From a virus: a stretch of 52,661 nucleotides of DNA. Location: positions 1 through 52,661 of the IMG/VR virus record IMGVR_UViG_3300009537_000014. The stretch is one strand, 5' to 3'. The notes below the pieces were generated by a model. The model was given only the letters and a program-made list of their open reading frames with translations. It had not been told where the DNA came from and made no database searches. Below are positions 1 through 52,661 of this stretch, piece by piece; the first letter of the stretch is position 1; every line of letters starts with the position of its first letter. The position numbers and the translations under genes were made by a program.

Positions 1-89
1 CACCTGGCATATATACGCTCCCGTAAGATCTTTTAGGTCTGTTAACAGGGAAAAAGGAGGTTTAGGCAAGCAAATCTACTATTAATTGC

Positions 90-121
90 TACTACACCAA
101 CGCTCCAACGTTGGGTTAGTA
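90..121. other. stem-loop upstream of the late promoter
   Basis: TACTA and CCAACG (90-102) pair with CGTTGG and TAGTA (109-121) around a 6-base loop, with a 2x2 internal mismatch. No T-tract follows, so it is not a clear terminator. It may be a protein-binding dyad or the end of an upstream transcript. An isolated AAGGAGG at about 56-62 has no start codon at a usable distance. I see no gene in 1-214. Confidence 0.4.
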
Positions 122-130
122 ATAAAATAC

Positions 131-159
131 TTGACAATTTCCGGTAAGTAGTGTATGGT
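131..159 (+). promoter_or_regulatory. sigma70-type promoter for the late block
   Basis: A perfect -35 box TTGACA (131-136), a 17-base spacer and TATGGT (154-159) as the -10 box. Transcription should begin near 166. The first transcribed bases, ATCGAAACAAGGA (167-179), recur at the same distance behind the promoter at 32536. This is the only strong promoter I see ahead of the terminase and virion genes. Confidence 0.75.
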
Positions 160-174
160 CATGTTTATCGAAAC

Positions 175-214
175 AAGGAATCCTTTGTAGGACCAAGGGA
201 TTCCTTTTCTTTTT
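175..214 (+). terminator. terminator-like hairpin just after the late promoter
   Basis: AAGGAATCC (175-183) pairs perfectly with GGATTCCTT (198-206) around a 14-base loop, and the pyrimidine run TTCTTTTT follows to 214. It lies within about 10 bases of the predicted transcription start and ends on the base before the terS start codon. Transcripts from the 131-159 promoter should therefore stop after about 45 bases unless an antiterminator acts. Lambda pR'-tR' has this architecture. Confidence 0.6.
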
Positions 215-766
215 ATGGCTGAACTGAAACCGAAGCATTATAAAGCAATAGAATTATTCGAAGAGGGTATGCTTTCGATTAAGGAGATAGCGAAAGTATG
301 CGAGATTCCTCTTGAATCCATGTACGCTATGTTCGAGGGCGATCCTCACAAGGTTGGTGAGATCGCCCATTTGTTTAAATCAGAGATAGATAAGGTAACC
401 CAACGCTCCGCAGCAAAGATCCGCACGCTAACGAAAGACAACAAGAAGCTGACTCTCCTGATGTTGAATGACCGTCTTAAGGAACTACGAAGGCGGGAAG
501 AGGAACATAAGGGTTTGACAGAGAGAGAATCCAGCGAGCTAGTAAAGATTCTCAATAGTTTAGGTAAAATGACCCCATCAGTCGAGGTGGGGTCTTTTTC
601 TATATCAAAGGGATTATCGGAAAAGGAGATAGTGGATGAGTTCAAACGGCTCTCTGCCCTCGCAAGATTCGCACTTAACGGAGGATCAATTTCTCGCTTT
701 AACCCAAGAGGAACGAGAGAATTACCTTCGCCTCCTTCAGGAGGAGATTCAGTACAGGAAGAGTAA
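215..766 (+). CDS. terS: terminase small subunit
   Basis: A 183-residue protein of the usual TerS size and position, immediately before terL. Residues about 10-42 form an N-terminal helix-turn-helix (KAIELFEEGMLSIKEIAKVC) of the kind that recognises packaging DNA. A charged helical region (about 60-100) and a short C-terminal tail follow. TerS recognises concatemeric phage DNA and feeds it to TerL. There is no Shine-Dalgarno before the ATG; the preceding bases are a T-rich terminator tail, so translation may be leaderless or regulated. The last 131 bases overlap terL in another frame. A second terminator-like hairpin lies inside the gene. The assignment rests on context and the HTH. Confidence 0.7.
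   Translation: MAELKPKHYKAIELFEEGMLSIKEIAKVCEIPLESMYAMFEGDPHKVGEIAHLFKSEIDKVTQRSAAKIRTLTKDNKKLTLLMLNDRLKELRRREEEHKGLTERESSELVKILNSLGKMTPSVEVGSFSISKGLSEKEIVDEFKRLSALARFALNGGSISRFNPRGTRELPSPPSGGDSVQEE
571..599 (+). terminator. intragenic terminator-like hairpin in terS
   Basis: GACCCCA (571-577) and TGGGGTC (588-594) form a perfect 7-bp stem with a 10-base loop, followed by TTTTT. It lies within the terS coding sequence, about 40 bases before terL starts. It could attenuate late transcription and would be a second antitermination target. A chance match in coding sequence cannot be excluded. Confidence 0.45.
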
Positions 767-2150
767 GAAGATTCTGTACTACGAGCCTTACGATAAGCAG
801 CTTCAGTTCCATACGTCCCCAGCGACCACTAGAGCTATCTTTGGGGGAAATCGCTCTGGTAAGACAACAAGTGGCGGTATGGAACTGCTCTTTCATGTGA
901 CGGGTCTGTACCCCAAGTGGTATCCAGAGAAGAGCCGTCTGGAGCTTCCTGTCAAAGGCAGGATTATTGCAAAAGACTTCCAGAAGGGAGTCGGTGAAGT
1001 CATCATTCCATTTCTAGAAGAGTGGCTGGACATGTCACTCGTAGCAAAGAAGTACCGCAATCCTATCGGTATTCCTGTCAAGTGGACCTTACGTAATGGT
1101 TCCACATTCGACATTCTTACTCACGAACAGAACACGGAACAGTTTGAAGGTTGGCGTGGTCATGTGGCGTGGTTCGATGAACCACCTCCGAGAGATAAAT
1201 ACATAGCGACCCTTCGGGGCCTAGTAGACTATAAAGGGAGGTCTTGGCTCACTCTCACGCCCTTGACCCAGCCATGGATCTATGACGAGATCTATACGAA
1301 TAAAGATACGAAGAGAGTGTTCTGTGTTACTACAGACATCCGCAACAACCCCTACCTTACCGAAGATGCAATCAAAGAGTTTGAGAAGAGTCTTACGGAA
1401 GACGAGATAGAAGCTCGTGTGCATGGCAGGTTCCTGCATCTGTCTGGTCTTATCTACAAGGAGTTCGATCAGATGATCCATATCTGCGAACCTCCTCAAG
1501 TGAAGGAGACGTGGACCCGATACTTCTGTATCGATCCGCATCCCCGTACCCCTACTGCCTGCCTCTGGTTAGCCGTTGATCCTTATGATAACCATTGGGT
1601 TTACGACGAACTCTGGTTAAAAGATATGGACATCGAGCAGGTGGCTCATGCCATCCACGCTCAAGAGGGAAATCTCCCCCCTCAAGTCCGATTCATAGAC
1701 CCCGCTATGGACAAGGACAACGAGCTAGCCGGAGGCTTTAATACTAGAAAAGAGCTGATGAAGTATGGAGTGTTTTGTCAGCGGGCTAACATTGATCCAA
1801 ATCTCGGACTGAACCGTATTAAACAGGCACTGAAGCCTAAGTACATTCACAAGTATGGCACTGAAAGGCCTCAACTGCGTGTATCACGCAAGTGCGCACA
1901 GACGATCTACGAGTTTCAGCACTATGTCTGGGCTGATAGAAAGCATGCTGCGGGTATGACTGAGAAGAATGCTCCTAAGAAGGCGAACGATCACTTCATG
2001 GACTGTCTCAGATATATCTACAATTCTACGCCTAGGTTTATGGCTGCTGAGGAAGAAGATGATGAGCTGGTTTATGAAGGGGAATACACAAAATATCCAA
2101 CCAGGCGGACCCGCTCAGCATCTAGTTACCATAGCTTGGTTGAAAAATAG
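636..2150 (+). CDS. terL: terminase large subunit (packaging ATPase and nuclease)
   Basis: A 504-residue TerL. The Walker A loop GNRSGKTT is at 71-78 and the Walker B AWFDEPPP near 177-184. The C-terminal RNase H-like nuclease has acidic positions at CIDPHPRT (about 297-304), FIDPAMDKD (about 351-359) and NDHFMDCLRY (about 450-459). It powers DNA translocation into the prohead and cuts the concatemer. The start at 636 has AAGGAG upstream and keeps the N-terminal helix (LTEDQFLALTQEERENYLRL) typical of podoviral TerL. It overlaps terS by 131 bases and is followed after 10 bases by a secreted small protein. Confidence 0.95.
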   Translation: MSSNGSLPSQDSHLTEDQFLALTQEERENYLRLLQEEIQYRKSKKILYYEPYDKQLQFHTSPATTRAIFGGNRSGKTTSGGMELLFHVTGLYPKWYPEKSRLELPVKGRIIAKDFQKGVGEVIIPFLEEWLDMSLVAKKYRNPIGIPVKWTLRNGSTFDILTHEQNTEQFEGWRGHVAWFDEPPPRDKYIATLRGLVDYKGRSWLTLTPLTQPWIYDEIYTNKDTKRVFCVTTDIRNNPYLTEDAIKEFEKSLTEDEIEARVHGRFLHLSGLIYKEFDQMIHICEPPQVKETWTRYFCIDPHPRTPTACLWLAVDPYDNHWVYDELWLKDMDIEQVAHAIHAQEGNLPPQVRFIDPAMDKDNELAGGFNTRKELMKYGVFCQRANIDPNLGLNRIKQALKPKYIHKYGTERPQLRVSRKCAQTIYEFQHYVWADRKHAAGMTEKNAPKKANDHFMDCLRYIYNSTPRFMAAEEEDDELVYEGEYTKYPTRRTRSASSYHSLVEK

Positions 2151-2160
2151 GGAGGAAGGA

Positions 2161-2460
2161 ATGAAGAAGGTAGCTGTGTTGGTTGCGTTGTTGTTTGTTC
2201 TGTGTCCGTTGGCTTATGCGGGGCATCATGGGTGTGATCCTGCTCCTAGCGTGACAAATACCACCATTGTTAATGAGATGCTGGACAGGGACAATCCTCT
2301 TGGGGTTGGAATGGATTTCGTCCTTTACAACTCTGAGATGTGGTGGCTTGATGAAGTAAACCTAGAAACTAGGTTTGATTTCGAGAATGACGAACAAGCG
2401 GTGTTCTGTGTCTTTAGAGTAGATACAGATAAGATCCGCAGAGAGCTGGTAGGCTGGTAA
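2161..2460 (+). CDS. small secreted protein with signal peptide
   Basis: A 99-residue protein starting behind GGGAGGAAGGA. It begins MKK, then a hydrophobic stretch to about residue 17, then AYAG, a good signal peptidase I site near residue 20. The mature part (HHGCDPAPS...) is acidic with two cysteines and three tryptophans. A Sec-exported protein between terL and portal is odd for packaging genes. It could be an envelope, lysis or superinfection-exclusion factor. Its stop codon overlaps the next ATG, so it is co-translated with it. No family recognised. Confidence 0.75.
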   Translation: MKKVAVLVALLFVLCPLAYAGHHGCDPAPSVTNTTIVNEMLDRDNPLGVGMDFVLYNSEMWWLDEVNLETRFDFENDEQAVFCVFRVDTDKIRRELVGW

Positions 2461-2648
2461 TGGCTAAGAAATGGATACAGAAGGCAATAAAACGTCCGGG
2501 TGCATTACGCAAGCAAATGGGTGTGCGTCCTGGGCAGACCATCAGTGTCCATAGGCTTGAAGCAGCTTCTAAGAAGGGTGGCAAGCTAGGGGCTAGGGCC
2601 CGGCTTGCCATGACCCTTCGGAAGTTGAGGAAGAGAAAGAAGGGCTGA
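2460..2648 (+). CDS. small basic phage protein (62 aa)
   Basis: Strongly basic, with the pattern MAKKWIQKAIKRPGALRK, then KKGGKLGARARLAMTLRK. I recall similar short basic proteins as conserved hypotheticals in virion gene clusters of many phages. The function is unknown; DNA or head association is only a guess. It starts on the last base of the previous stop codon (TAATG) and ends overlapping the next start (TGATG), so it sits in a tightly coupled translation unit. Confidence 0.8.
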   Translation: MAKKWIQKAIKRPGALRKQMGVRPGQTISVHRLEAASKKGGKLGARARLAMTLRKLRKRKKG

Positions 2649-2809
2649 TGCCTAAGAACACGGCTGTGCATCGTATGTATGAGCATCTCTTGTCAGCGGG
2701 TTATGATGTAAAGTCTGCAGTTAGGATTGCCCAAGCTAAAACGGGGCTGGCTTTAAAGACTGGACAACCTCCGAGAGAGAGAAGATATGGCAAAAGAAAC
2801 AAGCGATAA
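2648..2809 (+). CDS. small hypothetical protein before portal (53 aa)
   Basis: A 53-residue ORF beginning in a TGATG overlap with the preceding gene and ending 23 bases inside the portal gene. The sequence (MPKNTAVHRMYEHLLSAGYD, then a KTGQPPRERR tail) looks like the short, basic, C-terminally KTGKPP-like proteins seen near phage portal genes. Coupled start and stop overlaps on both sides support translation. Function unknown. Confidence 0.65.
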   Translation: MPKNTAVHRMYEHLLSAGYDVKSAVRIAQAKTGLALKTGQPPRERRYGKRNKR

Positions 2810-4544
2810 GAAAGATCCTTTTGTAGAACATGTAGTAACGGAGTTTGAGCGTTACGAGGGCTATCATACGGACCGCTTTGAGGAGGGCAAGAAGGTCATT
2901 GACCAGTGGAAGAACAAGCCTCCGAAGAGAGAGCAGGACTGGCAGAATGCTGTAGCTGTCCCTCTTATGGTTGAAGGGGAGCAAACAATAACCCCACGCT
3001 TGTTTACAGCATTGTTCCCCACTGATGCTCCTGTTGAGGTTCAAGTAGAGGGTGACGCTCCAGAAGAGCAGGGTGTCCGCATTAAGGGGATCATCCAGCA
3101 TCACTTCAGAGTGGCCGATGTCCAGGGAGAGTGTGTTCCTGCGTTGACTCAGAATACTCTCTTGGGTACCGGTTACCTGGAGGGCGGATCCTGGTATGTG
3201 CGCAAGGGTTATCAGACGGGTGTTGGTGACAACAGATACTGGGTTACCCTGGAGGCCAGGCCTGACTGCCGTTGGGTTAGTTTCTTTGAGATGTTCCCTC
3301 ATCCGGCTAAGAGGCGTATGGATGACGGCTTACCTCTCCTTCGTAGGCGGTTTATCGATGGGGAGGCTCTTAAGAGAATGGCGAACAACTCCAGGTTTGA
3401 TGCTCAAAGCTTAGCGGAAGCTTTAAAGACTTCTCCTCCGAAGGGTGGGGATACTGAGTATGATGAGAAGAAAGAGCGCTCTTACGAGGTTATAGATTAT
3501 TGGGGACCTTGGGACGAGCAGATCTATTCAGAGGGCAAGACAACGACACGACAGGCCGTTCCTTGGTGGGGGATCGTAGTGAACCGTAAGGTGAAGATAC
3601 GGTCTATGGCGAACCCCTATAATCACCAGATACCTCCTTTTGTTAAGATCAAGCTCTTTGAGGACCCTGACTCCTCTTGGTTTGGTGTTGGGATAGGTTC
3701 TATTGGTAAGGCAACGCAAGAACGGATCAACAAGATAGTAAACCAACGGCTGGACAACGTTGACTTGGTGTTGAACAAGCAAGGTTGTTACAACGGTAAT
3801 GACTCTCTTATCAATGTTAAGAAGCTTCAAGTATCTAAGCCTGGGTTGTGGCATAAGACTTCGGATACAGTAACGTCTCTTCGTTGGATGGATATGCCTG
3901 ACGTTACTGCTTCCTCGTACAAGGAAGAGGAGATAGCTAAGCAAGATTTCCGAGAGGCGACAGGTGCGATTGCAAACCTCATGCCTGAAGTGGGCTCAGA
4001 GCACCGTACAGCTATGGGCATACAACTCCTACAAGGAGCGGCGGGCATGAGGTTTCGCCCTGTATTGAGGAAGCTGGAGATAGACCTGATACAGCAACTA
4101 GCTATGTTCTTCTTCAGTAATCTCCGTCAGTTTATGACTGAGGCTCAATGGGTTCAGATTACTGGGAAGAATGGAGAGCTGCAACCTATCCAGATAACGC
4201 CTGAGCAGCTCCAGGCCAAGGTCTTCTTTATCCCAACGGGGGTGTCTGAGACCATGAACAAGGAGACGCAAGTGGGTCAACTGCTTAGGTTTAAGGAAAT
4301 TACTATGCAGGACCCAACGGTGAACCGTCAGGAGATCAATAAGCGTATTGCAGAGCTGATGGGTTTCAGAGATATTGCTAAACTTCTGACTCCTATCAAG
4401 ACTCCTATGGGTGGTTTGACTCCTGAGGAACAGCTTAGGATACAGCAGAGGCTGGGTGAGGGGGCTGATCCAGCTACAATCAAACGGGAGATGATGGGCG
4501 AGGTGCCTCAAGGCAACTTTGCTCAGAACGGGGGACAAAGATGA
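2787..4544 (+). CDS. portal protein (head-tail connector)
   Basis: A 585-residue protein in the canonical place after terminase and before scaffold and capsid. The N-terminus (DWQNAVAVPLMVEGEQTITP) and the central KATQERINKIVNQRLDNVD helix are of the type found in podoviral portals. It should form the dodecameric ring at the capsid vertex through which DNA enters and leaves and to which the adaptor docks. It overlaps the preceding small gene by 23 bases and the next by 4 (ATGA). Confidence 0.85.
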   Translation: MAKETSDKKDPFVEHVVTEFERYEGYHTDRFEEGKKVIDQWKNKPPKREQDWQNAVAVPLMVEGEQTITPRLFTALFPTDAPVEVQVEGDAPEEQGVRIKGIIQHHFRVADVQGECVPALTQNTLLGTGYLEGGSWYVRKGYQTGVGDNRYWVTLEARPDCRWVSFFEMFPHPAKRRMDDGLPLLRRRFIDGEALKRMANNSRFDAQSLAEALKTSPPKGGDTEYDEKKERSYEVIDYWGPWDEQIYSEGKTTTRQAVPWWGIVVNRKVKIRSMANPYNHQIPPFVKIKLFEDPDSSWFGVGIGSIGKATQERINKIVNQRLDNVDLVLNKQGCYNGNDSLINVKKLQVSKPGLWHKTSDTVTSLRWMDMPDVTASSYKEEEIAKQDFREATGAIANLMPEVGSEHRTAMGIQLLQGAAGMRFRPVLRKLEIDLIQQLAMFFFSNLRQFMTEAQWVQITGKNGELQPIQITPEQLQAKVFFIPTGVSETMNKETQVGQLLRFKEITMQDPTVNRQEINKRIAELMGFRDIAKLLTPIKTPMGGLTPEEQLRIQQRLGEGADPATIKREMMGEVPQGNFAQNGGQR

Positions 4545-4777
4545 CAGAAGAGCAAGCGAGGGAGATAAGGAACTCAGACCACTGGGCCTGGGTTAAGGAT
4601 GAGCTGGATCTAAGGATTTCAGGATGTGTAAGCAGGCTCGTTCATGCGAAGTATAGCGAGCTTATAGATCTTCAGAGGAAGATCAAGTTGTACGAAGAGT
4701 TTAAAAAGCTGCCCGATGATGTGATTGATCGAGAAGCAGCACCCACGGTGCCGGACCAGCCGCAAATGGCCCGTTAA
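4541..4777 (+). CDS. small helical hypothetical protein (78 aa)
   Basis: Starts in an ATGA overlap with the portal stop. It is charged and predicted helical, ending with a proline-rich tail (PTVPDQPQMAR). The segment DLQRKIKLYEEFKKLPDDVI is a short amphipathic helix followed by a turn. Its place between portal and scaffold suggests a head-assembly accessory. No family can be named. Confidence 0.7.
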   Translation: MTEEQAREIRNSDHWAWVKDELDLRISGCVSRLVHAKYSELIDLQRKIKLYEEFKKLPDDVIDREAAPTVPDQPQMAR

Positions 4778-4793
4778 CAAAAGGAGAGGCTAA

Positions 4794-5519
4794 ATGCCAG
4801 ACCCAAAACCTGACGATGACAAGTCGAAAAAAGGTCAAAACGCTCCTGGTAGCGATAAATCAGGTACGCAACCTCCTGCGAGTGGAGGAGACGAACAGAA
4901 AACAGTACCGTTAGCTGCGTTGCACGAGGAACGGGAAAAGATAAAGGCTCTTAGAGACGAACTTAGTGCTCTTAAGAACGCCATGGCTACAGGAAGCGGC
5001 GACATTTATGGTCAGCCACCTCAGCCTGCTTATCCGCCTCAACAACCACAGCAACAGTATGGTGACATTCGTCAACAGATGGATGAGCTTTGGGAGACGA
5101 ATCCCAGGGCGGCTATGCAGACAGAGATCAACATGGCTCTGAACTGGTACGACAAAGTGAATACGCAGTTGGATATTCAGGAGGCTGACTTTGCTAGTAA
5201 GCATCAAGACTTCGATAAGTATCGTCCAGAAGTACGTCGATACTTACGGTCCTTGCCTATGAACCAAAGGAACAATCCTACGATTGTTCAAGCTGCATAT
5301 TTCTATGTCAAAGGTCAGAAGGTTGACGACCTAATCAACTTATCGAAAGAAGAGTTGATAGCCAAGATCAGGTCAGGAGAGACGGTACAGGGGTTGGAAG
5401 GTACGACCTCTGCGCCACCGGCTCCTCCCAGTGGTACTAAGCAGCCAACACCCGATCAGGTGAAGGTGGCTCAGGCCATGGGTATGAAGATCGATGATTA
5501 CATGGCTATGGTGAGATAA
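4794..5519 (+). CDS. capsid assembly scaffold protein
   Basis: A 241-residue protein behind AAAGGAGAGG. The N-terminus is disordered and charged (PDPKPDDDKSKKGQ). A coiled coil follows (about 43-62, EEREKIKALRDELSALKNAM), then a Q/P-rich stretch (about 70-85) and a charged helical C-terminus. This composition and the position between portal and capsid are typical of scaffolds that shape the prohead and are then lost. Scaffolds diverge quickly, so the call is contextual. Confidence 0.75.
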   Translation: MPDPKPDDDKSKKGQNAPGSDKSGTQPPASGGDEQKTVPLAALHEEREKIKALRDELSALKNAMATGSGDIYGQPPQPAYPPQQPQQQYGDIRQQMDELWETNPRAAMQTEINMALNWYDKVNTQLDIQEADFASKHQDFDKYRPEVRRYLRSLPMNQRNNPTIVQAAYFYVKGQKVDDLINLSKEELIAKIRSGETVQGLEGTTSAPPAPPSGTKQPTPDQVKVAQAMGMKIDDYMAMVR

Positions 5520-5789
5520 ATGGGTATATTCCAAAAGGGATTAAACCCCGGTGCATATAGGGGCAAGCTGACTTGTCCTGTGTGTAACTCCGAGGCGGTT
5601 AGATTCGTTGAGAATCTTGCTGCGTTCAGGCAGCGTTACAGGTGTCGTAAGTGTGGACTACCGTTCCAGTACGATGTTAGTAATACTCCTGATCCTCGTG
5701 CGGTTATGACTCATCCGTATGCACCATTCAAGAAGAACAAGTGGCGTGACATTGTGGAACGCTACAATGGGAGGACAAAAAGGAGATAG
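5520..5789 (+). CDS. zinc-ribbon protein between scaffold and capsid genes
   Basis: An 89-residue protein starting directly after the scaffold stop codon. CPVC (about 21-24) and CRKC (about 42-45) form a four-cysteine zinc ribbon, followed by a basic tail ending GRTKRR. Nothing shows catalysis. It may bind DNA or stabilise a head protein. This phage carries at least seven small CxxC proteins. Confidence 0.75.
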   Translation: MGIFQKGLNPGAYRGKLTCPVCNSEAVRFVENLAAFRQRYRCRKCGLPFQYDVSNTPDPRAVMTHPYAPFKKNKWRDIVERYNGRTKRR

Positions 5790-5793
5790 GATA

Positions 5794-6648
5794 ATGGAAT
5801 GGCATTATGACTTAACACAAGCGGAACCGATCATTCGTGATCTTCCTGTTGGTGGAGCGGTGGATATTCTTAAGGGGGCTGGGGTTGCTCGTATTGGAGC
5901 GATCTCAACTGCTTTGAACCACTTCTGTTATCAACTGGCAGATGAAGATACGTTGGATGATTTCATCGGAGTAGCCAATGAGTTTTATGATTACTCCGCA
6001 CATATCTCCAACACGGGTGCAAACGCAGCTACGGCAGCGGCAACCGGTGTGACAAACTACATCAAAGTGATTATTAACCCGATGGCAGTTTGGCTTACAG
6101 AGTATTCACAGCATGCAGATAATGATACTGTGAACACAGCTGCTGATTCGACCGGTAAGACTGTTACCGGGACTTTTACAAGTCCGGGTGACGACCAGGA
6201 GGGTAACTGGGTTTACATCACGAATGTTGGTTCGACAGTTGGTGGAGCAGGGAATCTGTTCCAGATTGGTGATATCAGTACGACTGTAGCGACTGCCTGT
6301 ACGAATCATGACGATTATCTGAAGGGCAACAATACAGCGGATACTTATATCCTGATCTACAATCCGTATACAGCACGAGTGGTTGGAGGCTCGATTGATC
6401 TCAGTGCAGCTTCAGGTGAAGAGTGCACGAAGATTATGGGTAATGACTTGGTTGGGACTGATACTGGAGCAGCGATTACGCTTCAGAATTATGTGACCGA
6501 TATGCATACACCCATGGAGCCTTTACGGGTTGAGAGGCATTCTGGAAGGAACTTCCATGCTGCGACTTGTAAGATATATGCTGATCTGTTTTTCACAGAT
6601 CATCTGTGTCTTGGTGCTTCGACAGCAGATGCCCCGCTTATCACGTAA
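5794..6648 (+). CDS. head structural or decoration protein (284 aa)
   Basis: The ATG at 5794 has AAAAAGGAGATAGG upstream, so it is preferred over longer in-frame starts. The protein is rich in T, A, G and D with few charges, like a beta-rich virion protein (MEWHYDLTQAEPIIRDLPVG at the N-terminus). It lies immediately before the capsid gene and may be a decoration or minor capsid protein. No family recognised. Confidence 0.7.
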   Translation: MEWHYDLTQAEPIIRDLPVGGAVDILKGAGVARIGAISTALNHFCYQLADEDTLDDFIGVANEFYDYSAHISNTGANAATAAATGVTNYIKVIINPMAVWLTEYSQHADNDTVNTAADSTGKTVTGTFTSPGDDQEGNWVYITNVGSTVGGAGNLFQIGDISTTVATACTNHDDYLKGNNTADTYILIYNPYTARVVGGSIDLSAASGEECTKIMGNDLVGTDTGAAITLQNYVTDMHTPMEPLRVERHSGRNFHAATCKIYADLFFTDHLCLGASTADAPLIT

Positions 6649-6667
6649 TATGTAATGGAGGTATGAA

Positions 6668-7567
6668 ATGGGTGTTGTTTCTAGTGAGAGCTTCGGCTAC
6701 CTATTAGACCCTGGGTTGCGGAAGATCTTCATGGACGAATACAACCTGCCTGACGCAAAGATGGATCTGCTTTACGGCGTGGAGAGTTCCTCCAAGGCTG
6801 TAGAGTATGATTATGCTTTGGGTGGGATAGGTGACCTTGAGGAGTTCACAGGTACCATCGGGTACACGGACTTTGATGGTCAATACAGGGTCTCCTATAC
6901 CCACAAGGAGTGGGTAAGGGGTATTAAGGTTGAGCGTAAACTTGTGGACGATGACCAGTATTCGGTCATTAACAAGCGTCCGCAAACGTTGGCTCTTTCC
7001 GCTAAGAGGACGAGGGAAAAACATGCAGCCTCTGTCTTCAACAGTGCGTTCAATACGAGCGTGTTCACTGGTGGAGACACTTATGCGTTGTGTGCCTCGG
7101 CTCATACGTGGAATGGGACATCAACGACTCAGTCGAACAGTGGCTCGTCAGCCCTTTCTAGCTCTGCTCTTGCTACGGCAAGGCTGGCTATCAGGGACTT
7201 TACTGATGACACTGATAACTTGTTGAATGCTCGTGGTGACTTGCTGCTTGTTCCGCCTGAGTTGGAACAGACGGCGTATGAAATCACGCAGTCGCAGTTG
7301 AAACCCGGTACTGCTGACAACGACAAGAACTTCATCAACTCCTTGAACTACAAGGTAGTTGTGTGGGATTACTTGTCGGACACCAACAACTGGTTCCTTA
7401 TCGATAGCAAGTACGCTAAGTTGTTCTTGAAGTGGTTCAACAGAATCCCTCAAGAGTTCAACAAGGATAAGGATTTTGACACGTACTTGGCCAAGTGGTC
7501 TACCTACGGGAGATACTCTTATGGGTTCTCCTCGTGGACTTGGTGCTATGGCAGCAATGTGACCTAA
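6668..7567 (+). CDS. major capsid protein (HK97 fold)
   Basis: A 299-residue protein behind GGAGGTATGAA. Features fitting an HK97-type capsid are the MDEYNLPDAKMDLLYGVESS N-arm, the GDLEEFTGTIGYTDFDGQYR E-loop-like strand, and the RGDLLLVPPELEQTAYEI region typical of the P-domain beta-sheet. It should form the icosahedral shell with the 4794 scaffold. The gap to the next gene holds a long hairpin with a mobile HNH gene behind it, a common insertion point. Confidence 0.8.
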   Translation: MGVVSSESFGYLLDPGLRKIFMDEYNLPDAKMDLLYGVESSSKAVEYDYALGGIGDLEEFTGTIGYTDFDGQYRVSYTHKEWVRGIKVERKLVDDDQYSVINKRPQTLALSAKRTREKHAASVFNSAFNTSVFTGGDTYALCASAHTWNGTSTTQSNSGSSALSSSALATARLAIRDFTDDTDNLLNARGDLLLVPPELEQTAYEITQSQLKPGTADNDKNFINSLNYKVVVWDYLSDTNNWFLIDSKYAKLFLKWFNRIPQEFNKDKDFDTYLAKWSTYGRYSYGFSSWTWCYGSNVT

Positions 7568-7580
7568 AGTAAACATTGAA

Positions 7581-7624
7581 TACGTATACCTTCTGTGTTA
7601 TGTTTGACGCAGGAGGTATACGTA
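7581..7624 (+). promoter_or_regulatory. RNA hairpin sequestering the HNH gene ribosome site
   Basis: An 11-bp perfect stem (TACGTATACCT 7581-7591 with AGGTATACGTA 7614-7624) continues inward for 9 more RNA pairs, three of them G-U wobbles, to a TGTT loop at 7601-7604. The ribosome site AGGAGG (7611-7616) lies within the stem, 11 bases before the ATG at 7628. Read-through transcripts from the capsid gene would fold and hide it. T4 homing endonucleases use hairpins in this way, so that only transcripts starting inside the hairpin are translated. Confidence 0.75.
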
Positions 7625-7627
7625 CCA

Positions 7628-8059
7628 ATGAGAGCGATAATAGGAGTAGTTAATGGAAAGCGGCGTGCTGTTGTTCTCGAAGATCGTTTATGTGCCATTT
7701 GTGGGGAATCTTTTTCCCCCAAGAAGCAACTCTCTACCTGTTGCAGTTATAAGTGTTACAGGAAAGCAGAAAGTAAACGTTATTCAGAGAAGAACAAAGA
7801 GCGGGCTCGTAGATGGTATCAGGAACATCCTGAGCAAGCTTGTCGTTCCAGGCAGGCTTACAAGGATAGGATACGTCATGGTGGTAAGAAATCTGATCTC
7901 ATTAAAAAAAAAGGACTTGTTTGTTCCAAGTGTGGTGAAGTTGGCGACACAAGGAAGATCCAAGCTCATCACTTTAATGGATCTGGTAATCACCAAGATC
8001 AAGTTCTTCTTTGTTGGCACTGTCATGGAAAAGAGCATATGGCTGCGATTCATCCGTAA
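7628..8059 (+). CDS. HNH homing endonuclease
   Basis: A 143-residue protein with an N-terminal treble-clef zinc finger (CAICGESFSPKKQLSTCC, about 19-36), a basic linker with the KERARRWYQEHPE motif common in phage HNH proteins, and a C-terminal HNH core. The core is CSKC (about 100-103), AHHFNG (about 114-119) and CWHCHGKEH at the end. It would nick or cut DNA at a specific site and spread by homing. The start at 7628 follows AGGAGG inside a hairpin. It interrupts the capsid and decoration gene order. Confidence 0.85.
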   Translation: MRAIIGVVNGKRRAVVLEDRLCAICGESFSPKKQLSTCCSYKCYRKAESKRYSEKNKERARRWYQEHPEQACRSRQAYKDRIRHGGKKSDLIKKKGLVCSKCGEVGDTRKIQAHHFNGSGNHQDQVLLCWHCHGKEHMAAIHP

Positions 8060-8071
8060 TGAGTTAGGTAC

Positions 8072-8098
8072 GGGAGGTCGCCATCGGGTTGACCTCCC
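8072..8098 (+). other. stem-loop after the HNH gene
   Basis: GGGAGGTC (8072-8079) pairs with GACCTCCC (8091-8098) around 11 bases. No T-run follows, so it is more likely an mRNA-stability or processing hairpin, or the 3' border of the inserted HNH cassette. The interval 8060-8168 holds no ORF I can support. Confidence 0.5.
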
Positions 8099-8168
8099 AT
8101 ACCGAACAGTGTTCCCATGATGCATCCGATGAGCGTTGATCCGAAAGGGATGGGGCAAGGAGAGTAAA

Positions 8169-9092
8169 ATGACTACGTTTGGAGATATGGTCTATGCTTT
8201 AGGAGGAGTGCCTACCATTAGTGACGGGTTGATTCCTACTACGACTGGTAGTTACTTCTTTGTTGATTCAAGCTTAGGTAATGTTGCTTATAGTGGGAAA
8301 AAGCCGAATGATGCTTTGCCCACTATTGATGCTGCGGTTGGTAAGTGTACTGCTGATAAGGGTGACGTGATTGTAGTTATGCCCGGTCATGCTGAGAATC
8401 TTAGTGCTGCTACTTCGCTTGTTGCGGATGTGGCTGGCATTACGATTGTCGGTTTAGGTAACGGTGCGAACCGTCCTACGCTTACCATTACTGCTACGAC
8501 TGGTAAGGTTCATGTCAGTGCTGCTGAGATCACGATCAGGAACATCAGGATTCTTGCTGGTGTTGATGCGATTGTGGAAGCGATTGATGTGGATGCGGCT
8601 GACTGTACGATAAGGGACTGTGAGATCAACTATACCTCGACCTATGACATCTTAAAACATGTTGATGTGGCTGCTGGTATCAATGGTCTTCAGTTTATTA
8701 ACAACACAGTTATAGCTCGTGACGCTGCTGGTTCTGCGCAAGGTATCAATGTGGCTAATGGTGATAACATTACGATTGCCGATAACTACTTTTCTGGCGA
8801 TTGGAGTGATGCCATCATTGAGGATACAGATACCTCGACAACGGATGTCGCTAATAACTTAGTTATCTCAGGAAATATGCTGAGGAACTACGATACGACA
8901 GATACTGTTGCTGCCAATGTTATTTACTTGGCTAGGGCTTCTACTGGTATGATCAGGAACAACAGTCTAGCTTCGTTTAATGACAACTGTAGTCTTACGC
9001 TTGATCCTGGTTCTTGTATGTGTATTGAGAACTATGTGGTTACTGCGATAGACCAGACTGGTGCACTTGTGCCTGCAACGGCATCTACCTAA
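8169..9092 (+). CDS. beta-helix virion protein
   Basis: A 307-residue protein; the ATG at 8169 follows AAGGAGAGTAA. From about residue 95 it shows right-handed beta-helix rungs with repeated ITIxNIxI, CTIRDCEI, LQFINNTVI and ITIADNYF patterns, as in pectate-lyase-like folds. The N-terminus (FGDMVYALGGVP) resembles capsid-associated proteins. Beta-helix proteins in this position are usually decorations, spikes or glycan-binding proteins. No catalytic residues can be assigned. Confidence 0.7.
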   Translation: MTTFGDMVYALGGVPTISDGLIPTTTGSYFFVDSSLGNVAYSGKKPNDALPTIDAAVGKCTADKGDVIVVMPGHAENLSAATSLVADVAGITIVGLGNGANRPTLTITATTGKVHVSAAEITIRNIRILAGVDAIVEAIDVDAADCTIRDCEINYTSTYDILKHVDVAAGINGLQFINNTVIARDAAGSAQGINVANGDNITIADNYFSGDWSDAIIEDTDTSTTDVANNLVISGNMLRNYDTTDTVAANVIYLARASTGMIRNNSLASFNDNCSLTLDPGSCMCIENYVVTAIDQTGALVPATAST

Positions 9093-9099
9093 GGATACC

Positions 9100-9124
9100 G
9101 GGGAGGGGTTAACAGCCTCTCCCC
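9100..9124 (+). terminator. GC-rich stem-loop, possible weak terminator
   Basis: GGGGAGGGG (9100-9108) pairs with CCTCTCCCC (9116-9124), 9 bp including one G-U, loop TTAACAG. Only AATTCTT follows, so termination would be partial. It separates the head genes from the next unit, whose first gene has no Shine-Dalgarno. Confidence 0.5.
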
Positions 9125-9134
9125 AATTCTTGCT

Positions 9135-9788
9135 ATGTTAGATAAGATATATATTTTGGCAAAAGGGCCAAGTTGGTATCGATGTCCAGAGACAGTTCCG
9201 CCTAATACTGAGATCTGGGGATGTAACAGTACATATAAAGACCGCAAGCTTGATAAGTTGTTTATCATGCATGATATCAGGCTGGACATGATCTATGAGG
9301 ATGAGGATTTTGTGGAACATGTTAATGGGCTTGGCATCCCTGTTTACACAACTGGGCTATATAAAGTTCTTAAGAACAACAGATCCTTTCCAGTAGCGGA
9401 AGTGTACAACGAGTTTAGGATACCCTATCTACTCAATGTAATCTGTTACATGCTCGCTTATGCCATTACCCAGAAGCCCAAAGAGATAGAGCTATGTGGT
9501 GTGGACATGAGAGCTGGGGTAGAGTACATCGGGGAGAAGGGTTGCGTAGAGTTCTGGGTAGGTGTGGCTGTGGGCAGGGGTATTAAAGTTAACATACCTA
9601 ACGAGTCTATGGTCTGTAAGGACATCATGCCAAGGGATGTTAGAGCAAGAGATGGTGATACCCAGTTGATGTTTTATGGATACATGCATCGTACAAAGGA
9701 CAATGGTCTGGTGCAGCTTATTCCCAGAGGGGAACGTAAGTGTGCCAGCAAGTACAAGTTGGTTCCCGTAGGGGAAGAGGAGGAATAA
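9135..9788 (+). CDS. putative Rossmann-like sugar or nucleotide-sugar enzyme
   Basis: A 217-residue protein. The N-terminal strand YILAKGPSWYR, then NTEIWGCNSTYKDRKLDKLF and later IELCGVDMRAG and KVNIPNES give an alternating strand-helix order. It recalls DUF115-type and sialyltransferase-like phage proteins that modify glycans. The match is by pattern only. The ATG has no clear ribosome site. The next gene starts on the last base of its stop codon. Confidence 0.45.
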   Translation: MLDKIYILAKGPSWYRCPETVPPNTEIWGCNSTYKDRKLDKLFIMHDIRLDMIYEDEDFVEHVNGLGIPVYTTGLYKVLKNNRSFPVAEVYNEFRIPYLLNVICYMLAYAITQKPKEIELCGVDMRAGVEYIGEKGCVEFWVGVAVGRGIKVNIPNESMVCKDIMPRDVRARDGDTQLMFYGYMHRTKDNGLVQLIPRGERKCASKYKLVPVGEEEE

Positions 9789-10111
9789 TGGCTGCTGCTG
9801 ACATAGATGTCTTAGAGTTTGGATTAAAGGTAGGCGGTACCGGTACTGACGAAACCGAGGTTTTTGCTGACAAGAGATACATCAAGATGCTGTGCTTTTC
9901 TGGGAACGCAGATAACGCTACTTGTGAACTTGCAACGAAAGATCCAAGCGGTGCTTATGTTGATGTTCATGCGCTGAAGTCTAGTGATACGAATGAGCTC
10001 AACGCTGCTTCCGGTAACTATATATGGTTTGGGGAAAGAGGGTCTCCGTTCGTAGGTTTAAAAGTTACTCTAAGCCATGCTAATGACAGACTTTATATTC
10101 ACTTCGCATAG
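9788..10111 (+). CDS. small beta-rich virion protein (107 aa)
   Basis: Starts in a TAATG overlap behind GGAAGAGGAGG. It is compact and mostly predicted beta (DVLEFGLKVGGTGTDETEVF), without cysteine-cluster or transmembrane features. The gene-to-gene coupling with 9135 and 10114 suggests a head-completion or decoration role. No family recognised. Confidence 0.65.
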   Translation: MAAADIDVLEFGLKVGGTGTDETEVFADKRYIKMLCFSGNADNATCELATKDPSGAYVDVHALKSSDTNELNAASGNYIWFGERGSPFVGLKVTLSHANDRLYIHFA

Positions 10112-10113
10112 CC

Positions 10114-10476
10114 ATGAGAGTTCTAGCCAGAGAGCCCCTCATGGTGGATGTGGCTGTAGGTCAAGCAGCCACCGTCTACAGTAATGTTACGGCCTTTGAC
10201 AGGGCTACAGGTGATTGCAGTATCTTCCTGTCGTCTACTGCTGGGGTCATTACCGTAACCCAACAGTGTTCCTTCAACCGGGAAGACTGGTACGATCCTA
10301 TTGACTCCTCTGGGAACAAGCTAGGCGAGGTGATCACAGCCCAAACTGTGACTACTGGTCTATGGATATCTTTCACTCCTGTCTTGGCTCCTTATTCCCG
10401 TTTCAAAGTGGTTGAGGCCAACTCTGCGCCTACAACCGTAACCCTCAGACTCATGTATCAGGAGCAACCTAGGTAA
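10114..10476 (+). CDS. small beta-rich virion protein (120 aa)
   Basis: A 120-residue protein 2 bases after the previous gene and ending in a TAATG overlap with the next. Alternating hydrophobic strands (GDCSIFLSSTAGVITVTQQC, then APTTVTLRLMYQEQPR) suggest a beta sandwich such as a decoration or tail-tip protein. Function not identified. Confidence 0.65.
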   Translation: MRVLAREPLMVDVAVGQAATVYSNVTAFDRATGDCSIFLSSTAGVITVTQQCSFNREDWYDPIDSSGNKLGEVITAQTVTTGLWISFTPVLAPYSRFKVVEANSAPTTVTLRLMYQEQPR

Positions 10477-10964
10477 TGGGCTTCCAGCATAAGGCGAATG
10501 GCAAGGTAGAGGTCAGAAGGACGGAGCGTATCATTGATGTACCTAAGTTCAGGGAAGTAGAGGTCATCAAGCCTAAGATTGTTTATCGGGATGAGATCAT
10601 CGATAGACCTGTCTATAAGGACTACGAGGTTCTGAGACCTGTGTTCAAGGACGTAGAAGTCACCAGGGCGGTCATCAAAGAGGTCGAAGTGGTCGTAGAG
10701 GTCCCCAAGTATGTCGAGAAGGTTATCGAGGTTCCTAAGTACGTGGAGAGGGCCGTAGAGGTCCCACAGTACATTACAAAAGAGGTCTTAGTAGACAAGG
10801 TAACCGTTATTCCTAAGATCAAAGAGGTCCCAGTAGAGAAGGAGATTATCAAGCCTGTCTTTGTTGAGAGGGAGATTGTTGTGGATAAGCCTAAGTTTAG
10901 GGATAGGCATATTGATATTATTAAGCCCCATTATAAATGCCAGGGGTGTGGGATGGAGATCTAA
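10476..10964 (+). CDS. VPKYVEK-repeat filament-like protein with terminal zinc motif
   Basis: A 162-residue protein made almost entirely of a degenerate 7-12-residue repeat: VPKFREVEV, EVPKYVEKVI, EVPKYVERAV, EVPQYITKEV, KEVPVEKEI and VDKPKFRDR. It ends in CQGCGMEI, a half zinc knuckle. Valine, glutamate, lysine and proline dominate. The pattern resembles alveolin-type EVP(Y)VE repeats of protist cytoskeletons, surely by convergence. It probably makes an extended beta-rich or fibrous virion part. Coupled to both neighbours by TAATG overlaps. Confidence 0.75.
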   Translation: MGFQHKANGKVEVRRTERIIDVPKFREVEVIKPKIVYRDEIIDRPVYKDYEVLRPVFKDVEVTRAVIKEVEVVVEVPKYVEKVIEVPKYVERAVEVPQYITKEVLVDKVTVIPKIKEVPVEKEIIKPVFVEREIVVDKPKFRDRHIDIIKPHYKCQGCGMEI

Positions 10965-11254
10965 TGCCGTTTTCAAGTAACCAACTTACACGTATTGCTG
11001 GTGGACCAGTAACTTACTATACTGAGTATACGACTACTAACGCATATGTTGAGAATGTATTCGGTGGTAACGTCAACTCTATCACTGTTACTAACGACTC
11101 GGCTACAGATCCAGTGCAAGTATCATGGGATGGGGCTACTTTAGAAGGTGAGATAAAGGCTGGTGAGAGCATGACGTTTAATGCGAAGACACAGACGAGT
11201 GTCTACATCAGTGCTACTACTGGTGGGGATAATGTGAGGATTTGGGGGTGGTAG
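10964..11254 (+). CDS. small beta-rich virion protein (96 aa)
   Basis: Starts on the last base of the previous stop codon. The pattern NSITVTNDSATDPVQVSWDG, then EIKAGESMTFNAKTQTSVYI, is that of an immunoglobulin-like or jellyroll decoration domain. It closes this group of coupled small structural genes; the next 155 bases hold only a leftward micro-ORF. Confidence 0.65.
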   Translation: MPFSSNQLTRIAGGPVTYYTEYTTTNAYVENVFGGNVNSITVTNDSATDPVQVSWDGATLEGEIKAGESMTFNAKTQTSVYISATTGGDNVRIWGW

Positions 11255-11266
11255 TAACTTGTTTAT

Positions 11267-11365
11267 TTATAAGGGTTTATGTGTCTTGACATGACACATC
11301 TTACAAATAGGGATATAGAACGCTGTAAGAGGCTTTTGAGTTTTGCAGGTTGTACATGTTTTCAT
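11267..11365 (-). CDS. leftward 32-residue zinc-finger micro-ORF
   Basis: Read on the minus strand this encodes MKTCTTCKTQKPLTAFYIPI, then CKMCHVKTHKPL. It has two CxxC pairs spaced 14 residues apart, the layout of the small zinc knuckles in HNH and recombination endonuclease VII proteins. It fills an otherwise empty gap in a purely rightward block. No ribosome site is evident. It could be a moron gene or the relic of a larger endonuclease. An inverted repeat TGTGTC/GACACA lies inside it (11280-11298). Confidence 0.45.
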   Translation of the reverse strand: MKTCTTCKTQKPLTAFYIPICKMCHVKTHKPL

Positions 11366-11409
11366 GGCTTAAGTTTACCATATAATACAGTAATGTCAAG
11401 GGGTTGGTA

Positions 11410-12798
11410 ATGAGAAACAAAAGTCATCTTGAGAAGCCAGTAGATCTTACCGAGACCATCGCCCTCACCGACCTCTCGGATGTTACCATCACCTCCGCCG
11501 TCCAGTATCAACACCTTGAACTAAATGGTTCTGGCGAGTGGGTCAACGTCACCAACATGAACCTCGGTACGGGGACTCTCACCGCCAACGCTTTCATCAT
11601 CGGGGCGTATACCCTCAACGTGAGTGAATGGCTTTACCTTGACGGGCAGAATCAGCATGTTAAGACTACATCAAGCCCATACTTTGTAGGCCTGACTCTC
11701 TCAGGCGACCTCGCCGTAAACGGAGGCGACCTTACTTCCACTTCGGCTACCTTCAACCTGCTCTCCACCGTCACCACTTTGAACATGGGCAACACCGCCG
11801 TCACTACCGCCAACATTGCCACGGGAGCCGTAACTTCCAACTTCGGTGCGGCTGGCGCTGTTAATATCGCTCCGACTGCCGCTGGTGATATAACCTGTTT
11901 TGGGACTACCGATGTTGGCGATACAACAGATGGTAAAAGTTTTTATGTTTACAGGAAAGCCGCTGAGGGAGATGGTTATATAAGACAGTATATAGACCAA
12001 TACGGACATTGTTACCTTCAGGGAGTTCCGTATCGTGCTGCATCTAATTTCATAATTGATTGCATAGGCGGTGGGGACTTAGAGTTACAGTATTTCGCTG
12101 GAGGCGATATTACACTCTTTGAGGCTTCAGCAAGTGGAGAGAATAGAAGCGTTAAACAGGCGGGCTACATTACTGCCGCTACTGATGAAGTAGAAGTCCA
12201 TTGGACGGTCAAGGACACAGATGACTACTACTGGCTTGAGAGGGAGACAGCGGATATTCTCGGCTTCAAGATTGACATGCCCCTCGACTTGATAGACAAC
12301 AACTTTACCACAACAGGTCAAGTCCAAGCCGAACACCTTTACTCGACAGATGACGCTGTGATAGACGGTGATTTAACCGTAAGCGGTGAGATGAAGGGTT
12401 CGAGAATAGTTTATAACTTTGGCTATACAGCAGGATTAAATGGGCCAAACACATTTGTTTTAGAGGTTGGCCCAAGAGTGAAAAGTGGTCTTGCGGCCTC
12501 TCAAGGTTATTTGATGCCAAGAGCAGGTAGTGTTGTCGGTATAGCCATTATATTAGATGTAAACGCTTCTGCTGGAGGCGATGTCGACTTTCTGGCAAGA
12601 ACAGATAATGATACCACATTATTTACAGAAACTATATCGGCTCCTGGTGTTGCAGATGGGCATAAACAATATAACACGTTTACAAGAGGAACTTACACTT
12701 TTAGTGCTGGAGAAGTTCTTCAAGTGAGAATGGATGTTGATGCTGGGGTTACAACCGATGATGTAATAGTAAGTTTAGAGGTTCAGTTTGATACATAA
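11410..12798 (+). CDS. tail fibre or receptor-binding-like protein
   Basis: A 462-residue protein; ATG at 11410 after AAGGGGTTGGTA. The N-terminus (ETIALTDLSDVTITSAVQYQ) and the repeats of G/T/A-rich short strands (LNMGNTAVTTANIATGAVTS, DGDLTVSGEMKGSRIV) are typical of trimeric phage fibres. The C-terminal 130 residues look like a globular beta head. It opens a segment with more C-rich codons than its neighbours, as expected of a host-range cassette swapped between phages. Confidence 0.65.
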   Translation: MRNKSHLEKPVDLTETIALTDLSDVTITSAVQYQHLELNGSGEWVNVTNMNLGTGTLTANAFIIGAYTLNVSEWLYLDGQNQHVKTTSSPYFVGLTLSGDLAVNGGDLTSTSATFNLLSTVTTLNMGNTAVTTANIATGAVTSNFGAAGAVNIAPTAAGDITCFGTTDVGDTTDGKSFYVYRKAAEGDGYIRQYIDQYGHCYLQGVPYRAASNFIIDCIGGGDLELQYFAGGDITLFEASASGENRSVKQAGYITAATDEVEVHWTVKDTDDYYWLERETADILGFKIDMPLDLIDNNFTTTGQVQAEHLYSTDDAVIDGDLTVSGEMKGSRIVYNFGYTAGLNGPNTFVLEVGPRVKSGLAASQGYLMPRAGSVVGIAIILDVNASAGGDVDFLARTDNDTTLFTETISAPGVADGHKQYNTFTRGTYTFSAGEVLQVRMDVDAGVTTDDVIVSLEVQFDT

Positions 12799-13280
12799 TG
12801 TGGATAGACATAGATAAAACAGACACGGTTAATATCGCCCGCTTCGCAGACATCATGCGTAAGATGGGAAACTGGCACACAAGCCCTGCCGTAACCCCCG
12901 CTGTGGTACGGAGGGTTCAAAAGTTTATGCGTAAGACGAACCCGACAGCACTCAGGTATTATAATGACGGAACTATCGAAATGTTCATGATGTGGAAGTG
13001 GGCCGATGCAATTAGTATGTGGAACCTCTACGCATGGGGTTCCAACTCCGCAAACCACAGGAAGGTTGCCAAGGTGTTTACTGATGAGCTGGAGCGGTTC
13101 CTAAAGAGCAAAGGGGCTGACAGGTGCTATGCCTCAGTTCCGACATTTACCGATACAGACGCTATCGCTTCATGGGATGAATTCGACAAGCTCATGGACG
13201 TGGAGAGGAAGCCGGAGGGAAAGTCCACCTACTGGCTCATGCGTCTTGATAAACTGAAACCAACGGCGGTGATAAGATAA
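12798..13280 (+). CDS. hypothetical protein (160 aa), possibly GNAT-like
   Basis: Coupled to the fibre gene by TAATG. The order of helices and strands with a C-terminal FDKLMDVERKPEGKSTYWLM segment faintly recalls GNAT acetyltransferases and phage-encoded gp16-like proteins. No acetyl-CoA loop (Q/RxxGxG/A) is present, so the function is not assigned. It travels with the fibre and glycosyltransferase genes. Confidence 0.6.
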   Translation: MWIDIDKTDTVNIARFADIMRKMGNWHTSPAVTPAVVRRVQKFMRKTNPTALRYYNDGTIEMFMMWKWADAISMWNLYAWGSNSANHRKVAKVFTDELERFLKSKGADRCYASVPTFTDTDAIASWDEFDKLMDVERKPEGKSTYWLMRLDKLKPTAVIR

Positions 13281-13771
13281 TGGTGGGCCCAGTCGTATTC
13301 AAATCGGTTCCGATAAGTAACGCTACGACCAACTGGAGCGTCTACGACTATGGGCGTATTGATGAGGGTTTTACCTCTGGATATGGGGATACCTTTGAGA
13401 TTGTAGCCGATGACGGGGACGAGAATGAAACCCAGTCATATAACCATACCCCACCGCCCGCTGACCTTAACAACATAGACCAGATCGTATGGCATGTTAG
13501 GTCTGGGACTGATATTTGTTGTTGTTATGGCAATATATACGTAGATGGTGTGTGGCAAGCTCAAAAGTGGTTTATTGGTGGAAATACTGATCATGTACAA
13601 ACACTTACTGGGCCTTTTACCGATTTCTCAACATTCCAATGTAGGTTTGTTTCTGGGACTTTAGGAAAGGGTGACGAGAACCGCATAGACTATTCAACGA
13701 TCATCCTATATGGCTATGGCACAACTAACCTACAGGGTGGCAACCTACAAGGAGGCACGTTAGCAGGATGA
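13280..13771 (+). CDS. fibre-associated beta-rich protein (163 aa)
   Basis: Starts in a TAATG overlap. It contains a beta-sandwich-like core (TNWSVYDYGRIDEGFTSGYG) with a CCC cluster near residue 79 and ends in short collagen-like repeats (NLQGGNLQGGTLAG). It probably belongs to the tail tip or fibre. Its stop overlaps the start of the glycosyltransferase-like gene. Confidence 0.6.
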   Translation: MVGPVVFKSVPISNATTNWSVYDYGRIDEGFTSGYGDTFEIVADDGDENETQSYNHTPPPADLNNIDQIVWHVRSGTDICCCYGNIYVDGVWQAQKWFIGGNTDHVQTLTGPFTDFSTFQCRFVSGTLGKGDENRIDYSTIILYGYGTTNLQGGNLQGGTLAG

Positions 13772-14376
13772 AGAAGATACTCTGCTTGACTCCGCTCTCT
13801 TGGGCCACCGTACCCGTCCACTACCACATAGCCATGCTTGAGATGAAAGACTATGGGATAGAGAAGGGGACATTCAACCTACGCTTCGCCTACTCTGACA
13901 ACGCCTTCCTCGACTACGCAAGAGACGAATTGGCTCAAGCGGCCCTTAAGACCGACATCGACTACTTCCTCTGGATTGACGCAGACCAAGTGTATCCGAG
14001 GAACACGCCTGAGATTCTCATGGCTCACGTGGACTCGGGCAAGCTCGTAGTAGGAGGCATCACCCCTCGCAGTGACAACGGTCTTCCCATGATACGCAAA
14101 CGCCTTGAGGACGGAACCTACTGCTACACCGACAAGGTTCCCAAGGGGCTATTCAAAGTGGACGCAATGGGCATGGGTGGGGTCATGACCCACCGCTCAG
14201 TATTTGAGAAGCTCAAGTACCCCTACTTCATGATGCGTCCTTTGAACGGGGGCTATCTCGCAGAGAGCCTGAGCTTCTTTGAGAGGTGTAACGAGGCAGG
14301 TATCGAGACTTGGTGCGACACCACGCTTCAATATGTCCACATGGAAATGAAACCAGTAAGGCTCAGAGGAGAATAA
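13768..14376 (+). CDS. glycosyltransferase-like protein (GT-A, DxD)
   Basis: A 202-residue protein with the GT-A layout: N-terminal strand KKILCLTPLSW, helix, then YFLWIDADQVYPRN near 70-83, holding the metal-binding DxD, then VVGGITPR. The acceptor-side GGVMTHRSVFEKL follows. It is short for a full family 2 enzyme but matches compact phage transferases that decorate virion or host glycans or DNA. The start is in an ATGA overlap. Substrate unknown. Confidence 0.7.
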   Translation: MKKILCLTPLSWATVPVHYHIAMLEMKDYGIEKGTFNLRFAYSDNAFLDYARDELAQAALKTDIDYFLWIDADQVYPRNTPEILMAHVDSGKLVVGGITPRSDNGLPMIRKRLEDGTYCYTDKVPKGLFKVDAMGMGGVMTHRSVFEKLKYPYFMMRPLNGGYLAESLSFFERCNEAGIETWCDTTLQYVHMEMKPVRLRGE

Positions 14377-14377
14377 G

Positions 14378-14527
14378 ATGACCATAATAGAGGCACTGAA
14401 CACGGTACGAAACATTTGTGATGCGGTGAGGCTTAACAAGCAGGAGCGGACTCAAGTTGACTTGGCACTCCAGACGATTGCCAATGCGTTGAAGCCCCCA
14501 CCGAAGGAAGAGAAGAAAGATGGCTGA
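14378..14527 (+). CDS. small helical protein (49 aa)
   Basis: MTIIEALNTVRNICDAVRLN, then KQERTQVDLALQTIANALKP and a charged tail. It is an amphipathic two-helix peptide behind AGAGGAGAATAAG. It ends 8 bases inside the next gene, so the two are translationally coupled. Short proteins of this type are often seen with phage tail and lysis genes. Function unknown. Confidence 0.65.
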   Translation: MTIIEALNTVRNICDAVRLNKQERTQVDLALQTIANALKPPPKEEKKDG

Positions 14528-14765
14528 GATGAACGGAACATGGAAACTCGCCTTCTGGGTCATGACGCTCATGTGTTGCACATGGCTCATGGGGCTTACT
14601 TGGGGAGTCGTGGAGAACGACCGCCTTCGTGTGGAAGGCGACATGAACAACGCCAACGCCCGCATCAAAGCCTTAGAGCGTATTGTGGACAAGTTCGACG
14701 TGATTAAAGATGCGGTCTACAGTATTGACAGTAGGCTTGCACGGATAGAAGCAAAAATACAATAG
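14520..14765 (+). CDS. single-pass membrane protein with coiled coil (81 aa)
   Basis: The N-terminal hydrophobic segment (about 10-31, LAFWVMTLMCCTWLMGLTWG) is followed by a coiled coil with heptads through ARIKALERIVDKFDVIKDAV to the C-terminus. Such N-in/C-out proteins include inner-membrane spanins and some holin-like or adhesion proteins. A lysis role is possible but unproven, and no outer-membrane partner overlaps it. Confidence 0.65.
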   Translation: MAEMNGTWKLAFWVMTLMCCTWLMGLTWGVVENDRLRVEGDMNNANARIKALERIVDKFDVIKDAVYSIDSRLARIEAKIQ

Positions 14766-14775
14766 GAGGCAGTTA

Positions 14776-15225
14776 ATGCGGGGAAATAAGAGAGATGATT
14801 ATGTAATGTCTCTTAGTGAACTTAAGGGGTTGGATGCCGAGCGAAAAGAGGCACAAGCTACCCTTAAGGCATTGGAGCAAGATAAGTATGGGGACGGTAC
14901 GCCAGGCGGAACGATTGATAGGGACAGGATACGGAAGGAGGTTAAGAGGTATGACGATATTATAGGCCGTCATACTCCTTCAAACATACGTGGGGTCAAG
15001 AAGGATAAGCTAGCCAAACGTGCTAGTGAGCTTAGAGAGCAGATAAAAGAAGGCATGCCGACTCGCAGTGAGATGAATGACCTTCGTAGATATCCTGGGG
15101 CTCCTATTAAGAATCTTGAGTGGGAGAAGAGAAACGCACAGAGGCTCCAGGAGTATAAGCAAACTATGAGGCGTTTGGAACCCAACGATCCATCGTCTGC
15201 GAGCGTAGAAAGGTTCAGGAGATAA
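14776..15225 (+). CDS. charged helical hypothetical protein (149 aa)
   Basis: Starts behind AGGAGGCAGTTA. It is almost entirely charged helix (LKGLDAERKEAQATLKALEQ), with the short motif GDGTPGGTIDRDRI breaking it. It is coupled by TAATG to the zinc-ribbon pair. Probably a minor virion component. No family recognised. Confidence 0.65.
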   Translation: MRGNKRDDYVMSLSELKGLDAERKEAQATLKALEQDKYGDGTPGGTIDRDRIRKEVKRYDDIIGRHTPSNIRGVKKDKLAKRASELREQIKEGMPTRSEMNDLRRYPGAPIKNLEWEKRNAQRLQEYKQTMRRLEPNDPSSASVERFRR

Positions 15226-15572
15226 TGCACGACCCGTTTAAGAGAGCGCATACTACCGCTAGTAGAGGTTTTATAGATTCAAAGTCTGTGAGGTATGGGT
15301 GGAACGCTGAGCATACAAGTCTTAAAGACTCTCATTATGTTCGCTGTAGACGGTGTGGTTTTATGTGCAATACGGGCAGGGAAATAAGACCTGGTGAACG
15401 TTCTGGAGATGGTATCTCGATAACTGAGGATGCTTTTAGCACTTATAGCTTCTCCGGGTACTGGGGAGTAGACGCTTGGGGGAACGAGCTTTGGGGAGGA
15501 GAGAATATCCTGCGTGATGAACCAGTAGTAGGTAGTGGTTGTCCGCTATGTGGAGCCTATACATATGTTTAG
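15225..15572 (+). CDS. zinc-ribbon protein A of a tandem pair
   Basis: A 115-residue protein with CRRC and C (about 41-48, CRRCGFMC) plus a C-terminal CPLC (about 107-110), a split zinc ribbon around a beta-rich insert (DGISITEDAFSTYSFSG). The downstream gene has the same order of motifs, so this is one copy of a diverged tandem duplication. The position among fibre and tail genes suggests a virion role. The stop overlaps the next start by 8 bases. Confidence 0.7.
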   Translation: MHDPFKRAHTTASRGFIDSKSVRYGWNAEHTSLKDSHYVRCRRCGFMCNTGREIRPGERSGDGISITEDAFSTYSFSGYWGVDAWGNELWGGENILRDEPVVGSGCPLCGAYTYV

Positions 15573-15885
15573 ATCAGTGCATCCTATAACTCCTGGCCTG
15601 ACAAGCAAGAGGGTTTCTTCTGATGCGGTATTGTCTGGAGAGAACAGTGATCTTTTAAAGAAGGATCTCAGAGATAACCGTTTTGTTAGATGTAGTAAGT
15701 GTCACTTTATATGCCATCTGGACAGAGATATGAGGGCTCCTGATGGAAGCAAGGCAGAGGATGGGATCGATATAACTTCCAATACTTACTCGACTGTTGA
15801 TCCTAGCGGCGGGACTAGAGATCAAGCGGACCCAACGGTAACCAACGGCTGTCCTATGTGTGGGAGTTACATGTATGGGGACTAA
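15565..15885 (+). CDS. zinc-ribbon protein B of a tandem pair
   Basis: A 106-residue paralogue of the preceding gene. CSKCHFIC matches CRRCGFMC, EDGIDITSNTYSTVDPSG matches GDGISITEDAFSTYSFSG, and NGCPMCGSYMYGD matches GSGCPLCGAYTYV. The ATG at 15565 is chosen because it overlaps the upstream stop and leaves a length equal to its partner. It overlaps the next gene by 11 bases. Confidence 0.7.
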   Translation: MFRSVHPITPGLTSKRVSSDAVLSGENSDLLKKDLRDNRFVRCSKCHFICHLDRDMRAPDGSKAEDGIDITSNTYSTVDPSGGTRDQADPTVTNGCPMCGSYMYGD

Positions 15886-16621
15886 TACTACTAACCTATC
15901 TTTATATAAGCCAACGCCTGGTACTGAGAAGAGTTGGGGCGAAGATATTAATACCAACTTTGACATCATTGATACCGAGGTAACAGCATTAAAGGCGCCT
16001 ACATACGTAGTCCAGACTGCTAGCGCAACTCTAGCCAACGAACAAGCGTTGGGTTCTCTCTCGTCGGGTATCGTTAAAGTTACTACAACTACAGGCGTAC
16101 TTAGTTCTGTAACAGCTCCTTCTGGTGCCGTTGTTGGTACTACTGACACGCAGACCCTTTCAGCGAAGACACTAACTAGCCCTGTCATCAATACAGGCGT
16201 GTCTGGAACCGCCTTCCTTGATGAAGATAATATGGCTTCTAATTCTGCTACGAAGCTTGCTTCTCAGCAGTCTATTAAGGCTTATGTTGATGACAAGACA
16301 GCGTATGCTTCCATAGCTTTAACTGATACAGCTACGATTGCTACGGATGCATCTCTCGGAGATTACTTTAGAGTTACCTTGGGTGGGAATCGCACTTTGG
16401 GGGAACCATCCAATCCCTCTGATGGTCAGCGAGTATTATGGGAGTTTATCCAAGATGGGAGTGGAAGTAGAACGATTACTTTGAATGCTATCTTTGCTCT
16501 TGGTACAGATATTTCTTCTGTGACTTTAACTACAACCCCTTCGAAGAGAGATTTTATGTATGCTGTATATAACTCGACAGCGGACAAGTGGTATGTCGTT
16601 GGGTTTGTGAAAGGGTACTGA
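15875..16621 (+). CDS. tail fibre-like protein
   Basis: A 248-residue protein whose N-terminus, NLSLYKPTPGTEKSWGEDIN then TNFDIIDTEV, is the signature of many phage tail-fibre or fibre-adaptor proteins. A repetitive shaft follows (GSLSSGIVKVTTTTG, LSAKTLTSPVINTG) and a C-terminal beta domain (RTITLNAIFALGTD). It likely contributes to host attachment. The start ATG at 15875 gives the conserved MGTNTTNLSLY. Confidence 0.75.
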   Translation: MGTNTTNLSLYKPTPGTEKSWGEDINTNFDIIDTEVTALKAPTYVVQTASATLANEQALGSLSSGIVKVTTTTGVLSSVTAPSGAVVGTTDTQTLSAKTLTSPVINTGVSGTAFLDEDNMASNSATKLASQQSIKAYVDDKTAYASIALTDTATIATDASLGDYFRVTLGGNRTLGEPSNPSDGQRVLWEFIQDGSGSRTITLNAIFALGTDISSVTLTTTPSKRDFMYAVYNSTADKWYVVGFVKGY

Positions 16622-17790
16622 TGGATTCTCCTTTGATTAGTATAGAGTCAACACCGCCGGCTTCTGGCGTTATAGAATATGCTCCTTTGATGTTTAACTA
16701 TAATGACCAGTGGCAAACGACTAGGAATGCTCGTACAGAGTCTGTAATGCCTGTAGGGGGAACAATAAAGTGGTGGAAAGCAAAACTTAGTTCTGCTCCT
16801 GGCTCTGGTGATTCTAGGACTTTTACTATAGTTAAGAATGGGGTTGAAACGAGTGCAACATTGACTTTATCTGGCTCTACAAGGGAAGCAAGGTGGACAG
16901 GTGAGATTTCGTTTTCATCTAATGACAAGCTTTGTGTAAAAGGGACAGCTTCTGGTACGCCATCGGCGACGAATATAAGGTGGTATATGTTGTTCGTTCA
17001 TTCTTCATATTCTGTGCTTATAGGAAACACGAAAGATGTCGTTCTTCCATTGGACAGGTATTTTGGTGTTCAAGGTACGTGTCAGGTTGAAACAGCGTCG
17101 TCTACAATGTGCGTGATTCCAACAAATATAACGTTGCAAAACTTACAGGTATATCTAGATACAGCTCCAGGTTCTAGCAAGTCTAGGACATTTACTTTGT
17201 GCAATAATGGAGTGGCTACAAGTTACCAGGTTACTATTTCTGATACTAATACTGAAGCGGAATATAATGCCACTACATTAAGCGTTTCTGCTGGAGATTA
17301 TTTAGAGTTTAAAGCTACGGCCACTGGTGTTGCTGCCAACTGTTATGTTAGTTGGGGTATGTCTTATGAGCCTAGCGTTGATGGAGAATCGGTATTGACG
17401 GCACCTGCTGAAGATGCCGTAAGCACTGTAGGAAAGAGATGTTTATTTGGTTGGGATACGTTTTCAAACTTTACTCCTAGTTATAGTTCTGTTCCATCGT
17501 GTGTGTTTAAGAAAATTTATGTATATACAGACACAGCTCCTGGGGCTGGAAAGAATTTCCTTTGCAGGTTAGAGCAATATACTACAAACACAATCGTTGA
17601 ATGTGATCTAGCGGATGTGAATACGTCTGCGAATGAAACGACCAAGGAGTTTGTTCCTATTTCTGAAGATTCATCGACATTGCATTTTGAAGTTGTTCCT
17701 TACAATACACCATCTCTGGGGCGAATGACTTTAGGTATTGTTTGCTACATGAACCCAACAAATAATGGCTTAATATTTCTTAAAAACTAG
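16621..17790 (+). CDS. triple-repeat beta-sandwich fibre protein
   Basis: A 389-residue protein containing three copies of a domain of about 120 residues. Each shows a strand with an (S/D)TAPG turn: IKWWKAKLSSAPGSGDSRTF, LQVYLDTAPGSSKSRTF and IYVYTDTAPGAGKNFLCR. A [FY]xxKGTASG-like strand and a closing aromatic strand follow. The modules look like carbohydrate-binding or bacterial Ig-type sandwiches. It starts in a TGATG overlap with the fibre gene, so it is probably a receptor-binding component. Confidence 0.7.
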   Translation: MDSPLISIESTPPASGVIEYAPLMFNYNDQWQTTRNARTESVMPVGGTIKWWKAKLSSAPGSGDSRTFTIVKNGVETSATLTLSGSTREARWTGEISFSSNDKLCVKGTASGTPSATNIRWYMLFVHSSYSVLIGNTKDVVLPLDRYFGVQGTCQVETASSTMCVIPTNITLQNLQVYLDTAPGSSKSRTFTLCNNGVATSYQVTISDTNTEAEYNATTLSVSAGDYLEFKATATGVAANCYVSWGMSYEPSVDGESVLTAPAEDAVSTVGKRCLFGWDTFSNFTPSYSSVPSCVFKKIYVYTDTAPGAGKNFLCRLEQYTTNTIVECDLADVNTSANETTKEFVPISEDSSTLHFEVVPYNTPSLGRMTLGIVCYMNPTNNGLIFLKN

Positions 17791-17797
17791 GTGAAAA

Positions 17798-18463
17798 ATG
17801 AACAGACAAAATATAAGAGACCTGGCTAGGAAGAACCTAGGCGAGACTACCGCATCTTTCTGGACGAATGCTGAACTGAATACTTGGATCAATGATGCCG
17901 GTACTGATATCGCCTTTGAGACCAAGAGCATCCGTACCAACGGGTATATAACTACTGTGGAAGATCAAGAAGAATATTCTATATCTACAGATCTTGATTC
18001 TGCTCTTATAGCGGTAGCAGAGGTGTACTTCTATCAGAATGCTACAACGTGGAGAAGGCTTGAAGAAACTAATCGTGAGAGATTGAAGGTAGAGCATCCT
18101 GGTTGGATGTCTGCTGGATCTGGTGTTCCTACCCAGTATTACTGGTCTAGAGAGGAAGACTTGATAGGTGTATATGTTCCTCCTGATAGCACGAATGCTG
18201 GCACTGATTATATGAGGGTGTATTATTCTAAGGCTTTCACGGATCTGGCGTCAGATGCGGCTGTCCCCACATTACCAGAGTATCTCCATATGGCTATGGT
18301 GCATCATGTGACAGCGACCGGCTACCAGCAGAGAGGTTATGGAGACAAAGCAAACGACGCTTGGAGCAAGTATCATTCGAGGATAGCTGCTTACTACAAA
18401 GAACTTAAGCGTGAACGTGAGGATGAAGAGATTATAATGAAGCCAGAAAGGAATCTCTGGTAA
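17798..18463 (+). CDS. head-tail adaptor (T7 gp11-like tail tubular protein A)
   Basis: A 221-residue protein. The opening RQNIRDLARKNLGETTASFW, then TNAELNTWINDAGTDIAFET and the YYSKAFTDLASDAAVPTLPE segment are characteristic of adaptors of the T7 gp11 and P22 gp4 class, which bind below the portal. The C-terminus is a basic helix (YKELKREREDEEI). Directly followed by the large nozzle gene, the usual order in short-tailed phages. Confidence 0.8.
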   Translation: MNRQNIRDLARKNLGETTASFWTNAELNTWINDAGTDIAFETKSIRTNGYITTVEDQEEYSISTDLDSALIAVAEVYFYQNATTWRRLEETNRERLKVEHPGWMSAGSGVPTQYYWSREEDLIGVYVPPDSTNAGTDYMRVYYSKAFTDLASDAAVPTLPEYLHMAMVHHVTATGYQQRGYGDKANDAWSKYHSRIAAYYKELKREREDEEIIMKPERNLW

Positions 18464-21400
18464 ATGGCAATCACAAGTCAGATCAAACAGTGGGTACTCA
18501 AAACGCTTCCGGGAATGAACAACAAGCTGGAAGATCTTGAACTTCAGAGCAAGTGGGTTGTTAAAGCCCAGAACTGCAGGTTTGAGGATGAGCCAGGTAC
18601 GGTTGTTAAGCGGGGTCCTTTGACCAAGTATAACACTACCGAGCTGACCACTAATGACTATGGTACAAGAGGTCTTTTCAGGTATTATCTTTCGAGCGGA
18701 GTTGCCGGTCAATCTGTTATCGTCCATGACAACGGTACTACAGATCAGAGGGTTTATAAGGGCGCTGATGCCGGAGGAGCTCCAACGCTTATAAGAACGT
18801 TGGGTTCGTCATCTGTAGGTAAACAGATGAGCTTTGAGGTATATAAAGATATTCTTATTGGGTCTAACGGATATGCGAATCCCTGGTGTTATGACGGCGC
18901 TGATGATGTGACATGGGAGCTTGGGTCATGTAAGGCTGTTCTTTCGGCTAATACAGGCACTGTATTAGAGGACTGTGAAGATGCGTGGAATGAACAGGTC
19001 ATTGGTAATGTAACTGCTTCGGCGGATAGTTCTGACAAACAGGTCGGATCTGCTTCTGCTAAGTTTGTCGTTGGTGCTGCGTTTGGTACTGGAGTTATTG
19101 GATCTGAGGTTATCAGCGAAGACTTCTCTGACATGAAGTACCTTCATGCTTGGGTCAAGTCATCTGTAGAGTTAGATGCTGGTGACTGGCAGATTGTTGT
19201 GGATGATACTGCTAACTGTGCTTCTCCTACACATACTATTGATATACCAGCCTTGGCTGCTGCAACATGGACCAGGATAGCTTTAGACATATCTGCTTGG
19301 ACAGAGGCGTCTGCGATCTCGATAGGTCTTAACCAGGCTGTAGACAAGGGTGCTATGAGCTTCTGGATCGATGATGTCAGAACTTCCCAGCTTGATAGTG
19401 CTGCATACTATTATGCCGTTGGGTTCTGTACTGAAGCCGCCGGAGCAGGAACCGAGTATCTCAATGGTGCTGTCAGCAATACAGTTACGACAACTGCCTC
19501 ATATACACAGGTGTCTCTCAGCCATATACCGTTGGGTGATACGACTATTCTCTCACGCAAGGTCTATAGAACTGAAGGCGGCGGGTCTACTCTTAAGCTT
19601 TTAGCTACTATTAACGACAACTCTACAACCACGTATACGGATGATATCTCTGATGCTTCTTTAGGTGCCACCATGGGAGCCGTTACGGATGATATGCCTG
19701 TAGGTAATCTCCTTAAGCTTCATCGTGACAGACTCTTTATATCAGGAGATCCGAGTCACCCTAACCGCATATACTACTCTGCTCCTTTGTTGCCTTGGTT
19801 CATTCTCCAGACAAACAATACAGACTATATGGATATAGCTCCTGATGATGGTGATGTCATCATGGGCATTCCTATCCAACTAGGGGCTATGGTTTGTATC
19901 AAGAAGAAGTCTATCAGGAAGCTCCACATAGCTTCTCCGGTGTCTGGTTACGATCCTGCCAACTGGTATGCGGACGATCCTATAGTCTTTGATGGCACTC
20001 CTGCCAGGTGGTCTATCGACCAGACGCCTTATGGGGTGATCTATCTAGGATGGGATCATTGGAAGGTGTTTGACGGTGCTACTTCCAAGGATATCATAGA
20101 TGAGTTCGATACAAGCGATATACTTCCTGCTGAGTATGACAACGTTGTAGTAAAGTACCTTACGTCAGGTATCCTTCTAGCGGCGTACGCTGATGCTACT
20201 ATAGCTTCTCAGAAGAACAACAGGCTTATGAGATACAATTTCAAGCGACAGGCGTTGTCTTACGATACCGTTAATGTAAACTGTATCTCTGAACATACAG
20301 GTGATTCTGAAGCAGGAGAGGTGCTGCTTGGTGCGAGTGACAAGGGATATGTTTATAAGACGGAGATTAACGATTATTGGTATGCGTTGGAAAACAAGAG
20401 TGACGTGGAGGGAGGCTCTTATACTGCGGATAAATCAGGGATACCTGATGGGATTTTTGTTGGCGGGACTGAGACTGCTCCATATATTGAGATGGGAGGG
20501 CTGTCATCTGCTTCTGACATACCAGACAATGTATGCATCTTGTGGGATGATCCAGATACTTCTCCTGATACTGGTACGTGGACAGAGCTTACAACAAAGG
20601 ACAATACTTTTATCAAGATTAAGGATGCTGCTTCCGGTACAACCGCTGCGACTACTCATTCTAATGGGACGGCTACCGTTATAAACTGGGTTGCCTTCAG
20701 GGTGTTTTATGCGGCTACGAGTGGCATTTCAGAACTTCCTACAGGTGCGATAGTCTTTTGGGATCAGGTGACTACACCGACGGGGTTTGTGGACGTTGGG
20801 TATAACGGGTATTACCTGAAGGTAAATTCAGATCTTACTTCACCAACTGGTCAGGATATTGTTAATGTGGATGATGATGAGCCTGGAGGCGCCTACATGG
20901 ATCAGAAGGTGTCTTTCAGGCTTATCAAGAAGGTTGGAGAGCAGGATACTTGGGATGCGGAGAGTCAGTATATCTATTGTCTTGTCTACGACTCAGGCGA
21001 CTCTTGGTCTGATTCTAATGGGTTTGCTGATGTGAGCTCTGCATATGAGGATCATTACCTGGCGGCCGGAGACGATGAGCCAACGGTGACTGATGGAGGT
21101 GACACTGCCGGTACTGTTGATCTGGTTAATATGGAGATTACTACCCATAGTTATAGCGGTGCTGGTGACGGTATCAAGTCTCATGATGGTGATGCTGATA
21201 CCTCAATGCAATCCGCAGGAGCTGGTGCCAGGACGGTTATTTCTACACACATGTTTAATCATGTCTATGATGTGGATTCTGTCCTTATTAAGGCTTCTGT
21301 TTCCGCCTCTGGTACTGGTACTAGCAGCCAGATAAAGACCCAATATACAACTGTTGAGAATCCTGGGTCAGGTGATTGGACAAGTTTTGCTGGTGGCGAC

Positions 21401-22312
21401 AAGAGTGGAGGCGGTTTGGCTGCTCTCGATACGACTTTGACAGCTCTTGGTATAACAGGTGTGTGGGGTGTAAGGGCTTGGACCTATGCCACATCAACCG
21501 ATGACAACACCTCTTGTGCTATCTATGAAATACAAGCGTGGGGTAACAATGGAGATTCTTGTACGTTCAAGCTAGCGAAGGCTGTCCTTGGGAAGATGGT
21601 TGACTACAATGACGGTATAACTAATACGTATACATCCGGCACTTGGACTTCTCCTTCTATGGAGATCAATACAAGTGCTCTTAAGAAGCTGTACTGGAAC
21701 GAATCTATAACGGATACGGTTAATGATGATGTAAAGCTATACGTTCGTCTTGGAGCAACGAAGGCGACTTGCGAGGCTGCTAGCTGGAGCGCTGCTTTCA
21801 CAGATCCTAATGGTTCTGACATTTCTGGAGAGACGGCTAACGTGTGGCTCCAGTATAAGATTGTTCTATCAGGGGATGACTCTACAGGAAGTAATCCTCG
21901 TGTATATTTTGTCAATGGTTACCTTGTTAGATTCAGCTATGAAAAGGGCGTTACGTACATTAGCGAAGAGTCATCTGGAGTTGAGTGGATATATGAGGTA
22001 GGTTTCAGAGATTTTGATGAGCCTATGGTTGATAAAATTATGAAGAAGTTGATTGCTGTATATCAGGCTGATGTTGATGCTACAGGTTCTCTTAAGATCT
22101 ACTGGAGGACGGATGTGGATGGCTATGATGAGTTTGATGACAACAAGGTCTTTACTATAGATCTAGGTGCGTATCCTAAGCGTTGGGAAGCGTTCTTCCC
22201 TTCTACCGCTACGGGTAGACAGTTGGATCTCAAGTTCTACAAGTATGATCTGGAAGAATTTAAACTGAAAGGGGCCAAGGGACTCTACACTCCTGAACCT
22301 ATACTAATTTAA
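18464..22312 (+). CDS. tail nozzle protein (tubular protein B-like) with inserted sandwich domains
   Basis: A 1282-residue protein. The N-terminus (GMNNKLEDLELQSKWVVKAQ, NCRFEDEPGTVVKRGP) and the HRDRLFISGDPSHPNRIYYS segment near 420 match nozzle proteins of podoviral tails, normally about 600-800 residues long. The extra length comes from insertions: a laminin-G or CBM-like sandwich at about 163-310 (TVLEDCEDAW ... SFWIDDVRTSQ) and a discoidin-like module near 905-1028. It should form the tube through which DNA leaves. Starts directly after the adaptor stop codon. Confidence 0.75.
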   Translation: MAITSQIKQWVLKTLPGMNNKLEDLELQSKWVVKAQNCRFEDEPGTVVKRGPLTKYNTTELTTNDYGTRGLFRYYLSSGVAGQSVIVHDNGTTDQRVYKGADAGGAPTLIRTLGSSSVGKQMSFEVYKDILIGSNGYANPWCYDGADDVTWELGSCKAVLSANTGTVLEDCEDAWNEQVIGNVTASADSSDKQVGSASAKFVVGAAFGTGVIGSEVISEDFSDMKYLHAWVKSSVELDAGDWQIVVDDTANCASPTHTIDIPALAAATWTRIALDISAWTEASAISIGLNQAVDKGAMSFWIDDVRTSQLDSAAYYYAVGFCTEAAGAGTEYLNGAVSNTVTTTASYTQVSLSHIPLGDTTILSRKVYRTEGGGSTLKLLATINDNSTTTYTDDISDASLGATMGAVTDDMPVGNLLKLHRDRLFISGDPSHPNRIYYSAPLLPWFILQTNNTDYMDIAPDDGDVIMGIPIQLGAMVCIKKKSIRKLHIASPVSGYDPANWYADDPIVFDGTPARWSIDQTPYGVIYLGWDHWKVFDGATSKDIIDEFDTSDILPAEYDNVVVKYLTSGILLAAYADATIASQKNNRLMRYNFKRQALSYDTVNVNCISEHTGDSEAGEVLLGASDKGYVYKTEINDYWYALENKSDVEGGSYTADKSGIPDGIFVGGTETAPYIEMGGLSSASDIPDNVCILWDDPDTSPDTGTWTELTTKDNTFIKIKDAASGTTAATTHSNGTATVINWVAFRVFYAATSGISELPTGAIVFWDQVTTPTGFVDVGYNGYYLKVNSDLTSPTGQDIVNVDDDEPGGAYMDQKVSFRLIKKVGEQDTWDAESQYIYCLVYDSGDSWSDSNGFADVSSAYEDHYLAAGDDEPTVTDGGDTAGTVDLVNMEITTHSYSGAGDGIKSHDGDADTSMQSAGAGARTVISTHMFNHVYDVDSVLIKASVSASGTGTSSQIKTQYTTVENPGSGDWTSFAGGDKSGGGLAALDTTLTALGITGVWGVRAWTYATSTDDNTSCAIYEIQAWGNNGDSCTFKLAKAVLGKMVDYNDGITNTYTSGTWTSPSMEINTSALKKLYWNESITDTVNDDVKLYVRLGATKATCEAASWSAAFTDPNGSDISGETANVWLQYKIVLSGDDSTGSNPRVYFVNGYLVRFSYEKGVTYISEESSGVEWIYEVGFRDFDEPMVDKIMKKLIAVYQADVDATGSLKIYWRTDVDGYDEFDDNKVFTIDLGAYPKRWEAFFPSTATGRQLDLKFYKYDLEEFKLKGAKGLYTPEPILI

Positions 22313-22551
22313 TGCCTATAGATCATCCTGGTGACATAACAGACTTTAAAGAAGACAGCATTCCAAGGTTAAGGAATACTATTGATAATATTACGCAGCA
22401 GGCTGTTGGAGTCATCTATGTAGCGTCTGCTCCTACTGCTTCTCAAGTACCGTTGGGTAAAGTCGTTGTTTATGACGATGGAACCACACGTAGAATATAT
22501 GTAAGGACTGGTAAAGACGGTGTAGGTTACGCCGCATTGACAATGCTTTAA
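22312..22551 (+). CDS. small tail-associated protein (79 aa)
   Basis: Coupled to the nozzle gene by TAATG. It has an N-terminal helix (ITDFKEDSIPRLRNTIDNIT) and a small beta unit (GKVVVYDDGTTRRIYVRTGK). The location suggests a tail plug or fibre attachment part. No family recognised. Confidence 0.65.
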   Translation: MPIDHPGDITDFKEDSIPRLRNTIDNITQQAVGVIYVASAPTASQVPLGKVVVYDDGTTRRIYVRTGKDGVGYAALTML

Positions 22552-22561
22552 GGAGGCTTTT

Positions 22562-23401
22562 ATGGACCCGATTTCGTTAGCTATGTTAGGGATGAGTATC
22601 TATGGGGCTACTCAAGGGGGTAAAGGGAAAGGTGGAAGCAGCGGGATTACTCCGTACCAGTTTGTACAGTACCCTGAGTATGGCTTTACTCAGCCCAGAC
22701 TGCAACAGACTTCTGACTTCTTGTCTCAGAACATTCAGAGGATGAGTGAGGGAAAGTATCCCGCTTACTATGAAGAGGCTTTACCTACTCTTAGGAAAGG
22801 TATGGCTGATCCTCTTAGAGAGACATACTTCGGTGGCCAAGGGATGCGAGGTCCTAGTGTGATGAGCCAGGTAAGATCTACCGGTGCAGCGTTGGGTACG
22901 GGTCCTAAAGCGACGTTGGCTAGAGAGAATAAAGCCTTGTATGACTATGGTACCAAGAGCCAAGAGATTGATCAGTATCTGACCAAGCTGGGTGTGGATA
23001 TCATGCAGAGGGATGCATACACATTTCCTGCGTTATCTATGCAGCTGCCTCGTGGTCCTGAAGGACAAGTGGTTGGTGGCCAGCCGTATAATGTCCCAGA
23101 CTATAGGGGTAATGCTATGAATTCTATCATGCAATCATTGGGTGGAATGGAGCCGGGTAGTTTAGGCAACCTTGATTGGCTTGGGAATTTGTTTCAGCAA
23201 CAGACAATGGCTGCACCATGGGAGAACTTCACTGGTGGCAGACCAGATTACTTTGATCCAGCTTTCCACGCTCCTGAGTTTGGTCCAGGTTCTTATGGTT
23301 TTAATCCTACCGGTGGGGATTGGTATGGAGATCGTATGAATCTTCTTACAAGCGCGCAAATAACAGGTAGAGATTATCCTGGGATAAGAGATTGGAGATA
23401 A
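22562..23401 (+). CDS. putative internal virion or ejection protein 1 (279 aa)
   Basis: Behind AAGGAGGCTTTT. The N-terminus MDPISLAMLGMSIYGATQGG is a glycine/alanine-rich hydrophobic helix of the kind that lets ejection proteins enter the host membrane. The rest is Q/G/P-rich with a helical centre. Internal virion genes of podophages follow the nozzle gene and precede a giant one, as here. Confidence 0.6.
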   Translation: MDPISLAMLGMSIYGATQGGKGKGGSSGITPYQFVQYPEYGFTQPRLQQTSDFLSQNIQRMSEGKYPAYYEEALPTLRKGMADPLRETYFGGQGMRGPSVMSQVRSTGAALGTGPKATLARENKALYDYGTKSQEIDQYLTKLGVDIMQRDAYTFPALSMQLPRGPEGQVVGGQPYNVPDYRGNAMNSIMQSLGGMEPGSLGNLDWLGNLFQQQTMAAPWENFTGGRPDYFDPAFHAPEFGPGSYGFNPTGGDWYGDRMNLLTSAQITGRDYPGIRDWR

Positions 23402-23411
23402 GGAGAATGTT

Positions 23412-24080
23412 ATGGCTAATGGAAAAGTAACAACTTATGAAGGTACCGGGCTAGAGATCCCAGGACCATCCGCATCAGAGCGAGGCTTCCAAGCGTTGGC
23501 TTCGGTGCTAGGTGGGATGTCTCAACGTCAGAAAGAGAGCCGGGCTCAAATGACAGCGGTGTTGCCTGCGCTTGTGGCAGCGAAGATGGTCAAGCCTTGG
23601 GAGTCATCCAAGGACGGAGAGAAGATGAGATTTGGTGGCAGAGACTGGGCTGTTACCGCTCCATCCGCTGACCTACAACAGATGCTTACGCAAGCTCATC
23701 TTGCTCAAGCTATGCAGAGCTTGACTGGTGTGCCTACCGAAAAGGAACGTTATGGTAAGGTTCTTGGTTTGTTAGGTGAGACGGCTTCTGCTGATCCTAT
23801 GGGTCGTGTGGAAGCGATGAGGGCTGGTGGAGAATCTGAGGAAGGACGGCAAGCAGCTCTGCTTAATTATTATTCTCAACTTGTTGGAGGCGCTTCTGCT
23901 ATGGAGAACATGGCTTATGGCTCTATGTACGGTCAGCAGGCTCCTCAAGTTCAAGGTGCTGATGTTGTTAGAGTATTCAACAAGAAGACTCAACAATACC
24001 TGACTCGCCCTAGAGCAGAATGGGAGGCATTTCAAGCTTCTGGATTACCTGAAGCTAAAGATTGGACGGAGATTAAATAA
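23412..24080 (+). CDS. putative internal virion or ejection protein 2 (222 aa)
   Basis: Behind AAGGAGAATGTT. It is mostly helical and alanine-rich (RGFQALASVLGGMSQRQKES, MTAVLPALVAAKMVKPWESS), without cysteine or catalytic motifs. It ends in a TAATG overlap with the 2666-residue gene, so the two products are probably made and packaged together. Confidence 0.6.
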   Translation: MANGKVTTYEGTGLEIPGPSASERGFQALASVLGGMSQRQKESRAQMTAVLPALVAAKMVKPWESSKDGEKMRFGGRDWAVTAPSADLQQMLTQAHLAQAMQSLTGVPTEKERYGKVLGLLGETASADPMGRVEAMRAGGESEEGRQAALLNYYSQLVGGASAMENMAYGSMYGQQAPQVQGADVVRVFNKKTQQYLTRPRAEWEAFQASGLPEAKDWTEIK

Positions 24081-27000
24081 TGCCCTATGACTTCTCAGTG
24101 TATGGGACTAAGGCTCCTGCTAAAGCTCCAGGCAAGGCTAAGAAACCTGAGTACGACTTTTCTGCTTATCAAACCCAGCCCCCAATAGAACCTCCAGGGA
24201 CTGCTCAGGCTCCTAAGTTCGATTTCTCTGCATATAAAACTCCTGTGGCTCCAACCAATGGTAAGCCAACGGGTGCTAAGCCAACGTTTCCGGCAGAGCG
24301 TACCGGCACCGTCCGCCCTATACCTGAACCTCCTCCTTACTACCAACCAGATGATCCGCTTAAGAACGAGATAGCTTATGTAGGGTATGGCTTTGGCTCT
24401 GCTGTCGAGAGTGCGTTCAGGGGAGCCATATCTTCAGGGTTTGAGATGTCCAGGTATGGATATCAGAAGATAGAGCAAGTTCAGAACCCTTATGTGCGTA
24501 ACTTCTTAAAAACTATCTATAAAGCAACTCCCCTTGGGTTCCCGCAACCGGAACGCTTGGACAGTATCATTAAAACTTTAGATCCACTTAGCGGTCGCAC
24601 GCCATCTCTTATCCCAACATTTCAGGAGTCAGCTATGTATAAGGCGGCTGAGGCCAAGAAGCTTGGGCTGGGTATGCGTGTCTTAAGAGCCGGAGAGAAC
24701 GCCGCTATAGATGTGGCTGCTTTAATAGGCATGATATATGCGACTAAAGGGTTGGGGCTTCTTAGAGGGACCCCTCAGGCAGCTAAATTGGCTCAGATTG
24801 CCCGTCCAACAGTGGCTGGCAAGGGGATCATAGGACAGTTCATTAAGCGTCCCAAGATGATCACACTCTCTACCGGGGAGATGGTCATGCAGAGGGGTAG
24901 AGCCCACATGATTCCAGCTATCATGGGCAAGGGTGGAGAGGTTCTCAAAAGCGGTCACGCTGTCCGTCAAGCTATCATCAATAAGGAGATGTTCAAGCAG
25001 GCCCTCAATCTTGGTACCTTCATGGCTGTTACGCATTCGGGTACGCCTGAAGAGAGACTGAAGCAGGGCTTCTTTGGGTTTCTTTATGGAGCCACTCCTC
25101 CCGTTACAGGCATGGTTCTTGGAAAGCTAGGAGCTACCCTACCTAAGCTAGCTCCCGCTGTTGCCAACCGCATGGCGGCGTATCTTACGGATTTCACATT
25201 GAATACTGCTCTTACAACCCAGCTAGCATACAAACATATCCTAGAGCAGAGCAAGGGGCCTGACGGTAGCATCGATTGGAATGAGGCTATTACTCATATT
25301 GTTCCTCAAGTAATAACGGACATGGCCTTCTCTTTCCATACGAGGGCTTCTAGTAAAGCAGTCTTGGAAGCTTCTTATGAGAAGATGCTACAGAAGGATC
25401 CAAACCTGGCTAAGAAGTATCCTAACGCCGAAGCATGGGAGAAGGGCGAGATTGCCAGGATGGGTGAGATGGAGAAGCTTTCCAAGGTGCTTACGGAGAT
25501 GGCTGGCATCTCTGGTGAAGCTCCTGTGAGAGGCAAGGGAGGCTTTCAAGGAGAGGTAGCTGAGGGGAAGATAGGTCAGAAAGCTACTATCCGTATCATC
25601 GAGTCAGAGCCTACTCCAGGCGTTGAAAGGCTCAAGGTCCAAAGCAAGGCTGCTAAGAGAAAGGCCCTTAGAGCTGTCAAAGAGAAGGCTAAGCAACTGG
25701 AGATCCTGCTCCCTTCAGGCAGGAGAGCCCGCCTTGATATAGACCGTATGCCTGAGAGTGTAAGGTTGCAGATTGAGAAGGCTATGGCTGAGCCAGATCC
25801 TAACGCAGCAGTCAAACAGGTATACGAGTCTCTTAAAGACACTATTGTTTATATGGGTCGTGGTACCGTTCCGGGTCTTAAGAAGCCTGGTATCGCAGCC
25901 GAGGCTCGTGTGTGGATTGGTAGAGACATGCTGCTTGGTAAGCAGTCAACAGTGTCCATCACGGACTTACCGAAGCGACTGGATCTCCATGGGCGTACGC
26001 CGCTTGACCTTAACTACCGTGTGGAAGGTTATCCTAAAGCTGAAGGACTGGCTGAACTCCAGGTAAGGGTACAGGCTGAATATAAGAGGGCTCATAAGAA
26101 TTATCTAATCAAGGATGTTGTTACTCCTCAGAAGGCAGCGGAGGCTAAGGTTGATGTCTGGAGTCGTGAAGCTGCCAGTGGTGTGAAAGCTGAGAGCCCA
26201 CGGATCAAGAGTAAGATTTCTCCAGAGATTCTTGATTCTCTTCGCCGTGTCATAGCCACAGCCGGTTATGGTAAGGGAAGGACCTTCAAGATAGAGTTCT
26301 ATGAGGGTGAAACAGCTAAGGAAAAGTTTAATGACGGGATTTCCGCCCACACGTTCTTTGACGGAAAAACCCGCACTGTACGCATACATCGTGAGCTTGC
26401 GGAGGCTTTGTATGACGAGTATCACAGCGGTAAGAATCCTGGTGCGTTCCACCAGATAGGGAAAGAGTTCCCTCATCTCTTTAGGTTAAACAAAGAAGAA
26501 TTCATGAAGTTCGTTACGGCTCATGAGATTGTCCATGCGACTACAGGCTTGGATGCTGGTAAGGATGAACAACTGGTCAACATCCTTGCTTTAGAGATGG
26601 CAGGCAAGTACGACTATGCCAGCATGTTGGCCCTGAAATATCATGCTCAAGGTAAGTTCATAGACTACCGCCTGCCTCAAGAAGAGTTCCTGCGTTTAGC
26701 CAACCAACCTCTACATACAGGCGTCAGAGAACTGGATCGTATGATGGGATACAAAGACCCTTCCGGTATGGATTCTATAAGAACCGCTGATAAGAAGGAT
26801 GCGCTTGATGCCCTTGGAGGAACTGAGAAGATCACCATTAATGACTTCTTCCAGTCGAAGCTCAGGGAGGTTATTTATGATCGCATGGCTGCATCTGCTA
26901 CTCCTGAACAGATACTAGGTCTCTTTAAGAACAATGGAGTTAAAGATTCCGAGATAGAAGGCAACCAGCTTAGAGAGTTCATGGAGGGTAAGGGTAAGAT

Positions 27001-30000
27001 TAGCCGTGACGAACTCCTAGCATGGGTGGATGAGCAGTCTACCCGTCTGGATGTTCAGGAAGAAGCCGTATCTAGACCATCGGTTGTTCCTGAATTTGTT
27101 GTTTCCCAACCTAGACGTGGCTATGAAGAACTTGTCTATTGGATGCCTGGGATTAAAGAGGTCTCTTCTGATCGGATGCACTTTGGTGACATAGGTAAGA
27201 ATCGTACTATTGGTTGGCTCAGGAGCCAGTCCTTTGAAGCTTCTATCAAGGGAGAAACCCAACAAGTTAAGTTTATTGACGAGCTACAAAGCCAACGTAG
27301 CCAGATGATCCGTAGGATACGTAAAGGTTTGATTGAGAGTGTAACAGACGAGAAAGAGTTTAAGAAGCTTATTAATAAACTTAGGTTTCGAGTTGTTGAT
27401 CTAGGTGATCTTCCTGATGGTCGTGTAGATGTGGAGATAGCTGAGCAGCCGTTCGTATATTGGTTCGGTGAAATGGAGCCTGGTGAAGGAGGGATGCGTT
27501 TCGGGACGCACCCTGATGCGTATATGAGCCAGGAAGCTATAGATGATGCGAAAGCCGCAGGTTATACCTTTGAGGTGGAGCGTATAACGGATCAAGAGCA
27601 TCTGTTAACGTTTGCAGATGAGGTTTCTCATGCAGAGAGAGCTGCGTCAGAATACCAGCAGAGAGAGTCTTTATTAAAGTTTCCCTTCGAGAAGTCCTGG
27701 CAAGATCTTATATTGAAACGTTATGTTCATAAAGCCGTCATGGAAGGTGCGGATGTTATTGCTTGGACTCATCCTGAAGTGCAAGCTGATCGTGGCATGA
27801 AAGAGAATAAAGCGCAGACTATGTATGGTCAGATCATACCTCAGTTCTTCAAGAAGTATTTCAAGTTAGATGTAGAGCATGGGGACCCAGAGGGCTTTGG
27901 TTTCGGCAAGGAAAGGATTCTCAAAGATAGAGAAGGCGTAGAATTGCTTGCTGTTCCTGCGGACAACGTCCCCTATGTCCGCCTCACCCCAGCCATCAAA
28001 GACAAGATTTTACAGAACAAGCAATACTTCTTCTTCTCTGATCCTCCCGCCAAGGATACCCGCAAGGAACTCAACGATGTCTTGAGACAAAAGCTTAATG
28101 CTTCCTCTCCTGAGGGGCTTGATAGACGCTGGCTTTACCTTCCTGACGCTGAAGACTTTACTGTATATGGAAGATGGGCTCAGCATGTTCAAGGCTTGGG
28201 TATCAACGGTATGGACTATCAGTCTTGGAGAATGAGTATTGATAAATCAAAAGTCGTCTATATATTCGGCAAGCTTGAAGGGGAAGCCAAGCAGGTATAT
28301 GACTATGCTCGTAGACAGGGTAAGTATATAATCCTCAACCCAACGGTGAAGAAGGGTGTCGAGCTTCGAGAAGAAGCTAGTGATTTCTATGTCCATGGTG
28401 GATCTGAAGCTTGGCTGGAGAAAGTATTCACCATCCCTACCGACAAGCTTGATTATTATAATCCTGAGCATCAAAGGGCGTTTGATGACTTGATGAAGAA
28501 GAGCCCTCCAAATACCAGGGAGTGGGGACAAGCCCTGATCAGGCGAATGAGGGCAGACGTGGTAGAGGGTGAGCCTGGGTCTGATACCGAACCCTTGTCT
28601 CCTAAAGACAGGATTGATCAGGCATATGAAGATGCCATGGCCCAAGATGTTCCATCCGAGATGGCTAAACCTTTCGTTGATGCTATGTCAAGGTGGAATC
28701 AAATTCGTAGAGATGTTGCGAGGACCACTCCAAGGGAGCGTTTAGACGAAGAGCTTCTTAAGACAGACAATGAGAACTATAGAACGGTTGTTGATATCTT
28801 AGGGAAGTTTGGTTCTCAGTATCTTGGCATGTTTAAGGAGCCGAGAAGCTTGAAGGGCAAACGCCAGACTTATGGGCTTATCTACGAAGGTATGATGAAG
28901 CGCCTCCCAGAAGGCCGTCCAGAGATGCTTGAACACCAGTGGGGTGGGAACATATTTACCGCTAAGATTTTGGCCAGGAAATGGGGCGAGAGTCTACGTG
29001 CGGTCAGGAATGATCCTCAGTCAGTGAAGGATGTGGTGAACAAGGAATGGAACGGAAGGTTTCAAGTGCTGCTCGCCCAAGCCAAGCAGTTCAAGTCTCC
29101 ATTTATAAATGAGATCATAAACGAGAAGAACAACATCCTTGAGTCTATGGCTAGGGTAGACCAACAGCGGTTAAGGGATAGAGAGACCCTCGCTATTGAC
29201 CAGGAGCCGGATAAGATCGGTGGGCCTCCTATCAAAGCCAACGGTGCTACGAGTATCGAGGGGAGGCATCTTGGTTTCTTATTCAGCACTATTCTAAGAG
29301 GGCAGAAGTTCTTCGGTACATTCAACGAGGACAGGTATGTCCGTTGGGTTAAGAAAGTCGTCGGAGGAGACGAGAAGTTCAACAAGCTGTTCCCTCCGAT
29401 ACAGTATGTCGACCCTATTACCCGTGAACGTCTGGTTGGCGGGATCATGAATATCAAGAATGGGTCGGAGCTCTGCAACCTGATTGGCTATAGAGTACAG
29501 CATCTCATCATCGAGGAAGTTTGGAAACAGGTACAGAATGACGGGATGAAGGGTGGCCGTAGGGCAATGCAGGAGAGGCTGGATACTTATCTAGGCATCA
29601 TGTCTCGTGCCTTGCAAGAGCTTCAACATAAGCTTGGCACGCCTATCAACCAATACATACTTACGGAGATAGGAGCCGGTTACCGTTGGGGCAAGACTGC
29701 TGAAGAGAAGATGGAGAAGCAGGCTGTACTGGATGACTTCAGGAAGTATGCCATGAAGCTTGTTAAGGATGATGCGGGCAGGCAGCGCATAGAAACCTTG
29801 ATCCGCAGGATGGATGCCACTGATATCAGAATGCCTGAATTGTTCCTTAAGCTTCTCCCCCCTCACGTGAAGAACATCCTTACGTGGTACAGGGCTTCCA
29901 TCGAACGTCCTCTACTGGACAGGATGATAAGCTCCGGTCTGCTGGATAACGCTGTCCTTTATAAGAACGTCAAGATGGGATTCGGCCCCAGGTTCTGGGC

Positions 30001-32080
30001 TCCTCAAGAGTGGGAGAGAGGGTTTGGGAGGACGAGGGAAGCTCTTCTAAGCCAAGAGTTTCAATCTCAGAAGTTTAGAACCTTCAGCCACTTTGCCAAG
30101 TCTGTGAGAGAAAACTCCAAGCTACAGATGACCGATGACTTTGCCTGGAACATAGGTCATTACATTGCTGATGCTCAACACCGCATTCATGCTCAGTCGG
30201 GTCTCAATGCGATCAGGTTGATTGAGAACCCTAACAAGGTTGTGGCTACCGGCATGAAGAAGGGAGCTAAGTTAGAGAAGCTGTATCTTGTTGATTATGC
30301 CGAGAGGTATATGAACAAGTTTGAGGGTGATTCTAGACAGAAGCTATCTAAAGCTCGTGGGCTTCTGTCTGACAACGGTTACGCTCCAGTCAAGCGACAT
30401 TCAGGTCTAGCCAACAGAGCCAAGGGTGGTTTCTGGCAGCCGTATGCCCACAACAGTATCGCTAAGATCATAGATCAGATGTATCCAGATACCAAGCCTA
30501 CCAACTGGAAGTATTGGTTCCAGATGAACCAACTCCTCAAACGTGGTGTCATGTGGTCTCCGTATATGTGGATGGTGCAGATAGCGTCCTCACCTATGAT
30601 GTGGCTTAGTCCTGGCAAGACATGGAAGTACGGTATCAAGCCTCTGCTTACAGGTCATGTTCTTACGAAGGGTTTGAAGATTGGTGCTGACATGATGCAG
30701 GGTAAAGAGAATCCGTTTGAGGTATACGAGGCTGAGGGGATCGATGACCGCAAACTTCTTCTCTTTCAACGGTATGGCTTGCGTGGCTTTAGTCCAGAAG
30801 ATCTCTTAAATACTATGTTCGATACTGTCCGCAAAGAATGGTCTCATCCCAGGCAACGGTCTTTGCTAGAGGATATCAAGAAGACTTTTGGTATGAAAGG
30901 CGGCATAGACTCTTATGCTTTCGGTCATTACGTTTCACGGATCATGTACGAGTATGCGGATGCGTTGACTACGAAGATGATGAAGGCAGGTATGCCTATG
31001 GAGCTGGCAGCCAAGAGAGCCGTTGACTTTGCTAATGTAACGAGTGGTCTTATCAACCAGAACATCTATGGTGCTGAGAAGAGACTTCTTCAAGGTTTGC
31101 TTTTCGCTCGTGACTTTACGATGTCATTTGTAATGCAGACAACAGGAGCGTTGGGTTGGAAGCAGGAGTATTCTACCGAAGGCTGGAGGAGATGGACCAA
31201 CTCTGTCTTCCATGGGACTGTAAGCAAGGCAGACTTTGAAGCCCTCGTTCCTTATTATAGAGCACACTTGGGCAAGGTGTTCATGTGGAATTTCCTGTTG
31301 ATCAACCTGATACAGTATGGCTTGTCGTTCTTCAACAAGGACCAGGAAGAGAAAGGTATGTTTGCCTTTGAGAACGAGCCTGGAAGAAGGACTGACATCA
31401 AGCTTCCTTGGAAGGACAGGGATGGCAGGTGGATCTATATGAACCTTCTAGCGTTGAGAGAAGCTGACCAGGCATACGATGTTCTCTCTACGTTCCCTGG
31501 TTTCAAACAGTTGCTTGGAGGCAGAGGAGCGTTGGCTTGGGGCAGAGGCAAGTTTAATGCGGGCATCAATGTTCTCACAGGTCTTAAGAGCGGGTTTGAT
31601 TATGCTGGCAATCCTATAACAGGTGACCGGGATGTTGTTTCGGTAATCGAGTTTATCAGAGACTACTCTAAGTACACACTGAACTCAGCGTTACCTTCTG
31701 CCTTCAGAGGAGATCTTAAGAAGCCTGGAGGGGACTGGGGATTTCTAAGCAGTCAAGCTATAGGAACACCTCTTGTAAGGGGAAGGGTGCCTGCAGGCGG
31801 TGATATGAACAGAGCTATCACTATGCAGAGGGCTTATGCTAGAGAGCAGTATGACAGGCAAAGGACCAAGAACCTGGCTTATCCTATGTCTGGAGCTGAG
31901 CTTCTCAAGAAGATGAAGGACTCACCGAACCTTATGATCAATGATGAGGAGGTGCTTAGAAGACTGTTTCGAGAACATGGAGGTGCTTACTACCAGTATC
32001 TTATGGACAGGTATCCTTCGTACATCAGACAACAGCAAAGAAAAGCTTTACGCAGAAGGCGTAGACGAGGAGGAGAATAA
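24080..32080 (+). CDS. giant internal virion (polyvalent-type) protein, 2666 aa
   Basis: One uninterrupted 8-kb reading frame. It opens with three short repeats (YDFSVYGTKAP, YDFSAYQTQPP, FDFSAYKTPVA; about 3-52) and a hydrophobic helix near 90-105. Residues 815-819 are HEIVH, a zincin-type metallopeptidase motif. Residues about 1013-1240 match the large polyvalent protein pattern: MHFGDIGKNRTIGWLRSQSF, FIDELQSQ (1065-1072), KSWQDLILKRYVHKAVMEGA and VIAWTHPEVQADR. Long helical regions and a C-terminal hydrophobic region (about 2160-2200) follow. It is presumably ejected with the DNA to remodel the envelope or counter host defences. I see no RNA polymerase motifs, unlike the giant N4 protein. 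Confidence 0.75.
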   Translation: MPYDFSVYGTKAPAKAPGKAKKPEYDFSAYQTQPPIEPPGTAQAPKFDFSAYKTPVAPTNGKPTGAKPTFPAERTGTVRPIPEPPPYYQPDDPLKNEIAYVGYGFGSAVESAFRGAISSGFEMSRYGYQKIEQVQNPYVRNFLKTIYKATPLGFPQPERLDSIIKTLDPLSGRTPSLIPTFQESAMYKAAEAKKLGLGMRVLRAGENAAIDVAALIGMIYATKGLGLLRGTPQAAKLAQIARPTVAGKGIIGQFIKRPKMITLSTGEMVMQRGRAHMIPAIMGKGGEVLKSGHAVRQAIINKEMFKQALNLGTFMAVTHSGTPEERLKQGFFGFLYGATPPVTGMVLGKLGATLPKLAPAVANRMAAYLTDFTLNTALTTQLAYKHILEQSKGPDGSIDWNEAITHIVPQVITDMAFSFHTRASSKAVLEASYEKMLQKDPNLAKKYPNAEAWEKGEIARMGEMEKLSKVLTEMAGISGEAPVRGKGGFQGEVAEGKIGQKATIRIIESEPTPGVERLKVQSKAAKRKALRAVKEKAKQLEILLPSGRRARLDIDRMPESVRLQIEKAMAEPDPNAAVKQVYESLKDTIVYMGRGTVPGLKKPGIAAEARVWIGRDMLLGKQSTVSITDLPKRLDLHGRTPLDLNYRVEGYPKAEGLAELQVRVQAEYKRAHKNYLIKDVVTPQKAAEAKVDVWSREAASGVKAESPRIKSKISPEILDSLRRVIATAGYGKGRTFKIEFYEGETAKEKFNDGISAHTFFDGKTRTVRIHRELAEALYDEYHSGKNPGAFHQIGKEFPHLFRLNKEEFMKFVTAHEIVHATTGLDAGKDEQLVNILALEMAGKYDYASMLALKYHAQGKFIDYRLPQEEFLRLANQPLHTGVRELDRMMGYKDPSGMDSIRTADKKDALDALGGTEKITINDFFQSKLREVIYDRMAASATPEQILGLFKNNGVKDSEIEGNQLREFMEGKGKISRDELLAWVDEQSTRLDVQEEAVSRPSVVPEFVVSQPRRGYEELVYWMPGIKEVSSDRMHFGDIGKNRTIGWLRSQSFEASIKGETQQVKFIDELQSQRSQMIRRIRKGLIESVTDEKEFKKLINKLRFRVVDLGDLPDGRVDVEIAEQPFVYWFGEMEPGEGGMRFGTHPDAYMSQEAIDDAKAAGYTFEVERITDQEHLLTFADEVSHAERAASEYQQRESLLKFPFEKSWQDLILKRYVHKAVMEGADVIAWTHPEVQADRGMKENKAQTMYGQIIPQFFKKYFKLDVEHGDPEGFGFGKERILKDREGVELLAVPADNVPYVRLTPAIKDKILQNKQYFFFSDPPAKDTRKELNDVLRQKLNASSPEGLDRRWLYLPDAEDFTVYGRWAQHVQGLGINGMDYQSWRMSIDKSKVVYIFGKLEGEAKQVYDYARRQGKYIILNPTVKKGVELREEASDFYVHGGSEAWLEKVFTIPTDKLDYYNPEHQRAFDDLMKKSPPNTREWGQALIRRMRADVVEGEPGSDTEPLSPKDRIDQAYEDAMAQDVPSEMAKPFVDAMSRWNQIRRDVARTTPRERLDEELLKTDNENYRTVVDILGKFGSQYLGMFKEPRSLKGKRQTYGLIYEGMMKRLPEGRPEMLEHQWGGNIFTAKILARKWGESLRAVRNDPQSVKDVVNKEWNGRFQVLLAQAKQFKSPFINEIINEKNNILESMARVDQQRLRDRETLAIDQEPDKIGGPPIKANGATSIEGRHLGFLFSTILRGQKFFGTFNEDRYVRWVKKVVGGDEKFNKLFPPIQYVDPITRERLVGGIMNIKNGSELCNLIGYRVQHLIIEEVWKQVQNDGMKGGRRAMQERLDTYLGIMSRALQELQHKLGTPINQYILTEIGAGYRWGKTAEEKMEKQAVLDDFRKYAMKLVKDDAGRQRIETLIRRMDATDIRMPELFLKLLPPHVKNILTWYRASIERPLLDRMISSGLLDNAVLYKNVKMGFGPRFWAPQEWERGFGRTREALLSQEFQSQKFRTFSHFAKSVRENSKLQMTDDFAWNIGHYIADAQHRIHAQSGLNAIRLIENPNKVVATGMKKGAKLEKLYLVDYAERYMNKFEGDSRQKLSKARGLLSDNGYAPVKRHSGLANRAKGGFWQPYAHNSIAKIIDQMYPDTKPTNWKYWFQMNQLLKRGVMWSPYMWMVQIASSPMMWLSPGKTWKYGIKPLLTGHVLTKGLKIGADMMQGKENPFEVYEAEGIDDRKLLLFQRYGLRGFSPEDLLNTMFDTVRKEWSHPRQRSLLEDIKKTFGMKGGIDSYAFGHYVSRIMYEYADALTTKMMKAGMPMELAAKRAVDFANVTSGLINQNIYGAEKRLLQGLLFARDFTMSFVMQTTGALGWKQEYSTEGWRRWTNSVFHGTVSKADFEALVPYYRAHLGKVFMWNFLLINLIQYGLSFFNKDQEEKGMFAFENEPGRRTDIKLPWKDRDGRWIYMNLLALREADQAYDVLSTFPGFKQLLGGRGALAWGRGKFNAGINVLTGLKSGFDYAGNPITGDRDVVSVIEFIRDYSKYTLNSALPSAFRGDLKKPGGDWGFLSSQAIGTPLVRGRVPAGGDMNRAITMQRAYAREQYDRQRTKNLAYPMSGAELLKKMKDSPNLMINDEEVLRRLFREHGGAYYQYLMDRYPSYIRQQQRKALRRRRRRGGE

Positions 32081-32290
32081 GTGGAAGAGTTCATTCTGAC
32101 AGGAATACCGTGGCTGGATAAGGTCATGCCGATGCTGATCACTATCGTCGCCATCGGGTGGAGTATCGAGAAGATCTTGAGACTCATAGATACTCTGCTT
32201 CCGAAGGAAGTGACGATTGATAATGACATCGCAGAGTTCTTGGGTAGGATACTTAAGATGCTTGGTGGCATCATCAAAAAAAAAGAATAA
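32081..32290 (+). CDS. small membrane protein, holin candidate (69 aa)
   Basis: GTG start behind GAGGAGGAGAATAA. One strong hydrophobic helix (about 16-34, MPMLITIVAIGWSIEKILRL) lies between an acidic N-terminus and a basic tail ending in three lysines. Size, charge order and position at the end of the virion block fit a small holin. The final lysines are encoded by nine consecutive A bases, after which the -1 frame stays open for 79 residues (see the next gene). Confidence 0.6.
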   Translation: MEEFILTGIPWLDKVMPMLITIVAIGWSIEKILRLIDTLLPKEVTIDNDIAEFLGRILKMLGGIIKKKE

Positions 32291-32358
32291 TCTTCTGGCT
32301 GGCATTCTGGATCACGGTTGGGAAGCACGTAAAGGTTACAAGAGAAGGGGGCTTGTTG

Positions 32359-32523
32359 GTGTTTTCCAGCCGTGAACCTATGTTCAGCCCTGAAGACTGT
32401 AGAGTTAACTATGGTGACAAACTGCAAGCATTGTTAGACAAGCATAAGATTGTACATAAGGACGAGCTGGTCAGAGATGAGGATGGTAAGTTTCGTACAT
32501 GGACCTATGAAGTCGGGGGCTAA
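32359..32523 (+). CDS. small acidic/basic protein, possibly the frameshift tail of the holin gene
   Basis: GTG at 32359 with AAGGGGG 7 bases upstream gives 54 residues (FSSREPMFSPEDCRVNYGDK ... WTYEVGG). The same frame is open upstream to the A9 run at 32276-32284, adding a hydrophobic stretch (IIFWLAFWITVG). It may be either an independent gene or the -1 extension of the 32081 gene. No family recognised. Confidence 0.5.
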   Translation: MFSSREPMFSPEDCRVNYGDKLQALLDKHKIVHKDELVRDEDGKFRTWTYEVGG

Positions 32524-32535
32524 AAAATAAAGTTC

Positions 32536-32564
32536 TTGACAGGTGTATGCTCCTGTAGTACCAT
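32536..32564 (+). promoter_or_regulatory. sigma70-type promoter for the early block
   Basis: TTGACA (32536-32541), a 17-base spacer and TACCAT (32559-32564). The early transcript begins with ATCGAAACAAAGGAG (from 32572), 8 bases after the -10 box, the same element and spacing as at the late promoter. Here the element supplies the ribosome site AAAGGAG for the gene at 32591 and no hairpin follows, so transcription can run on. Confidence 0.75.
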
Positions 32565-32590
32565 GTGTACCATCGAAACAAAGGAGCCTT

Positions 32591-32845
32591 ATGAAGAAAG
32601 AGATGGAAGCATGTCCGCAGTTCATTAGTTGTTCCGCACCAGTTTGTCCGCTTTACATTTACCCATCCAAAGATTTCGAGACCCTACCTGGGGAACCTAC
32701 CTGTAAGATGAAGAAGAGTATCCGTATGAAACTAGGGAAAGATCTGCCCTTGAAGGGCATGACTGTCCGTGAGTACGGTCACTGGAAAGCCATGCAGGGG
32801 GTATACCGAGATAGGGAAGAGAGGGGTAAGGTTTTTTCCCCCTAG
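32591..32845 (+). CDS. first early gene, cysteine-cluster protein (84 aa)
   Basis: First gene behind the 32536 promoter; ATG at 32591 after AAAGGAGCCTT. The N-terminal half carries four spaced cysteines (CPQFISCSAPVC, then C at about 40), suggesting zinc or an iron-sulphur site. The rest is basic (KMKKSIRMKLGKDLPLKG). First-expressed phage genes are often host-takeover factors; that is inference only. Confidence 0.7.
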   Translation: MKKEMEACPQFISCSAPVCPLYIYPSKDFETLPGEPTCKMKKSIRMKLGKDLPLKGMTVREYGHWKAMQGVYRDREERGKVFSP

Positions 32846-32897
32846 CTTGGAGGCATAAAACCCCCCTAAAACGGGGTGTCTAGAAAGGAATTAAGAC

Positions 32898-33197
32898 ATG
32901 AAAGACATAATCACTGGGGTAATGGTCATTGTCGTACTGGTAGCCGTTACCTTGCTAGCTAGCGACTGTATGAAGAAAGAGGAGACAGTATACCAGAAGG
33001 TCTGTGATGAGATGGTCTGCAAGCCCAACGAACTGAGAAGATACTGTGAGGCGTTCAATCTCGACCCAGAAGAGATTGCCATGTTTGAGGACACATGGGA
33101 TGCCTACGAGAAGTGGAACCGGGAGAGAGAGGCCAACGAGGAGGCTATGAAGCGTGCTGATACTCATACTGAGCTTGACACTGCTCAGCCCCTTTGA
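32898..33197 (+). CDS. membrane-anchored early protein, paralogue 1 (99 aa)
   Basis: ATG behind AGAAAGGAATTAAG. An N-terminal transmembrane helix (about 4-22, IITGVMVIVVLVAVTLLASD) precedes a charged domain: VCDEMVCKPNELRRYCEAFN, then DAYEKWNRERE. The domain recurs in the next gene (ICEERGCDPELLREYCEETR). The 52 bases before it hold only C-runs and G-runs without a clear terminator. Function unknown. Confidence 0.7.
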   Translation: MKDIITGVMVIVVLVAVTLLASDCMKKEETVYQKVCDEMVCKPNELRRYCEAFNLDPEEIAMFEDTWDAYEKWNREREANEEAMKRADTHTELDTAQPL

Positions 33198-33381
33198 AGG
33201 GAAGACTGACTACGAATGGATATGCGAGGAGCGGGGCTGTGACCCCGAGCTTCTTAGGGAATACTGCGAGGAGACACGCTTCAACCCACGTTATATCCAC
33301 CAGTCCGAGCTTCACTGGAGGGAGTTCTACGAGTGGAGGAGGGAGAGGATAATGGAGGAGATGATGGAGGAGAGTCGATGA
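33154..33381 (+). CDS. membrane-anchored early protein, paralogue 2 (75 aa)
   Basis: GTG start at 33154 behind GAGGAGGC, overlapping the previous gene by 44 bases. A hydrophobic N-terminus (LILILSLTLLSPF) is followed by the domain shared with paralogue 1: C-x4-GC-[KD]P-E-L-RxYCE, an N/F-P segment and a W/Y-rich acidic-basic helix. The pair therefore arose by tandem duplication. Probably a membrane-associated host-takeover or exclusion protein. Confidence 0.65.
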   Translation: MLILILSLTLLSPFEGKTDYEWICEERGCDPELLREYCEETRFNPRYIHQSELHWREFYEWRRERIMEEMMEESR

Positions 33382-33599
33382 ATAAACTTGATAAGAAACT
33401 GAGGGATATCTTAGCAGATTATTGTCCTTCTGATTGTAACAATTGGATGAATCATACAGGAGCCATCCTCGCCATCAAGGCCGCTTTTCGAGATGTGATT
33501 CCAGAAAAATATGCTTATGAAAATGAAGACACTGTTAGGTTTGGCTACAACCGCTACCACGACAAACTCATAGCGATACTGGAGGGGAAGCATGACTAA
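33378..33599 (+). CDS. small early protein (73 aa)
   Basis: ATG at 33378 overlaps the preceding stop (ATGA) behind GGAGGAGAG. It is a compact helical protein (NKLDKKLRDILADYCPSDCN, with CPSDC). The C-terminal YNRYHDKLIAILEGKHD recalls many phage early proteins that end in a short helix. Function not recognised. Confidence 0.65.
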   Translation: MNKLDKKLRDILADYCPSDCNNWMNHTGAILAIKAAFRDVIPEKYAYENEDTVRFGYNRYHDKLIAILEGKHD

Positions 33600-33792
33600 G
33601 CCGAGGAAGCCGAAGGCGGTGAGGGCGTGGATGTGGCGAGACAAACACGGAGAACACCATTTTACAAGAACACCTTGGTATAACGCCGATCTGATGGATT
33701 GGGATTTTGATGCGGTTGAGGTAGAGATTCCATTAAAGCCTATCCATCCGGTGAGGGAAAGGAAACGGGGGAAGTCGGAGGGGAAGGAGTGA
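33592..33792 (+). CDS. small basic early protein (66 aa)
   Basis: ATG behind GGAGGGGAAGC, overlapping the previous gene by 8 bases. It is basic at both ends (TKPRKPKAVRAWMWRDKHGE ... RERKRGKSEGKE) with several tryptophans. Probably nucleic-acid associated, but no family is recognisable. Confidence 0.6.
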   Translation: MTKPRKPKAVRAWMWRDKHGEHHFTRTPWYNADLMDWDFDAVEVEIPLKPIHPVRERKRGKSEGKE

Positions 33793-34010
33793 TTTGTCCT
33801 ACTTGCCGTGAAGAAGGAAAGAAAAGCTATGTTTATAGTGTAGGAGCGACTACAACTTTGATGTATTGCCAACCCTACTATGACGAGGATGGTCAATATC
33901 ATCACCATGACAGTAACACCACGACTTACAGCTATCGTTGTTCCAATGGGCATGAGTGGAGGGAGAAAACCTCTGGGAGTTGTTGGTGTGGGTGGATGGC
34001 AAAGGAGTGA
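33789..34010 (+). CDS. zinc-ribbon early protein (73 aa)
   Basis: GTG start at 33789 behind GGGGAAGGA, overlapping the previous stop. CPTC at the N-terminus and C-x8-C...CGW at the end (CSNGHEWREKTSGSCWCGWM) form a zinc ribbon. A YHHHDSNTTTY loop sits in the middle. Small ribbon proteins of this sort are widespread in phages and have no assigned function. Confidence 0.65.
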   Translation: MICPTCREEGKKSYVYSVGATTTLMYCQPYYDEDGQYHHHDSNTTTYSYRCSNGHEWREKTSGSCWCGWMAKE

Positions 34011-34065
34011 CAAGTTTGAGCGAGAGCGTTAAGTTTGGACATATTGCCGACAAGGAGGATGTCTA

Positions 34066-34158
34066 GTGTGGATACACTTACCGGATGGGGCTGGTATACG
34101 TCCGAGATGGTGCCACGACCTCTTTCCTACTTACAAACGCTACCAGCGGGTAGGATAG
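34066..34158 (+). CDS. possible micro-ORF (30 aa)
   Basis: GTG at 34066 with AAGGAGG 7 bases upstream encodes MWIHLPDGAGIRPRWCHDLF and ten further residues. The ribosome site and spacing are good but the protein is tiny and rests on nothing else. It lies just before the tRNA-like element. Confidence 0.35.
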   Translation: MWIHLPDGAGIRPRWCHDLFPTYKRYQRVG

Positions 34159-34177
34159 GCATGAGTTTGGAAAGATT

Positions 34178-34296
34178 GCCGATGTGGTGGAATAGGTAGA
34201 CACGCTGAATATCTGATTGCAGGTCTCGCTGGGAGACAATACCGAGTCAGACGGTCTGGTCTCATATGAGGTGCAAATCTTCATCATCGGCAACCA
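34178..34296 (+). tRNA. tRNA-Leu-like element, degenerate or unusual
   Basis: The 5' part is that of a bacterial tRNA-Leu: acceptor GCCGATG (34178-34184), TG, D-arm GTG...CAC with GGTAGACACG. The 3' part has a T-arm (GAGG-TGCAAAT-CTTC) and CATCGGC (34285-34291), which pairs with the acceptor, then an encoded ACCA. The middle is abnormal. The anticodon stem CTGAA/TTGCAG needs a bulge, no U33 can be placed, the T-loop has G for the second T, and the variable region is about 44 bases. The anticodon cannot be assigned. It may be a pseudo-tRNA, a tRNA-like decoy or a divergent tRNA. Confidence 0.55.
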
Positions 34297-34337
34297 CTTT
34301 AGTCGAAGATGAGTCGGAGTAACAAAAGGAGGGTGGG

Positions 34338-34424
34338 ATGAGCGAATGGACGATGGGCTTTGTTGTAGGGACTATCGTGGGGGCTGGTATGGTTATTCTG
34401 ATGGTGCAGTGGCTTGATTCATAA
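34338..34424 (+). CDS. 28-residue transmembrane peptide
   Basis: ATG at 34338 behind AAAAGGAGGGTGGG. One hydrophobic segment with small-residue spacing (MGFVVGTIVGAGMVILMVQW) fills the peptide. Too short for homology. The strong ribosome site and the run of similar small genes downstream support it. Confidence 0.55.
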   Translation: MSEWTMGFVVGTIVGAGMVILMVQWLDS

Positions 34425-34444
34425 ACCAACCGAGGACATGAGGG

Positions 34445-34555
34445 ATGAACGTTGCACTTACAATAGGCATCTGTATCGGCATGATCTTATCACCAATCGT
34501 CTACGGCATCGTCCTGATATTGCGAGGTGAGCGAGGTTACCAACATGACCGATGA
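34445..34555 (+). CDS. 36-residue transmembrane peptide
   Basis: ATG at 34445 behind GACATGAGGG. A single membrane helix (VALTIGICIGMILSPIVYGI) and a basic tail (LRGERGYQHDR). It lies 20 bases after the previous membrane peptide and may be an early membrane-active factor. Confidence 0.5.
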   Translation: MNVALTIGICIGMILSPIVYGIVLILRGERGYQHDR

Positions 34556-34599
34556 AGCGAGGGGGGAAACTATGAACGCTGATATGAAAGGAAAAGATA

Positions 34600-34824
34600 A
34601 TGGATACAAATACAGGCAAGGTATACAGCAGTTTAGAAGAAGCCGTAAAAGAGGCAGAGAACCCAAAAAGCGTTATCGAGTTCGATGAAGTTATGTTAGA
34701 AAGCAACAAATTGTTAATGGGCACTTTACGCTTTCTCATTAAAGACAACGCTTTTGATACGGAGTTTCTTTTAACAACGATAGTTGAGTATGTATGTAAC
34801 TCGGCAAGAGATAAGAAAGGATAA
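34600..34824 (+). CDS. small acidic early protein (74 aa)
   Basis: ATG behind AAAGGAAAAGATA. A helical protein with a VYSSLEEAVKEAENPKSVIE opening and a KKG end. No known motif. It is one of about ten small early genes whose products are mostly charged helices. Confidence 0.65.
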   Translation: MDTNTGKVYSSLEEAVKEAENPKSVIEFDEVMLESNKLLMGTLRFLIKDNAFDTEFLLTTIVEYVCNSARDKKG

Positions 34825-34857
34825 GTCCACCCAACCAGACTGTATGCGAGGTGAGAA

Positions 34858-35100
34858 ATGAGCGAGAAGATGGATGACGCTGAGCGTAAAGCGAGGGAGA
34901 TAGTCAACAAGAATGAGCTTATCAAGGTGAAAGGCACTACCTACATAGTCAAGGATGCCATTGAAGCCGATATCGCCCAAGCCCTCCGCTCCGAATACGC
35001 CCGTGGAGTCAAGGACGGACAGAAGGCGGTTGCGGATGCTTTGAGCGTGGTACAGATGGCTTACTCGGATAAGAAACTGGGGGAGGTGGAAGGTGGATGA
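34858..35100 (+). CDS. small helical early protein (80 aa)
   Basis: ATG behind GCGAGGTGAGAA. The pattern ERKAREIVNKNELIKVKGTT, then YARGVKDGQKAVADAL, is that of short phage early proteins with a C-terminal helix. It overlaps the next gene by 8 bases (GTG start). Function unknown. Confidence 0.7.
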   Translation: MSEKMDDAERKAREIVNKNELIKVKGTTYIVKDAIEADIAQALRSEYARGVKDGQKAVADALSVVQMAYSDKKLGEVEGG

Positions 35101-35644
35101 GGCGATGGAGAAAGCGATGGCAATAGTTTGCAAATACCTTAACTGCTCGGATTGTAATGATAATAAATATCCTGAATGTATGCTTTATGGTAGATGGAAA
35201 TGCGAAGGCAAATCTCTTGGTGACTCTATCTCTGCCACCCTCCGCTCCAAAGACAGGGAGAGGGTGCAAACTCAACTGGCTGAGAAGGAGAAGGAGATAG
35301 AAGATATCGAGAAAGCCAGACAAAGAGCTTGTAATGATGCGACAGGTTTAGCCGTTGAAGTTGACTCCCTCCGCACCCGAATCACCGAGTTGGAGGGGGA
35401 GATTCATTGGGTAACAGCAGGGTTGGCAAGAGAGGAACTCGCCCACAAAGACAAGCTGTTAGGGGTGGCGAAGGAGGCGTTAGAGCCATTTGCTCGTAAG
35501 TATGATGAATACGATGAACTTGTGCAAGAATGTCTTAAACGCCCAGAGCGAACAGCATGTGAGACTCTCACATTTACGCATACGAGAGACTTCTTTGCAA
35601 CAGCCAAACACGCACTCAACCAACTGGAGGGGAAAGATGGATGA
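35093..35644 (+). CDS. coiled-coil early protein with N-terminal cysteine cluster (183 aa)
   Basis: GTG start at 35093 with GGGGAGGTGGAAG upstream; an in-frame ATG at 35105 is the alternative. The N-terminus has C-x4-C-x2-C-x7-C (CKYLNCSDCNDNKYPEC). Residues about 60-105 form a coiled coil (QLAEKEKEIEDIEKARQRAC), then a helical end with KEALEPFARKYDEYDEL. The last part resembles the next gene (TLAKETLEPCRRFLHAHIEG), so the two may share a domain. Confidence 0.7.
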   Translation: MDEAMEKAMAIVCKYLNCSDCNDNKYPECMLYGRWKCEGKSLGDSISATLRSKDRERVQTQLAEKEKEIEDIEKARQRACNDATGLAVEVDSLRTRITELEGEIHWVTAGLAREELAHKDKLLGVAKEALEPFARKYDEYDELVQECLKRPERTACETLTFTHTRDFFATAKHALNQLEGKDG

Positions 35645-35972
35645 CGATGACTTGAAGGCTGAACTTGAACACGCCGACTACTGCTTTGATCGGGAGCGGG
35701 ATGAACTCGTTGACCGCATCCGTGAGCTTGAAGCGGAAGTGGAGAAGCAACGAGCCACCATCCAAGTTGCCGCTGATAAGTTGGCGATTGTTGGGGAGAC
35801 ACGAGGTGCCTTGTTTGCCACCCTCACTCTTGCGAAGGAGACTCTGGAGCCCTGTAGACGCTTTCTCCACGCTCATATTGAAGGTTCTTATACAGAGATT
35901 GATACTGCTGTATTGTATGACACTATTAAATCCGCCCTCGCCTCCATCAAGACGGCGTTGGGGGAGAAATGA
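35637..35972 (+). CDS. coiled-coil early protein (111 aa)
   Basis: ATG at 35637 after GGAGGGGAAAG, overlapping the preceding stop by 8 bases. It has an acidic N-terminus (DDDDLKAELEHADYCFDRER), a heptad coiled coil (LVDRIRELEAEVEKQRATIQ) and a terminal helix. Related in its last 60 residues to the previous protein. Probably structural or regulatory; no known family. Confidence 0.7.
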   Translation: MDDDDLKAELEHADYCFDRERDELVDRIRELEAEVEKQRATIQVAADKLAIVGETRGALFATLTLAKETLEPCRRFLHAHIEGSYTEIDTAVLYDTIKSALASIKTALGEK

Positions 35973-36133
35973 AAGCAACACTATCGGGGAAATGGTCTGG
36001 GGATAAAGTGGTCGAGTTGGTAAACGCCTGTATGAAAACATACAAGAATGTGAAGGTGTATGCCACAATCAACATGTTTAAACCCGTCATCATTATTGAA
36101 GCTGAGGAGGAAAAGGACACCCATGACCACTAA
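35969..36133 (+). CDS. small early protein (54 aa)
   Basis: ATGA overlap with the previous stop behind GGGGGAGA. It reads MKATLSGKWSGDKVVELVNA ... NMFKPVIIIEAEEEKDTHDH, a small alpha-beta protein with an acidic end. It overlaps the next start by 11 bases. Supported by coupling on both sides. Confidence 0.65.
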   Translation: MKATLSGKWSGDKVVELVNACMKTYKNVKVYATINMFKPVIIIEAEEEKDTHDH

Positions 36134-36299
36134 GGAAACCGTCAAAGACTTGATTATCAACGCCTTAGAAACAGATGGAGCACACCATAAACAATGGTAT
36201 CTGGAACGGATACTTGAGGCTCTTGGATTTGACCTCAAGACTGTGAAGGAAGAAGAAAACAAGAATGATTATGATTGGGAAGAAGGGATTGCTCCATGA
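36123..36299 (+). CDS. small early protein (58 aa)
   Basis: ATG at 36123 behind GAGGAGGAAAAGG. A helical N-terminus with the QWYLERILEALGF motif and an acidic C-terminus (EEENKNDYDWEEG), as in phage early proteins that bind host factors. The twelve bases ATGACCACTAAG recur at its end (36296), opening a 17-codon mini-ORF that runs into the nuclease gene. Confidence 0.65.
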   Translation: MTTKETVKDLIINALETDGAHHKQWYLERILEALGFDLKTVKEEENKNDYDWEEGIAP

Positions 36300-36345
36300 C
36301 CACTAAGCCGAGTCTGGACATCCGAGCGAAACTGAAAGGGGAAGC

Positions 36346-37239
36346 ATGATTCTAAAGATCAGCCACAACTCAGCTAGCACCTATAGAGGCTGCCCTAAGA
36401 AGTATTATTGGTCTTATATACAGGGCTTGAAGCCTAAGAAGAAAGCTATCTCTCTTACTGTAGGAGGTATAGTACACGAAGGGTTTGATAAGTTCTACCA
36501 CGGGACATCTGATAACGATGTCCTTCTTCATATTCAGAAGAGGTTTGATGATGATATTGCGAAAGCGACCGTAGATGAACAAGAGGATCTACGGGTAGGC
36601 AAGTACATAGCCGAGGGTATGTGGATGTATTATCCTTGGAAGAACGTGAAGGAGTGGGATCAACATTTTCCAGAGAAGGAGTTTGATATACCGTTTCCGG
36701 GTCTTCGTGGAGTCAGGCTGGTAGGGAGGGTAGATGGTCTTGTTAAGAAGAATGGCAACTGGTGGGTCAGGGAGTTCAAGACTACTGGATTAACCCCACG
36801 GCAGTTTGAAGGGAGATGCAAGACCTCGGCTCAGGTTACAGGGTATGTATATGCTATGAGGGAGCTTGGGTATGCGGTTCAAGGGGTGCTGTTTGATGCG
36901 ATCAAGAAGCCTCTGTTACGTAAGCGTAAGACCGATACCGTAGACGACTACGGCAAGCGGATCATAGAGGACTACAAGGCAGATGCATCCTTACCAGAGA
37001 AGGATAGGAAGTGTTACTCAAGACCCACGTCTTACCGTAAAGACTCTGATCTCAGGTTGTTTCATGACGACATGGCTGAGATGGTCAGGGATATACGCAG
37101 GCGTAGACGGTCTAATGTTTGGTGGAGGAACCAGGACTACTGCTGGTCGTTCAACAGCGAGTGTCCTTACGAGAAGATATGCTTCATGGATAGCCCTGAC
37201 CCGCTAACTATGCAGGTATACTTCGATAAGAAACAATAG
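36346..37239 (+). CDS. Cas4/AddB-like PD-(D/E)XK nuclease with Fe-S cysteines
   Basis: A 297-residue protein behind AAAGGGGAAGC. N-terminal C16 (YRGCPKKYYW) and a C-terminal C-x6-C-x5-C (about 266, 273, 279: CWSFNSECPYEKIC) match the four-cysteine [4Fe-4S] clasp of Cas4 and AddB nucleases. The catalytic core has VGGIVHEGFDKF (His), GRVDGLVKK (D) and WWVREFKTT (ExK). It would resect or trim DNA ends. It opens the recombination module with the Sak4-like ATPase and SSB downstream. Confidence 0.85.
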   Translation: MILKISHNSASTYRGCPKKYYWSYIQGLKPKKKAISLTVGGIVHEGFDKFYHGTSDNDVLLHIQKRFDDDIAKATVDEQEDLRVGKYIAEGMWMYYPWKNVKEWDQHFPEKEFDIPFPGLRGVRLVGRVDGLVKKNGNWWVREFKTTGLTPRQFEGRCKTSAQVTGYVYAMRELGYAVQGVLFDAIKKPLLRKRKTDTVDDYGKRIIEDYKADASLPEKDRKCYSRPTSYRKDSDLRLFHDDMAEMVRDIRRRRRSNVWWRNQDYCWSFNSECPYEKICFMDSPDPLTMQVYFDKKQ

Positions 37240-37247
37240 GAGGAGAT

Positions 37248-37370
37248 ATGGCAGACGTGAATTGGATCATGGTTATACCTATGATCTTTAACTTGTTCTT
37301 AGGACCGGCAGGTATATTGATATCCTTGTCCTATGTACTGTGGCTCGTAGTTGCGAGGATGATAGGATGA
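37248..37370 (+). CDS. 40-residue membrane peptide
   Basis: ATG behind TAGGAGGAGAT. Almost wholly hydrophobic (IMVIPMIFNLFLGPAGILIS, then LSYVLWLVVARMIG), either one long or two short helices. It ends in an ATGA overlap with the next gene. A membrane protein inside a recombination operon is unusual. Function unknown. Confidence 0.6.
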   Translation: MADVNWIMVIPMIFNLFLGPAGILISLSYVLWLVVARMIG

Positions 37371-37531
37371 AGATCAACGACTTCGCAAAAGAAGTAACCT
37401 TGTCAGTAGGAAGGCGTAGGAAGATTAGAGAAGTGAATATCTGCCAGGTGCTTGAGATATTCAGAGACATGAACATACGTACCAAGGGTGCGTTGTATGG
37501 AATCATACGAATGTATAGGGGGAGGAAGTAA
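37367..37531 (+). CDS. small basic HTH-like protein (54 aa)
   Basis: Starts in an ATGA overlap. It is basic and helical, MKINDFAKEVTLSVGRRRKI then EVNICQVLEIFRDMNI. The layout resembles small phage proteins that carry one DNA-binding helix pair. It is coupled to the next gene by TAATG. Confidence 0.6.
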   Translation: MKINDFAKEVTLSVGRRRKIREVNICQVLEIFRDMNIRTKGALYGIIRMYRGRK

Positions 37532-37773
37532 TGCCAAGAGGAAAGAAGGAAGAAGAAATGAAGGAAGATTATAGTGAGCATATGGAGAAGGCGGTTCCTA
37601 GAGCCAACCCAATGCTAGAGACTATCATTGAACACCAGTGTAAGACCCTAGACAAGCTAGACAAGCTGATGGAGAAGACCGATGCGTGTCTGGATGCGAG
37701 TAAGGAGCTTGTGAAGGCTGTGGGTAAAGCGACTGAAGAGATGGGATTGAAGAGAAAGGCAGGTAGCTTTTAA
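37531..37773 (+). CDS. charged coiled-coil protein (80 aa)
   Basis: TAATG-coupled start. A lysine/glutamate-rich N-terminus and a coiled coil (EHQCKTLDKLDKLMEKTDAC) with two cysteines. Immediately upstream of, and coupled to, the Sak4-like ATPase, so a partner in that recombination complex is plausible. Confidence 0.65.
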   Translation: MPRGKKEEEMKEDYSEHMEKAVPRANPMLETIIEHQCKTLDKLDKLMEKTDACLDASKELVKAVGKATEEMGLKRKAGSF

Positions 37774-38540
37774 TGGACTTCACCAAGGTAGGTAACAAGA
37801 TAGATAGGGGTATAGCTATCTTAGTTTACTCTGACCCTGGGAAGGGAAAGACCACATGTTCAGCCACCCTGCCACCCGGAGAGACCTTGTTCGTGAACGT
37901 TGAGGCCGGACTTGGCCCTCTCCTTGGGACTGGGCATGTGGTATTTCCTGCCGTTGGGTACGATCCTGATTGGTTAGTGGACGTTGATAAGCTATACGAG
38001 ATCCTGCGGACTACCGAGCATCCTTTTAAGTATGTGGTCTTTGATAACATCTCTGAGTATGAGCAGAAGGTTATCCTAGGGCTTACAGAAAAGAGGGGCA
38101 AGGAAACCCCTGAGCTGAGAGAGTATGGTGACTCGTCTTATAGAGTACGGGAGATTATAAGACTATATAGAGACCTCGTACTTAAAGGCATCACTGTTGT
38201 CTTCAATGCATGGGAGTTTCCCCTGGACATCAAGAACGATCAGGGAGGGATTATTACCAAGACCTTCCCTAAGCTAGGCAAGAAGATAGCCCCTGAGATA
38301 TGTGGGATCGTTGATGTGGTAGCCAGGCTGGAAGTACACGAGAAGAGTGGCAGGCGTTGGCTTAGGCTTGGGCCATCGGATCAGTACATTACGAAGACCC
38401 AGTTCAAAGGGCTAGAGAGTGGGGAGCCTGCGGACATGCCTGCGCTCTTAGAGAAGATATACTCGTACGACTACGGGGATGCATTAGAAGAGACGGTAGA
38501 GGCAGAGGTAGGTAAGCTGAAAGGAGGAAAGAAAAAGTGA
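37773..38540 (+). CDS. Sak4-like RecA-fold recombination ATPase
   Basis: A 255-residue AAA_24 / Sak4-type P-loop ATPase. Walker A is SDPGKGKTT (20-28), Walker B YVVFDN (87-92), then an ITVVFNAWEFPLD strand and GIVDVVARLE, the core strand order of the family. Sak4 proteins are single-strand annealing or RecA-like recombinases found in phages next to an SSB, as here (38719). It probably promotes homologous recombination and concatemer formation. It ends in overlap with the next small gene. Confidence 0.8.
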   Translation: MDFTKVGNKIDRGIAILVYSDPGKGKTTCSATLPPGETLFVNVEAGLGPLLGTGHVVFPAVGYDPDWLVDVDKLYEILRTTEHPFKYVVFDNISEYEQKVILGLTEKRGKETPELREYGDSSYRVREIIRLYRDLVLKGITVVFNAWEFPLDIKNDQGGIITKTFPKLGKKIAPEICGIVDVVARLEVHEKSGRRWLRLGPSDQYITKTQFKGLESGEPADMPALLEKIYSYDYGDALEETVEAEVGKLKGGKKK

Positions 38541-38731
38541 GTCTAGACTACCAACTTACACATCCTTTAAGGAGCAGTATGTGTCTAGCTTCAGTTCTTA
38601 GACCGCTCATTAAGTATGATGAGCCTTATAAGATAAAGAAAGATAAGTTCGGTAACTATACAGTATGGACATCGGGGAATCATAGGATAAAAGAAACACC
38701 AAGAGGGAGGAAGAAGGTATGGCAGTCATAG
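38537..38731 (+). CDS. small protein in the recombination operon (64 aa)
   Basis: GTG start at 38537 (GTGA overlap with the ATPase stop) behind AAAGGAGGAAAG. A basic beta-rich protein (KYDEPYKIKKDKFGNYTVWT, ending KETPRGRKKVWQS). The SSB gene begins 13 bases before its end. No family recognised. Confidence 0.65.
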   Translation: MSLDYQLTHPLRSSMCLASVLRPLIKYDEPYKIKKDKFGNYTVWTSGNHRIKETPRGRKKVWQS

Positions 38732-39171
38732 ATTGGGAGAAGGAAGGTAAGAGTAAGTATGATACGTATCCTACTGGTACGTATAAGGTAGAGATAACGG
38801 GGTGGGAAAAGACGGTGGCTCAGAACGAGAAGAAGACACCACAGGTACGGTGGTTTGGGGAGATTAAGGAACCTGCACAGTACAAGGGCAAGTCTATAGT
38901 GGACCACACGGCTCTTACTGAGAAGGCTTTATGGCGTATAGCAACGCTTGTAAAGGCAGCAGGGATTGACCTGAGTGTGTTACCTAAGATGGATACAGAG
39001 TCTCCTATGTTTAAGAACCTGTTGGATAAGGTGGTGCATAGGCGTATGTATTGGTTGGTGCAGTATGATGAACAGTATAAGAACAACAAGGTTGAGGATT
39101 ATATCCCTGATGAGGATCAGCCGAAGTTGTCAGCGGAGGTGGATGCAGACGATCCTTCGTGTCCGTTCTGA
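38719..39171 (+). CDS. DUF669-type single-stranded DNA-binding protein
   Basis: A 150-residue protein. The TYPTGTYKVEITGWEKTVAQ strand pair and the later PMFKNLLDKVVHRRMYWLVQ segment fit DUF669 phage proteins that replace SSB beside Sak4. The C-terminus is acidic and ends DDPSCPF, close to the DDxPF tip by which bacterial SSB recruits partners. It should coat ssDNA during replication and recombination. It is the last gene before the origin. Confidence 0.75.
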   Translation: MAVIDWEKEGKSKYDTYPTGTYKVEITGWEKTVAQNEKKTPQVRWFGEIKEPAQYKGKSIVDHTALTEKALWRIATLVKAAGIDLSVLPKMDTESPMFKNLLDKVVHRRMYWLVQYDEQYKNNKVEDYIPDEDQPKLSAEVDADDPSCPF

Positions 39172-39190
39172 GTAAGTAGGAATAGAAAGT

Positions 39191-39223
39191 CGGGATAGTA
39201 TCGGGATAGTATCGGGACAGTGT
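39191..39223 (+). repeat. three tandem 11-bp iterons at the origin
   Basis: CGGGATAGTAT occurs at 39191-39201 and 39202-39212, with a third diverged copy, CGGGACAGTGT, at 39213-39223. The copies abut without spacers and lie in one helical-turn-like register. They sit at the left edge of the 250-base non-coding origin region, probably as binding sites for the DnaD-like initiator encoded at its right edge. Confidence 0.8.
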
Positions 39224-39247
39224 CATGCAGGGATTTTACAAAGAAAG

Positions 39248-39345
39248 AAAAGAAAGTAACAAAGAAAAGAAAGAAAGCATCGAGGAGGCTACTTTCTTTT
39301 ATCTACTATGTTAGCATACATGCTATACATATATACATGTATGCT
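39248..39345. repeat. AT-rich inverted repeats of the origin
   Basis: Two perfect inverted repeats lie between the iterons and the DnaA boxes. AAAAGAAAGTA (39248-39258) pairs with TACTTTCTTTT (39290-39300), flanking a purine-only tract. AGCATACATG (39313-39322) pairs with CATGTATGCT (39336-39345) around CTATACATATATA. The second is an easily melted, cruciform-prone region, the natural DNA-unwinding element of a DnaA-type origin. Confidence 0.7.
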
Positions 39346-39361
39346 TACTAGTAGTATGTAC

Positions 39362-39417
39362 TGTGGATAACCTGTTTGACCAACAATACAACTACTTTGT
39401 GGATAAGTTGTGGATAA
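39362..39417 (+). other. replication origin with three perfect DnaA boxes
   Basis: TGTGGATAA, the exact complement of the DnaA box TTATCCACA, occurs at 39362-39370, 39398-39406 and 39409-39417, all in one orientation. The first and third are part of a longer repeat, TGTGGATAACCTGT. With the iterons and AT-rich dyads this gives the full set of origin parts. The last box abuts the GTG of the initiator gene, so DnaA bound there could also control that gene. Confidence 0.8.
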
Positions 39418-39420
39418 CCT

Positions 39421-40071
39421 GTGAAGTACTTCAAACATGATGTTGGGGCGCAGAGAGACTTAAAACTTAGATTAGTTCTTAGGGAGTTTGGGCCAGAAGG
39501 TGTAGGTATATACTGGATGTTGGTTGAAATGTTGGCAGATGAAAGATTACTCTCTATTAACATGAAGAAGATGCCAGTAGAGATGATGGCAGACGAGCTG
39601 AGGATTACTGCGGAGCGGTTGAGGACGGTGTTACACTATATGCTTGAGATAAATTTGTTCTCCAAAGACTCTTGGGAGAATGATGTTTTATACTCGCCTG
39701 CCTTAGAGACTAGGGTTGATGAGTATACCCAGAGGACTATAAAGAAAAAGGGTGGGAGTGTTCCGCCTCAAGAGTTGCCAGTAGTACATGAGTTTATAGA
39801 GTATTGGAATAAGAGCGGGATGCTAGGAATAAGCAAGATTACCCCCGAGAGAAGGGCAAAGCTACTGACTAGGCTCAAGTCTGAGCACTTCAGAGATACT
39901 TGGAGGACAGCTGTAGACCGCTTGAGTAAATCATCGTGGATGAATGGTAGGAACGAGAAGGGTTTTAGGGTTTCAGTGGAGTGGTTTATTAATAATGATA
40001 CTAACTATGTGAAAGCTTTGGAGGGTAAGTACGATGACCGAACCAAAGAAGACAGATTCAGCAAGTATTAA
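39421..40071 (+). CDS. replication initiator, DUF4373/DnaD-like
   Basis: A 216-residue protein. Residues 1-85 (MKYFKHDVGAQRDLKLRLVL, then GPEGVGIYWMLVEMLADE) match the DUF4373 (Lin1244/Lin1753) N-terminal winged-helix domain of DnaD-like initiators. The C-terminus is a basic helical DNA-binding part (ITPERRAKLLTRLKSEHFRD). The GTG start overlaps the last origin repeat and there is no ribosome site, so expression may be low or DnaA-controlled. It should open the origin and recruit host helicase. Confidence 0.75.
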   Translation: MKYFKHDVGAQRDLKLRLVLREFGPEGVGIYWMLVEMLADERLLSINMKKMPVEMMADELRITAERLRTVLHYMLEINLFSKDSWENDVLYSPALETRVDEYTQRTIKKKGGSVPPQELPVVHEFIEYWNKSGMLGISKITPERRAKLLTRLKSEHFRDTWRTAVDRLSKSSWMNGRNEKGFRVSVEWFINNDTNYVKALEGKYDDRTKEDRFSKY

Positions 40072-40234
40072 CCCTCAGTGGAAAGGTCATACGCTAGCCT
40101 CGCATGGGGTGCAGGTTAGCAAGAAGCGGTACAGGTACAAGATCGTAGGAGGGAAGTTGATAGAGGAAGACCTAATCACTGGGGTTGTCAGACCGTACAG
40201 GGAGCATACAAGTGGAGATAAACTGGGCAGCTGA
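40034..40234 (+). CDS. small basic protein after the initiator (66 aa)
   Basis: ATG at 40034 behind GGAGGGTAAGTACG, overlapping the initiator end by 38 bases. It is a basic beta-rich protein (SKKRYRYKIVGGKLIEEDLI). The next gene also overlaps it. Probably a replication accessory. No family recognised. Confidence 0.55.
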   Translation: MTEPKKTDSASINPQWKGHTLASHGVQVSKKRYRYKIVGGKLIEEDLITGVVRPYREHTSGDKLGS

Positions 40235-40709
40235 GGGGGTAGATACTAGAGTTGTAAAGAGGTGTGGTGAGTTGAGGAAGGCTGAGCTTAAACCAGAGCT
40301 GTTGGAGTTGGAGCTGGCTAGGTTGTCGTTGGAGTTCTTGGAGGAGTTCCACTATGAAGAGCCTCCCGATGTCCCTAAGACATTGGAGCAATTCCATAGG
40401 GACAAGGACTCGGATGAGTGGTACAAGAAGACACCGCAGGAGAAGACGGATATAATCAAGCGTATCTTCGATAAGCAGGTTGTCAAAGACTACTTCGAGA
40501 AGTGTGGGCATGTAGCGGCCAGGAATCTATCCAACGTTAAAGCGTTGGAGGGGTTCATCTTTAGTTTTATGAAGGCAGAGGACAAGGTTAGTGGTATGAA
40601 GGTGTGGAAGGTGTACCAAGAGTACCCAAACGTCTTATCGTATACGGGGGAGAAGGTTGTCTGGAGGAAGATACGTGACTTTCGCAAGAGGCTTCAGCAA
40701 AGAGGTTAA
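40212..40709 (+). CDS. hypothetical replication-region protein (165 aa)
   Basis: GTG at 40212 after AGGGAG. A helical, charged protein (RKAELKPELLELELARLSLE; later RNLSNVKALEGFIFSFMKAE). It holds the place usually taken by a helicase loader next to a DnaD-like initiator but has no P-loop, so a loader of the non-ATPase type is only a guess. Confidence 0.6.
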   Translation: MEINWAAEGVDTRVVKRCGELRKAELKPELLELELARLSLEFLEEFHYEEPPDVPKTLEQFHRDKDSDEWYKKTPQEKTDIIKRIFDKQVVKDYFEKCGHVAARNLSNVKALEGFIFSFMKAEDKVSGMKVWKVYQEYPNVLSYTGEKVVWRKIRDFRKRLQQRG

Positions 40710-40986
40710 GGAGGAGATATATGAAGCGCAGTCTGGTGTGTGCGGTACTAGCGGTTGTCTCAATGGCGTTACTGACTATCATCATAAGCTTGCCAATACC
40801 AAAGGGAATAGACGATTATATCCGTATCTCATTGGGTCTGTTTTTAATTGCGTTGGCTTGTGTAGGTCTTGCCATACTAATCTTAGTCACTTGCATCGAG
40901 TGTCTCCATCGCTCGCAAATGTATACGAACATGCGCTTGAATCCGCCTCCGCAGTCTCAACTTGCTACTCCCGTGTCAGCAGCTAG
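40675..40986 (+). CDS. HNH endonuclease-like protein (NinG/Rap type)
   Basis: GTG at 40675 behind GGAGGAAG. A 103-residue protein with C-x4-C then DYHHKLANTKGNRRL, a typical HNH His-His with the NTKxNR motif, and LCRSCHTN. This is the layout of NinG/HNH proteins near replication genes. It overlaps the upstream gene by 35 bases. A second ORF with a better ribosome site covers nearly all of it in another frame (40721). Confidence 0.75.
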   Translation: MTFARGFSKEVKEEIYEAQSGVCGTSGCLNGVTDYHHKLANTKGNRRLYPYLIGSVFNCVGLCRSCHTNLSHLHRVSPSLANVYEHALESASAVSTCYSRVSS

Positions 40987-41158
40987 TCTTCAAAGTCTTC
41001 AAGGCTTGATGCCTATGCAGCCGACCAGTAGGGTTTATTTAGAGATGTTGGAGAAACTTAAGAGTCCTGAAGCGAAGAAAGCTAAGACAGAAGACCCGTT
41101 AAGAGAGGCTATAGAAAAAGCAGTAGAGGAGAATACAAATGGCTACAACCACAGGTAA
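40721..41158 (+). CDS. overlapping-frame membrane protein with shared C-terminal tail (145 aa)
   Basis: ATG at 40721 with AAGGAGGAGATAT upstream. Two hydrophobic helices (about 5-27 and 37-58) are encoded over the HNH gene in another frame. The part past 40986 is unique to this frame and ends EDPLREAIEKAVEEN, a tail also carried by several other small proteins here. Alternatively, translation starts at ATG 41009 and yields only the 49-residue end. The tail makes translation of at least that end likely. Confidence 0.5.
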   Translation: MKRSLVCAVLAVVSMALLTIIISLPIPKGIDDYIRISLGLFLIALACVGLAILILVTCIECLHRSQMYTNMRLNPPPQSQLATPVSAASLQSLQGLMPMQPTSRVYLEMLEKLKSPEAKKAKTEDPLREAIEKAVEENTNGYNHR

Positions 41159-41366
41159 TTGTAGTTGGTACTATCTTGATCCAGCTCAGATGGATATACC
41201 AGGTGCGTTATGGATAGCAAATGGGACGACAACGACTGGAACATGGACGACAGGGCAGGCACAACAGATGTCTGATATACCTGGTATGCAGCAGTACGCA
41301 CCTGATACCCGTGATGAACTGCAACGTACCATAGATGAGGAGGTTAAGAAGCTTAATGGCACATAA
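41139..41366 (+). CDS. small protein with shared C-terminal tail (75 aa)
   Basis: ATG behind GAGGAGAATACAA, overlapping the previous gene by 20 bases. The N-terminal part is T/G-rich (MATTTGNCSWYYLDPAQMDI). The end, DELQRTIDEEVKKLNGT, is the helical tail seen in neighbours. Function unknown. Confidence 0.65.
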   Translation: MATTTGNCSWYYLDPAQMDIPGALWIANGTTTTGTWTTGQAQQMSDIPGMQQYAPDTRDELQRTIDEEVKKLNGT

Positions 41367-41544
41367 TAATGCGAAGCCTTATAGACATAAGACTTACAGC
41401 CAGGGGTTTACTATTAGTAAAGAGCTTATCGCTGAGACTCCTGGGTGGAGAAAGAAGAAGACAAAGGAATTTATCAAGAAGCACCCTAAGCCTATGGACC
41501 CGGTACGGGAAGCTATCGAGAGAGAGGTTAAACTACTACGATGA
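41356..41544 (+). CDS. small basic protein with shared C-terminal tail (62 aa)
   Basis: ATG at 41356, 11 bases inside the preceding gene. A basic N-terminal region (NNAKPYRHKTYSQGFTISKE) and the terminal MDPVREAIEREVKLLR, the clearest copy of the shared tail. It overlaps the next start by 4 bases. No other motif. Confidence 0.65.
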   Translation: MAHNNAKPYRHKTYSQGFTISKELIAETPGWRKKKTKEFIKKHPKPMDPVREAIEREVKLLR

Positions 41545-41984
41545 GTACATCATGGAAGGAGGCGGAGCGAGAGGTGGCAGACTTCTTTGGAGGGACTCGC
41601 AGGGTGCGTATCTCCTACAGCGAGGAGATAGGAGACATTATACATCCTCGTCTGTCTATTGAGGTTAAGTATGGGAAGTGTATACCCAAGTACCTGCGGG
41701 TAAAGGACCCAACGGTTCTATCTACTGGAGATGACAAGCTTTACTACCTGATTCCATCTATGGAGCTGGACAGGTTGGGGATAATTGAGCCTTCATGTAA
41801 CAAGTTGGCGGGGCTTGCTTACAGGATAATGCAGAAGAAGAAGTGCGTGTTTTTAGATAAGGCTATGAAGCAGGCGACGAGATATAACCCAACGCTTATA
41901 CCGTTGGTTTGTGTTAAGGCCAAGGGTATGAAAGGGTTTGTAGCTATATGGGGGGAGGATTACAGTGGAACTATTGACAGTTAA
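41541..41984 (+). CDS. PD-(D/E)XK resolvase-like nuclease
   Basis: A 147-residue protein. KEAEREVADFFGG supplies the first Glu, EIGDIIHPRLSIEVKYGK gives GD (31-32) and ExK (41-43), and a basic helix LRVKDPTV follows. This is the order of Holliday-junction-resolvase-like enzymes. It is probably the phage resolvase for replication or packaging intermediates. It overlaps the next gene by 20 bases. Confidence 0.7.
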   Translation: MSTSWKEAEREVADFFGGTRRVRISYSEEIGDIIHPRLSIEVKYGKCIPKYLRVKDPTVLSTGDDKLYYLIPSMELDRLGIIEPSCNKLAGLAYRIMQKKKCVFLDKAMKQATRYNPTLIPLVCVKAKGMKGFVAIWGEDYSGTIDS

Positions 41985-42129
41985 ACAGTTTGCAGAGTGG
42001 GTTAGGTTAAACCCTGTGACTGTATATAGATTGGTTAAAGACAACAAGATACCATATACAAAAGTGGGTGGTCAGATACGTATCATTATGGATCTAGTGG
42101 AGGAGCAATGGCTAGCCCACTGGAGGTGA
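41965..42129 (+). CDS. excisionase-like HTH protein (54 aa)
   Basis: GTG at 41965 behind GGGGGAGGATTACA. LLTVKQFAEWVRLNPVTVYR, then KIPYTKVGGQIRI, is a textbook MerR/excisionase-type winged HTH (HTH_17): helix, turn, recognition helix and a K/R-x-x-G wing. With no integrase here, it is more likely a transcription or replication regulator than an excisionase. Confidence 0.8.
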   Translation: MELLTVKQFAEWVRLNPVTVYRLVKDNKIPYTKVGGQIRIIMDLVEEQWLAHWR

Positions 42130-42133
42130 AGAA

Positions 42134-42325
42134 ATGGTCCGCAATAAGTCTGTGGAAATGTATTACTGCGTCAACCCCACGCACCCTACAACATATGTCT
42201 TTGCTGGGAAGACTTGTCCGGTGTGTAACTGGAAGGGCGAGAAGGATAGGAGAGTAGATGGACATTCAGATAACGTTAACGTACAAAGGCGGAAGAAAAC
42301 ATCTGATGAGAGTGTATCGAGCTGA
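42134..42325 (+). CDS. zinc-ribbon protein (63 aa)
   Basis: ATG behind GGAGGTGAAGAA. YCVNPTHPTTYVFAGKTCPV then CNW gives a C/H...CPVC ribbon, followed by a basic, serine-rich disordered end. Small and probably nucleic-acid binding. It overlaps the next gene in another frame. Confidence 0.65.
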   Translation: MVRNKSVEMYYCVNPTHPTTYVFAGKTCPVCNWKGEKDRRVDGHSDNVNVQRRKKTSDESVSS

Positions 42326-42434
42326 CGAATGGGGTATGAGGAGGGCCTGCCGTTGGCTTGTGTGCATGTTCAGGAAAGTTCAGGCTCAAGAGGTTGTGGA
42401 TGCCGCTGAGAAGATCAAGGATGGTGAGGAATGA
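42258..42434 (+). CDS. small basic protein (58 aa)
   Basis: ATG at 42258 behind AGGATAGGAGAGTAG. It reads MDIQITLTYKGGRKHLMRVY ... EVVDAAEKIKDGEE, a two-strand plus helix protein. It overlaps the ribbon gene by 68 bases and ends in an ATGA overlap with the next. Supported by good ribosome site and coupling. Confidence 0.6.
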   Translation: MDIQITLTYKGGRKHLMRVYRADEWGMRRACRWLVCMFRKVQAQEVVDAAEKIKDGEE

Positions 42435-42592
42435 CAATACTAACTTGGATAGTTGGGACAGGTATCATAATAACTATAGGTATTCTTATTATGGGTGGCC
42501 TATATATACTTGGGTTAAGAGAGATTTATCAAAGTAAACGGAGTATCTTTAACAAGAAGACAAGAGACAAGATTGCGAGGAAGGTTAAATGA
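42431..42592 (+). CDS. single-pass membrane protein (53 aa)
   Basis: Starts in an ATGA overlap. Its N-terminal membrane helix (LTWIVGTGIIITIGILIMGG) is followed by a strongly basic tail (REIYQSKRSIFNKKTRDKIA). It is coupled by ATGA to the four-helix membrane protein downstream, so the two may act together in the host membrane. Confidence 0.65.
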   Translation: MTILTWIVGTGIIITIGILIMGGLYILGLREIYQSKRSIFNKKTRDKIARKVK

Positions 42593-43101
42593 ACAAAGAA
42601 GAGCTAGCCGTTGGGTTCATCATCGCGGGAGCCTGGATTGTGTTTTTAAAGGCTTGGTTATACTTAGCCTTTCCATTGGTTGCTTTCTTGTGGGCTCTAG
42701 GTGGTTCTGAGGACAAGAGTTACAGACGGTATGGTGTGCCGGGTGTATTAATAGGTTGTATACTACTAGCTGGAGGTTGGAATACCTGGCTACTGGCATC
42801 AGCCGTTGGGTTAATCGCAGTGCTCTCTATGGGTTACGGGATCCCAACATGGGATCAGAACAACGTTAACATAGATGAAGGTAGCTTCTTAGGTCGTATA
42901 TGTTACAAGCTGGTGGGTGGTAAACCTGCTTACTGGGATACGAATTCACAAGAGAAGGCAACAATGTTATGTCGTGGGTTCGTTGGAGCCCTGATAGCGT
43001 TGGCGTTGGTACCTCTAGCATGGGTCAGCCTCGGTGGTTGGATATTCGGGGCGATTACATGCGCCATCGGTTATCCGCTCGTGGTGAAGATCGTTGAGTG
43101 A
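42589..43101 (+). CDS. polytopic membrane protein (170 aa)
   Basis: ATG in an ATGA overlap with a basic membrane peptide. It has about four to five hydrophobic segments (VGFIIAGAWIVFLKAWLYLA; VPGVLIGCILLAGGW; LASAVGLIAVL; GFVGALIALALVPLAWVSLG), with a soluble loop holding GIPTWDQNNVNIDEGSFLGR. No transporter signature. It might alter the host membrane or exclude other phages. Confidence 0.7.
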   Translation: MNKEELAVGFIIAGAWIVFLKAWLYLAFPLVAFLWALGGSEDKSYRRYGVPGVLIGCILLAGGWNTWLLASAVGLIAVLSMGYGIPTWDQNNVNIDEGSFLGRICYKLVGGKPAYWDTNSQEKATMLCRGFVGALIALALVPLAWVSLGGWIFGAITCAIGYPLVVKIVE

Positions 43102-43291
43102 ACGCAATCGTAAGCTTATAGAAGGTGATGGGTGGATGAGTATCTTCATAAGTGGAGACCATGTCTACCAAGACGGTAGGAAGGTAGACTGTCTCAACTT
43201 TGAAGGTGTTCTCTATGATGTGGGTGACCGACCTAAGGATGTGGAGCTACATTTGAGGAAGAGAGGTAGGAAGGCTAGGTCATGGGACTAA
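43094..43291 (+). CDS. last rightward gene, small protein (65 aa)
   Basis: TTG start at 43094 overlapping the preceding gene by 8 bases, behind GTGAAGA; an ATG at 43136 is an alternative. A beta-rich protein (GWMSIFISGDHVYQDGRKVD) with a basic end. It is immediately followed by the convergent terminator. Confidence 0.55.
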   Translation: MSERNRKLIEGDGWMSIFISGDHVYQDGRKVDCLNFEGVLYDVGDRPKDVELHLRKRGRKARSWD

Positions 43292-43343
43292 AAAAGGGGG
43301 AGAACCTACCGGGAATCCCGGTAATTCCCCCCCCCTCCTCTTT
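43291..43343. terminator. bidirectional terminator between convergent blocks
   Basis: The core stem TACCGGG (43307-43313) / CCCGGTA (43317-43323) lies inside a GGGGGAGAA ... TTCCCCCC outer pairing. On the plus strand TCCTCTTTTCTTTT follows. On the minus strand six Ts follow the C-run. It separates the rightward early genes from the leftward accessory operon ending at 43363. Confidence 0.75.
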
Positions 43344-43362
43344 TCTTTTGAGTTAATAGAAC

Positions 43363-43563
43363 TTAGAGGCTCTTTAACTCTTGCTTCAACTTGGCGATCT
43401 TCTTCTTAATGATCGTTGCCTTTCGACAGCTCTCAGTAGGCCTAAGAACAAGCCTCTTTTTCTCTCTCCAGATAGGGACTTCTCTTCCCTTGTAGAGATT
43501 AGTGATCTGCCTCTTCGATAGATAGAGAACCCCGTCCTCTATTACCATGCGACCCATGTGCAT
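43363..43563 (-). CDS. small basic protein (66 aa), last of the leftward operon
   Basis: ATG at 43563 shares its A with the preceding TGA, behind GGGAGGTG; ATG at 43557 has better spacing and is an alternative start. It reads as a beta-hairpin (GVLYLSKRQITNLYKGREVP) then a lysine-rich helix (IIKKKIAKLKQELKSL). Probably DNA or RNA associated. Function unknown. Confidence 0.6.
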   Translation of the reverse strand: MHMGRMVIEDGVLYLSKRQITNLYKGREVPIWREKKRLVLRPTESCRKATIIKKKIAKLKQELKSL

Positions 43564-43820
43564 CACCTCCCTTGTTTAGATTTTTCTCTTGCAATACGTC
43601 TTAATTTATTTCTGGTTGTTCGCTCTCTCTGTCTGGCGTACTTACCAGACTTCTTATTACGAGCAAGCGTTTCATCTTCTTTGAACCTTTGCTCATTGGA
43701 GCACCTTCTTAACCTTATGAAGGAATATAAGTGTTGGAATGGCGAATGTAACCGCAAAGAAGTGAACTCCCGGTTCCACTCTTTCAACCAAACACATGTA
43801 TGAGTTGGATATTGCTCCAA
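43563..43820 (-). CDS. basic protein with unclear start
   Basis: The last 46 codons (CSNEQRFKEDETLARNKKSG, then KYARQRERTTRNKLRRIA) look strongly protein-like and end in a TGATG overlap with the next gene. But no ATG, GTG or TTG exists in this frame until a TTG at 43820, where the frame runs over the membrane gene 43693-43860. Explanations are an unusual start codon, a +1/-1 shift from the ATG at 43696, or an indel in the assembly. Confidence 0.35.
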   Translation of the reverse strand: MEQYPTHTCVWLKEWNREFTSLRLHSPFQHLYSFIRLRRCSNEQRFKEDETLARNKKSGKYARQRERTTRNKLRRIAREKSKQGR

Positions 43821-43860
43821 TGTACAACCAGACTATCGAGTACCACCATAGGAACTTCAT
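43693..43860 (-). CDS. two-helix membrane protein (55 aa)
   Basis: ATG at 43860 behind AAAGGAGGTAGAT, sharing its A with the preceding stop codon. Two hydrophobic segments (FLWWYSIVWLYIGAISNSYM and FFAVTFAIPTLIFLHK) separated by a short acidic loop, with a basic end (KVKKVLQ). The TGA overlaps an ATG (43696) of the next, less certain reading frame. Confidence 0.65.
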   Translation of the reverse strand: MKFLWWYSIVWLYIGAISNSYMCLVERVEPGVHFFAVTFAIPTLIFLHKVKKVLQ

Positions 43861-44093
43861 TATCTACCTCCTTTCAGGTATTGGATTTCCTCTTCTACTA
43901 CTCTTTTTAACGGGTCGATGAAGTATAATTCCCACTCAGCTTGTCTTTCCCAACGGTTCTTTTTTAGTACGAAGCCTTCGTTCGCAGACATGAAGCCGCA
44001 TTTATCGTATTCCTGCATACCAGGAACCGACTTGACTGTATCTGCTTGACGGTGGTCGTTTTTCAATCGAACATGGTCTCCAGCTTTAAACAA
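43860..44093 (-). CDS. SH3-like small protein with shared C-terminal tail (77 aa)
   Basis: TTG at 44093 with GGGAGG 8 bases upstream, overlapping the Ku-like gene end by 8 bases. FKAGDHVRLKNDHRQADTVK begins a KOW/SH3-like barrel with WELYFIDP closing it. The end DPLKRVVEEEIQYLKGGR is the shared tail. The same two-part layout appears in three more genes at 49-50.5 kb. Confidence 0.6.
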   Translation of the reverse strand: MFKAGDHVRLKNDHRQADTVKSVPGMQEYDKCGFMSANEGFVLKKNRWERQAEWELYFIDPLKRVVEEEIQYLKGGR

Positions 44094-44742
44094 GCTTGAT
44101 CCTCCCTGTTGCCTTGGGCTTGGGCATTGGTACGTCATCTGGCTTACCTTCTTGTAGGTGCTGAAAGGCTTTCTCTTCTTTAAATACACCGATCTCTAGC
44201 CCCCATTTACCATTGATCTCAACGGCTCTGACATAACCGTCACTGGCTACGAACCCTCTACTTGCAGGGCAGAACTCACCTCTTGCAACCTGCTTGGTCT
44301 GGCGTAGATAATCCCATAGCTTATACATCTGGGATTGGTTACGCTTGACCGCTCTCTGCCTGTCGATGTCCTTCTTCATCCCATCATCATCCGCATAGAC
44401 TTCATAATATGCAGAGATAATATAGTTATCCGTATAGTTGGCTTCAGGCTGGTAGCCTTCTATCGTGAACTGTTTGGTCTGACTCAGCTCGGATACCTCT
44501 TGATCTCCTGCGAAGAATGACAACTCATCCTTCCCATACTGCTGTCCTTGGTCATCTACCCACGCTTTCTGGGTAGACCCCTGACCCAACACCTTGCCTT
44601 GATACAGAGTCTTGTACTTGACCTCCGTACCAGTCGAAGTCTTGGCTACGATCTCTGGCTTCTTTGCCTTGGCGAGATTGTCATATCTGGCATTGAAACC
44701 AATGTCACTTCCGTTTGTTATGTTTAGCTTGTAGCTTGACAC
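44086..44742 (-). CDS. divergent Ku-like DNA end-binding protein (candidate)
   Basis: GTG at 44742 behind AAGGAGGAAAC gives 218 residues. Residues 38-190 follow the order of the bacterial Ku core: a TEVKYKTLY strand, WVDDQGQQYGKDEL (cf. Ku G-x-Y-V-x-L-x-DEDL), TKQFTIEGYQPEANYTDNYI then SAYYEVYADDDG (cf. I-x-F-V...IDPIYF...YYLxPD), and a MYKLWDYLRQTKQVARGEF helix-strand, then RGFVASDGYVRAVEINGKW and GLEIGVF. Ku rings thread onto DNA ends and recruit ligase. The same operon encodes a ligase. By-eye alignment only; the bridge region is short and no C-terminal SAP tail is present. Confidence 0.5.
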   Translation of the reverse strand: MSSYKLNITNGSDIGFNARYDNLAKAKKPEIVAKTSTGTEVKYKTLYQGKVLGQGSTQKAWVDDQGQQYGKDELSFFAGDQEVSELSQTKQFTIEGYQPEANYTDNYIISAYYEVYADDDGMKKDIDRQRAVKRNQSQMYKLWDYLRQTKQVARGEFCPASRGFVASDGYVRAVEINGKWGLEIGVFKEEKAFQHLQEGKPDDVPMPKPKATGRIKLV

Positions 44743-45103
44743 GTTTCCTCCTTGCTCTTCCGAATTGTTTCGGGTTGATCTCAAAGATATAGTGCCCACC
44801 ACGCCTTGATTGTTCCCAACAGAATATCCAGAAGAACGTCCTTTCGAGTTCTGCAATCTGTTCCTCGTGACCAGACCATCCTCCTGTACTGTAATACAAC
44901 TTCACCACAATTCTATCAAAGTCATCACAGTGAAGCGCATAATCGAAACCGAAGAAACTTCCCCATCGGTGGTTATCCTCAAGGATATTAAGAAGTCTCT
45001 TTAGATTCTTGAGCGACATGTGGAACTTGGGACCTCCGATACGCCACTTTCTTATCTCTCTGAGACATTCTGCTGTTGGATATCCATCACTTCTCTTTTT
45101 CAT
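44705..45103 (-). CDS. conserved-type hypothetical protein (132 aa)
   Basis: ATG behind GAAGGAGGAGAAG. The centre reads VVKLYYSTGGWSGHEEQIAE, then a W/F-rich helix and RRGGHYIFEI, a pattern I associate with small phage proteins of unknown function. The end is strongly basic (RARRKRVKLQAKHNKRK). It overlaps the Ku-like gene by 38 bases and follows the hairpin field, so it may belong to the same function. Confidence 0.65.
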   Translation of the reverse strand: MKKRSDGYPTAECLREIRKWRIGGPKFHMSLKNLKRLLNILEDNHRWGSFFGFDYALHCDDFDRIVVKLYYSTGGWSGHEEQIAELERTFFWIFCWEQSRRGGHYIFEINPKQFGRARRKRVKLQAKHNKRK

Positions 45104-45122
45104 GCTTCTCCTCCTTCGCTAC

Positions 45123-45308
45123 TGCATGCACCCTCTGGCCCACTCACTGGTCCACTCGTGCTTGCTTCTACGCAAGCACTCGCCACCCACATCAAGCGGT
45201 GTGGGTTGTCTGCTCGCATGGCACATCTCCATGCCATGCTCGCCCGTTCGCTCGCCAACGGGTGCACCGCATCCGCTCAGTCGTCCAAGCATGTCATGTG
45301 AGGACATG
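45123..45308 (-). ncRNA. field of consecutive hairpins, candidate structured RNA
   Basis: A 190-base GC-rich gap in the leftward operon made of five perfect or near-perfect stem-loops: GTGCTTGC/GCAAGCAC (45158-45179), ACCCACA/TGTGGGT (45185-45206), GCATGGCA/TGCCATGC (45216-45239), CGCCCGTT/AACGGGTG with one G-T (45241-45264) and CATGTC/GACATG (45290-45308). There is also a tandem 12-mer CTGGCCCACTCA/CTGGTCCACTCG (45135-45158) and the palindromes TGCATGCA and GGTGCACC. Loops are 6-8 bases. ORFs crossing it look like noise. It could be a regulatory RNA, RNA-processing region or DNA structure. The strand is assumed from the operon. Confidence 0.55.
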
Positions 45309-45313
45309 AGACA

Positions 45314-46822
45314 TTAATCCTCAAGGGTTACCATAATAGCCTCCAATAAGATCTGGTCAGCAGTCTCTTTAGCCAGGATGTTCATGTCTCCACAGATTTC
45401 AGTAACGAATGTCCCAGTTACTTCTGCTCCTACTCCTACGACCATTACTCTTACATCGTGACCATGCTTGATGATTCTGTCTTGTACCGCTTCTACTTCT
45501 CTCTTATGTACATCTCCATCAGTGAATACGATAACGATCCTCTTGCCATCTAGTTCTGGATCATTAACAAGCTCATCATGCACTACAGCAAACGCGCTTT
45601 CTAGATTGGTTCCTCCTGATGTCCTGAGATACTCCTTCTCCCAGTTCTCTTTGCTTAATGGATGATAGTTTCCAGTAAAGCCAGCGATAGACCAGTCTAC
45701 GCTTAGTCCTTCCAACTGTTCTAACTCTGCGAGGATCTTAACAAGCTCCTTGGCGCATCCACATACTGCACTTTTCCTGCTCTTACCATCCAGAAGAGCT
45801 GTGTCCATTGATCCTGAGCCATCTAACAAGAGCTTGATTCTGCTCTTCTTCTTACGGATTATTTGTTCTTCATGGAACAGCTCGTCTATATCACCTGTCA
45901 GATATGCTGGAAGATTATCCGTGTTGAGATCTTCTCCCATTGGGATGCGTCTGACCTCTTTGATATTGAGCATTGCTTTGAATCTCTCTCTGGTAAGCTC
46001 CTGCAGGGCTACCTCTCCCATCTCAGCGTTACCGACCGTTGTTCCCTCTCCTGGTTTGAGCCCAAACACTTGCTTTGCGTTTGGTTTAAGATCGCTTAGA
46101 TCTGTGGTACCGAGGGTCCCCTTGCCTCCACACACCTTACAGGAGGTGCCGTTGGTGTCTTTGCCTGTACCATTACAGGCTGGACAGGGGTGTGCATCCC
46201 CTCCCGTGGCAGACAAGGGGACTTTCGGCAACTTATCTAGGCCAAAGATCTTCATTAATTCTTCAATCTTATCTTTCAAGCCACCCCAGTTTTCCATCTC
46301 AATATCATCGATTGCCATCTCTACTTTGTGGTGGATGTTGTGCTTATCTGCGAACTCTTCTGCCTCCCTGTCCTTGATGTGACCTTCTCTTAACCCTTCA
46401 AGTTCATAGATTGTATTGACGAGCACCTTCTTGTGGAGAGGGACTTCCTCCATCTTAACTTTCTTTCGATGCTCTACATCATAGGCTACGCCACGCTTAT
46501 AGAACTCGTGGATATTGGGCAACAGTTGGAAGTTATGCCTATCGATTCTTACGTCTTCGATGGCATTCAGTACACCATGCGCTATCTGGTTATCTTGAGT
46601 AACCTCTTTGACAGGGATGCCTCCCGTATACCTTACATGCCCTGCTTCATGCATGAGATGTGACAGGCTGGCAAACGCATCCTTCTCTTCTACATTGCTG
46701 GGTAAGATAATGTGCTTGGTCTGCATGTCCACGCATGGGGTGACATCTGGTTTGAACTCAACCGTCACCCCTGTCGTTCTTCCAATCCACTTGGCTAGGA
46801 TCTCGTATGTTTTGGCATTCAC
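45314..46822 (-). CDS. metallopeptidase-VWA protein (CobT/MoxR-partner type)
   Basis: A 502-residue protein. The N-terminus holds a zincin helix HEAGH (58-62) with NAIEDVRID (87-94) supplying a further acidic ligand. A DnaJ-like four-cysteine zinc finger is at 213-233 (CPACNGTG, CKVCGGKG). The C-terminal VWA domain has a complete MIDAS: DGSGS (334-338), T405 in SGGTN and D435 in FTDGD. This is the architecture of VWA partners of MoxR-type AAA+ ATPases, sometimes annotated as CobT. It pairs with the ATPase at 47092. The complex would remodel or cleave an unknown target. Confidence 0.8.
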   Translation of the reverse strand: MNAKTYEILAKWIGRTTGVTVEFKPDVTPCVDMQTKHIILPSNVEEKDAFASLSHLMHEAGHVRYTGGIPVKEVTQDNQIAHGVLNAIEDVRIDRHNFQLLPNIHEFYKRGVAYDVEHRKKVKMEEVPLHKKVLVNTIYELEGLREGHIKDREAEEFADKHNIHHKVEMAIDDIEMENWGGLKDKIEELMKIFGLDKLPKVPLSATGGDAHPCPACNGTGKDTNGTSCKVCGGKGTLGTTDLSDLKPNAKQVFGLKPGEGTTVGNAEMGEVALQELTRERFKAMLNIKEVRRIPMGEDLNTDNLPAYLTGDIDELFHEEQIIRKKKSRIKLLLDGSGSMDTALLDGKSRKSAVCGCAKELVKILAELEQLEGLSVDWSIAGFTGNYHPLSKENWEKEYLRTSGGTNLESAFAVVHDELVNDPELDGKRIVIVFTDGDVHKREVEAVQDRIIKHGHDVRVMVVGVGAEVTGTFVTEICGDMNILAKETADQILLEAIMVTLED

Positions 46823-47079
46823 TTGCTACCATTCTCCTGCGGTTGGACTGCCCATTCATAATAGGTAATGCCCTTCCAAGGCTTACCGTTCTTGAACCCT
46901 TTGTGTACACTGATGTTCCCGCCTGGTGCAGGGATATCAATAGCCATCCTGGTCTTGCCCTCTTCGAGCCATGTTAAGAACTTGTCCCTCTCGATGTTGA
47001 TACGGAACACGTCCTTGTTCTTCTTGGTTGTGGTAAGGAATGCCCTCGGCATCCTCGGTCTTGCATATTGCTGACTCAT
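46819..47079 (-). CDS. small partner between AAA+ and VWA genes (86 aa)
   Basis: ATG behind AAGGGAGATAT. A basic N-terminus (ARPRMPRAFLTTTKKNKDVF) and a beta-rich body (MAIDIPAPGGNISVHKGF, GITYYEWAVQPQE). It overlaps the VWA start by 4 bases. Being placed between the ATPase and the VWA gene suggests a substrate adaptor or regulator. No family known to me. Confidence 0.65.
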   Translation of the reverse strand: MSQQYARPRMPRAFLTTTKKNKDVFRINIERDKFLTWLEEGKTRMAIDIPAPGGNISVHKGFKNGKPWKGITYYEWAVQPQENGSK

Positions 47080-47091
47080 ATATCTCCCTTT

Positions 47092-48327
47092 CTAAGTCAT
47101 TAACTCTTTCCAAATCGCCTGCGCAATCCTAAGGAAACTCTCCTTAGCTTTGGGTTGGGATACAGCTTCAAGGATACTAGACAAGCCATCCTCTAGGGCA
47201 TCTTTCAGTGGCAACCCTGCCACCCACAAGTCGATCACGTTGTTTAACTGCCTGATTGATATATCTATCGGTAACTGTACTCTGTCGATGGTCTCGATGA
47301 TGGAGAAATAATACTTGGAAAACTTCTCGCTATCATCCTCAGCTATCTCTGGGTACCTGGCTTTGATTGCTCTCTTGATCTGAGGCTTTGTGAACTCAGG
47401 ATAAGTGAGATAAGTACATCGTCCTAGGAAATTACTAGGCTTGACCACGCCACCGATATACTTGGCACTCTTTGGATTCTGAGCGAACCCGATCCTGCAA
47501 TCAATGTGTAGCTGATAGACCTTTCCATTTCCGTTGTTAGCGTCCTTGATATACAGCTCTCTATTCTGCAAGAGGGCATGGAAATCAAATGTGTTCGCAT
47601 TACTGACAGCATTGATCTCATCGAACAGGATGACAGACGGACATTGGGTTGCCTTTACGAACAACGCTTCTTGGAACACAACGCTTCCATTGATGATGGT
47701 CTTGTCACCATACAGTTTGGTCAACCTGAAGTCTTCATATCCAGAGAACAAGAAGAATGGAAGCTGATTCTTATACGCATAATACATATGGCTCCAAGTC
47801 TTCCCGGTCCCTTGCTTTCCTTGGGTTAGCGGATATTTGCCTATGTTGTATGCGACAGCCAGCCTCTTATCGATATCTCTTTCGATATAGTTATCGAACT
47901 CCTCCTTCTTTGGGATATACGTCTTCATGTCTTCTGGGATCTCAAACTGCTTGGAGGCTGAACTTTCATTGATGTTGGCTCTTGTAGTTTGAGACTCTTC
48001 TGATTTCTCGGTTGGTTTACCTCCCCCGACTGTGGCTCCGCTCAATGGATCTCCCATTTCTAGGAACCTCCCTCTTATTGTAGATTCATCGAGATCAATG
48101 TTATGTCTCTTCTTGACCTCTTCTTTGATCATCCAAGCTCTGACTTGCTTGGAATCTTTCTTGAGGAACTCTCTGATCTCTCTCAGTTCTTCGTTGCTTA
48201 CCGCACTCTTCATTACACCTCCTTGTTCGTTGAATATCTCATTGCATCTAAGACATAGTTCTCCGCTTCGAGTACAGGTGCTATATCCATCTCCATTGTA
48301 GTAAGGCTTACCTGCACAAATCGTCAT
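47092..48327 (-). CDS. MoxR-type AAA+ ATPase (CobS-like)
   Basis: A 411-residue protein from ATG 48327 (ATGA overlap with the ligase stop). An internal ATG at 48213 has a far better ribosome site (AAGGAGGTGTA) and would give 373 residues. The N-terminal 38 residues hold four cysteines (C4, C18, C25, C28). An HTH-like helical part follows (SKQVRAWMIKEEVKKRHNID). The AAA+ core has Walker A GKQGTGKT (170-177), Walker B VILFDEIN (232-239) and CRIGFAQNPKSAKYIGG as sensor and arginine-finger region. MoxR ATPases act with VWA partners, present two genes on. Confidence 0.85.
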   Translation of the reverse strand: MTICAGKPYYNGDGYSTCTRSGELCLRCNEIFNEQGGVMKSAVSNEELREIREFLKKDSKQVRAWMIKEEVKKRHNIDLDESTIRGRFLEMGDPLSGATVGGGKPTEKSEESQTTRANINESSASKQFEIPEDMKTYIPKKEEFDNYIERDIDKRLAVAYNIGKYPLTQGKQGTGKTWSHMYYAYKNQLPFFLFSGYEDFRLTKLYGDKTIINGSVVFQEALFVKATQCPSVILFDEINAVSNANTFDFHALLQNRELYIKDANNGNGKVYQLHIDCRIGFAQNPKSAKYIGGVVKPSNFLGRCTYLTYPEFTKPQIKRAIKARYPEIAEDDSEKFSKYYFSIIETIDRVQLPIDISIRQLNNVIDLWVAGLPLKDALEDGLSSILEAVSQPKAKESFLRIAQAIWKELMT

Positions 48328-49100
48328 GCTTTTCCCCGATATACTGGATGCCTTAGACCACCTTGAGACATGAATCCTTGGTGTTCGATCTTCACCCTCA
48401 TTCCTATCTTCAGATGGATCTTGTCCTTGTTGCAGACCTTGACTCCTACGGCCTTTCCTGTCGAGCCGGGACCAAACGGAACGAACACTTCTATCCTTTC
48501 TTTCGTTGGATCAATGTTCCATACTTGATACACATTCTCATCCTTCTTCTTGAGCTTGACCCAATGGCAAGGACCGTACTGGAGATGAGAGTCTAGAGAC
48601 TTGACTACTGTGCCTTCATAACCTTGGTTACAAGCCTTCTTGAAGTGACCTAGAGCTTCTGCTTTTGATCTAACAACCTTTCCTATCGATGATATTGGGA
48701 ACTCACGACGCATGATTTCAAGCCTCGTGATCAACGGTTCACGCTTAAGAGATATGCCGTTAAGCGTTTCAATATCGAATGGAACGAACTTTAATGCGTC
48801 TGAATGTTTGTTCTTTAGAAGCTCGGTTAACTCACCTGTAAGACCGTTATAGTAGATTAGTTCTCCTAGTATCACATACCTAAGGTGAGAAGATTCGTTA
48901 AACAGCCATCGTGTAAGCTCGAAGTCTTCTCTCTTCTTACCATACTTGTTGAGAAGATATGGTTTCTCACCCCACGGCTTGATGAGCTGGTTATACTCCC
49001 CATCAAACTTAGGCTCCGCCCATGCTGGATAATGTAGACTATCCAGATTTCCCCTCAGCTCGGGGAACTGTGCCTTCTGGTTCGTGTTCGTAATCTTCAT
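48324..49100 (-). CDS. ATP-dependent DNA ligase
   Basis: A 258-residue compact ligase. Motif I EPKFDGEYN has catalytic K31. Other motifs are III YVILGELIYYNG (75-86), IIIa FVPFDIETLNG (105-115), IV EGTVVK (162-167) and V VKLKK (181-185), then an OB-fold (VWNIDPTKERIEVFVPFGPG ...). It seals nicks using ATP. Size and domains match T7- and LigD-like small ligases. The Ku-like gene lies 3.6 kb downstream in the same operon. Start behind GAAAGAGAAGAAG; the preceding zinc-ribbon gene overlaps by 62 bases. Confidence 0.9.
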   Translation of the reverse strand: MKITNTNQKAQFPELRGNLDSLHYPAWAEPKFDGEYNQLIKPWGEKPYLLNKYGKKREDFELTRWLFNESSHLRYVILGELIYYNGLTGELTELLKNKHSDALKFVPFDIETLNGISLKREPLITRLEIMRREFPISSIGKVVRSKAEALGHFKKACNQGYEGTVVKSLDSHLQYGPCHWVKLKKKDENVYQVWNIDPTKERIEVFVPFGPGSTGKAVGVKVCNKDKIHLKIGMRVKIEHQGFMSQGGLRHPVYRGKA

Positions 49101-49212
49101 CTTCTTCTCTTTCCGGGTCTAATTCCCTGAAACATCTACCGCACCATTGAAAATACTCTTCTTCAAAGTAATCATACATGATCTCGTTGCTACCGCAGTG
49201 TGGACATTCCAT
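49039..49212 (-). CDS. zinc-ribbon acidic protein (57 aa)
   Basis: ATG at 49212 behind AGGAGGGAAGTAATCT. CPHCGSNEIMYDYFEEEYFQ then WCGRC gives a four-cysteine ribbon, followed by a very acidic region (ELDPEREEDEDYEHEPEG). It overlaps the ligase start by 62 bases in another frame. Acidic ribbon proteins of this size are often DNA mimics or ligase and polymerase accessories; inference only. Confidence 0.7.
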   Translation of the reverse strand: MECPHCGSNEIMYDYFEEEYFQWCGRCFRELDPEREEDEDYEHEPEGTVPRAEGKSG

Positions 49213-49215
49213 AGA

Positions 49216-49500
49216 TTACTTCCCTCCTAGTTCTAGGCAGACATATTTAATGACCTCTTCTAATGTCATGTTTGTCATATCTGGGCTGTTGATTCTTACA
49301 AACATTTTTCTATTGAAGTTGATGCTGTATTTATTGTCTTCTGGATGGATGTTCATGCCTCGGTTGAGTTTATCAGCTTCTTCTTCGGTTAGCCTGAAGC
49401 GAACCCCTACAACGTGTTTCCCATTATGCCAATGCCTAATTTCTGGCCCATCGCACACTTCTAAAACATCGCCTTTGTGGAAGAGTATATCTTTATTCAT
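49216..49500 (-). CDS. SH3-like small protein with tail (94 aa)
   Basis: Starts in an ATGA overlap. FHKGDVLEVCDGPEIRHWHN then VVGVRFRLTEEEADKL is a small barrel. The end MTLEEVIKYVCLELGGK corresponds to the helical tail of neighbours, though more diverged. No known function. Confidence 0.65.
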   Translation of the reverse strand: MNKDILFHKGDVLEVCDGPEIRHWHNGKHVVGVRFRLTEEEADKLNRGMNIHPEDNKYSINFNRKMFVRINSPDMTNMTLEEVIKYVCLELGGK

Positions 49501-49790
49501 TGCTTAAGCATTATCTTTAGATTTATACAGACGGAGTCGATAACTGCCTCTATTGACGTTGGTTCATCATGGTATATATACAAATCAATACATCCTTGGG
49601 CACCCATTCTATAAATGTTCTCATAACCATCAGACCAACGAACTCTTACCCATCCCTCTGTGAGCTCTCCCTCTTTTTCTGGTAATGGAACGATGATGCC
49701 TTTTCCCTGACTATCTTGGTCACCCCATATCCAGTTAGGGCCTCTTGATACGACTTTGCCTATAAGCTTGTTAAGGTCTTCCCGTTTCAC
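49497..49790 (-). CDS. SH3-like small protein with tail (97 aa)
   Basis: Overlaps both neighbours. GKVVSRGPNWIWGDQDSQGK then WVRVRWSDGYENIYRMG is a KOW/SH3-like unit with the WSDG loop also present in the 50294 gene. EPTSIEAVIDSVCINLKIML ends it. Part of the paralogous set in this operon. Confidence 0.65.
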   Translation of the reverse strand: MKREDLNKLIGKVVSRGPNWIWGDQDSQGKGIIVPLPEKEGELTEGWVRVRWSDGYENIYRMGAQGCIDLYIYHDEPTSIEAVIDSVCINLKIMLKQ

Positions 49791-50070
49791 GTATCCATTC
49801 CTCTCTTAAGTACATACCGTAGGCGATGTCATAATCCGTATCCTCTGAGAGCCAACGGTTGATCGTGTCCACACATTCGTCTGGTTCTTCTACTTGATAT
49901 ATCCCCCGGAGTAGTTGCCATTGCTCATAGACCATCTTGGGGTTGAAGAGGACATCTTTCTCACTGGGATGCTGGAAATGGTCAAGCTTAACAAACTCCT
50001 TCAGCTTGCGATCTCCTTCATCCTCGCAATACTGCTCGAATGCCAACTCTTGTTCCGGTTCAAGGCTCAT
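49771..50070 (-). CDS. acidic helical protein (99 aa)
   Basis: ATG at 50070 in an ATGA overlap with the preceding gene. Acidic and helical (EPEQELAFEQYCEDEGDRKL; YGMYLREEWIRETGRP). No cysteine cluster or known motif. It overlaps the next gene by 20 bases. Confidence 0.65.
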   Translation of the reverse strand: MSLEPEQELAFEQYCEDEGDRKLKEFVKLDHFQHPSEKDVLFNPKMVYEQWQLLRGIYQVEEPDECVDTINRWLSEDTDYDIAYGMYLREEWIRETGRP

Positions 50071-50297
50071 TGTTGCCACTCCTTCTCCATGCGGATGATG
50101 TCTTCCTGCGTTAACGGTTTGCCAAAGATGCTGTCTTGACATGCTTGGCACATTCCTGACATCTCATGCTCTCTTATAGAAAGTGGGTCTCTTAGCTTCT
50201 CCACTTCTACATATTCAAAGCAACTCGGACATCTTCCTTCTTCCACGAACTTGGTGAATCCTTCAAGACCCAGTTGTTTCATTAGCTCGACGTTCAT
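50067..50297 (-). CDS. zinc-binding small protein (76 aa)
   Basis: Starts in an ATGA-type overlap. CPSC (about 23-26) and CQAC (about 50-53) are separated by REHEMSGM, giving a four-cysteine zinc site. A helical end (TQEDIIRMEKEWQQ) follows. Similar small zinc proteins are common in phage accessory operons. Function unknown. Confidence 0.7.
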   Translation of the reverse strand: MNVELMKQLGLEGFTKFVEEGRCPSCFEYVEVEKLRDPLSIREHEMSGMCQACQDSIFGKPLTQEDIIRMEKEWQQ

Positions 50298-50557
50298 TGT
50301 GGCCCCCTTAGTTTTTCTACTTCTTTATTTATAACATGAGCGAGTTCATACTCCTCACCAGCCGCTATAAGGGTTAGGTTAGATTCATGTACGTATGAGT
50401 TGATTCCGTCAGACCAGATTATCTCCCAATCAAACTCTGTGTAATTTAGTAATTTACTTTTTACTATCGCCGCCTGCCCTTGATGAGCTATATAGTCGCC
50501 CCAGTGGTAATAACGAAGAAGCTTAACGGTATCACCCACATTGAATTTAGTCATCAT
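50294..50557 (-). CDS. SH3-like small protein with shared tail (87 aa)
   Basis: Behind CAAGGAGCT. FNVGDTVKLLRYYHWGDYIA, then WEIIWSDGINSYVHESNL, is a KOW/SH3-type barrel with a WSDG loop. The end EEYELAHVINKEVEKLRGPQ is the shared tail. Two adjacent ATG codons (50557, 50554-side) are possible starts. This is the clearest joint example of barrel plus tail. Confidence 0.65.
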   Translation of the reverse strand: MMTKFNVGDTVKLLRYYHWGDYIAHQGQAAIVKSKLLNYTEFDWEIIWSDGINSYVHESNLTLIAAGEEYELAHVINKEVEKLRGPQ

Positions 50558-50742
50558 AGCTCCTTGACTTGAACGTTCCCGAACTTCTCAAGCCATCTGA
50601 TGAGACGGTTGATATGTTGAGCTCTGAAGACCTTGAAGATTGGGGCTGTATTTGTGATGACACCTCTTAAGTCTGTGAAGACGGCTCCAGTCATCTTCTT
50701 GCTTGATACCCAATAGAAATGCTCATAGAGTAGAGTTTTCAT
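50554..50742 (-). CDS. small basic protein (62 aa)
   Basis: ATG at 50742 behind AATGAGGTCACC. Mixed alpha-beta (KTLLYEHFYWVSSKKMTGAV; AQHINRLIRWLEKFGNVQVK). It is coupled to the next gene. A perfect 8-bp hairpin lies in its leader at 50767-50796. Confidence 0.6.
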   Translation of the reverse strand: MKTLLYEHFYWVSSKKMTGAVFTDLRGVITNTAPIFKVFRAQHINRLIRWLEKFGNVQVKEL

Positions 50743-50766
50743 GGTGACCTCATTCTTAAGCGAGTA

Positions 50767-50796
50767 CGCCTGCCTCACAGCGAAGCGGGGCAGGCG
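50767..50796 (-). other. leader stem-loop
   Basis: CGCCTGCC (50767-50774) pairs with GGCAGGCG (50789-50796) around 14 bases, between the lipoprotein-like gene and the 62-residue gene. No T-run follows on either strand, so an RNA-processing or stability element is more likely than a terminator. Confidence 0.5.
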
Positions 50797-50806
50797 CACG
50801 GAGCTA

Positions 50807-51001
50807 TTATTCTGCTGGACGATATGCGTTGATATCGTCCATATAACTTTGACCGTAGTATGTTCGATTCGGTGTGAAATCATGGTCTTTCTTATGACCA
50901 GTTCCGAATGAACACCAACATCCGTTGACGCACATCATCATTACGAGCATCCACAGAGTAAGCGAGATCGCAACGATGCTTGCTTTTAGCGTGTTTCTCA
51001 T
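50807..51001 (-). CDS. small membrane or lipoprotein-like protein (64 aa)
   Basis: ATG behind AAGGAGGATGTAGCC. The hydrophobic N-terminus (LKASIVAISLTLWMLVMMMC) ends in VNGC, a weak lipobox, then CWC and a polar tail. It may be lipidated and displayed on the inner face of the envelope, as with phage exclusion lipoproteins or outer spanins. Confidence 0.65.
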   Translation of the reverse strand: MRNTLKASIVAISLTLWMLVMMMCVNGCWCSFGTGHKKDHDFTPNRTYYGQSYMDDINAYRPAE

Positions 51002-51039
51002 GGCTACATCCTCCTTGTTTTACGTTTGCCATGCTGTTG

Positions 51040-51315
51040 TTAGACCAAATCCTTTACTTGATCACAAGTAAGAGACGGGTCTAATATCTTGGCCAGCTTA
51101 TTAGCCAGCATATTGATTTCAATGGGTTCTGGCATTCTGTTCAGCAACAGCTTCTCTGTCATCATGAGCATGATGCTTGCGACACGAGCACAACCAGCTT
51201 CACTCTCACAACCTTTGCAGTTCTCGTGAGAGCTTCTGTATAGCTCACAGTATTTAGAGCCTTGATATACAGCGAAGCCTGCTATCTTGACGAGATCAAT
51301 CGTGTTGTCTTTCAT
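51040..51315 (-). CDS. cysteine-cluster protein (91 aa)
   Basis: ATG behind GGAGAAAGAGAC. Five cysteines are spread over CELYRSSHENCKGCESEAGC, plus one near the end, suggesting a zinc or Fe-S site. The rest is helical (ASIMLMMTEKLLLNRMPEPI). It overlaps the upstream gene by 20 bases. Function unknown. Confidence 0.65.
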   Translation of the reverse strand: MKDNTIDLVKIAGFAVYQGSKYCELYRSSHENCKGCESEAGCARVASIMLMMTEKLLLNRMPEPIEINMLANKLAKILDPSLTCDQVKDLV

Positions 51316-51496
51316 GTCTCTTTCTCCTGTCTATTTCAACTTCTGTGTTAACGATGTCATCAACTATCGAGCGGATCATGTCTCTATCTTCTTGTATTTT
51401 CACAATGTATCTTCGATCAAGCATGTCATAGAGGTTGTCTCTCTCTTTGTAGAGCTGATCGATGCTGGCATTGGTTAGCCATGTGTCTCTGTCCAC
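51296..51496 (-). CDS. small charged helical protein (66 aa)
   Basis: GTG at 51496 behind AAAAGGAGCATTAATC. A charged coiled-coil-like protein (SIDQLYKERDNLYDMLDRRY) with a basic end (RRKRHERQHD). It overlaps the next gene by 20 bases. No known family. Confidence 0.65.
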   Translation of the reverse strand: MDRDTWLTNASIDQLYKERDNLYDMLDRRYIVKIQEDRDMIRSIVDDIVNTEVEIDRRKRHERQHD

Positions 51497-51529
51497 GATT
51501 AATGCTCCTTTTTAAAAATGGTGGACACG

Positions 51530-51583
51530 GCAGAGTTTCGTATGATGAGACTCTAGTCTCAATCCTACCGTTGGTTACTCTGC
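51530..51583 (-). other. nested inverted repeats between operon genes
   Basis: GCAGAGT (51530-51536) pairs with ACTCTGC (51577-51583). Inside it TGAGACT (51546-51552) pairs with AGTCTCA (51555-51561) with only two bases between. The nested dyad covers the stop codon of the upstream gene. It could mark an operator or the end of the 51575-51868 message. Confidence 0.5.
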
Positions 51584-51868
51584 TACGGTATCCTCGTGTC
51601 TATGATTCTTAATAACTTTGACGAGAGAATGATTGTCATTCCATTCATCGTCAAATTCTTCTGCATGATCTTCTTGAAACTGTTCAAAGCTACGCTTCTT
51701 AGTTACTTCAGGTGCTCCCTTGTCATAAACAATATTAATGAAGTCTTGATGTCCTTGCTCAACATCAATATCAGCTCTTGGCTCATCCCATCTCGCAATA
51801 CATCCATCAGCCGTAAGCTTATAGCTACCAGACTCTTCATCGAATGCGAATCTATCTTTGCGATTCAT
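51575..51868 (-). CDS. acidic protein (97 aa)
   Basis: ATG behind GGAGGTGCTAACCG. An acidic protein with clusters such as HAEEFDDEWNDNHS and DEPRADIDVEQGHQ and no cysteines beyond one. Such a charge suggests a DNA mimic or protein-binding inhibitor, for example anti-restriction; this is inference from composition only. Confidence 0.65.
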   Translation of the reverse strand: MNRKDRFAFDEESGSYKLTADGCIARWDEPRADIDVEQGHQDFINIVYDKGAPEVTKKRSFEQFQEDHAEEFDDEWNDNHSLVKVIKNHRHEDTVAE

Positions 51869-51902
51869 CGGTTAGCACCTCCGATATTAATATTAATCAA
51901 AA

Positions 51903-51929
51903 TATAGGGGGCTTATTCAGCCCCCTATA
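51903..51929 (-). terminator. strong intrinsic terminator
   Basis: TATAGGGGGCT (51903-51913) and AGCCCCCTATA (51919-51929) make a perfect 11-bp stem with a 5-base loop. Read leftward it begins 4 bases after the stop codon of the 51933 gene and is followed by TTTTGATT. Read rightward CTTTTATT follows. It isolates the 51933-52169 gene from the rest of the leftward operon. Confidence 0.8.
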
Positions 51930-51932
51930 CTT

Positions 51933-52169
51933 TTATTGCTGTTTCGCCTTACGGACATCGACCAATCGAACTCCGCACTCAAGGGCGAGATCGGCAACAG
52001 TGGAATCCCACTGATCAACCTTTTTGGTCTTGTCAAAGGTCGTCAAGGAATATTCGTCACCACTCTGTTTCTTGATTCCCCGAATCACAACAAGATTATC
52101 GAGGAGCGACGTCACACGAGCGAGGTGCTTTTCCAATTCCTCGACTCGGTCTTGCAGTTCATGTGCCAT
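51933..52169 (-). CDS. first leftward gene, coiled-coil protein (78 aa)
   Basis: ATG at 52169 behind AAAGGAGGTGCC. The N-terminal coiled coil (HELQDRVEELEKHLARVTSL) is followed by a small beta-alpha unit (SLTTFDKTKKVDQWDSTVAD, ECGVRLVDVRKAKQ). It is monocistronic, with its own terminator and a leader formed by the left arm of a long inverted repeat. That arrangement suits a regulator. Confidence 0.7.
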   Translation of the reverse strand: MAHELQDRVEELEKHLARVTSLLDNLVVIRGIKKQSGDEYSLTTFDKTKKVDQWDSTVADLALECGVRLVDVRKAKQQ

Positions 52170-52175
52170 GGGGCA

Positions 52176-52339
52176 CCTCCTTTGTTTGACCAAGGCTCGC
52201 AAGTGCCAGCAAATGCGAAAGCTCCGAGGGACGAGGACAAGCGAGTCTGCGAGACTTGCCGACAAAAAAGCGAGATCTAGAGCTTTTTTGGCGGGCGACA
52301 GCATTTGCGGGACACGCAGTCGAGCCCAAACAAAGGAGG
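52176..52339. repeat. long nested inverted repeat
   Basis: Three arm pairs nest in order: CCTCCTTTGTTTG (52176-52188) with CAAACAAAGGAGG (52327-52339), GGCTCG (52194-52199) with CGAGCC (52321-52326), and GCAAATGC (52209-52216) with GCATTTGC (52301-52308). The centre holds a symmetric terminator. The outer arms each carry an AAAGGAGG ribosome site, one serving the leftward 52169 gene and the other pointing right towards a 3-codon ORF. Confidence 0.75.
52263..52290. terminator. symmetric terminator hairpin in the leftward leader
   Basis: CAAAAAAGC (52263-52271) pairs with GCTTTTTTG (52282-52290). Six A/T pairs at the base give a T-tract on either strand. A leftward transcript starting to the right of it would stop about 95 bases before the 52169 gene, so it may act as an attenuator. 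Confidence 0.65.
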
Positions 52340-52661
52340 GGACACATGGACACATGAGATGCAAGAACGAGGCGAGCTATTGAAAAGCACCGAAGACTCG
52401 TGTGACGGCGAGCCTCCTATCTTGTATCTCTATAAGGGGAATCATATAAGAGTGGTGACTATTCATTGAGATACTTAATGAGACCAAAAAGTATAAGTGG
52501 GATTCCTATACCGATCTCGTATAAGTGCGGAGCTATTGGATGATAGAGATTAGGCGAAACAGTATAAAGTATGGGGCTGAATGAGTCTCCTTATTGGATT
52601 ATATATTTATACTCTAAGCTCCCCACCGAGCCCACCTTCTGCTTCGTCGCGGACGTGCCCG
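52340..52661. other. right end without a recognisable gene, with GTATAAGTG repeats
   Basis: No ORF with a start and ribosome site could be supported over the last 320 bases. GTATAAGTG occurs at 52491-52499 and 52519-52527, and GTATAAAGT at 52562-52570, spaced 28 and 43 bases apart. A CATATAAGAG variant lies at 52443-52452. They look like repeated -10-type or protein-binding sites. A TATAAT on the minus strand (near 52599-52606) lacks a good -35 box. Confidence 0.45.

Follow-up and report, generated by a model that had tools for sequence, protein, structure and literature searches.

The 210-nt gap between a VWA gene and the next gene downstream in a phage operon probably holds an RNA element that is under selection; we put the probability of this reading at about 0.75. 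The window, meaning the whole 52,661-nt stretch of viral DNA that was analysed, carries a leftward operon with ligase, AAA+ ATPase, VWA and Ku genes. The gap is bounded by the VWA stop codon and by the first codon of a 132-aa gene. The two genes are encoded on the minus strand, and Ku is the second gene downstream of the gap. The sequence-only reading had placed a field of hairpins inside a VWA-Ku operon; the site was correct, with the correction that the operon is on the minus strand. In operon order, the genes and the gap are:

48324-49100, minus strand: ATP-dependent DNA ligase (domain/PHROG matches)
47092-48327, minus strand: AAA+ ATPase (AAA_5 / CobS-like; MoxR/CobS-like), 49-67% identical in relatives
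45314-46822, minus strand: VWA protein, 502 aa (Pfam VWA above cut-off; PHROG peptidase 459)
45104-45313, minus strand: noncoding intercistronic gap, 210 nt, with the structured element (fold energy, codon score, Rfam)
44705-45103, minus strand: 132-aa protein of no recognised family, next gene downstream of the gap (Shine-Dalgarno AAGGAGG)
44086-44742, minus strand: phage Ku protein, 218 aa, GTG start (predicted structure, Foldseek)

The neighbour described earlier as Ku-like is supported by structure comparison. An AlphaFold (AF2) model of the 218-aa protein, built from 10 sequences (mean pLDDT 74), matched human Ku70/80 (best E 1e-7) and Mycobacterium tuberculosis Ku (1e-6) in Foldseek, with a TM-score of about 0.45. 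Pfam Ku gave weak hits in two relatives (best E 0.008). Judged from this model, the product of 44086-44742 has a true Ku fold that is nearly invisible to sequence profiles, and its Ku homology, seen by structure, is useful in itself. Close to the N-terminus of the VWA protein, an HEAGH sequence resembling a metallopeptidase motif was spotted by eye. INPHARED contained no phage record similar by DNA, VWA or Ku, and a search of IMG/VR with single-sequence patterns gave no close homologue of the VWA or 132-aa protein.

Inverted repeats are concentrated in the gap. Between 45123 and 45308 there are exactly five perfect, non-overlapping hairpins (stem of at least 6 bp, loop of 3-9), compared to 0.37 expected, and 1,000 dinucleotide shuffles of this region averaged 0.37 and never exceeded 3. 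This bears out the five stem-loops with 6-8-bp stems that had been noticed by inspection. When the whole 52.7-kb sequence was stepped through, the densest patch was the 186-nt window at 45137, which holds five hairpins; windows overlapping it hold four, and all other places hold three or fewer. The word CTCGC recurs as had been claimed (four copies versus 0.53 expected). Of the palindromes, TGCATGCA at about 45123-45130 is plain. The tandem 12-mers were not confirmed, as the repeat search yielded no more than two pairs, one of 19 nt at 74% and one of 9 nt. The operon (minus) strand of the 210-nt gap folds at -96 kcal/mol (z -5.2), and the plus strand has a z of -4.7; for each strand, none of 200 shuffles was as good. 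In a z-scan of the whole window, position 45121 shared the top places with others, several of which correspond to terminators, a 5' leader or an origin-like region.

In the thermodynamic ensemble of the operon-strand RNA, the dominant element runs from approximately 45276 to 45118 and is predicted to be a closed multibranch unit, in which an outer stem encloses a junction with three strong hairpins. The outer stem consists of two helices (TGCACCC 45266-45260 with GGGTGCA 45133-45127, and TTGGC 45258-45254 with GCCAG 45139-45135), and the long match between its arms was also picked up by a separate inverted-repeat search. The element ends directly 5' of the Shine-Dalgarno of the next gene. Its predicted parts, together with the hairpins outside it or in competition with it, are:

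45254-45266, minus strand: 5' arm of the outer stem, pair probability 0.99 in both helices
45127-45139, minus strand: 3' arm of the outer stem, pair probability 0.99 in both helices
45216-45239, minus strand: hairpin A, GCATGGCATG/TGTGCCATGC, 10 bp in RNA, pair probability 0.95 (in DNA, 8 bp perfect, loop 8)
45185-45206, minus strand: hairpin B, ACCCACA-CCGCTTGA-TGTGGGT, 7 bp, loop 8, pair probability 0.82
45158-45179, minus strand: hairpin C, GTGCTTGC-GTAGAA-GCAAGCAC, 8 bp, loop 6, pair probability 1.0
45290-45308, minus strand: 5' hairpin CATGTC/GACATG outside the closed element, pair probability 0.91
45243-45262, no strand assigned: fourth hairpin of the sequence-only reading, CCCGTT/AACGGG, 6 bp, loop 8 in DNA

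All five of the hairpins seen originally are present in the DNA, but two of them yield in the RNA. The hairpin at 45243-45262 competes with the outer stem and has a pair probability of 0.00 in operon-strand RNA, and the hairpin at 45294-45309 (6 bp, loop 4) has a pair probability of 0.04 in that register and is replaced by the shifted hairpin at 45290-45308. A picture of five independent hairpins is incomplete, as it leaves out that the best fold closes into a multibranch element.

The gap was described by inspection as lacking a credible gene, and codon usage agrees. The only operon-strand ORF in it (62 aa, 45119-45307) scores -0.16 for codon usage, lower than any of the 12 neighbouring genes scored (-0.03 to 0.31); it was rejected as a gene on this ground. 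Open plus-strand frames also cross the bases of this ORF. Rfam gave no matches for the whole window, and at permissive thresholds 44900-45500 had only chance-level hits. No tRNA or tmRNA was detected at the element, and on the operon strand 45104-45313 contains no GC-rich hairpin with a U-tract behind it, as an intrinsic terminator would have. No promoter of its own is evident for the element, as weak promoter-like matches occur at about chance frequency, and anti-phage defence models gave no match. With a stable fold (z -5.2) and no coding signal, the gap has two of the features expected of a structured phage noncoding RNA.

Relatives of the module allow this structure to be compared across genomes. 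Nine other IMG/VR contigs and four MAG contigs carry the ligase-AAA+-VWA-Ku cluster, and one further contig has just the Ku end. Two of the MAG contigs, L021 and L022 (MAGs labelled Omnitrophota; positions 7094-8238 and 10310-11305, respectively), carry the cluster together with a tyrosine integrase. L021 adjoins tRNA-Lys and apparent frr, pyrH, tsf and rpsB (ribosomal-operon genes), and L022 adjoins apparent rpoD and dnaG (names by eye in both). Because of the integrase and these flanking genes, at least these two look like integrated elements in Omnitrophota. Contig L023, which is binned as Microgenomates and also carries the Ku-ligase-AAA-VWA cluster, contains an intercistronic twister ribozyme of type P5 (1829-1886, plus strand; 51 bits versus a gathering threshold of 37.6).

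Most relatives carry structured noncoding gaps beside AAA, VWA or Ku, which bears out part of the sequence-only reading, whose proposed RNA or DNA partner of the system is still a hypothesis; the gaps cannot be aligned with each other and they stand at different junctions. On the operon strand they are:

L002, 6049-6216: between AAA and VWA, one small gene away; z -6.3
L002, 8013-8251: VWA to Ku; z -4.8
L003, 4350-4464: after AAA, with a 21-bp outer stem; z -5.9
L004, 9061-9194: after Ku; z -7.3
L006, 7713-7990: two elements, Ku to AAA; z -4.7
L007, 5936-6090: AAA to VWA; z -8.1
L008, 7258-7370: after Ku; z -4.9
L047, 635-750: after Ku; z -8.2
L023, about 7330-7440: just before VWA; z -6.5

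With uniform gene calling, 6 of 17 non-terminator gaps beside AAA, VWA or Ku had z < -4, compared to 5 of the 101 located elsewhere (one-sided Fisher test, p 0.001); these counts come from related genomes and are not fully independent, and they err on the conservative side, since the L006 and L007 elements were masked by spurious ORFs and the L002 element at 6049 was placed in the elsewhere group. Three genomes (G004, G008, and G009) have the cluster with no clear element. Element position differs even between close relatives: it is after Ku in G003 and G010 (Ku 79-80% identical), and between AAA and VWA in G006 (Ku 73-79% identical to these two), which has no gap after Ku. A varying junction combined with a constant module speaks against a leader that belongs to any single gene. 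The window element has no sequence similarity to any other element and no alignable homologue. A-rich unpaired bases were considered as evidence for RNA and were rejected, as shuffles look alike.

The sequence-only reading had named a lack of compensating base changes in relatives, together with undetected RNA, as grounds for abandoning it. Such changes are present in the one alignable pair, L021 1040-1240 and L022 3828-4025, which is noncoding and downstream of Ku. RNAalifold predicted 47 pairs for these elements, eight of them changed on both sides. Including a loop-loop helix spotted by eye (columns 40-43 with 136-139), 50 of 50 pairs are kept in both, with nine double changes in seven of nine helices, while slid-partner controls were 37-47% paired with no double changes; the comparison involves two sequences only, from which the structure itself was derived. 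Nine double changes without a broken pair would nonetheless be hard to get by chance. G-U pairs in this pair of elements are kept or gained on the operon strand only, which favours an RNA of that strand over DNA. Within the scope of this sequence comparison, RNA structure under selection is demonstrated in the L021/L022 relative; for the window's own copy we infer that structure is very likely under selection. An operon-strand RNA is the more likely form of the element. A covariance model of the pair identified a third, truncated homologue in L020 (E 8e-11) and no element in other phages, so the elements are not one sequence-alignable family. The L004 and L047 elements (Ku 79-80% identical) were left out of the covariation analysis, as they gave no reliable alignment.

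Some loop words are shared among the elements. Inner hairpins of L006 (twice) and L002 have a common nine-base loop, AAGCGTAGC or AAGCGGAGC, on differing stems: in L006 the neighbouring hairpins at 7776 and 7929 have different 8-9 bp stems and an identical AAGCGTAGC loop, and in L002 the loop AAGCGGAGC at 6092 is on a third stem. The word AAGCGNAGC occurs in 5 of 13 elements; for that word shape the maximum in shuffled sets was 4, reached by 1 of 200. It was rejected as a genome-wide repeat (20 sites versus 13.8 expected in 451 kb) and stands out only inside the elements. We treat it as a lead only, because it was spotted post hoc after several word shapes had been tried and because it is absent from the window element.

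These observations suggest that the folded stretches beside the Ku cluster are an undescribed kind of phage RNA. We infer that the window element is the same kind of thing as the elements of the relatives and acts in trans. The RNA would be transcribed on the minus strand within the leftward polycistronic message, from immediately after the VWA stop codon to immediately upstream of the next gene's ribosome-binding site. Most likely it would be one of a class of closed-stem RNAs that recur, evolve fast and go together with a phage DNA-end module composed of ATP ligase, MoxR/CobS-like AAA+, metallopeptidase-VWA, and Ku. Such an RNA may be released from the mRNA or may act within it. It could be a component of the module, such as a scaffold, or a decoy or regulator to which Ku or the AAA-VWA pair binds. 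That it serves the module as an RNA component is a tentative proposal, to which we give somewhat less than even odds. Eukaryotic Ku binds stem-loops of telomerase RNA, and Ku can bind RNA hairpins; the Ku protein in the window is of a prokaryotic phage type without the eukaryotic extra domains. Known Ku relatives act on DNA ends, which counts against an RNA partner. A still more specific version, in which an end-joining module has its own fast-evolving closed-stem RNA that hops between junctions and keeps its fold and some loop words but not its sequence, is unlikely as it stands. To our knowledge, bacterial and phage Ku are understood as DNA-end binders without RNA. If the proposal is true, this Ku system would be the first known in prokaryotes to have a dedicated RNA component, and repeated structured RNAs beside Ku, ligase, AAA, and VWA genes would be a direct case for RNA in prokaryotic end joining.

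Intercistronic structures in polycistronic messages can also act in cis, as an RNase III-type site, a stability block, or an insulator, with no partner among the module proteins. This is a serious though lesser possibility for the elements described here, and it would reveal an unseen level at which phages of uncultured bacteria process their messages. The elements fill the space from stop codon to Shine-Dalgarno almost exactly, several are long rods (such as L003 with its 21-bp outer stem), and junction and sequence vary freely, as expected if the fold alone matters. None of the sampled elements beside the module has a U-tract end, and the gap in the window has no terminator-like site. However, such sites should spread along operons, yet the elements cluster beside three genes. 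The multibranched L021 and L022 folds with their covarying loop-loop contact go beyond the needs of a processing hairpin, and identical apical loops on different stems suggest a bound ligand. Intercistronic rods in a polycistronic phage message resemble the RNase III hairpins of T7-type phages, but the elements here differ in being concentrated beside three genes and multibranched, with loop-loop covariation in a relative.

The repeats could instead work as DNA, with cruciforms or extruded single-stranded hairpins bound by Ku or another module protein at a recognition or replication site. We consider this improbable. The stems are nearly all Watson-Crick, either strand folds about equally, and fold energy of the elements favours neither strand. 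Ku binds DNA ends and hairpin DNA (PDB 8v53 is among the Foldseek matches of the Ku model), and the GCGNAGC mini-hairpin is extremely stable in DNA. Placement of the elements, however, follows the operon strand and its ribosome-binding sites and shifts between close relatives, and the G-U pairs of L021 and L022 are specific to the operon strand. Inverted repeats free of selection, or a small gene, likewise have little chance of being the explanation: the 62-aa ORF fits neatly between its neighbours and the window element has no homologue for a comparison of conservation, but codon usage speaks against the ORF, shuffled sequences never attain the hairpin number or folding energy of the real one, and structured gaps recur in relatives. 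A self-cleaving ribozyme of an unrecognised type that separates two messages is very improbable, for although a closed stem with a loop-loop contact is ribozyme-like and L023 has an intercistronic twister (some 4 kb upstream of AAA, outside its VWA-side element), no Rfam ribozyme model matches the window element, even at permissive thresholds, or the other elements searched, and no common catalytic core is visible across them.

The element has partial parallels among known systems. GOLLD and ROOL are large, strongly structured noncoding phage RNAs whose partner or function was long unknown (PMC12286853). The window element is likewise noncoding, strongly structured, and phage-carried; GOLLD and ROOL are much larger and conserved in sequence, whereas the window element is about 160-210 nt, has no Rfam match, is intercistronic, and is tied to a Ku/AAA/VWA module. 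The VWA-containing Ro60 protein with its Y RNA or YrlA is similar in that a VWA protein is encoded beside a closed-stem RNA. It differs in that the window VWA protein has a metallopeptidase-like N-terminus (PHROG 459), and Pfam finds VWA only, with no TROVE. Y RNA families have no Rfam match in the window, and we do not assign the element to the Ro60/Y RNA group. Corndog-type mycobacteriophages have a leftward operon with Ku and an AAA ATPase, and they are thought to recircularise their genome by means of Ku (PMC4351075). The window shares this combination of Ku and an AAA ATPase in an operon running leftward. The portion of that source used here mentions no structured RNA, and the window Ku had no tblastn match in 50,697 phage records.

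Several other features of the window were observed. A plus-strand ORF of 2,666 aa (24080-32080) has no Pfam match at E 0.1, and G006 has a 2,637-aa ORF. A 20-bp hairpin (7568-7652; z -6.3) is located between the major head protein gene and an HNH endonuclease-like ORF (by eye). The noncoding region 39172-39440 is origin-like, with three DnaA-box-like TTATCCACA words that lie within 56 nt of minus-strand sequence, three 11-nt direct repeats of the GGGATAGTA type, a GA-rich duplicated 21-mer, and a 13-nt inverted repeat.
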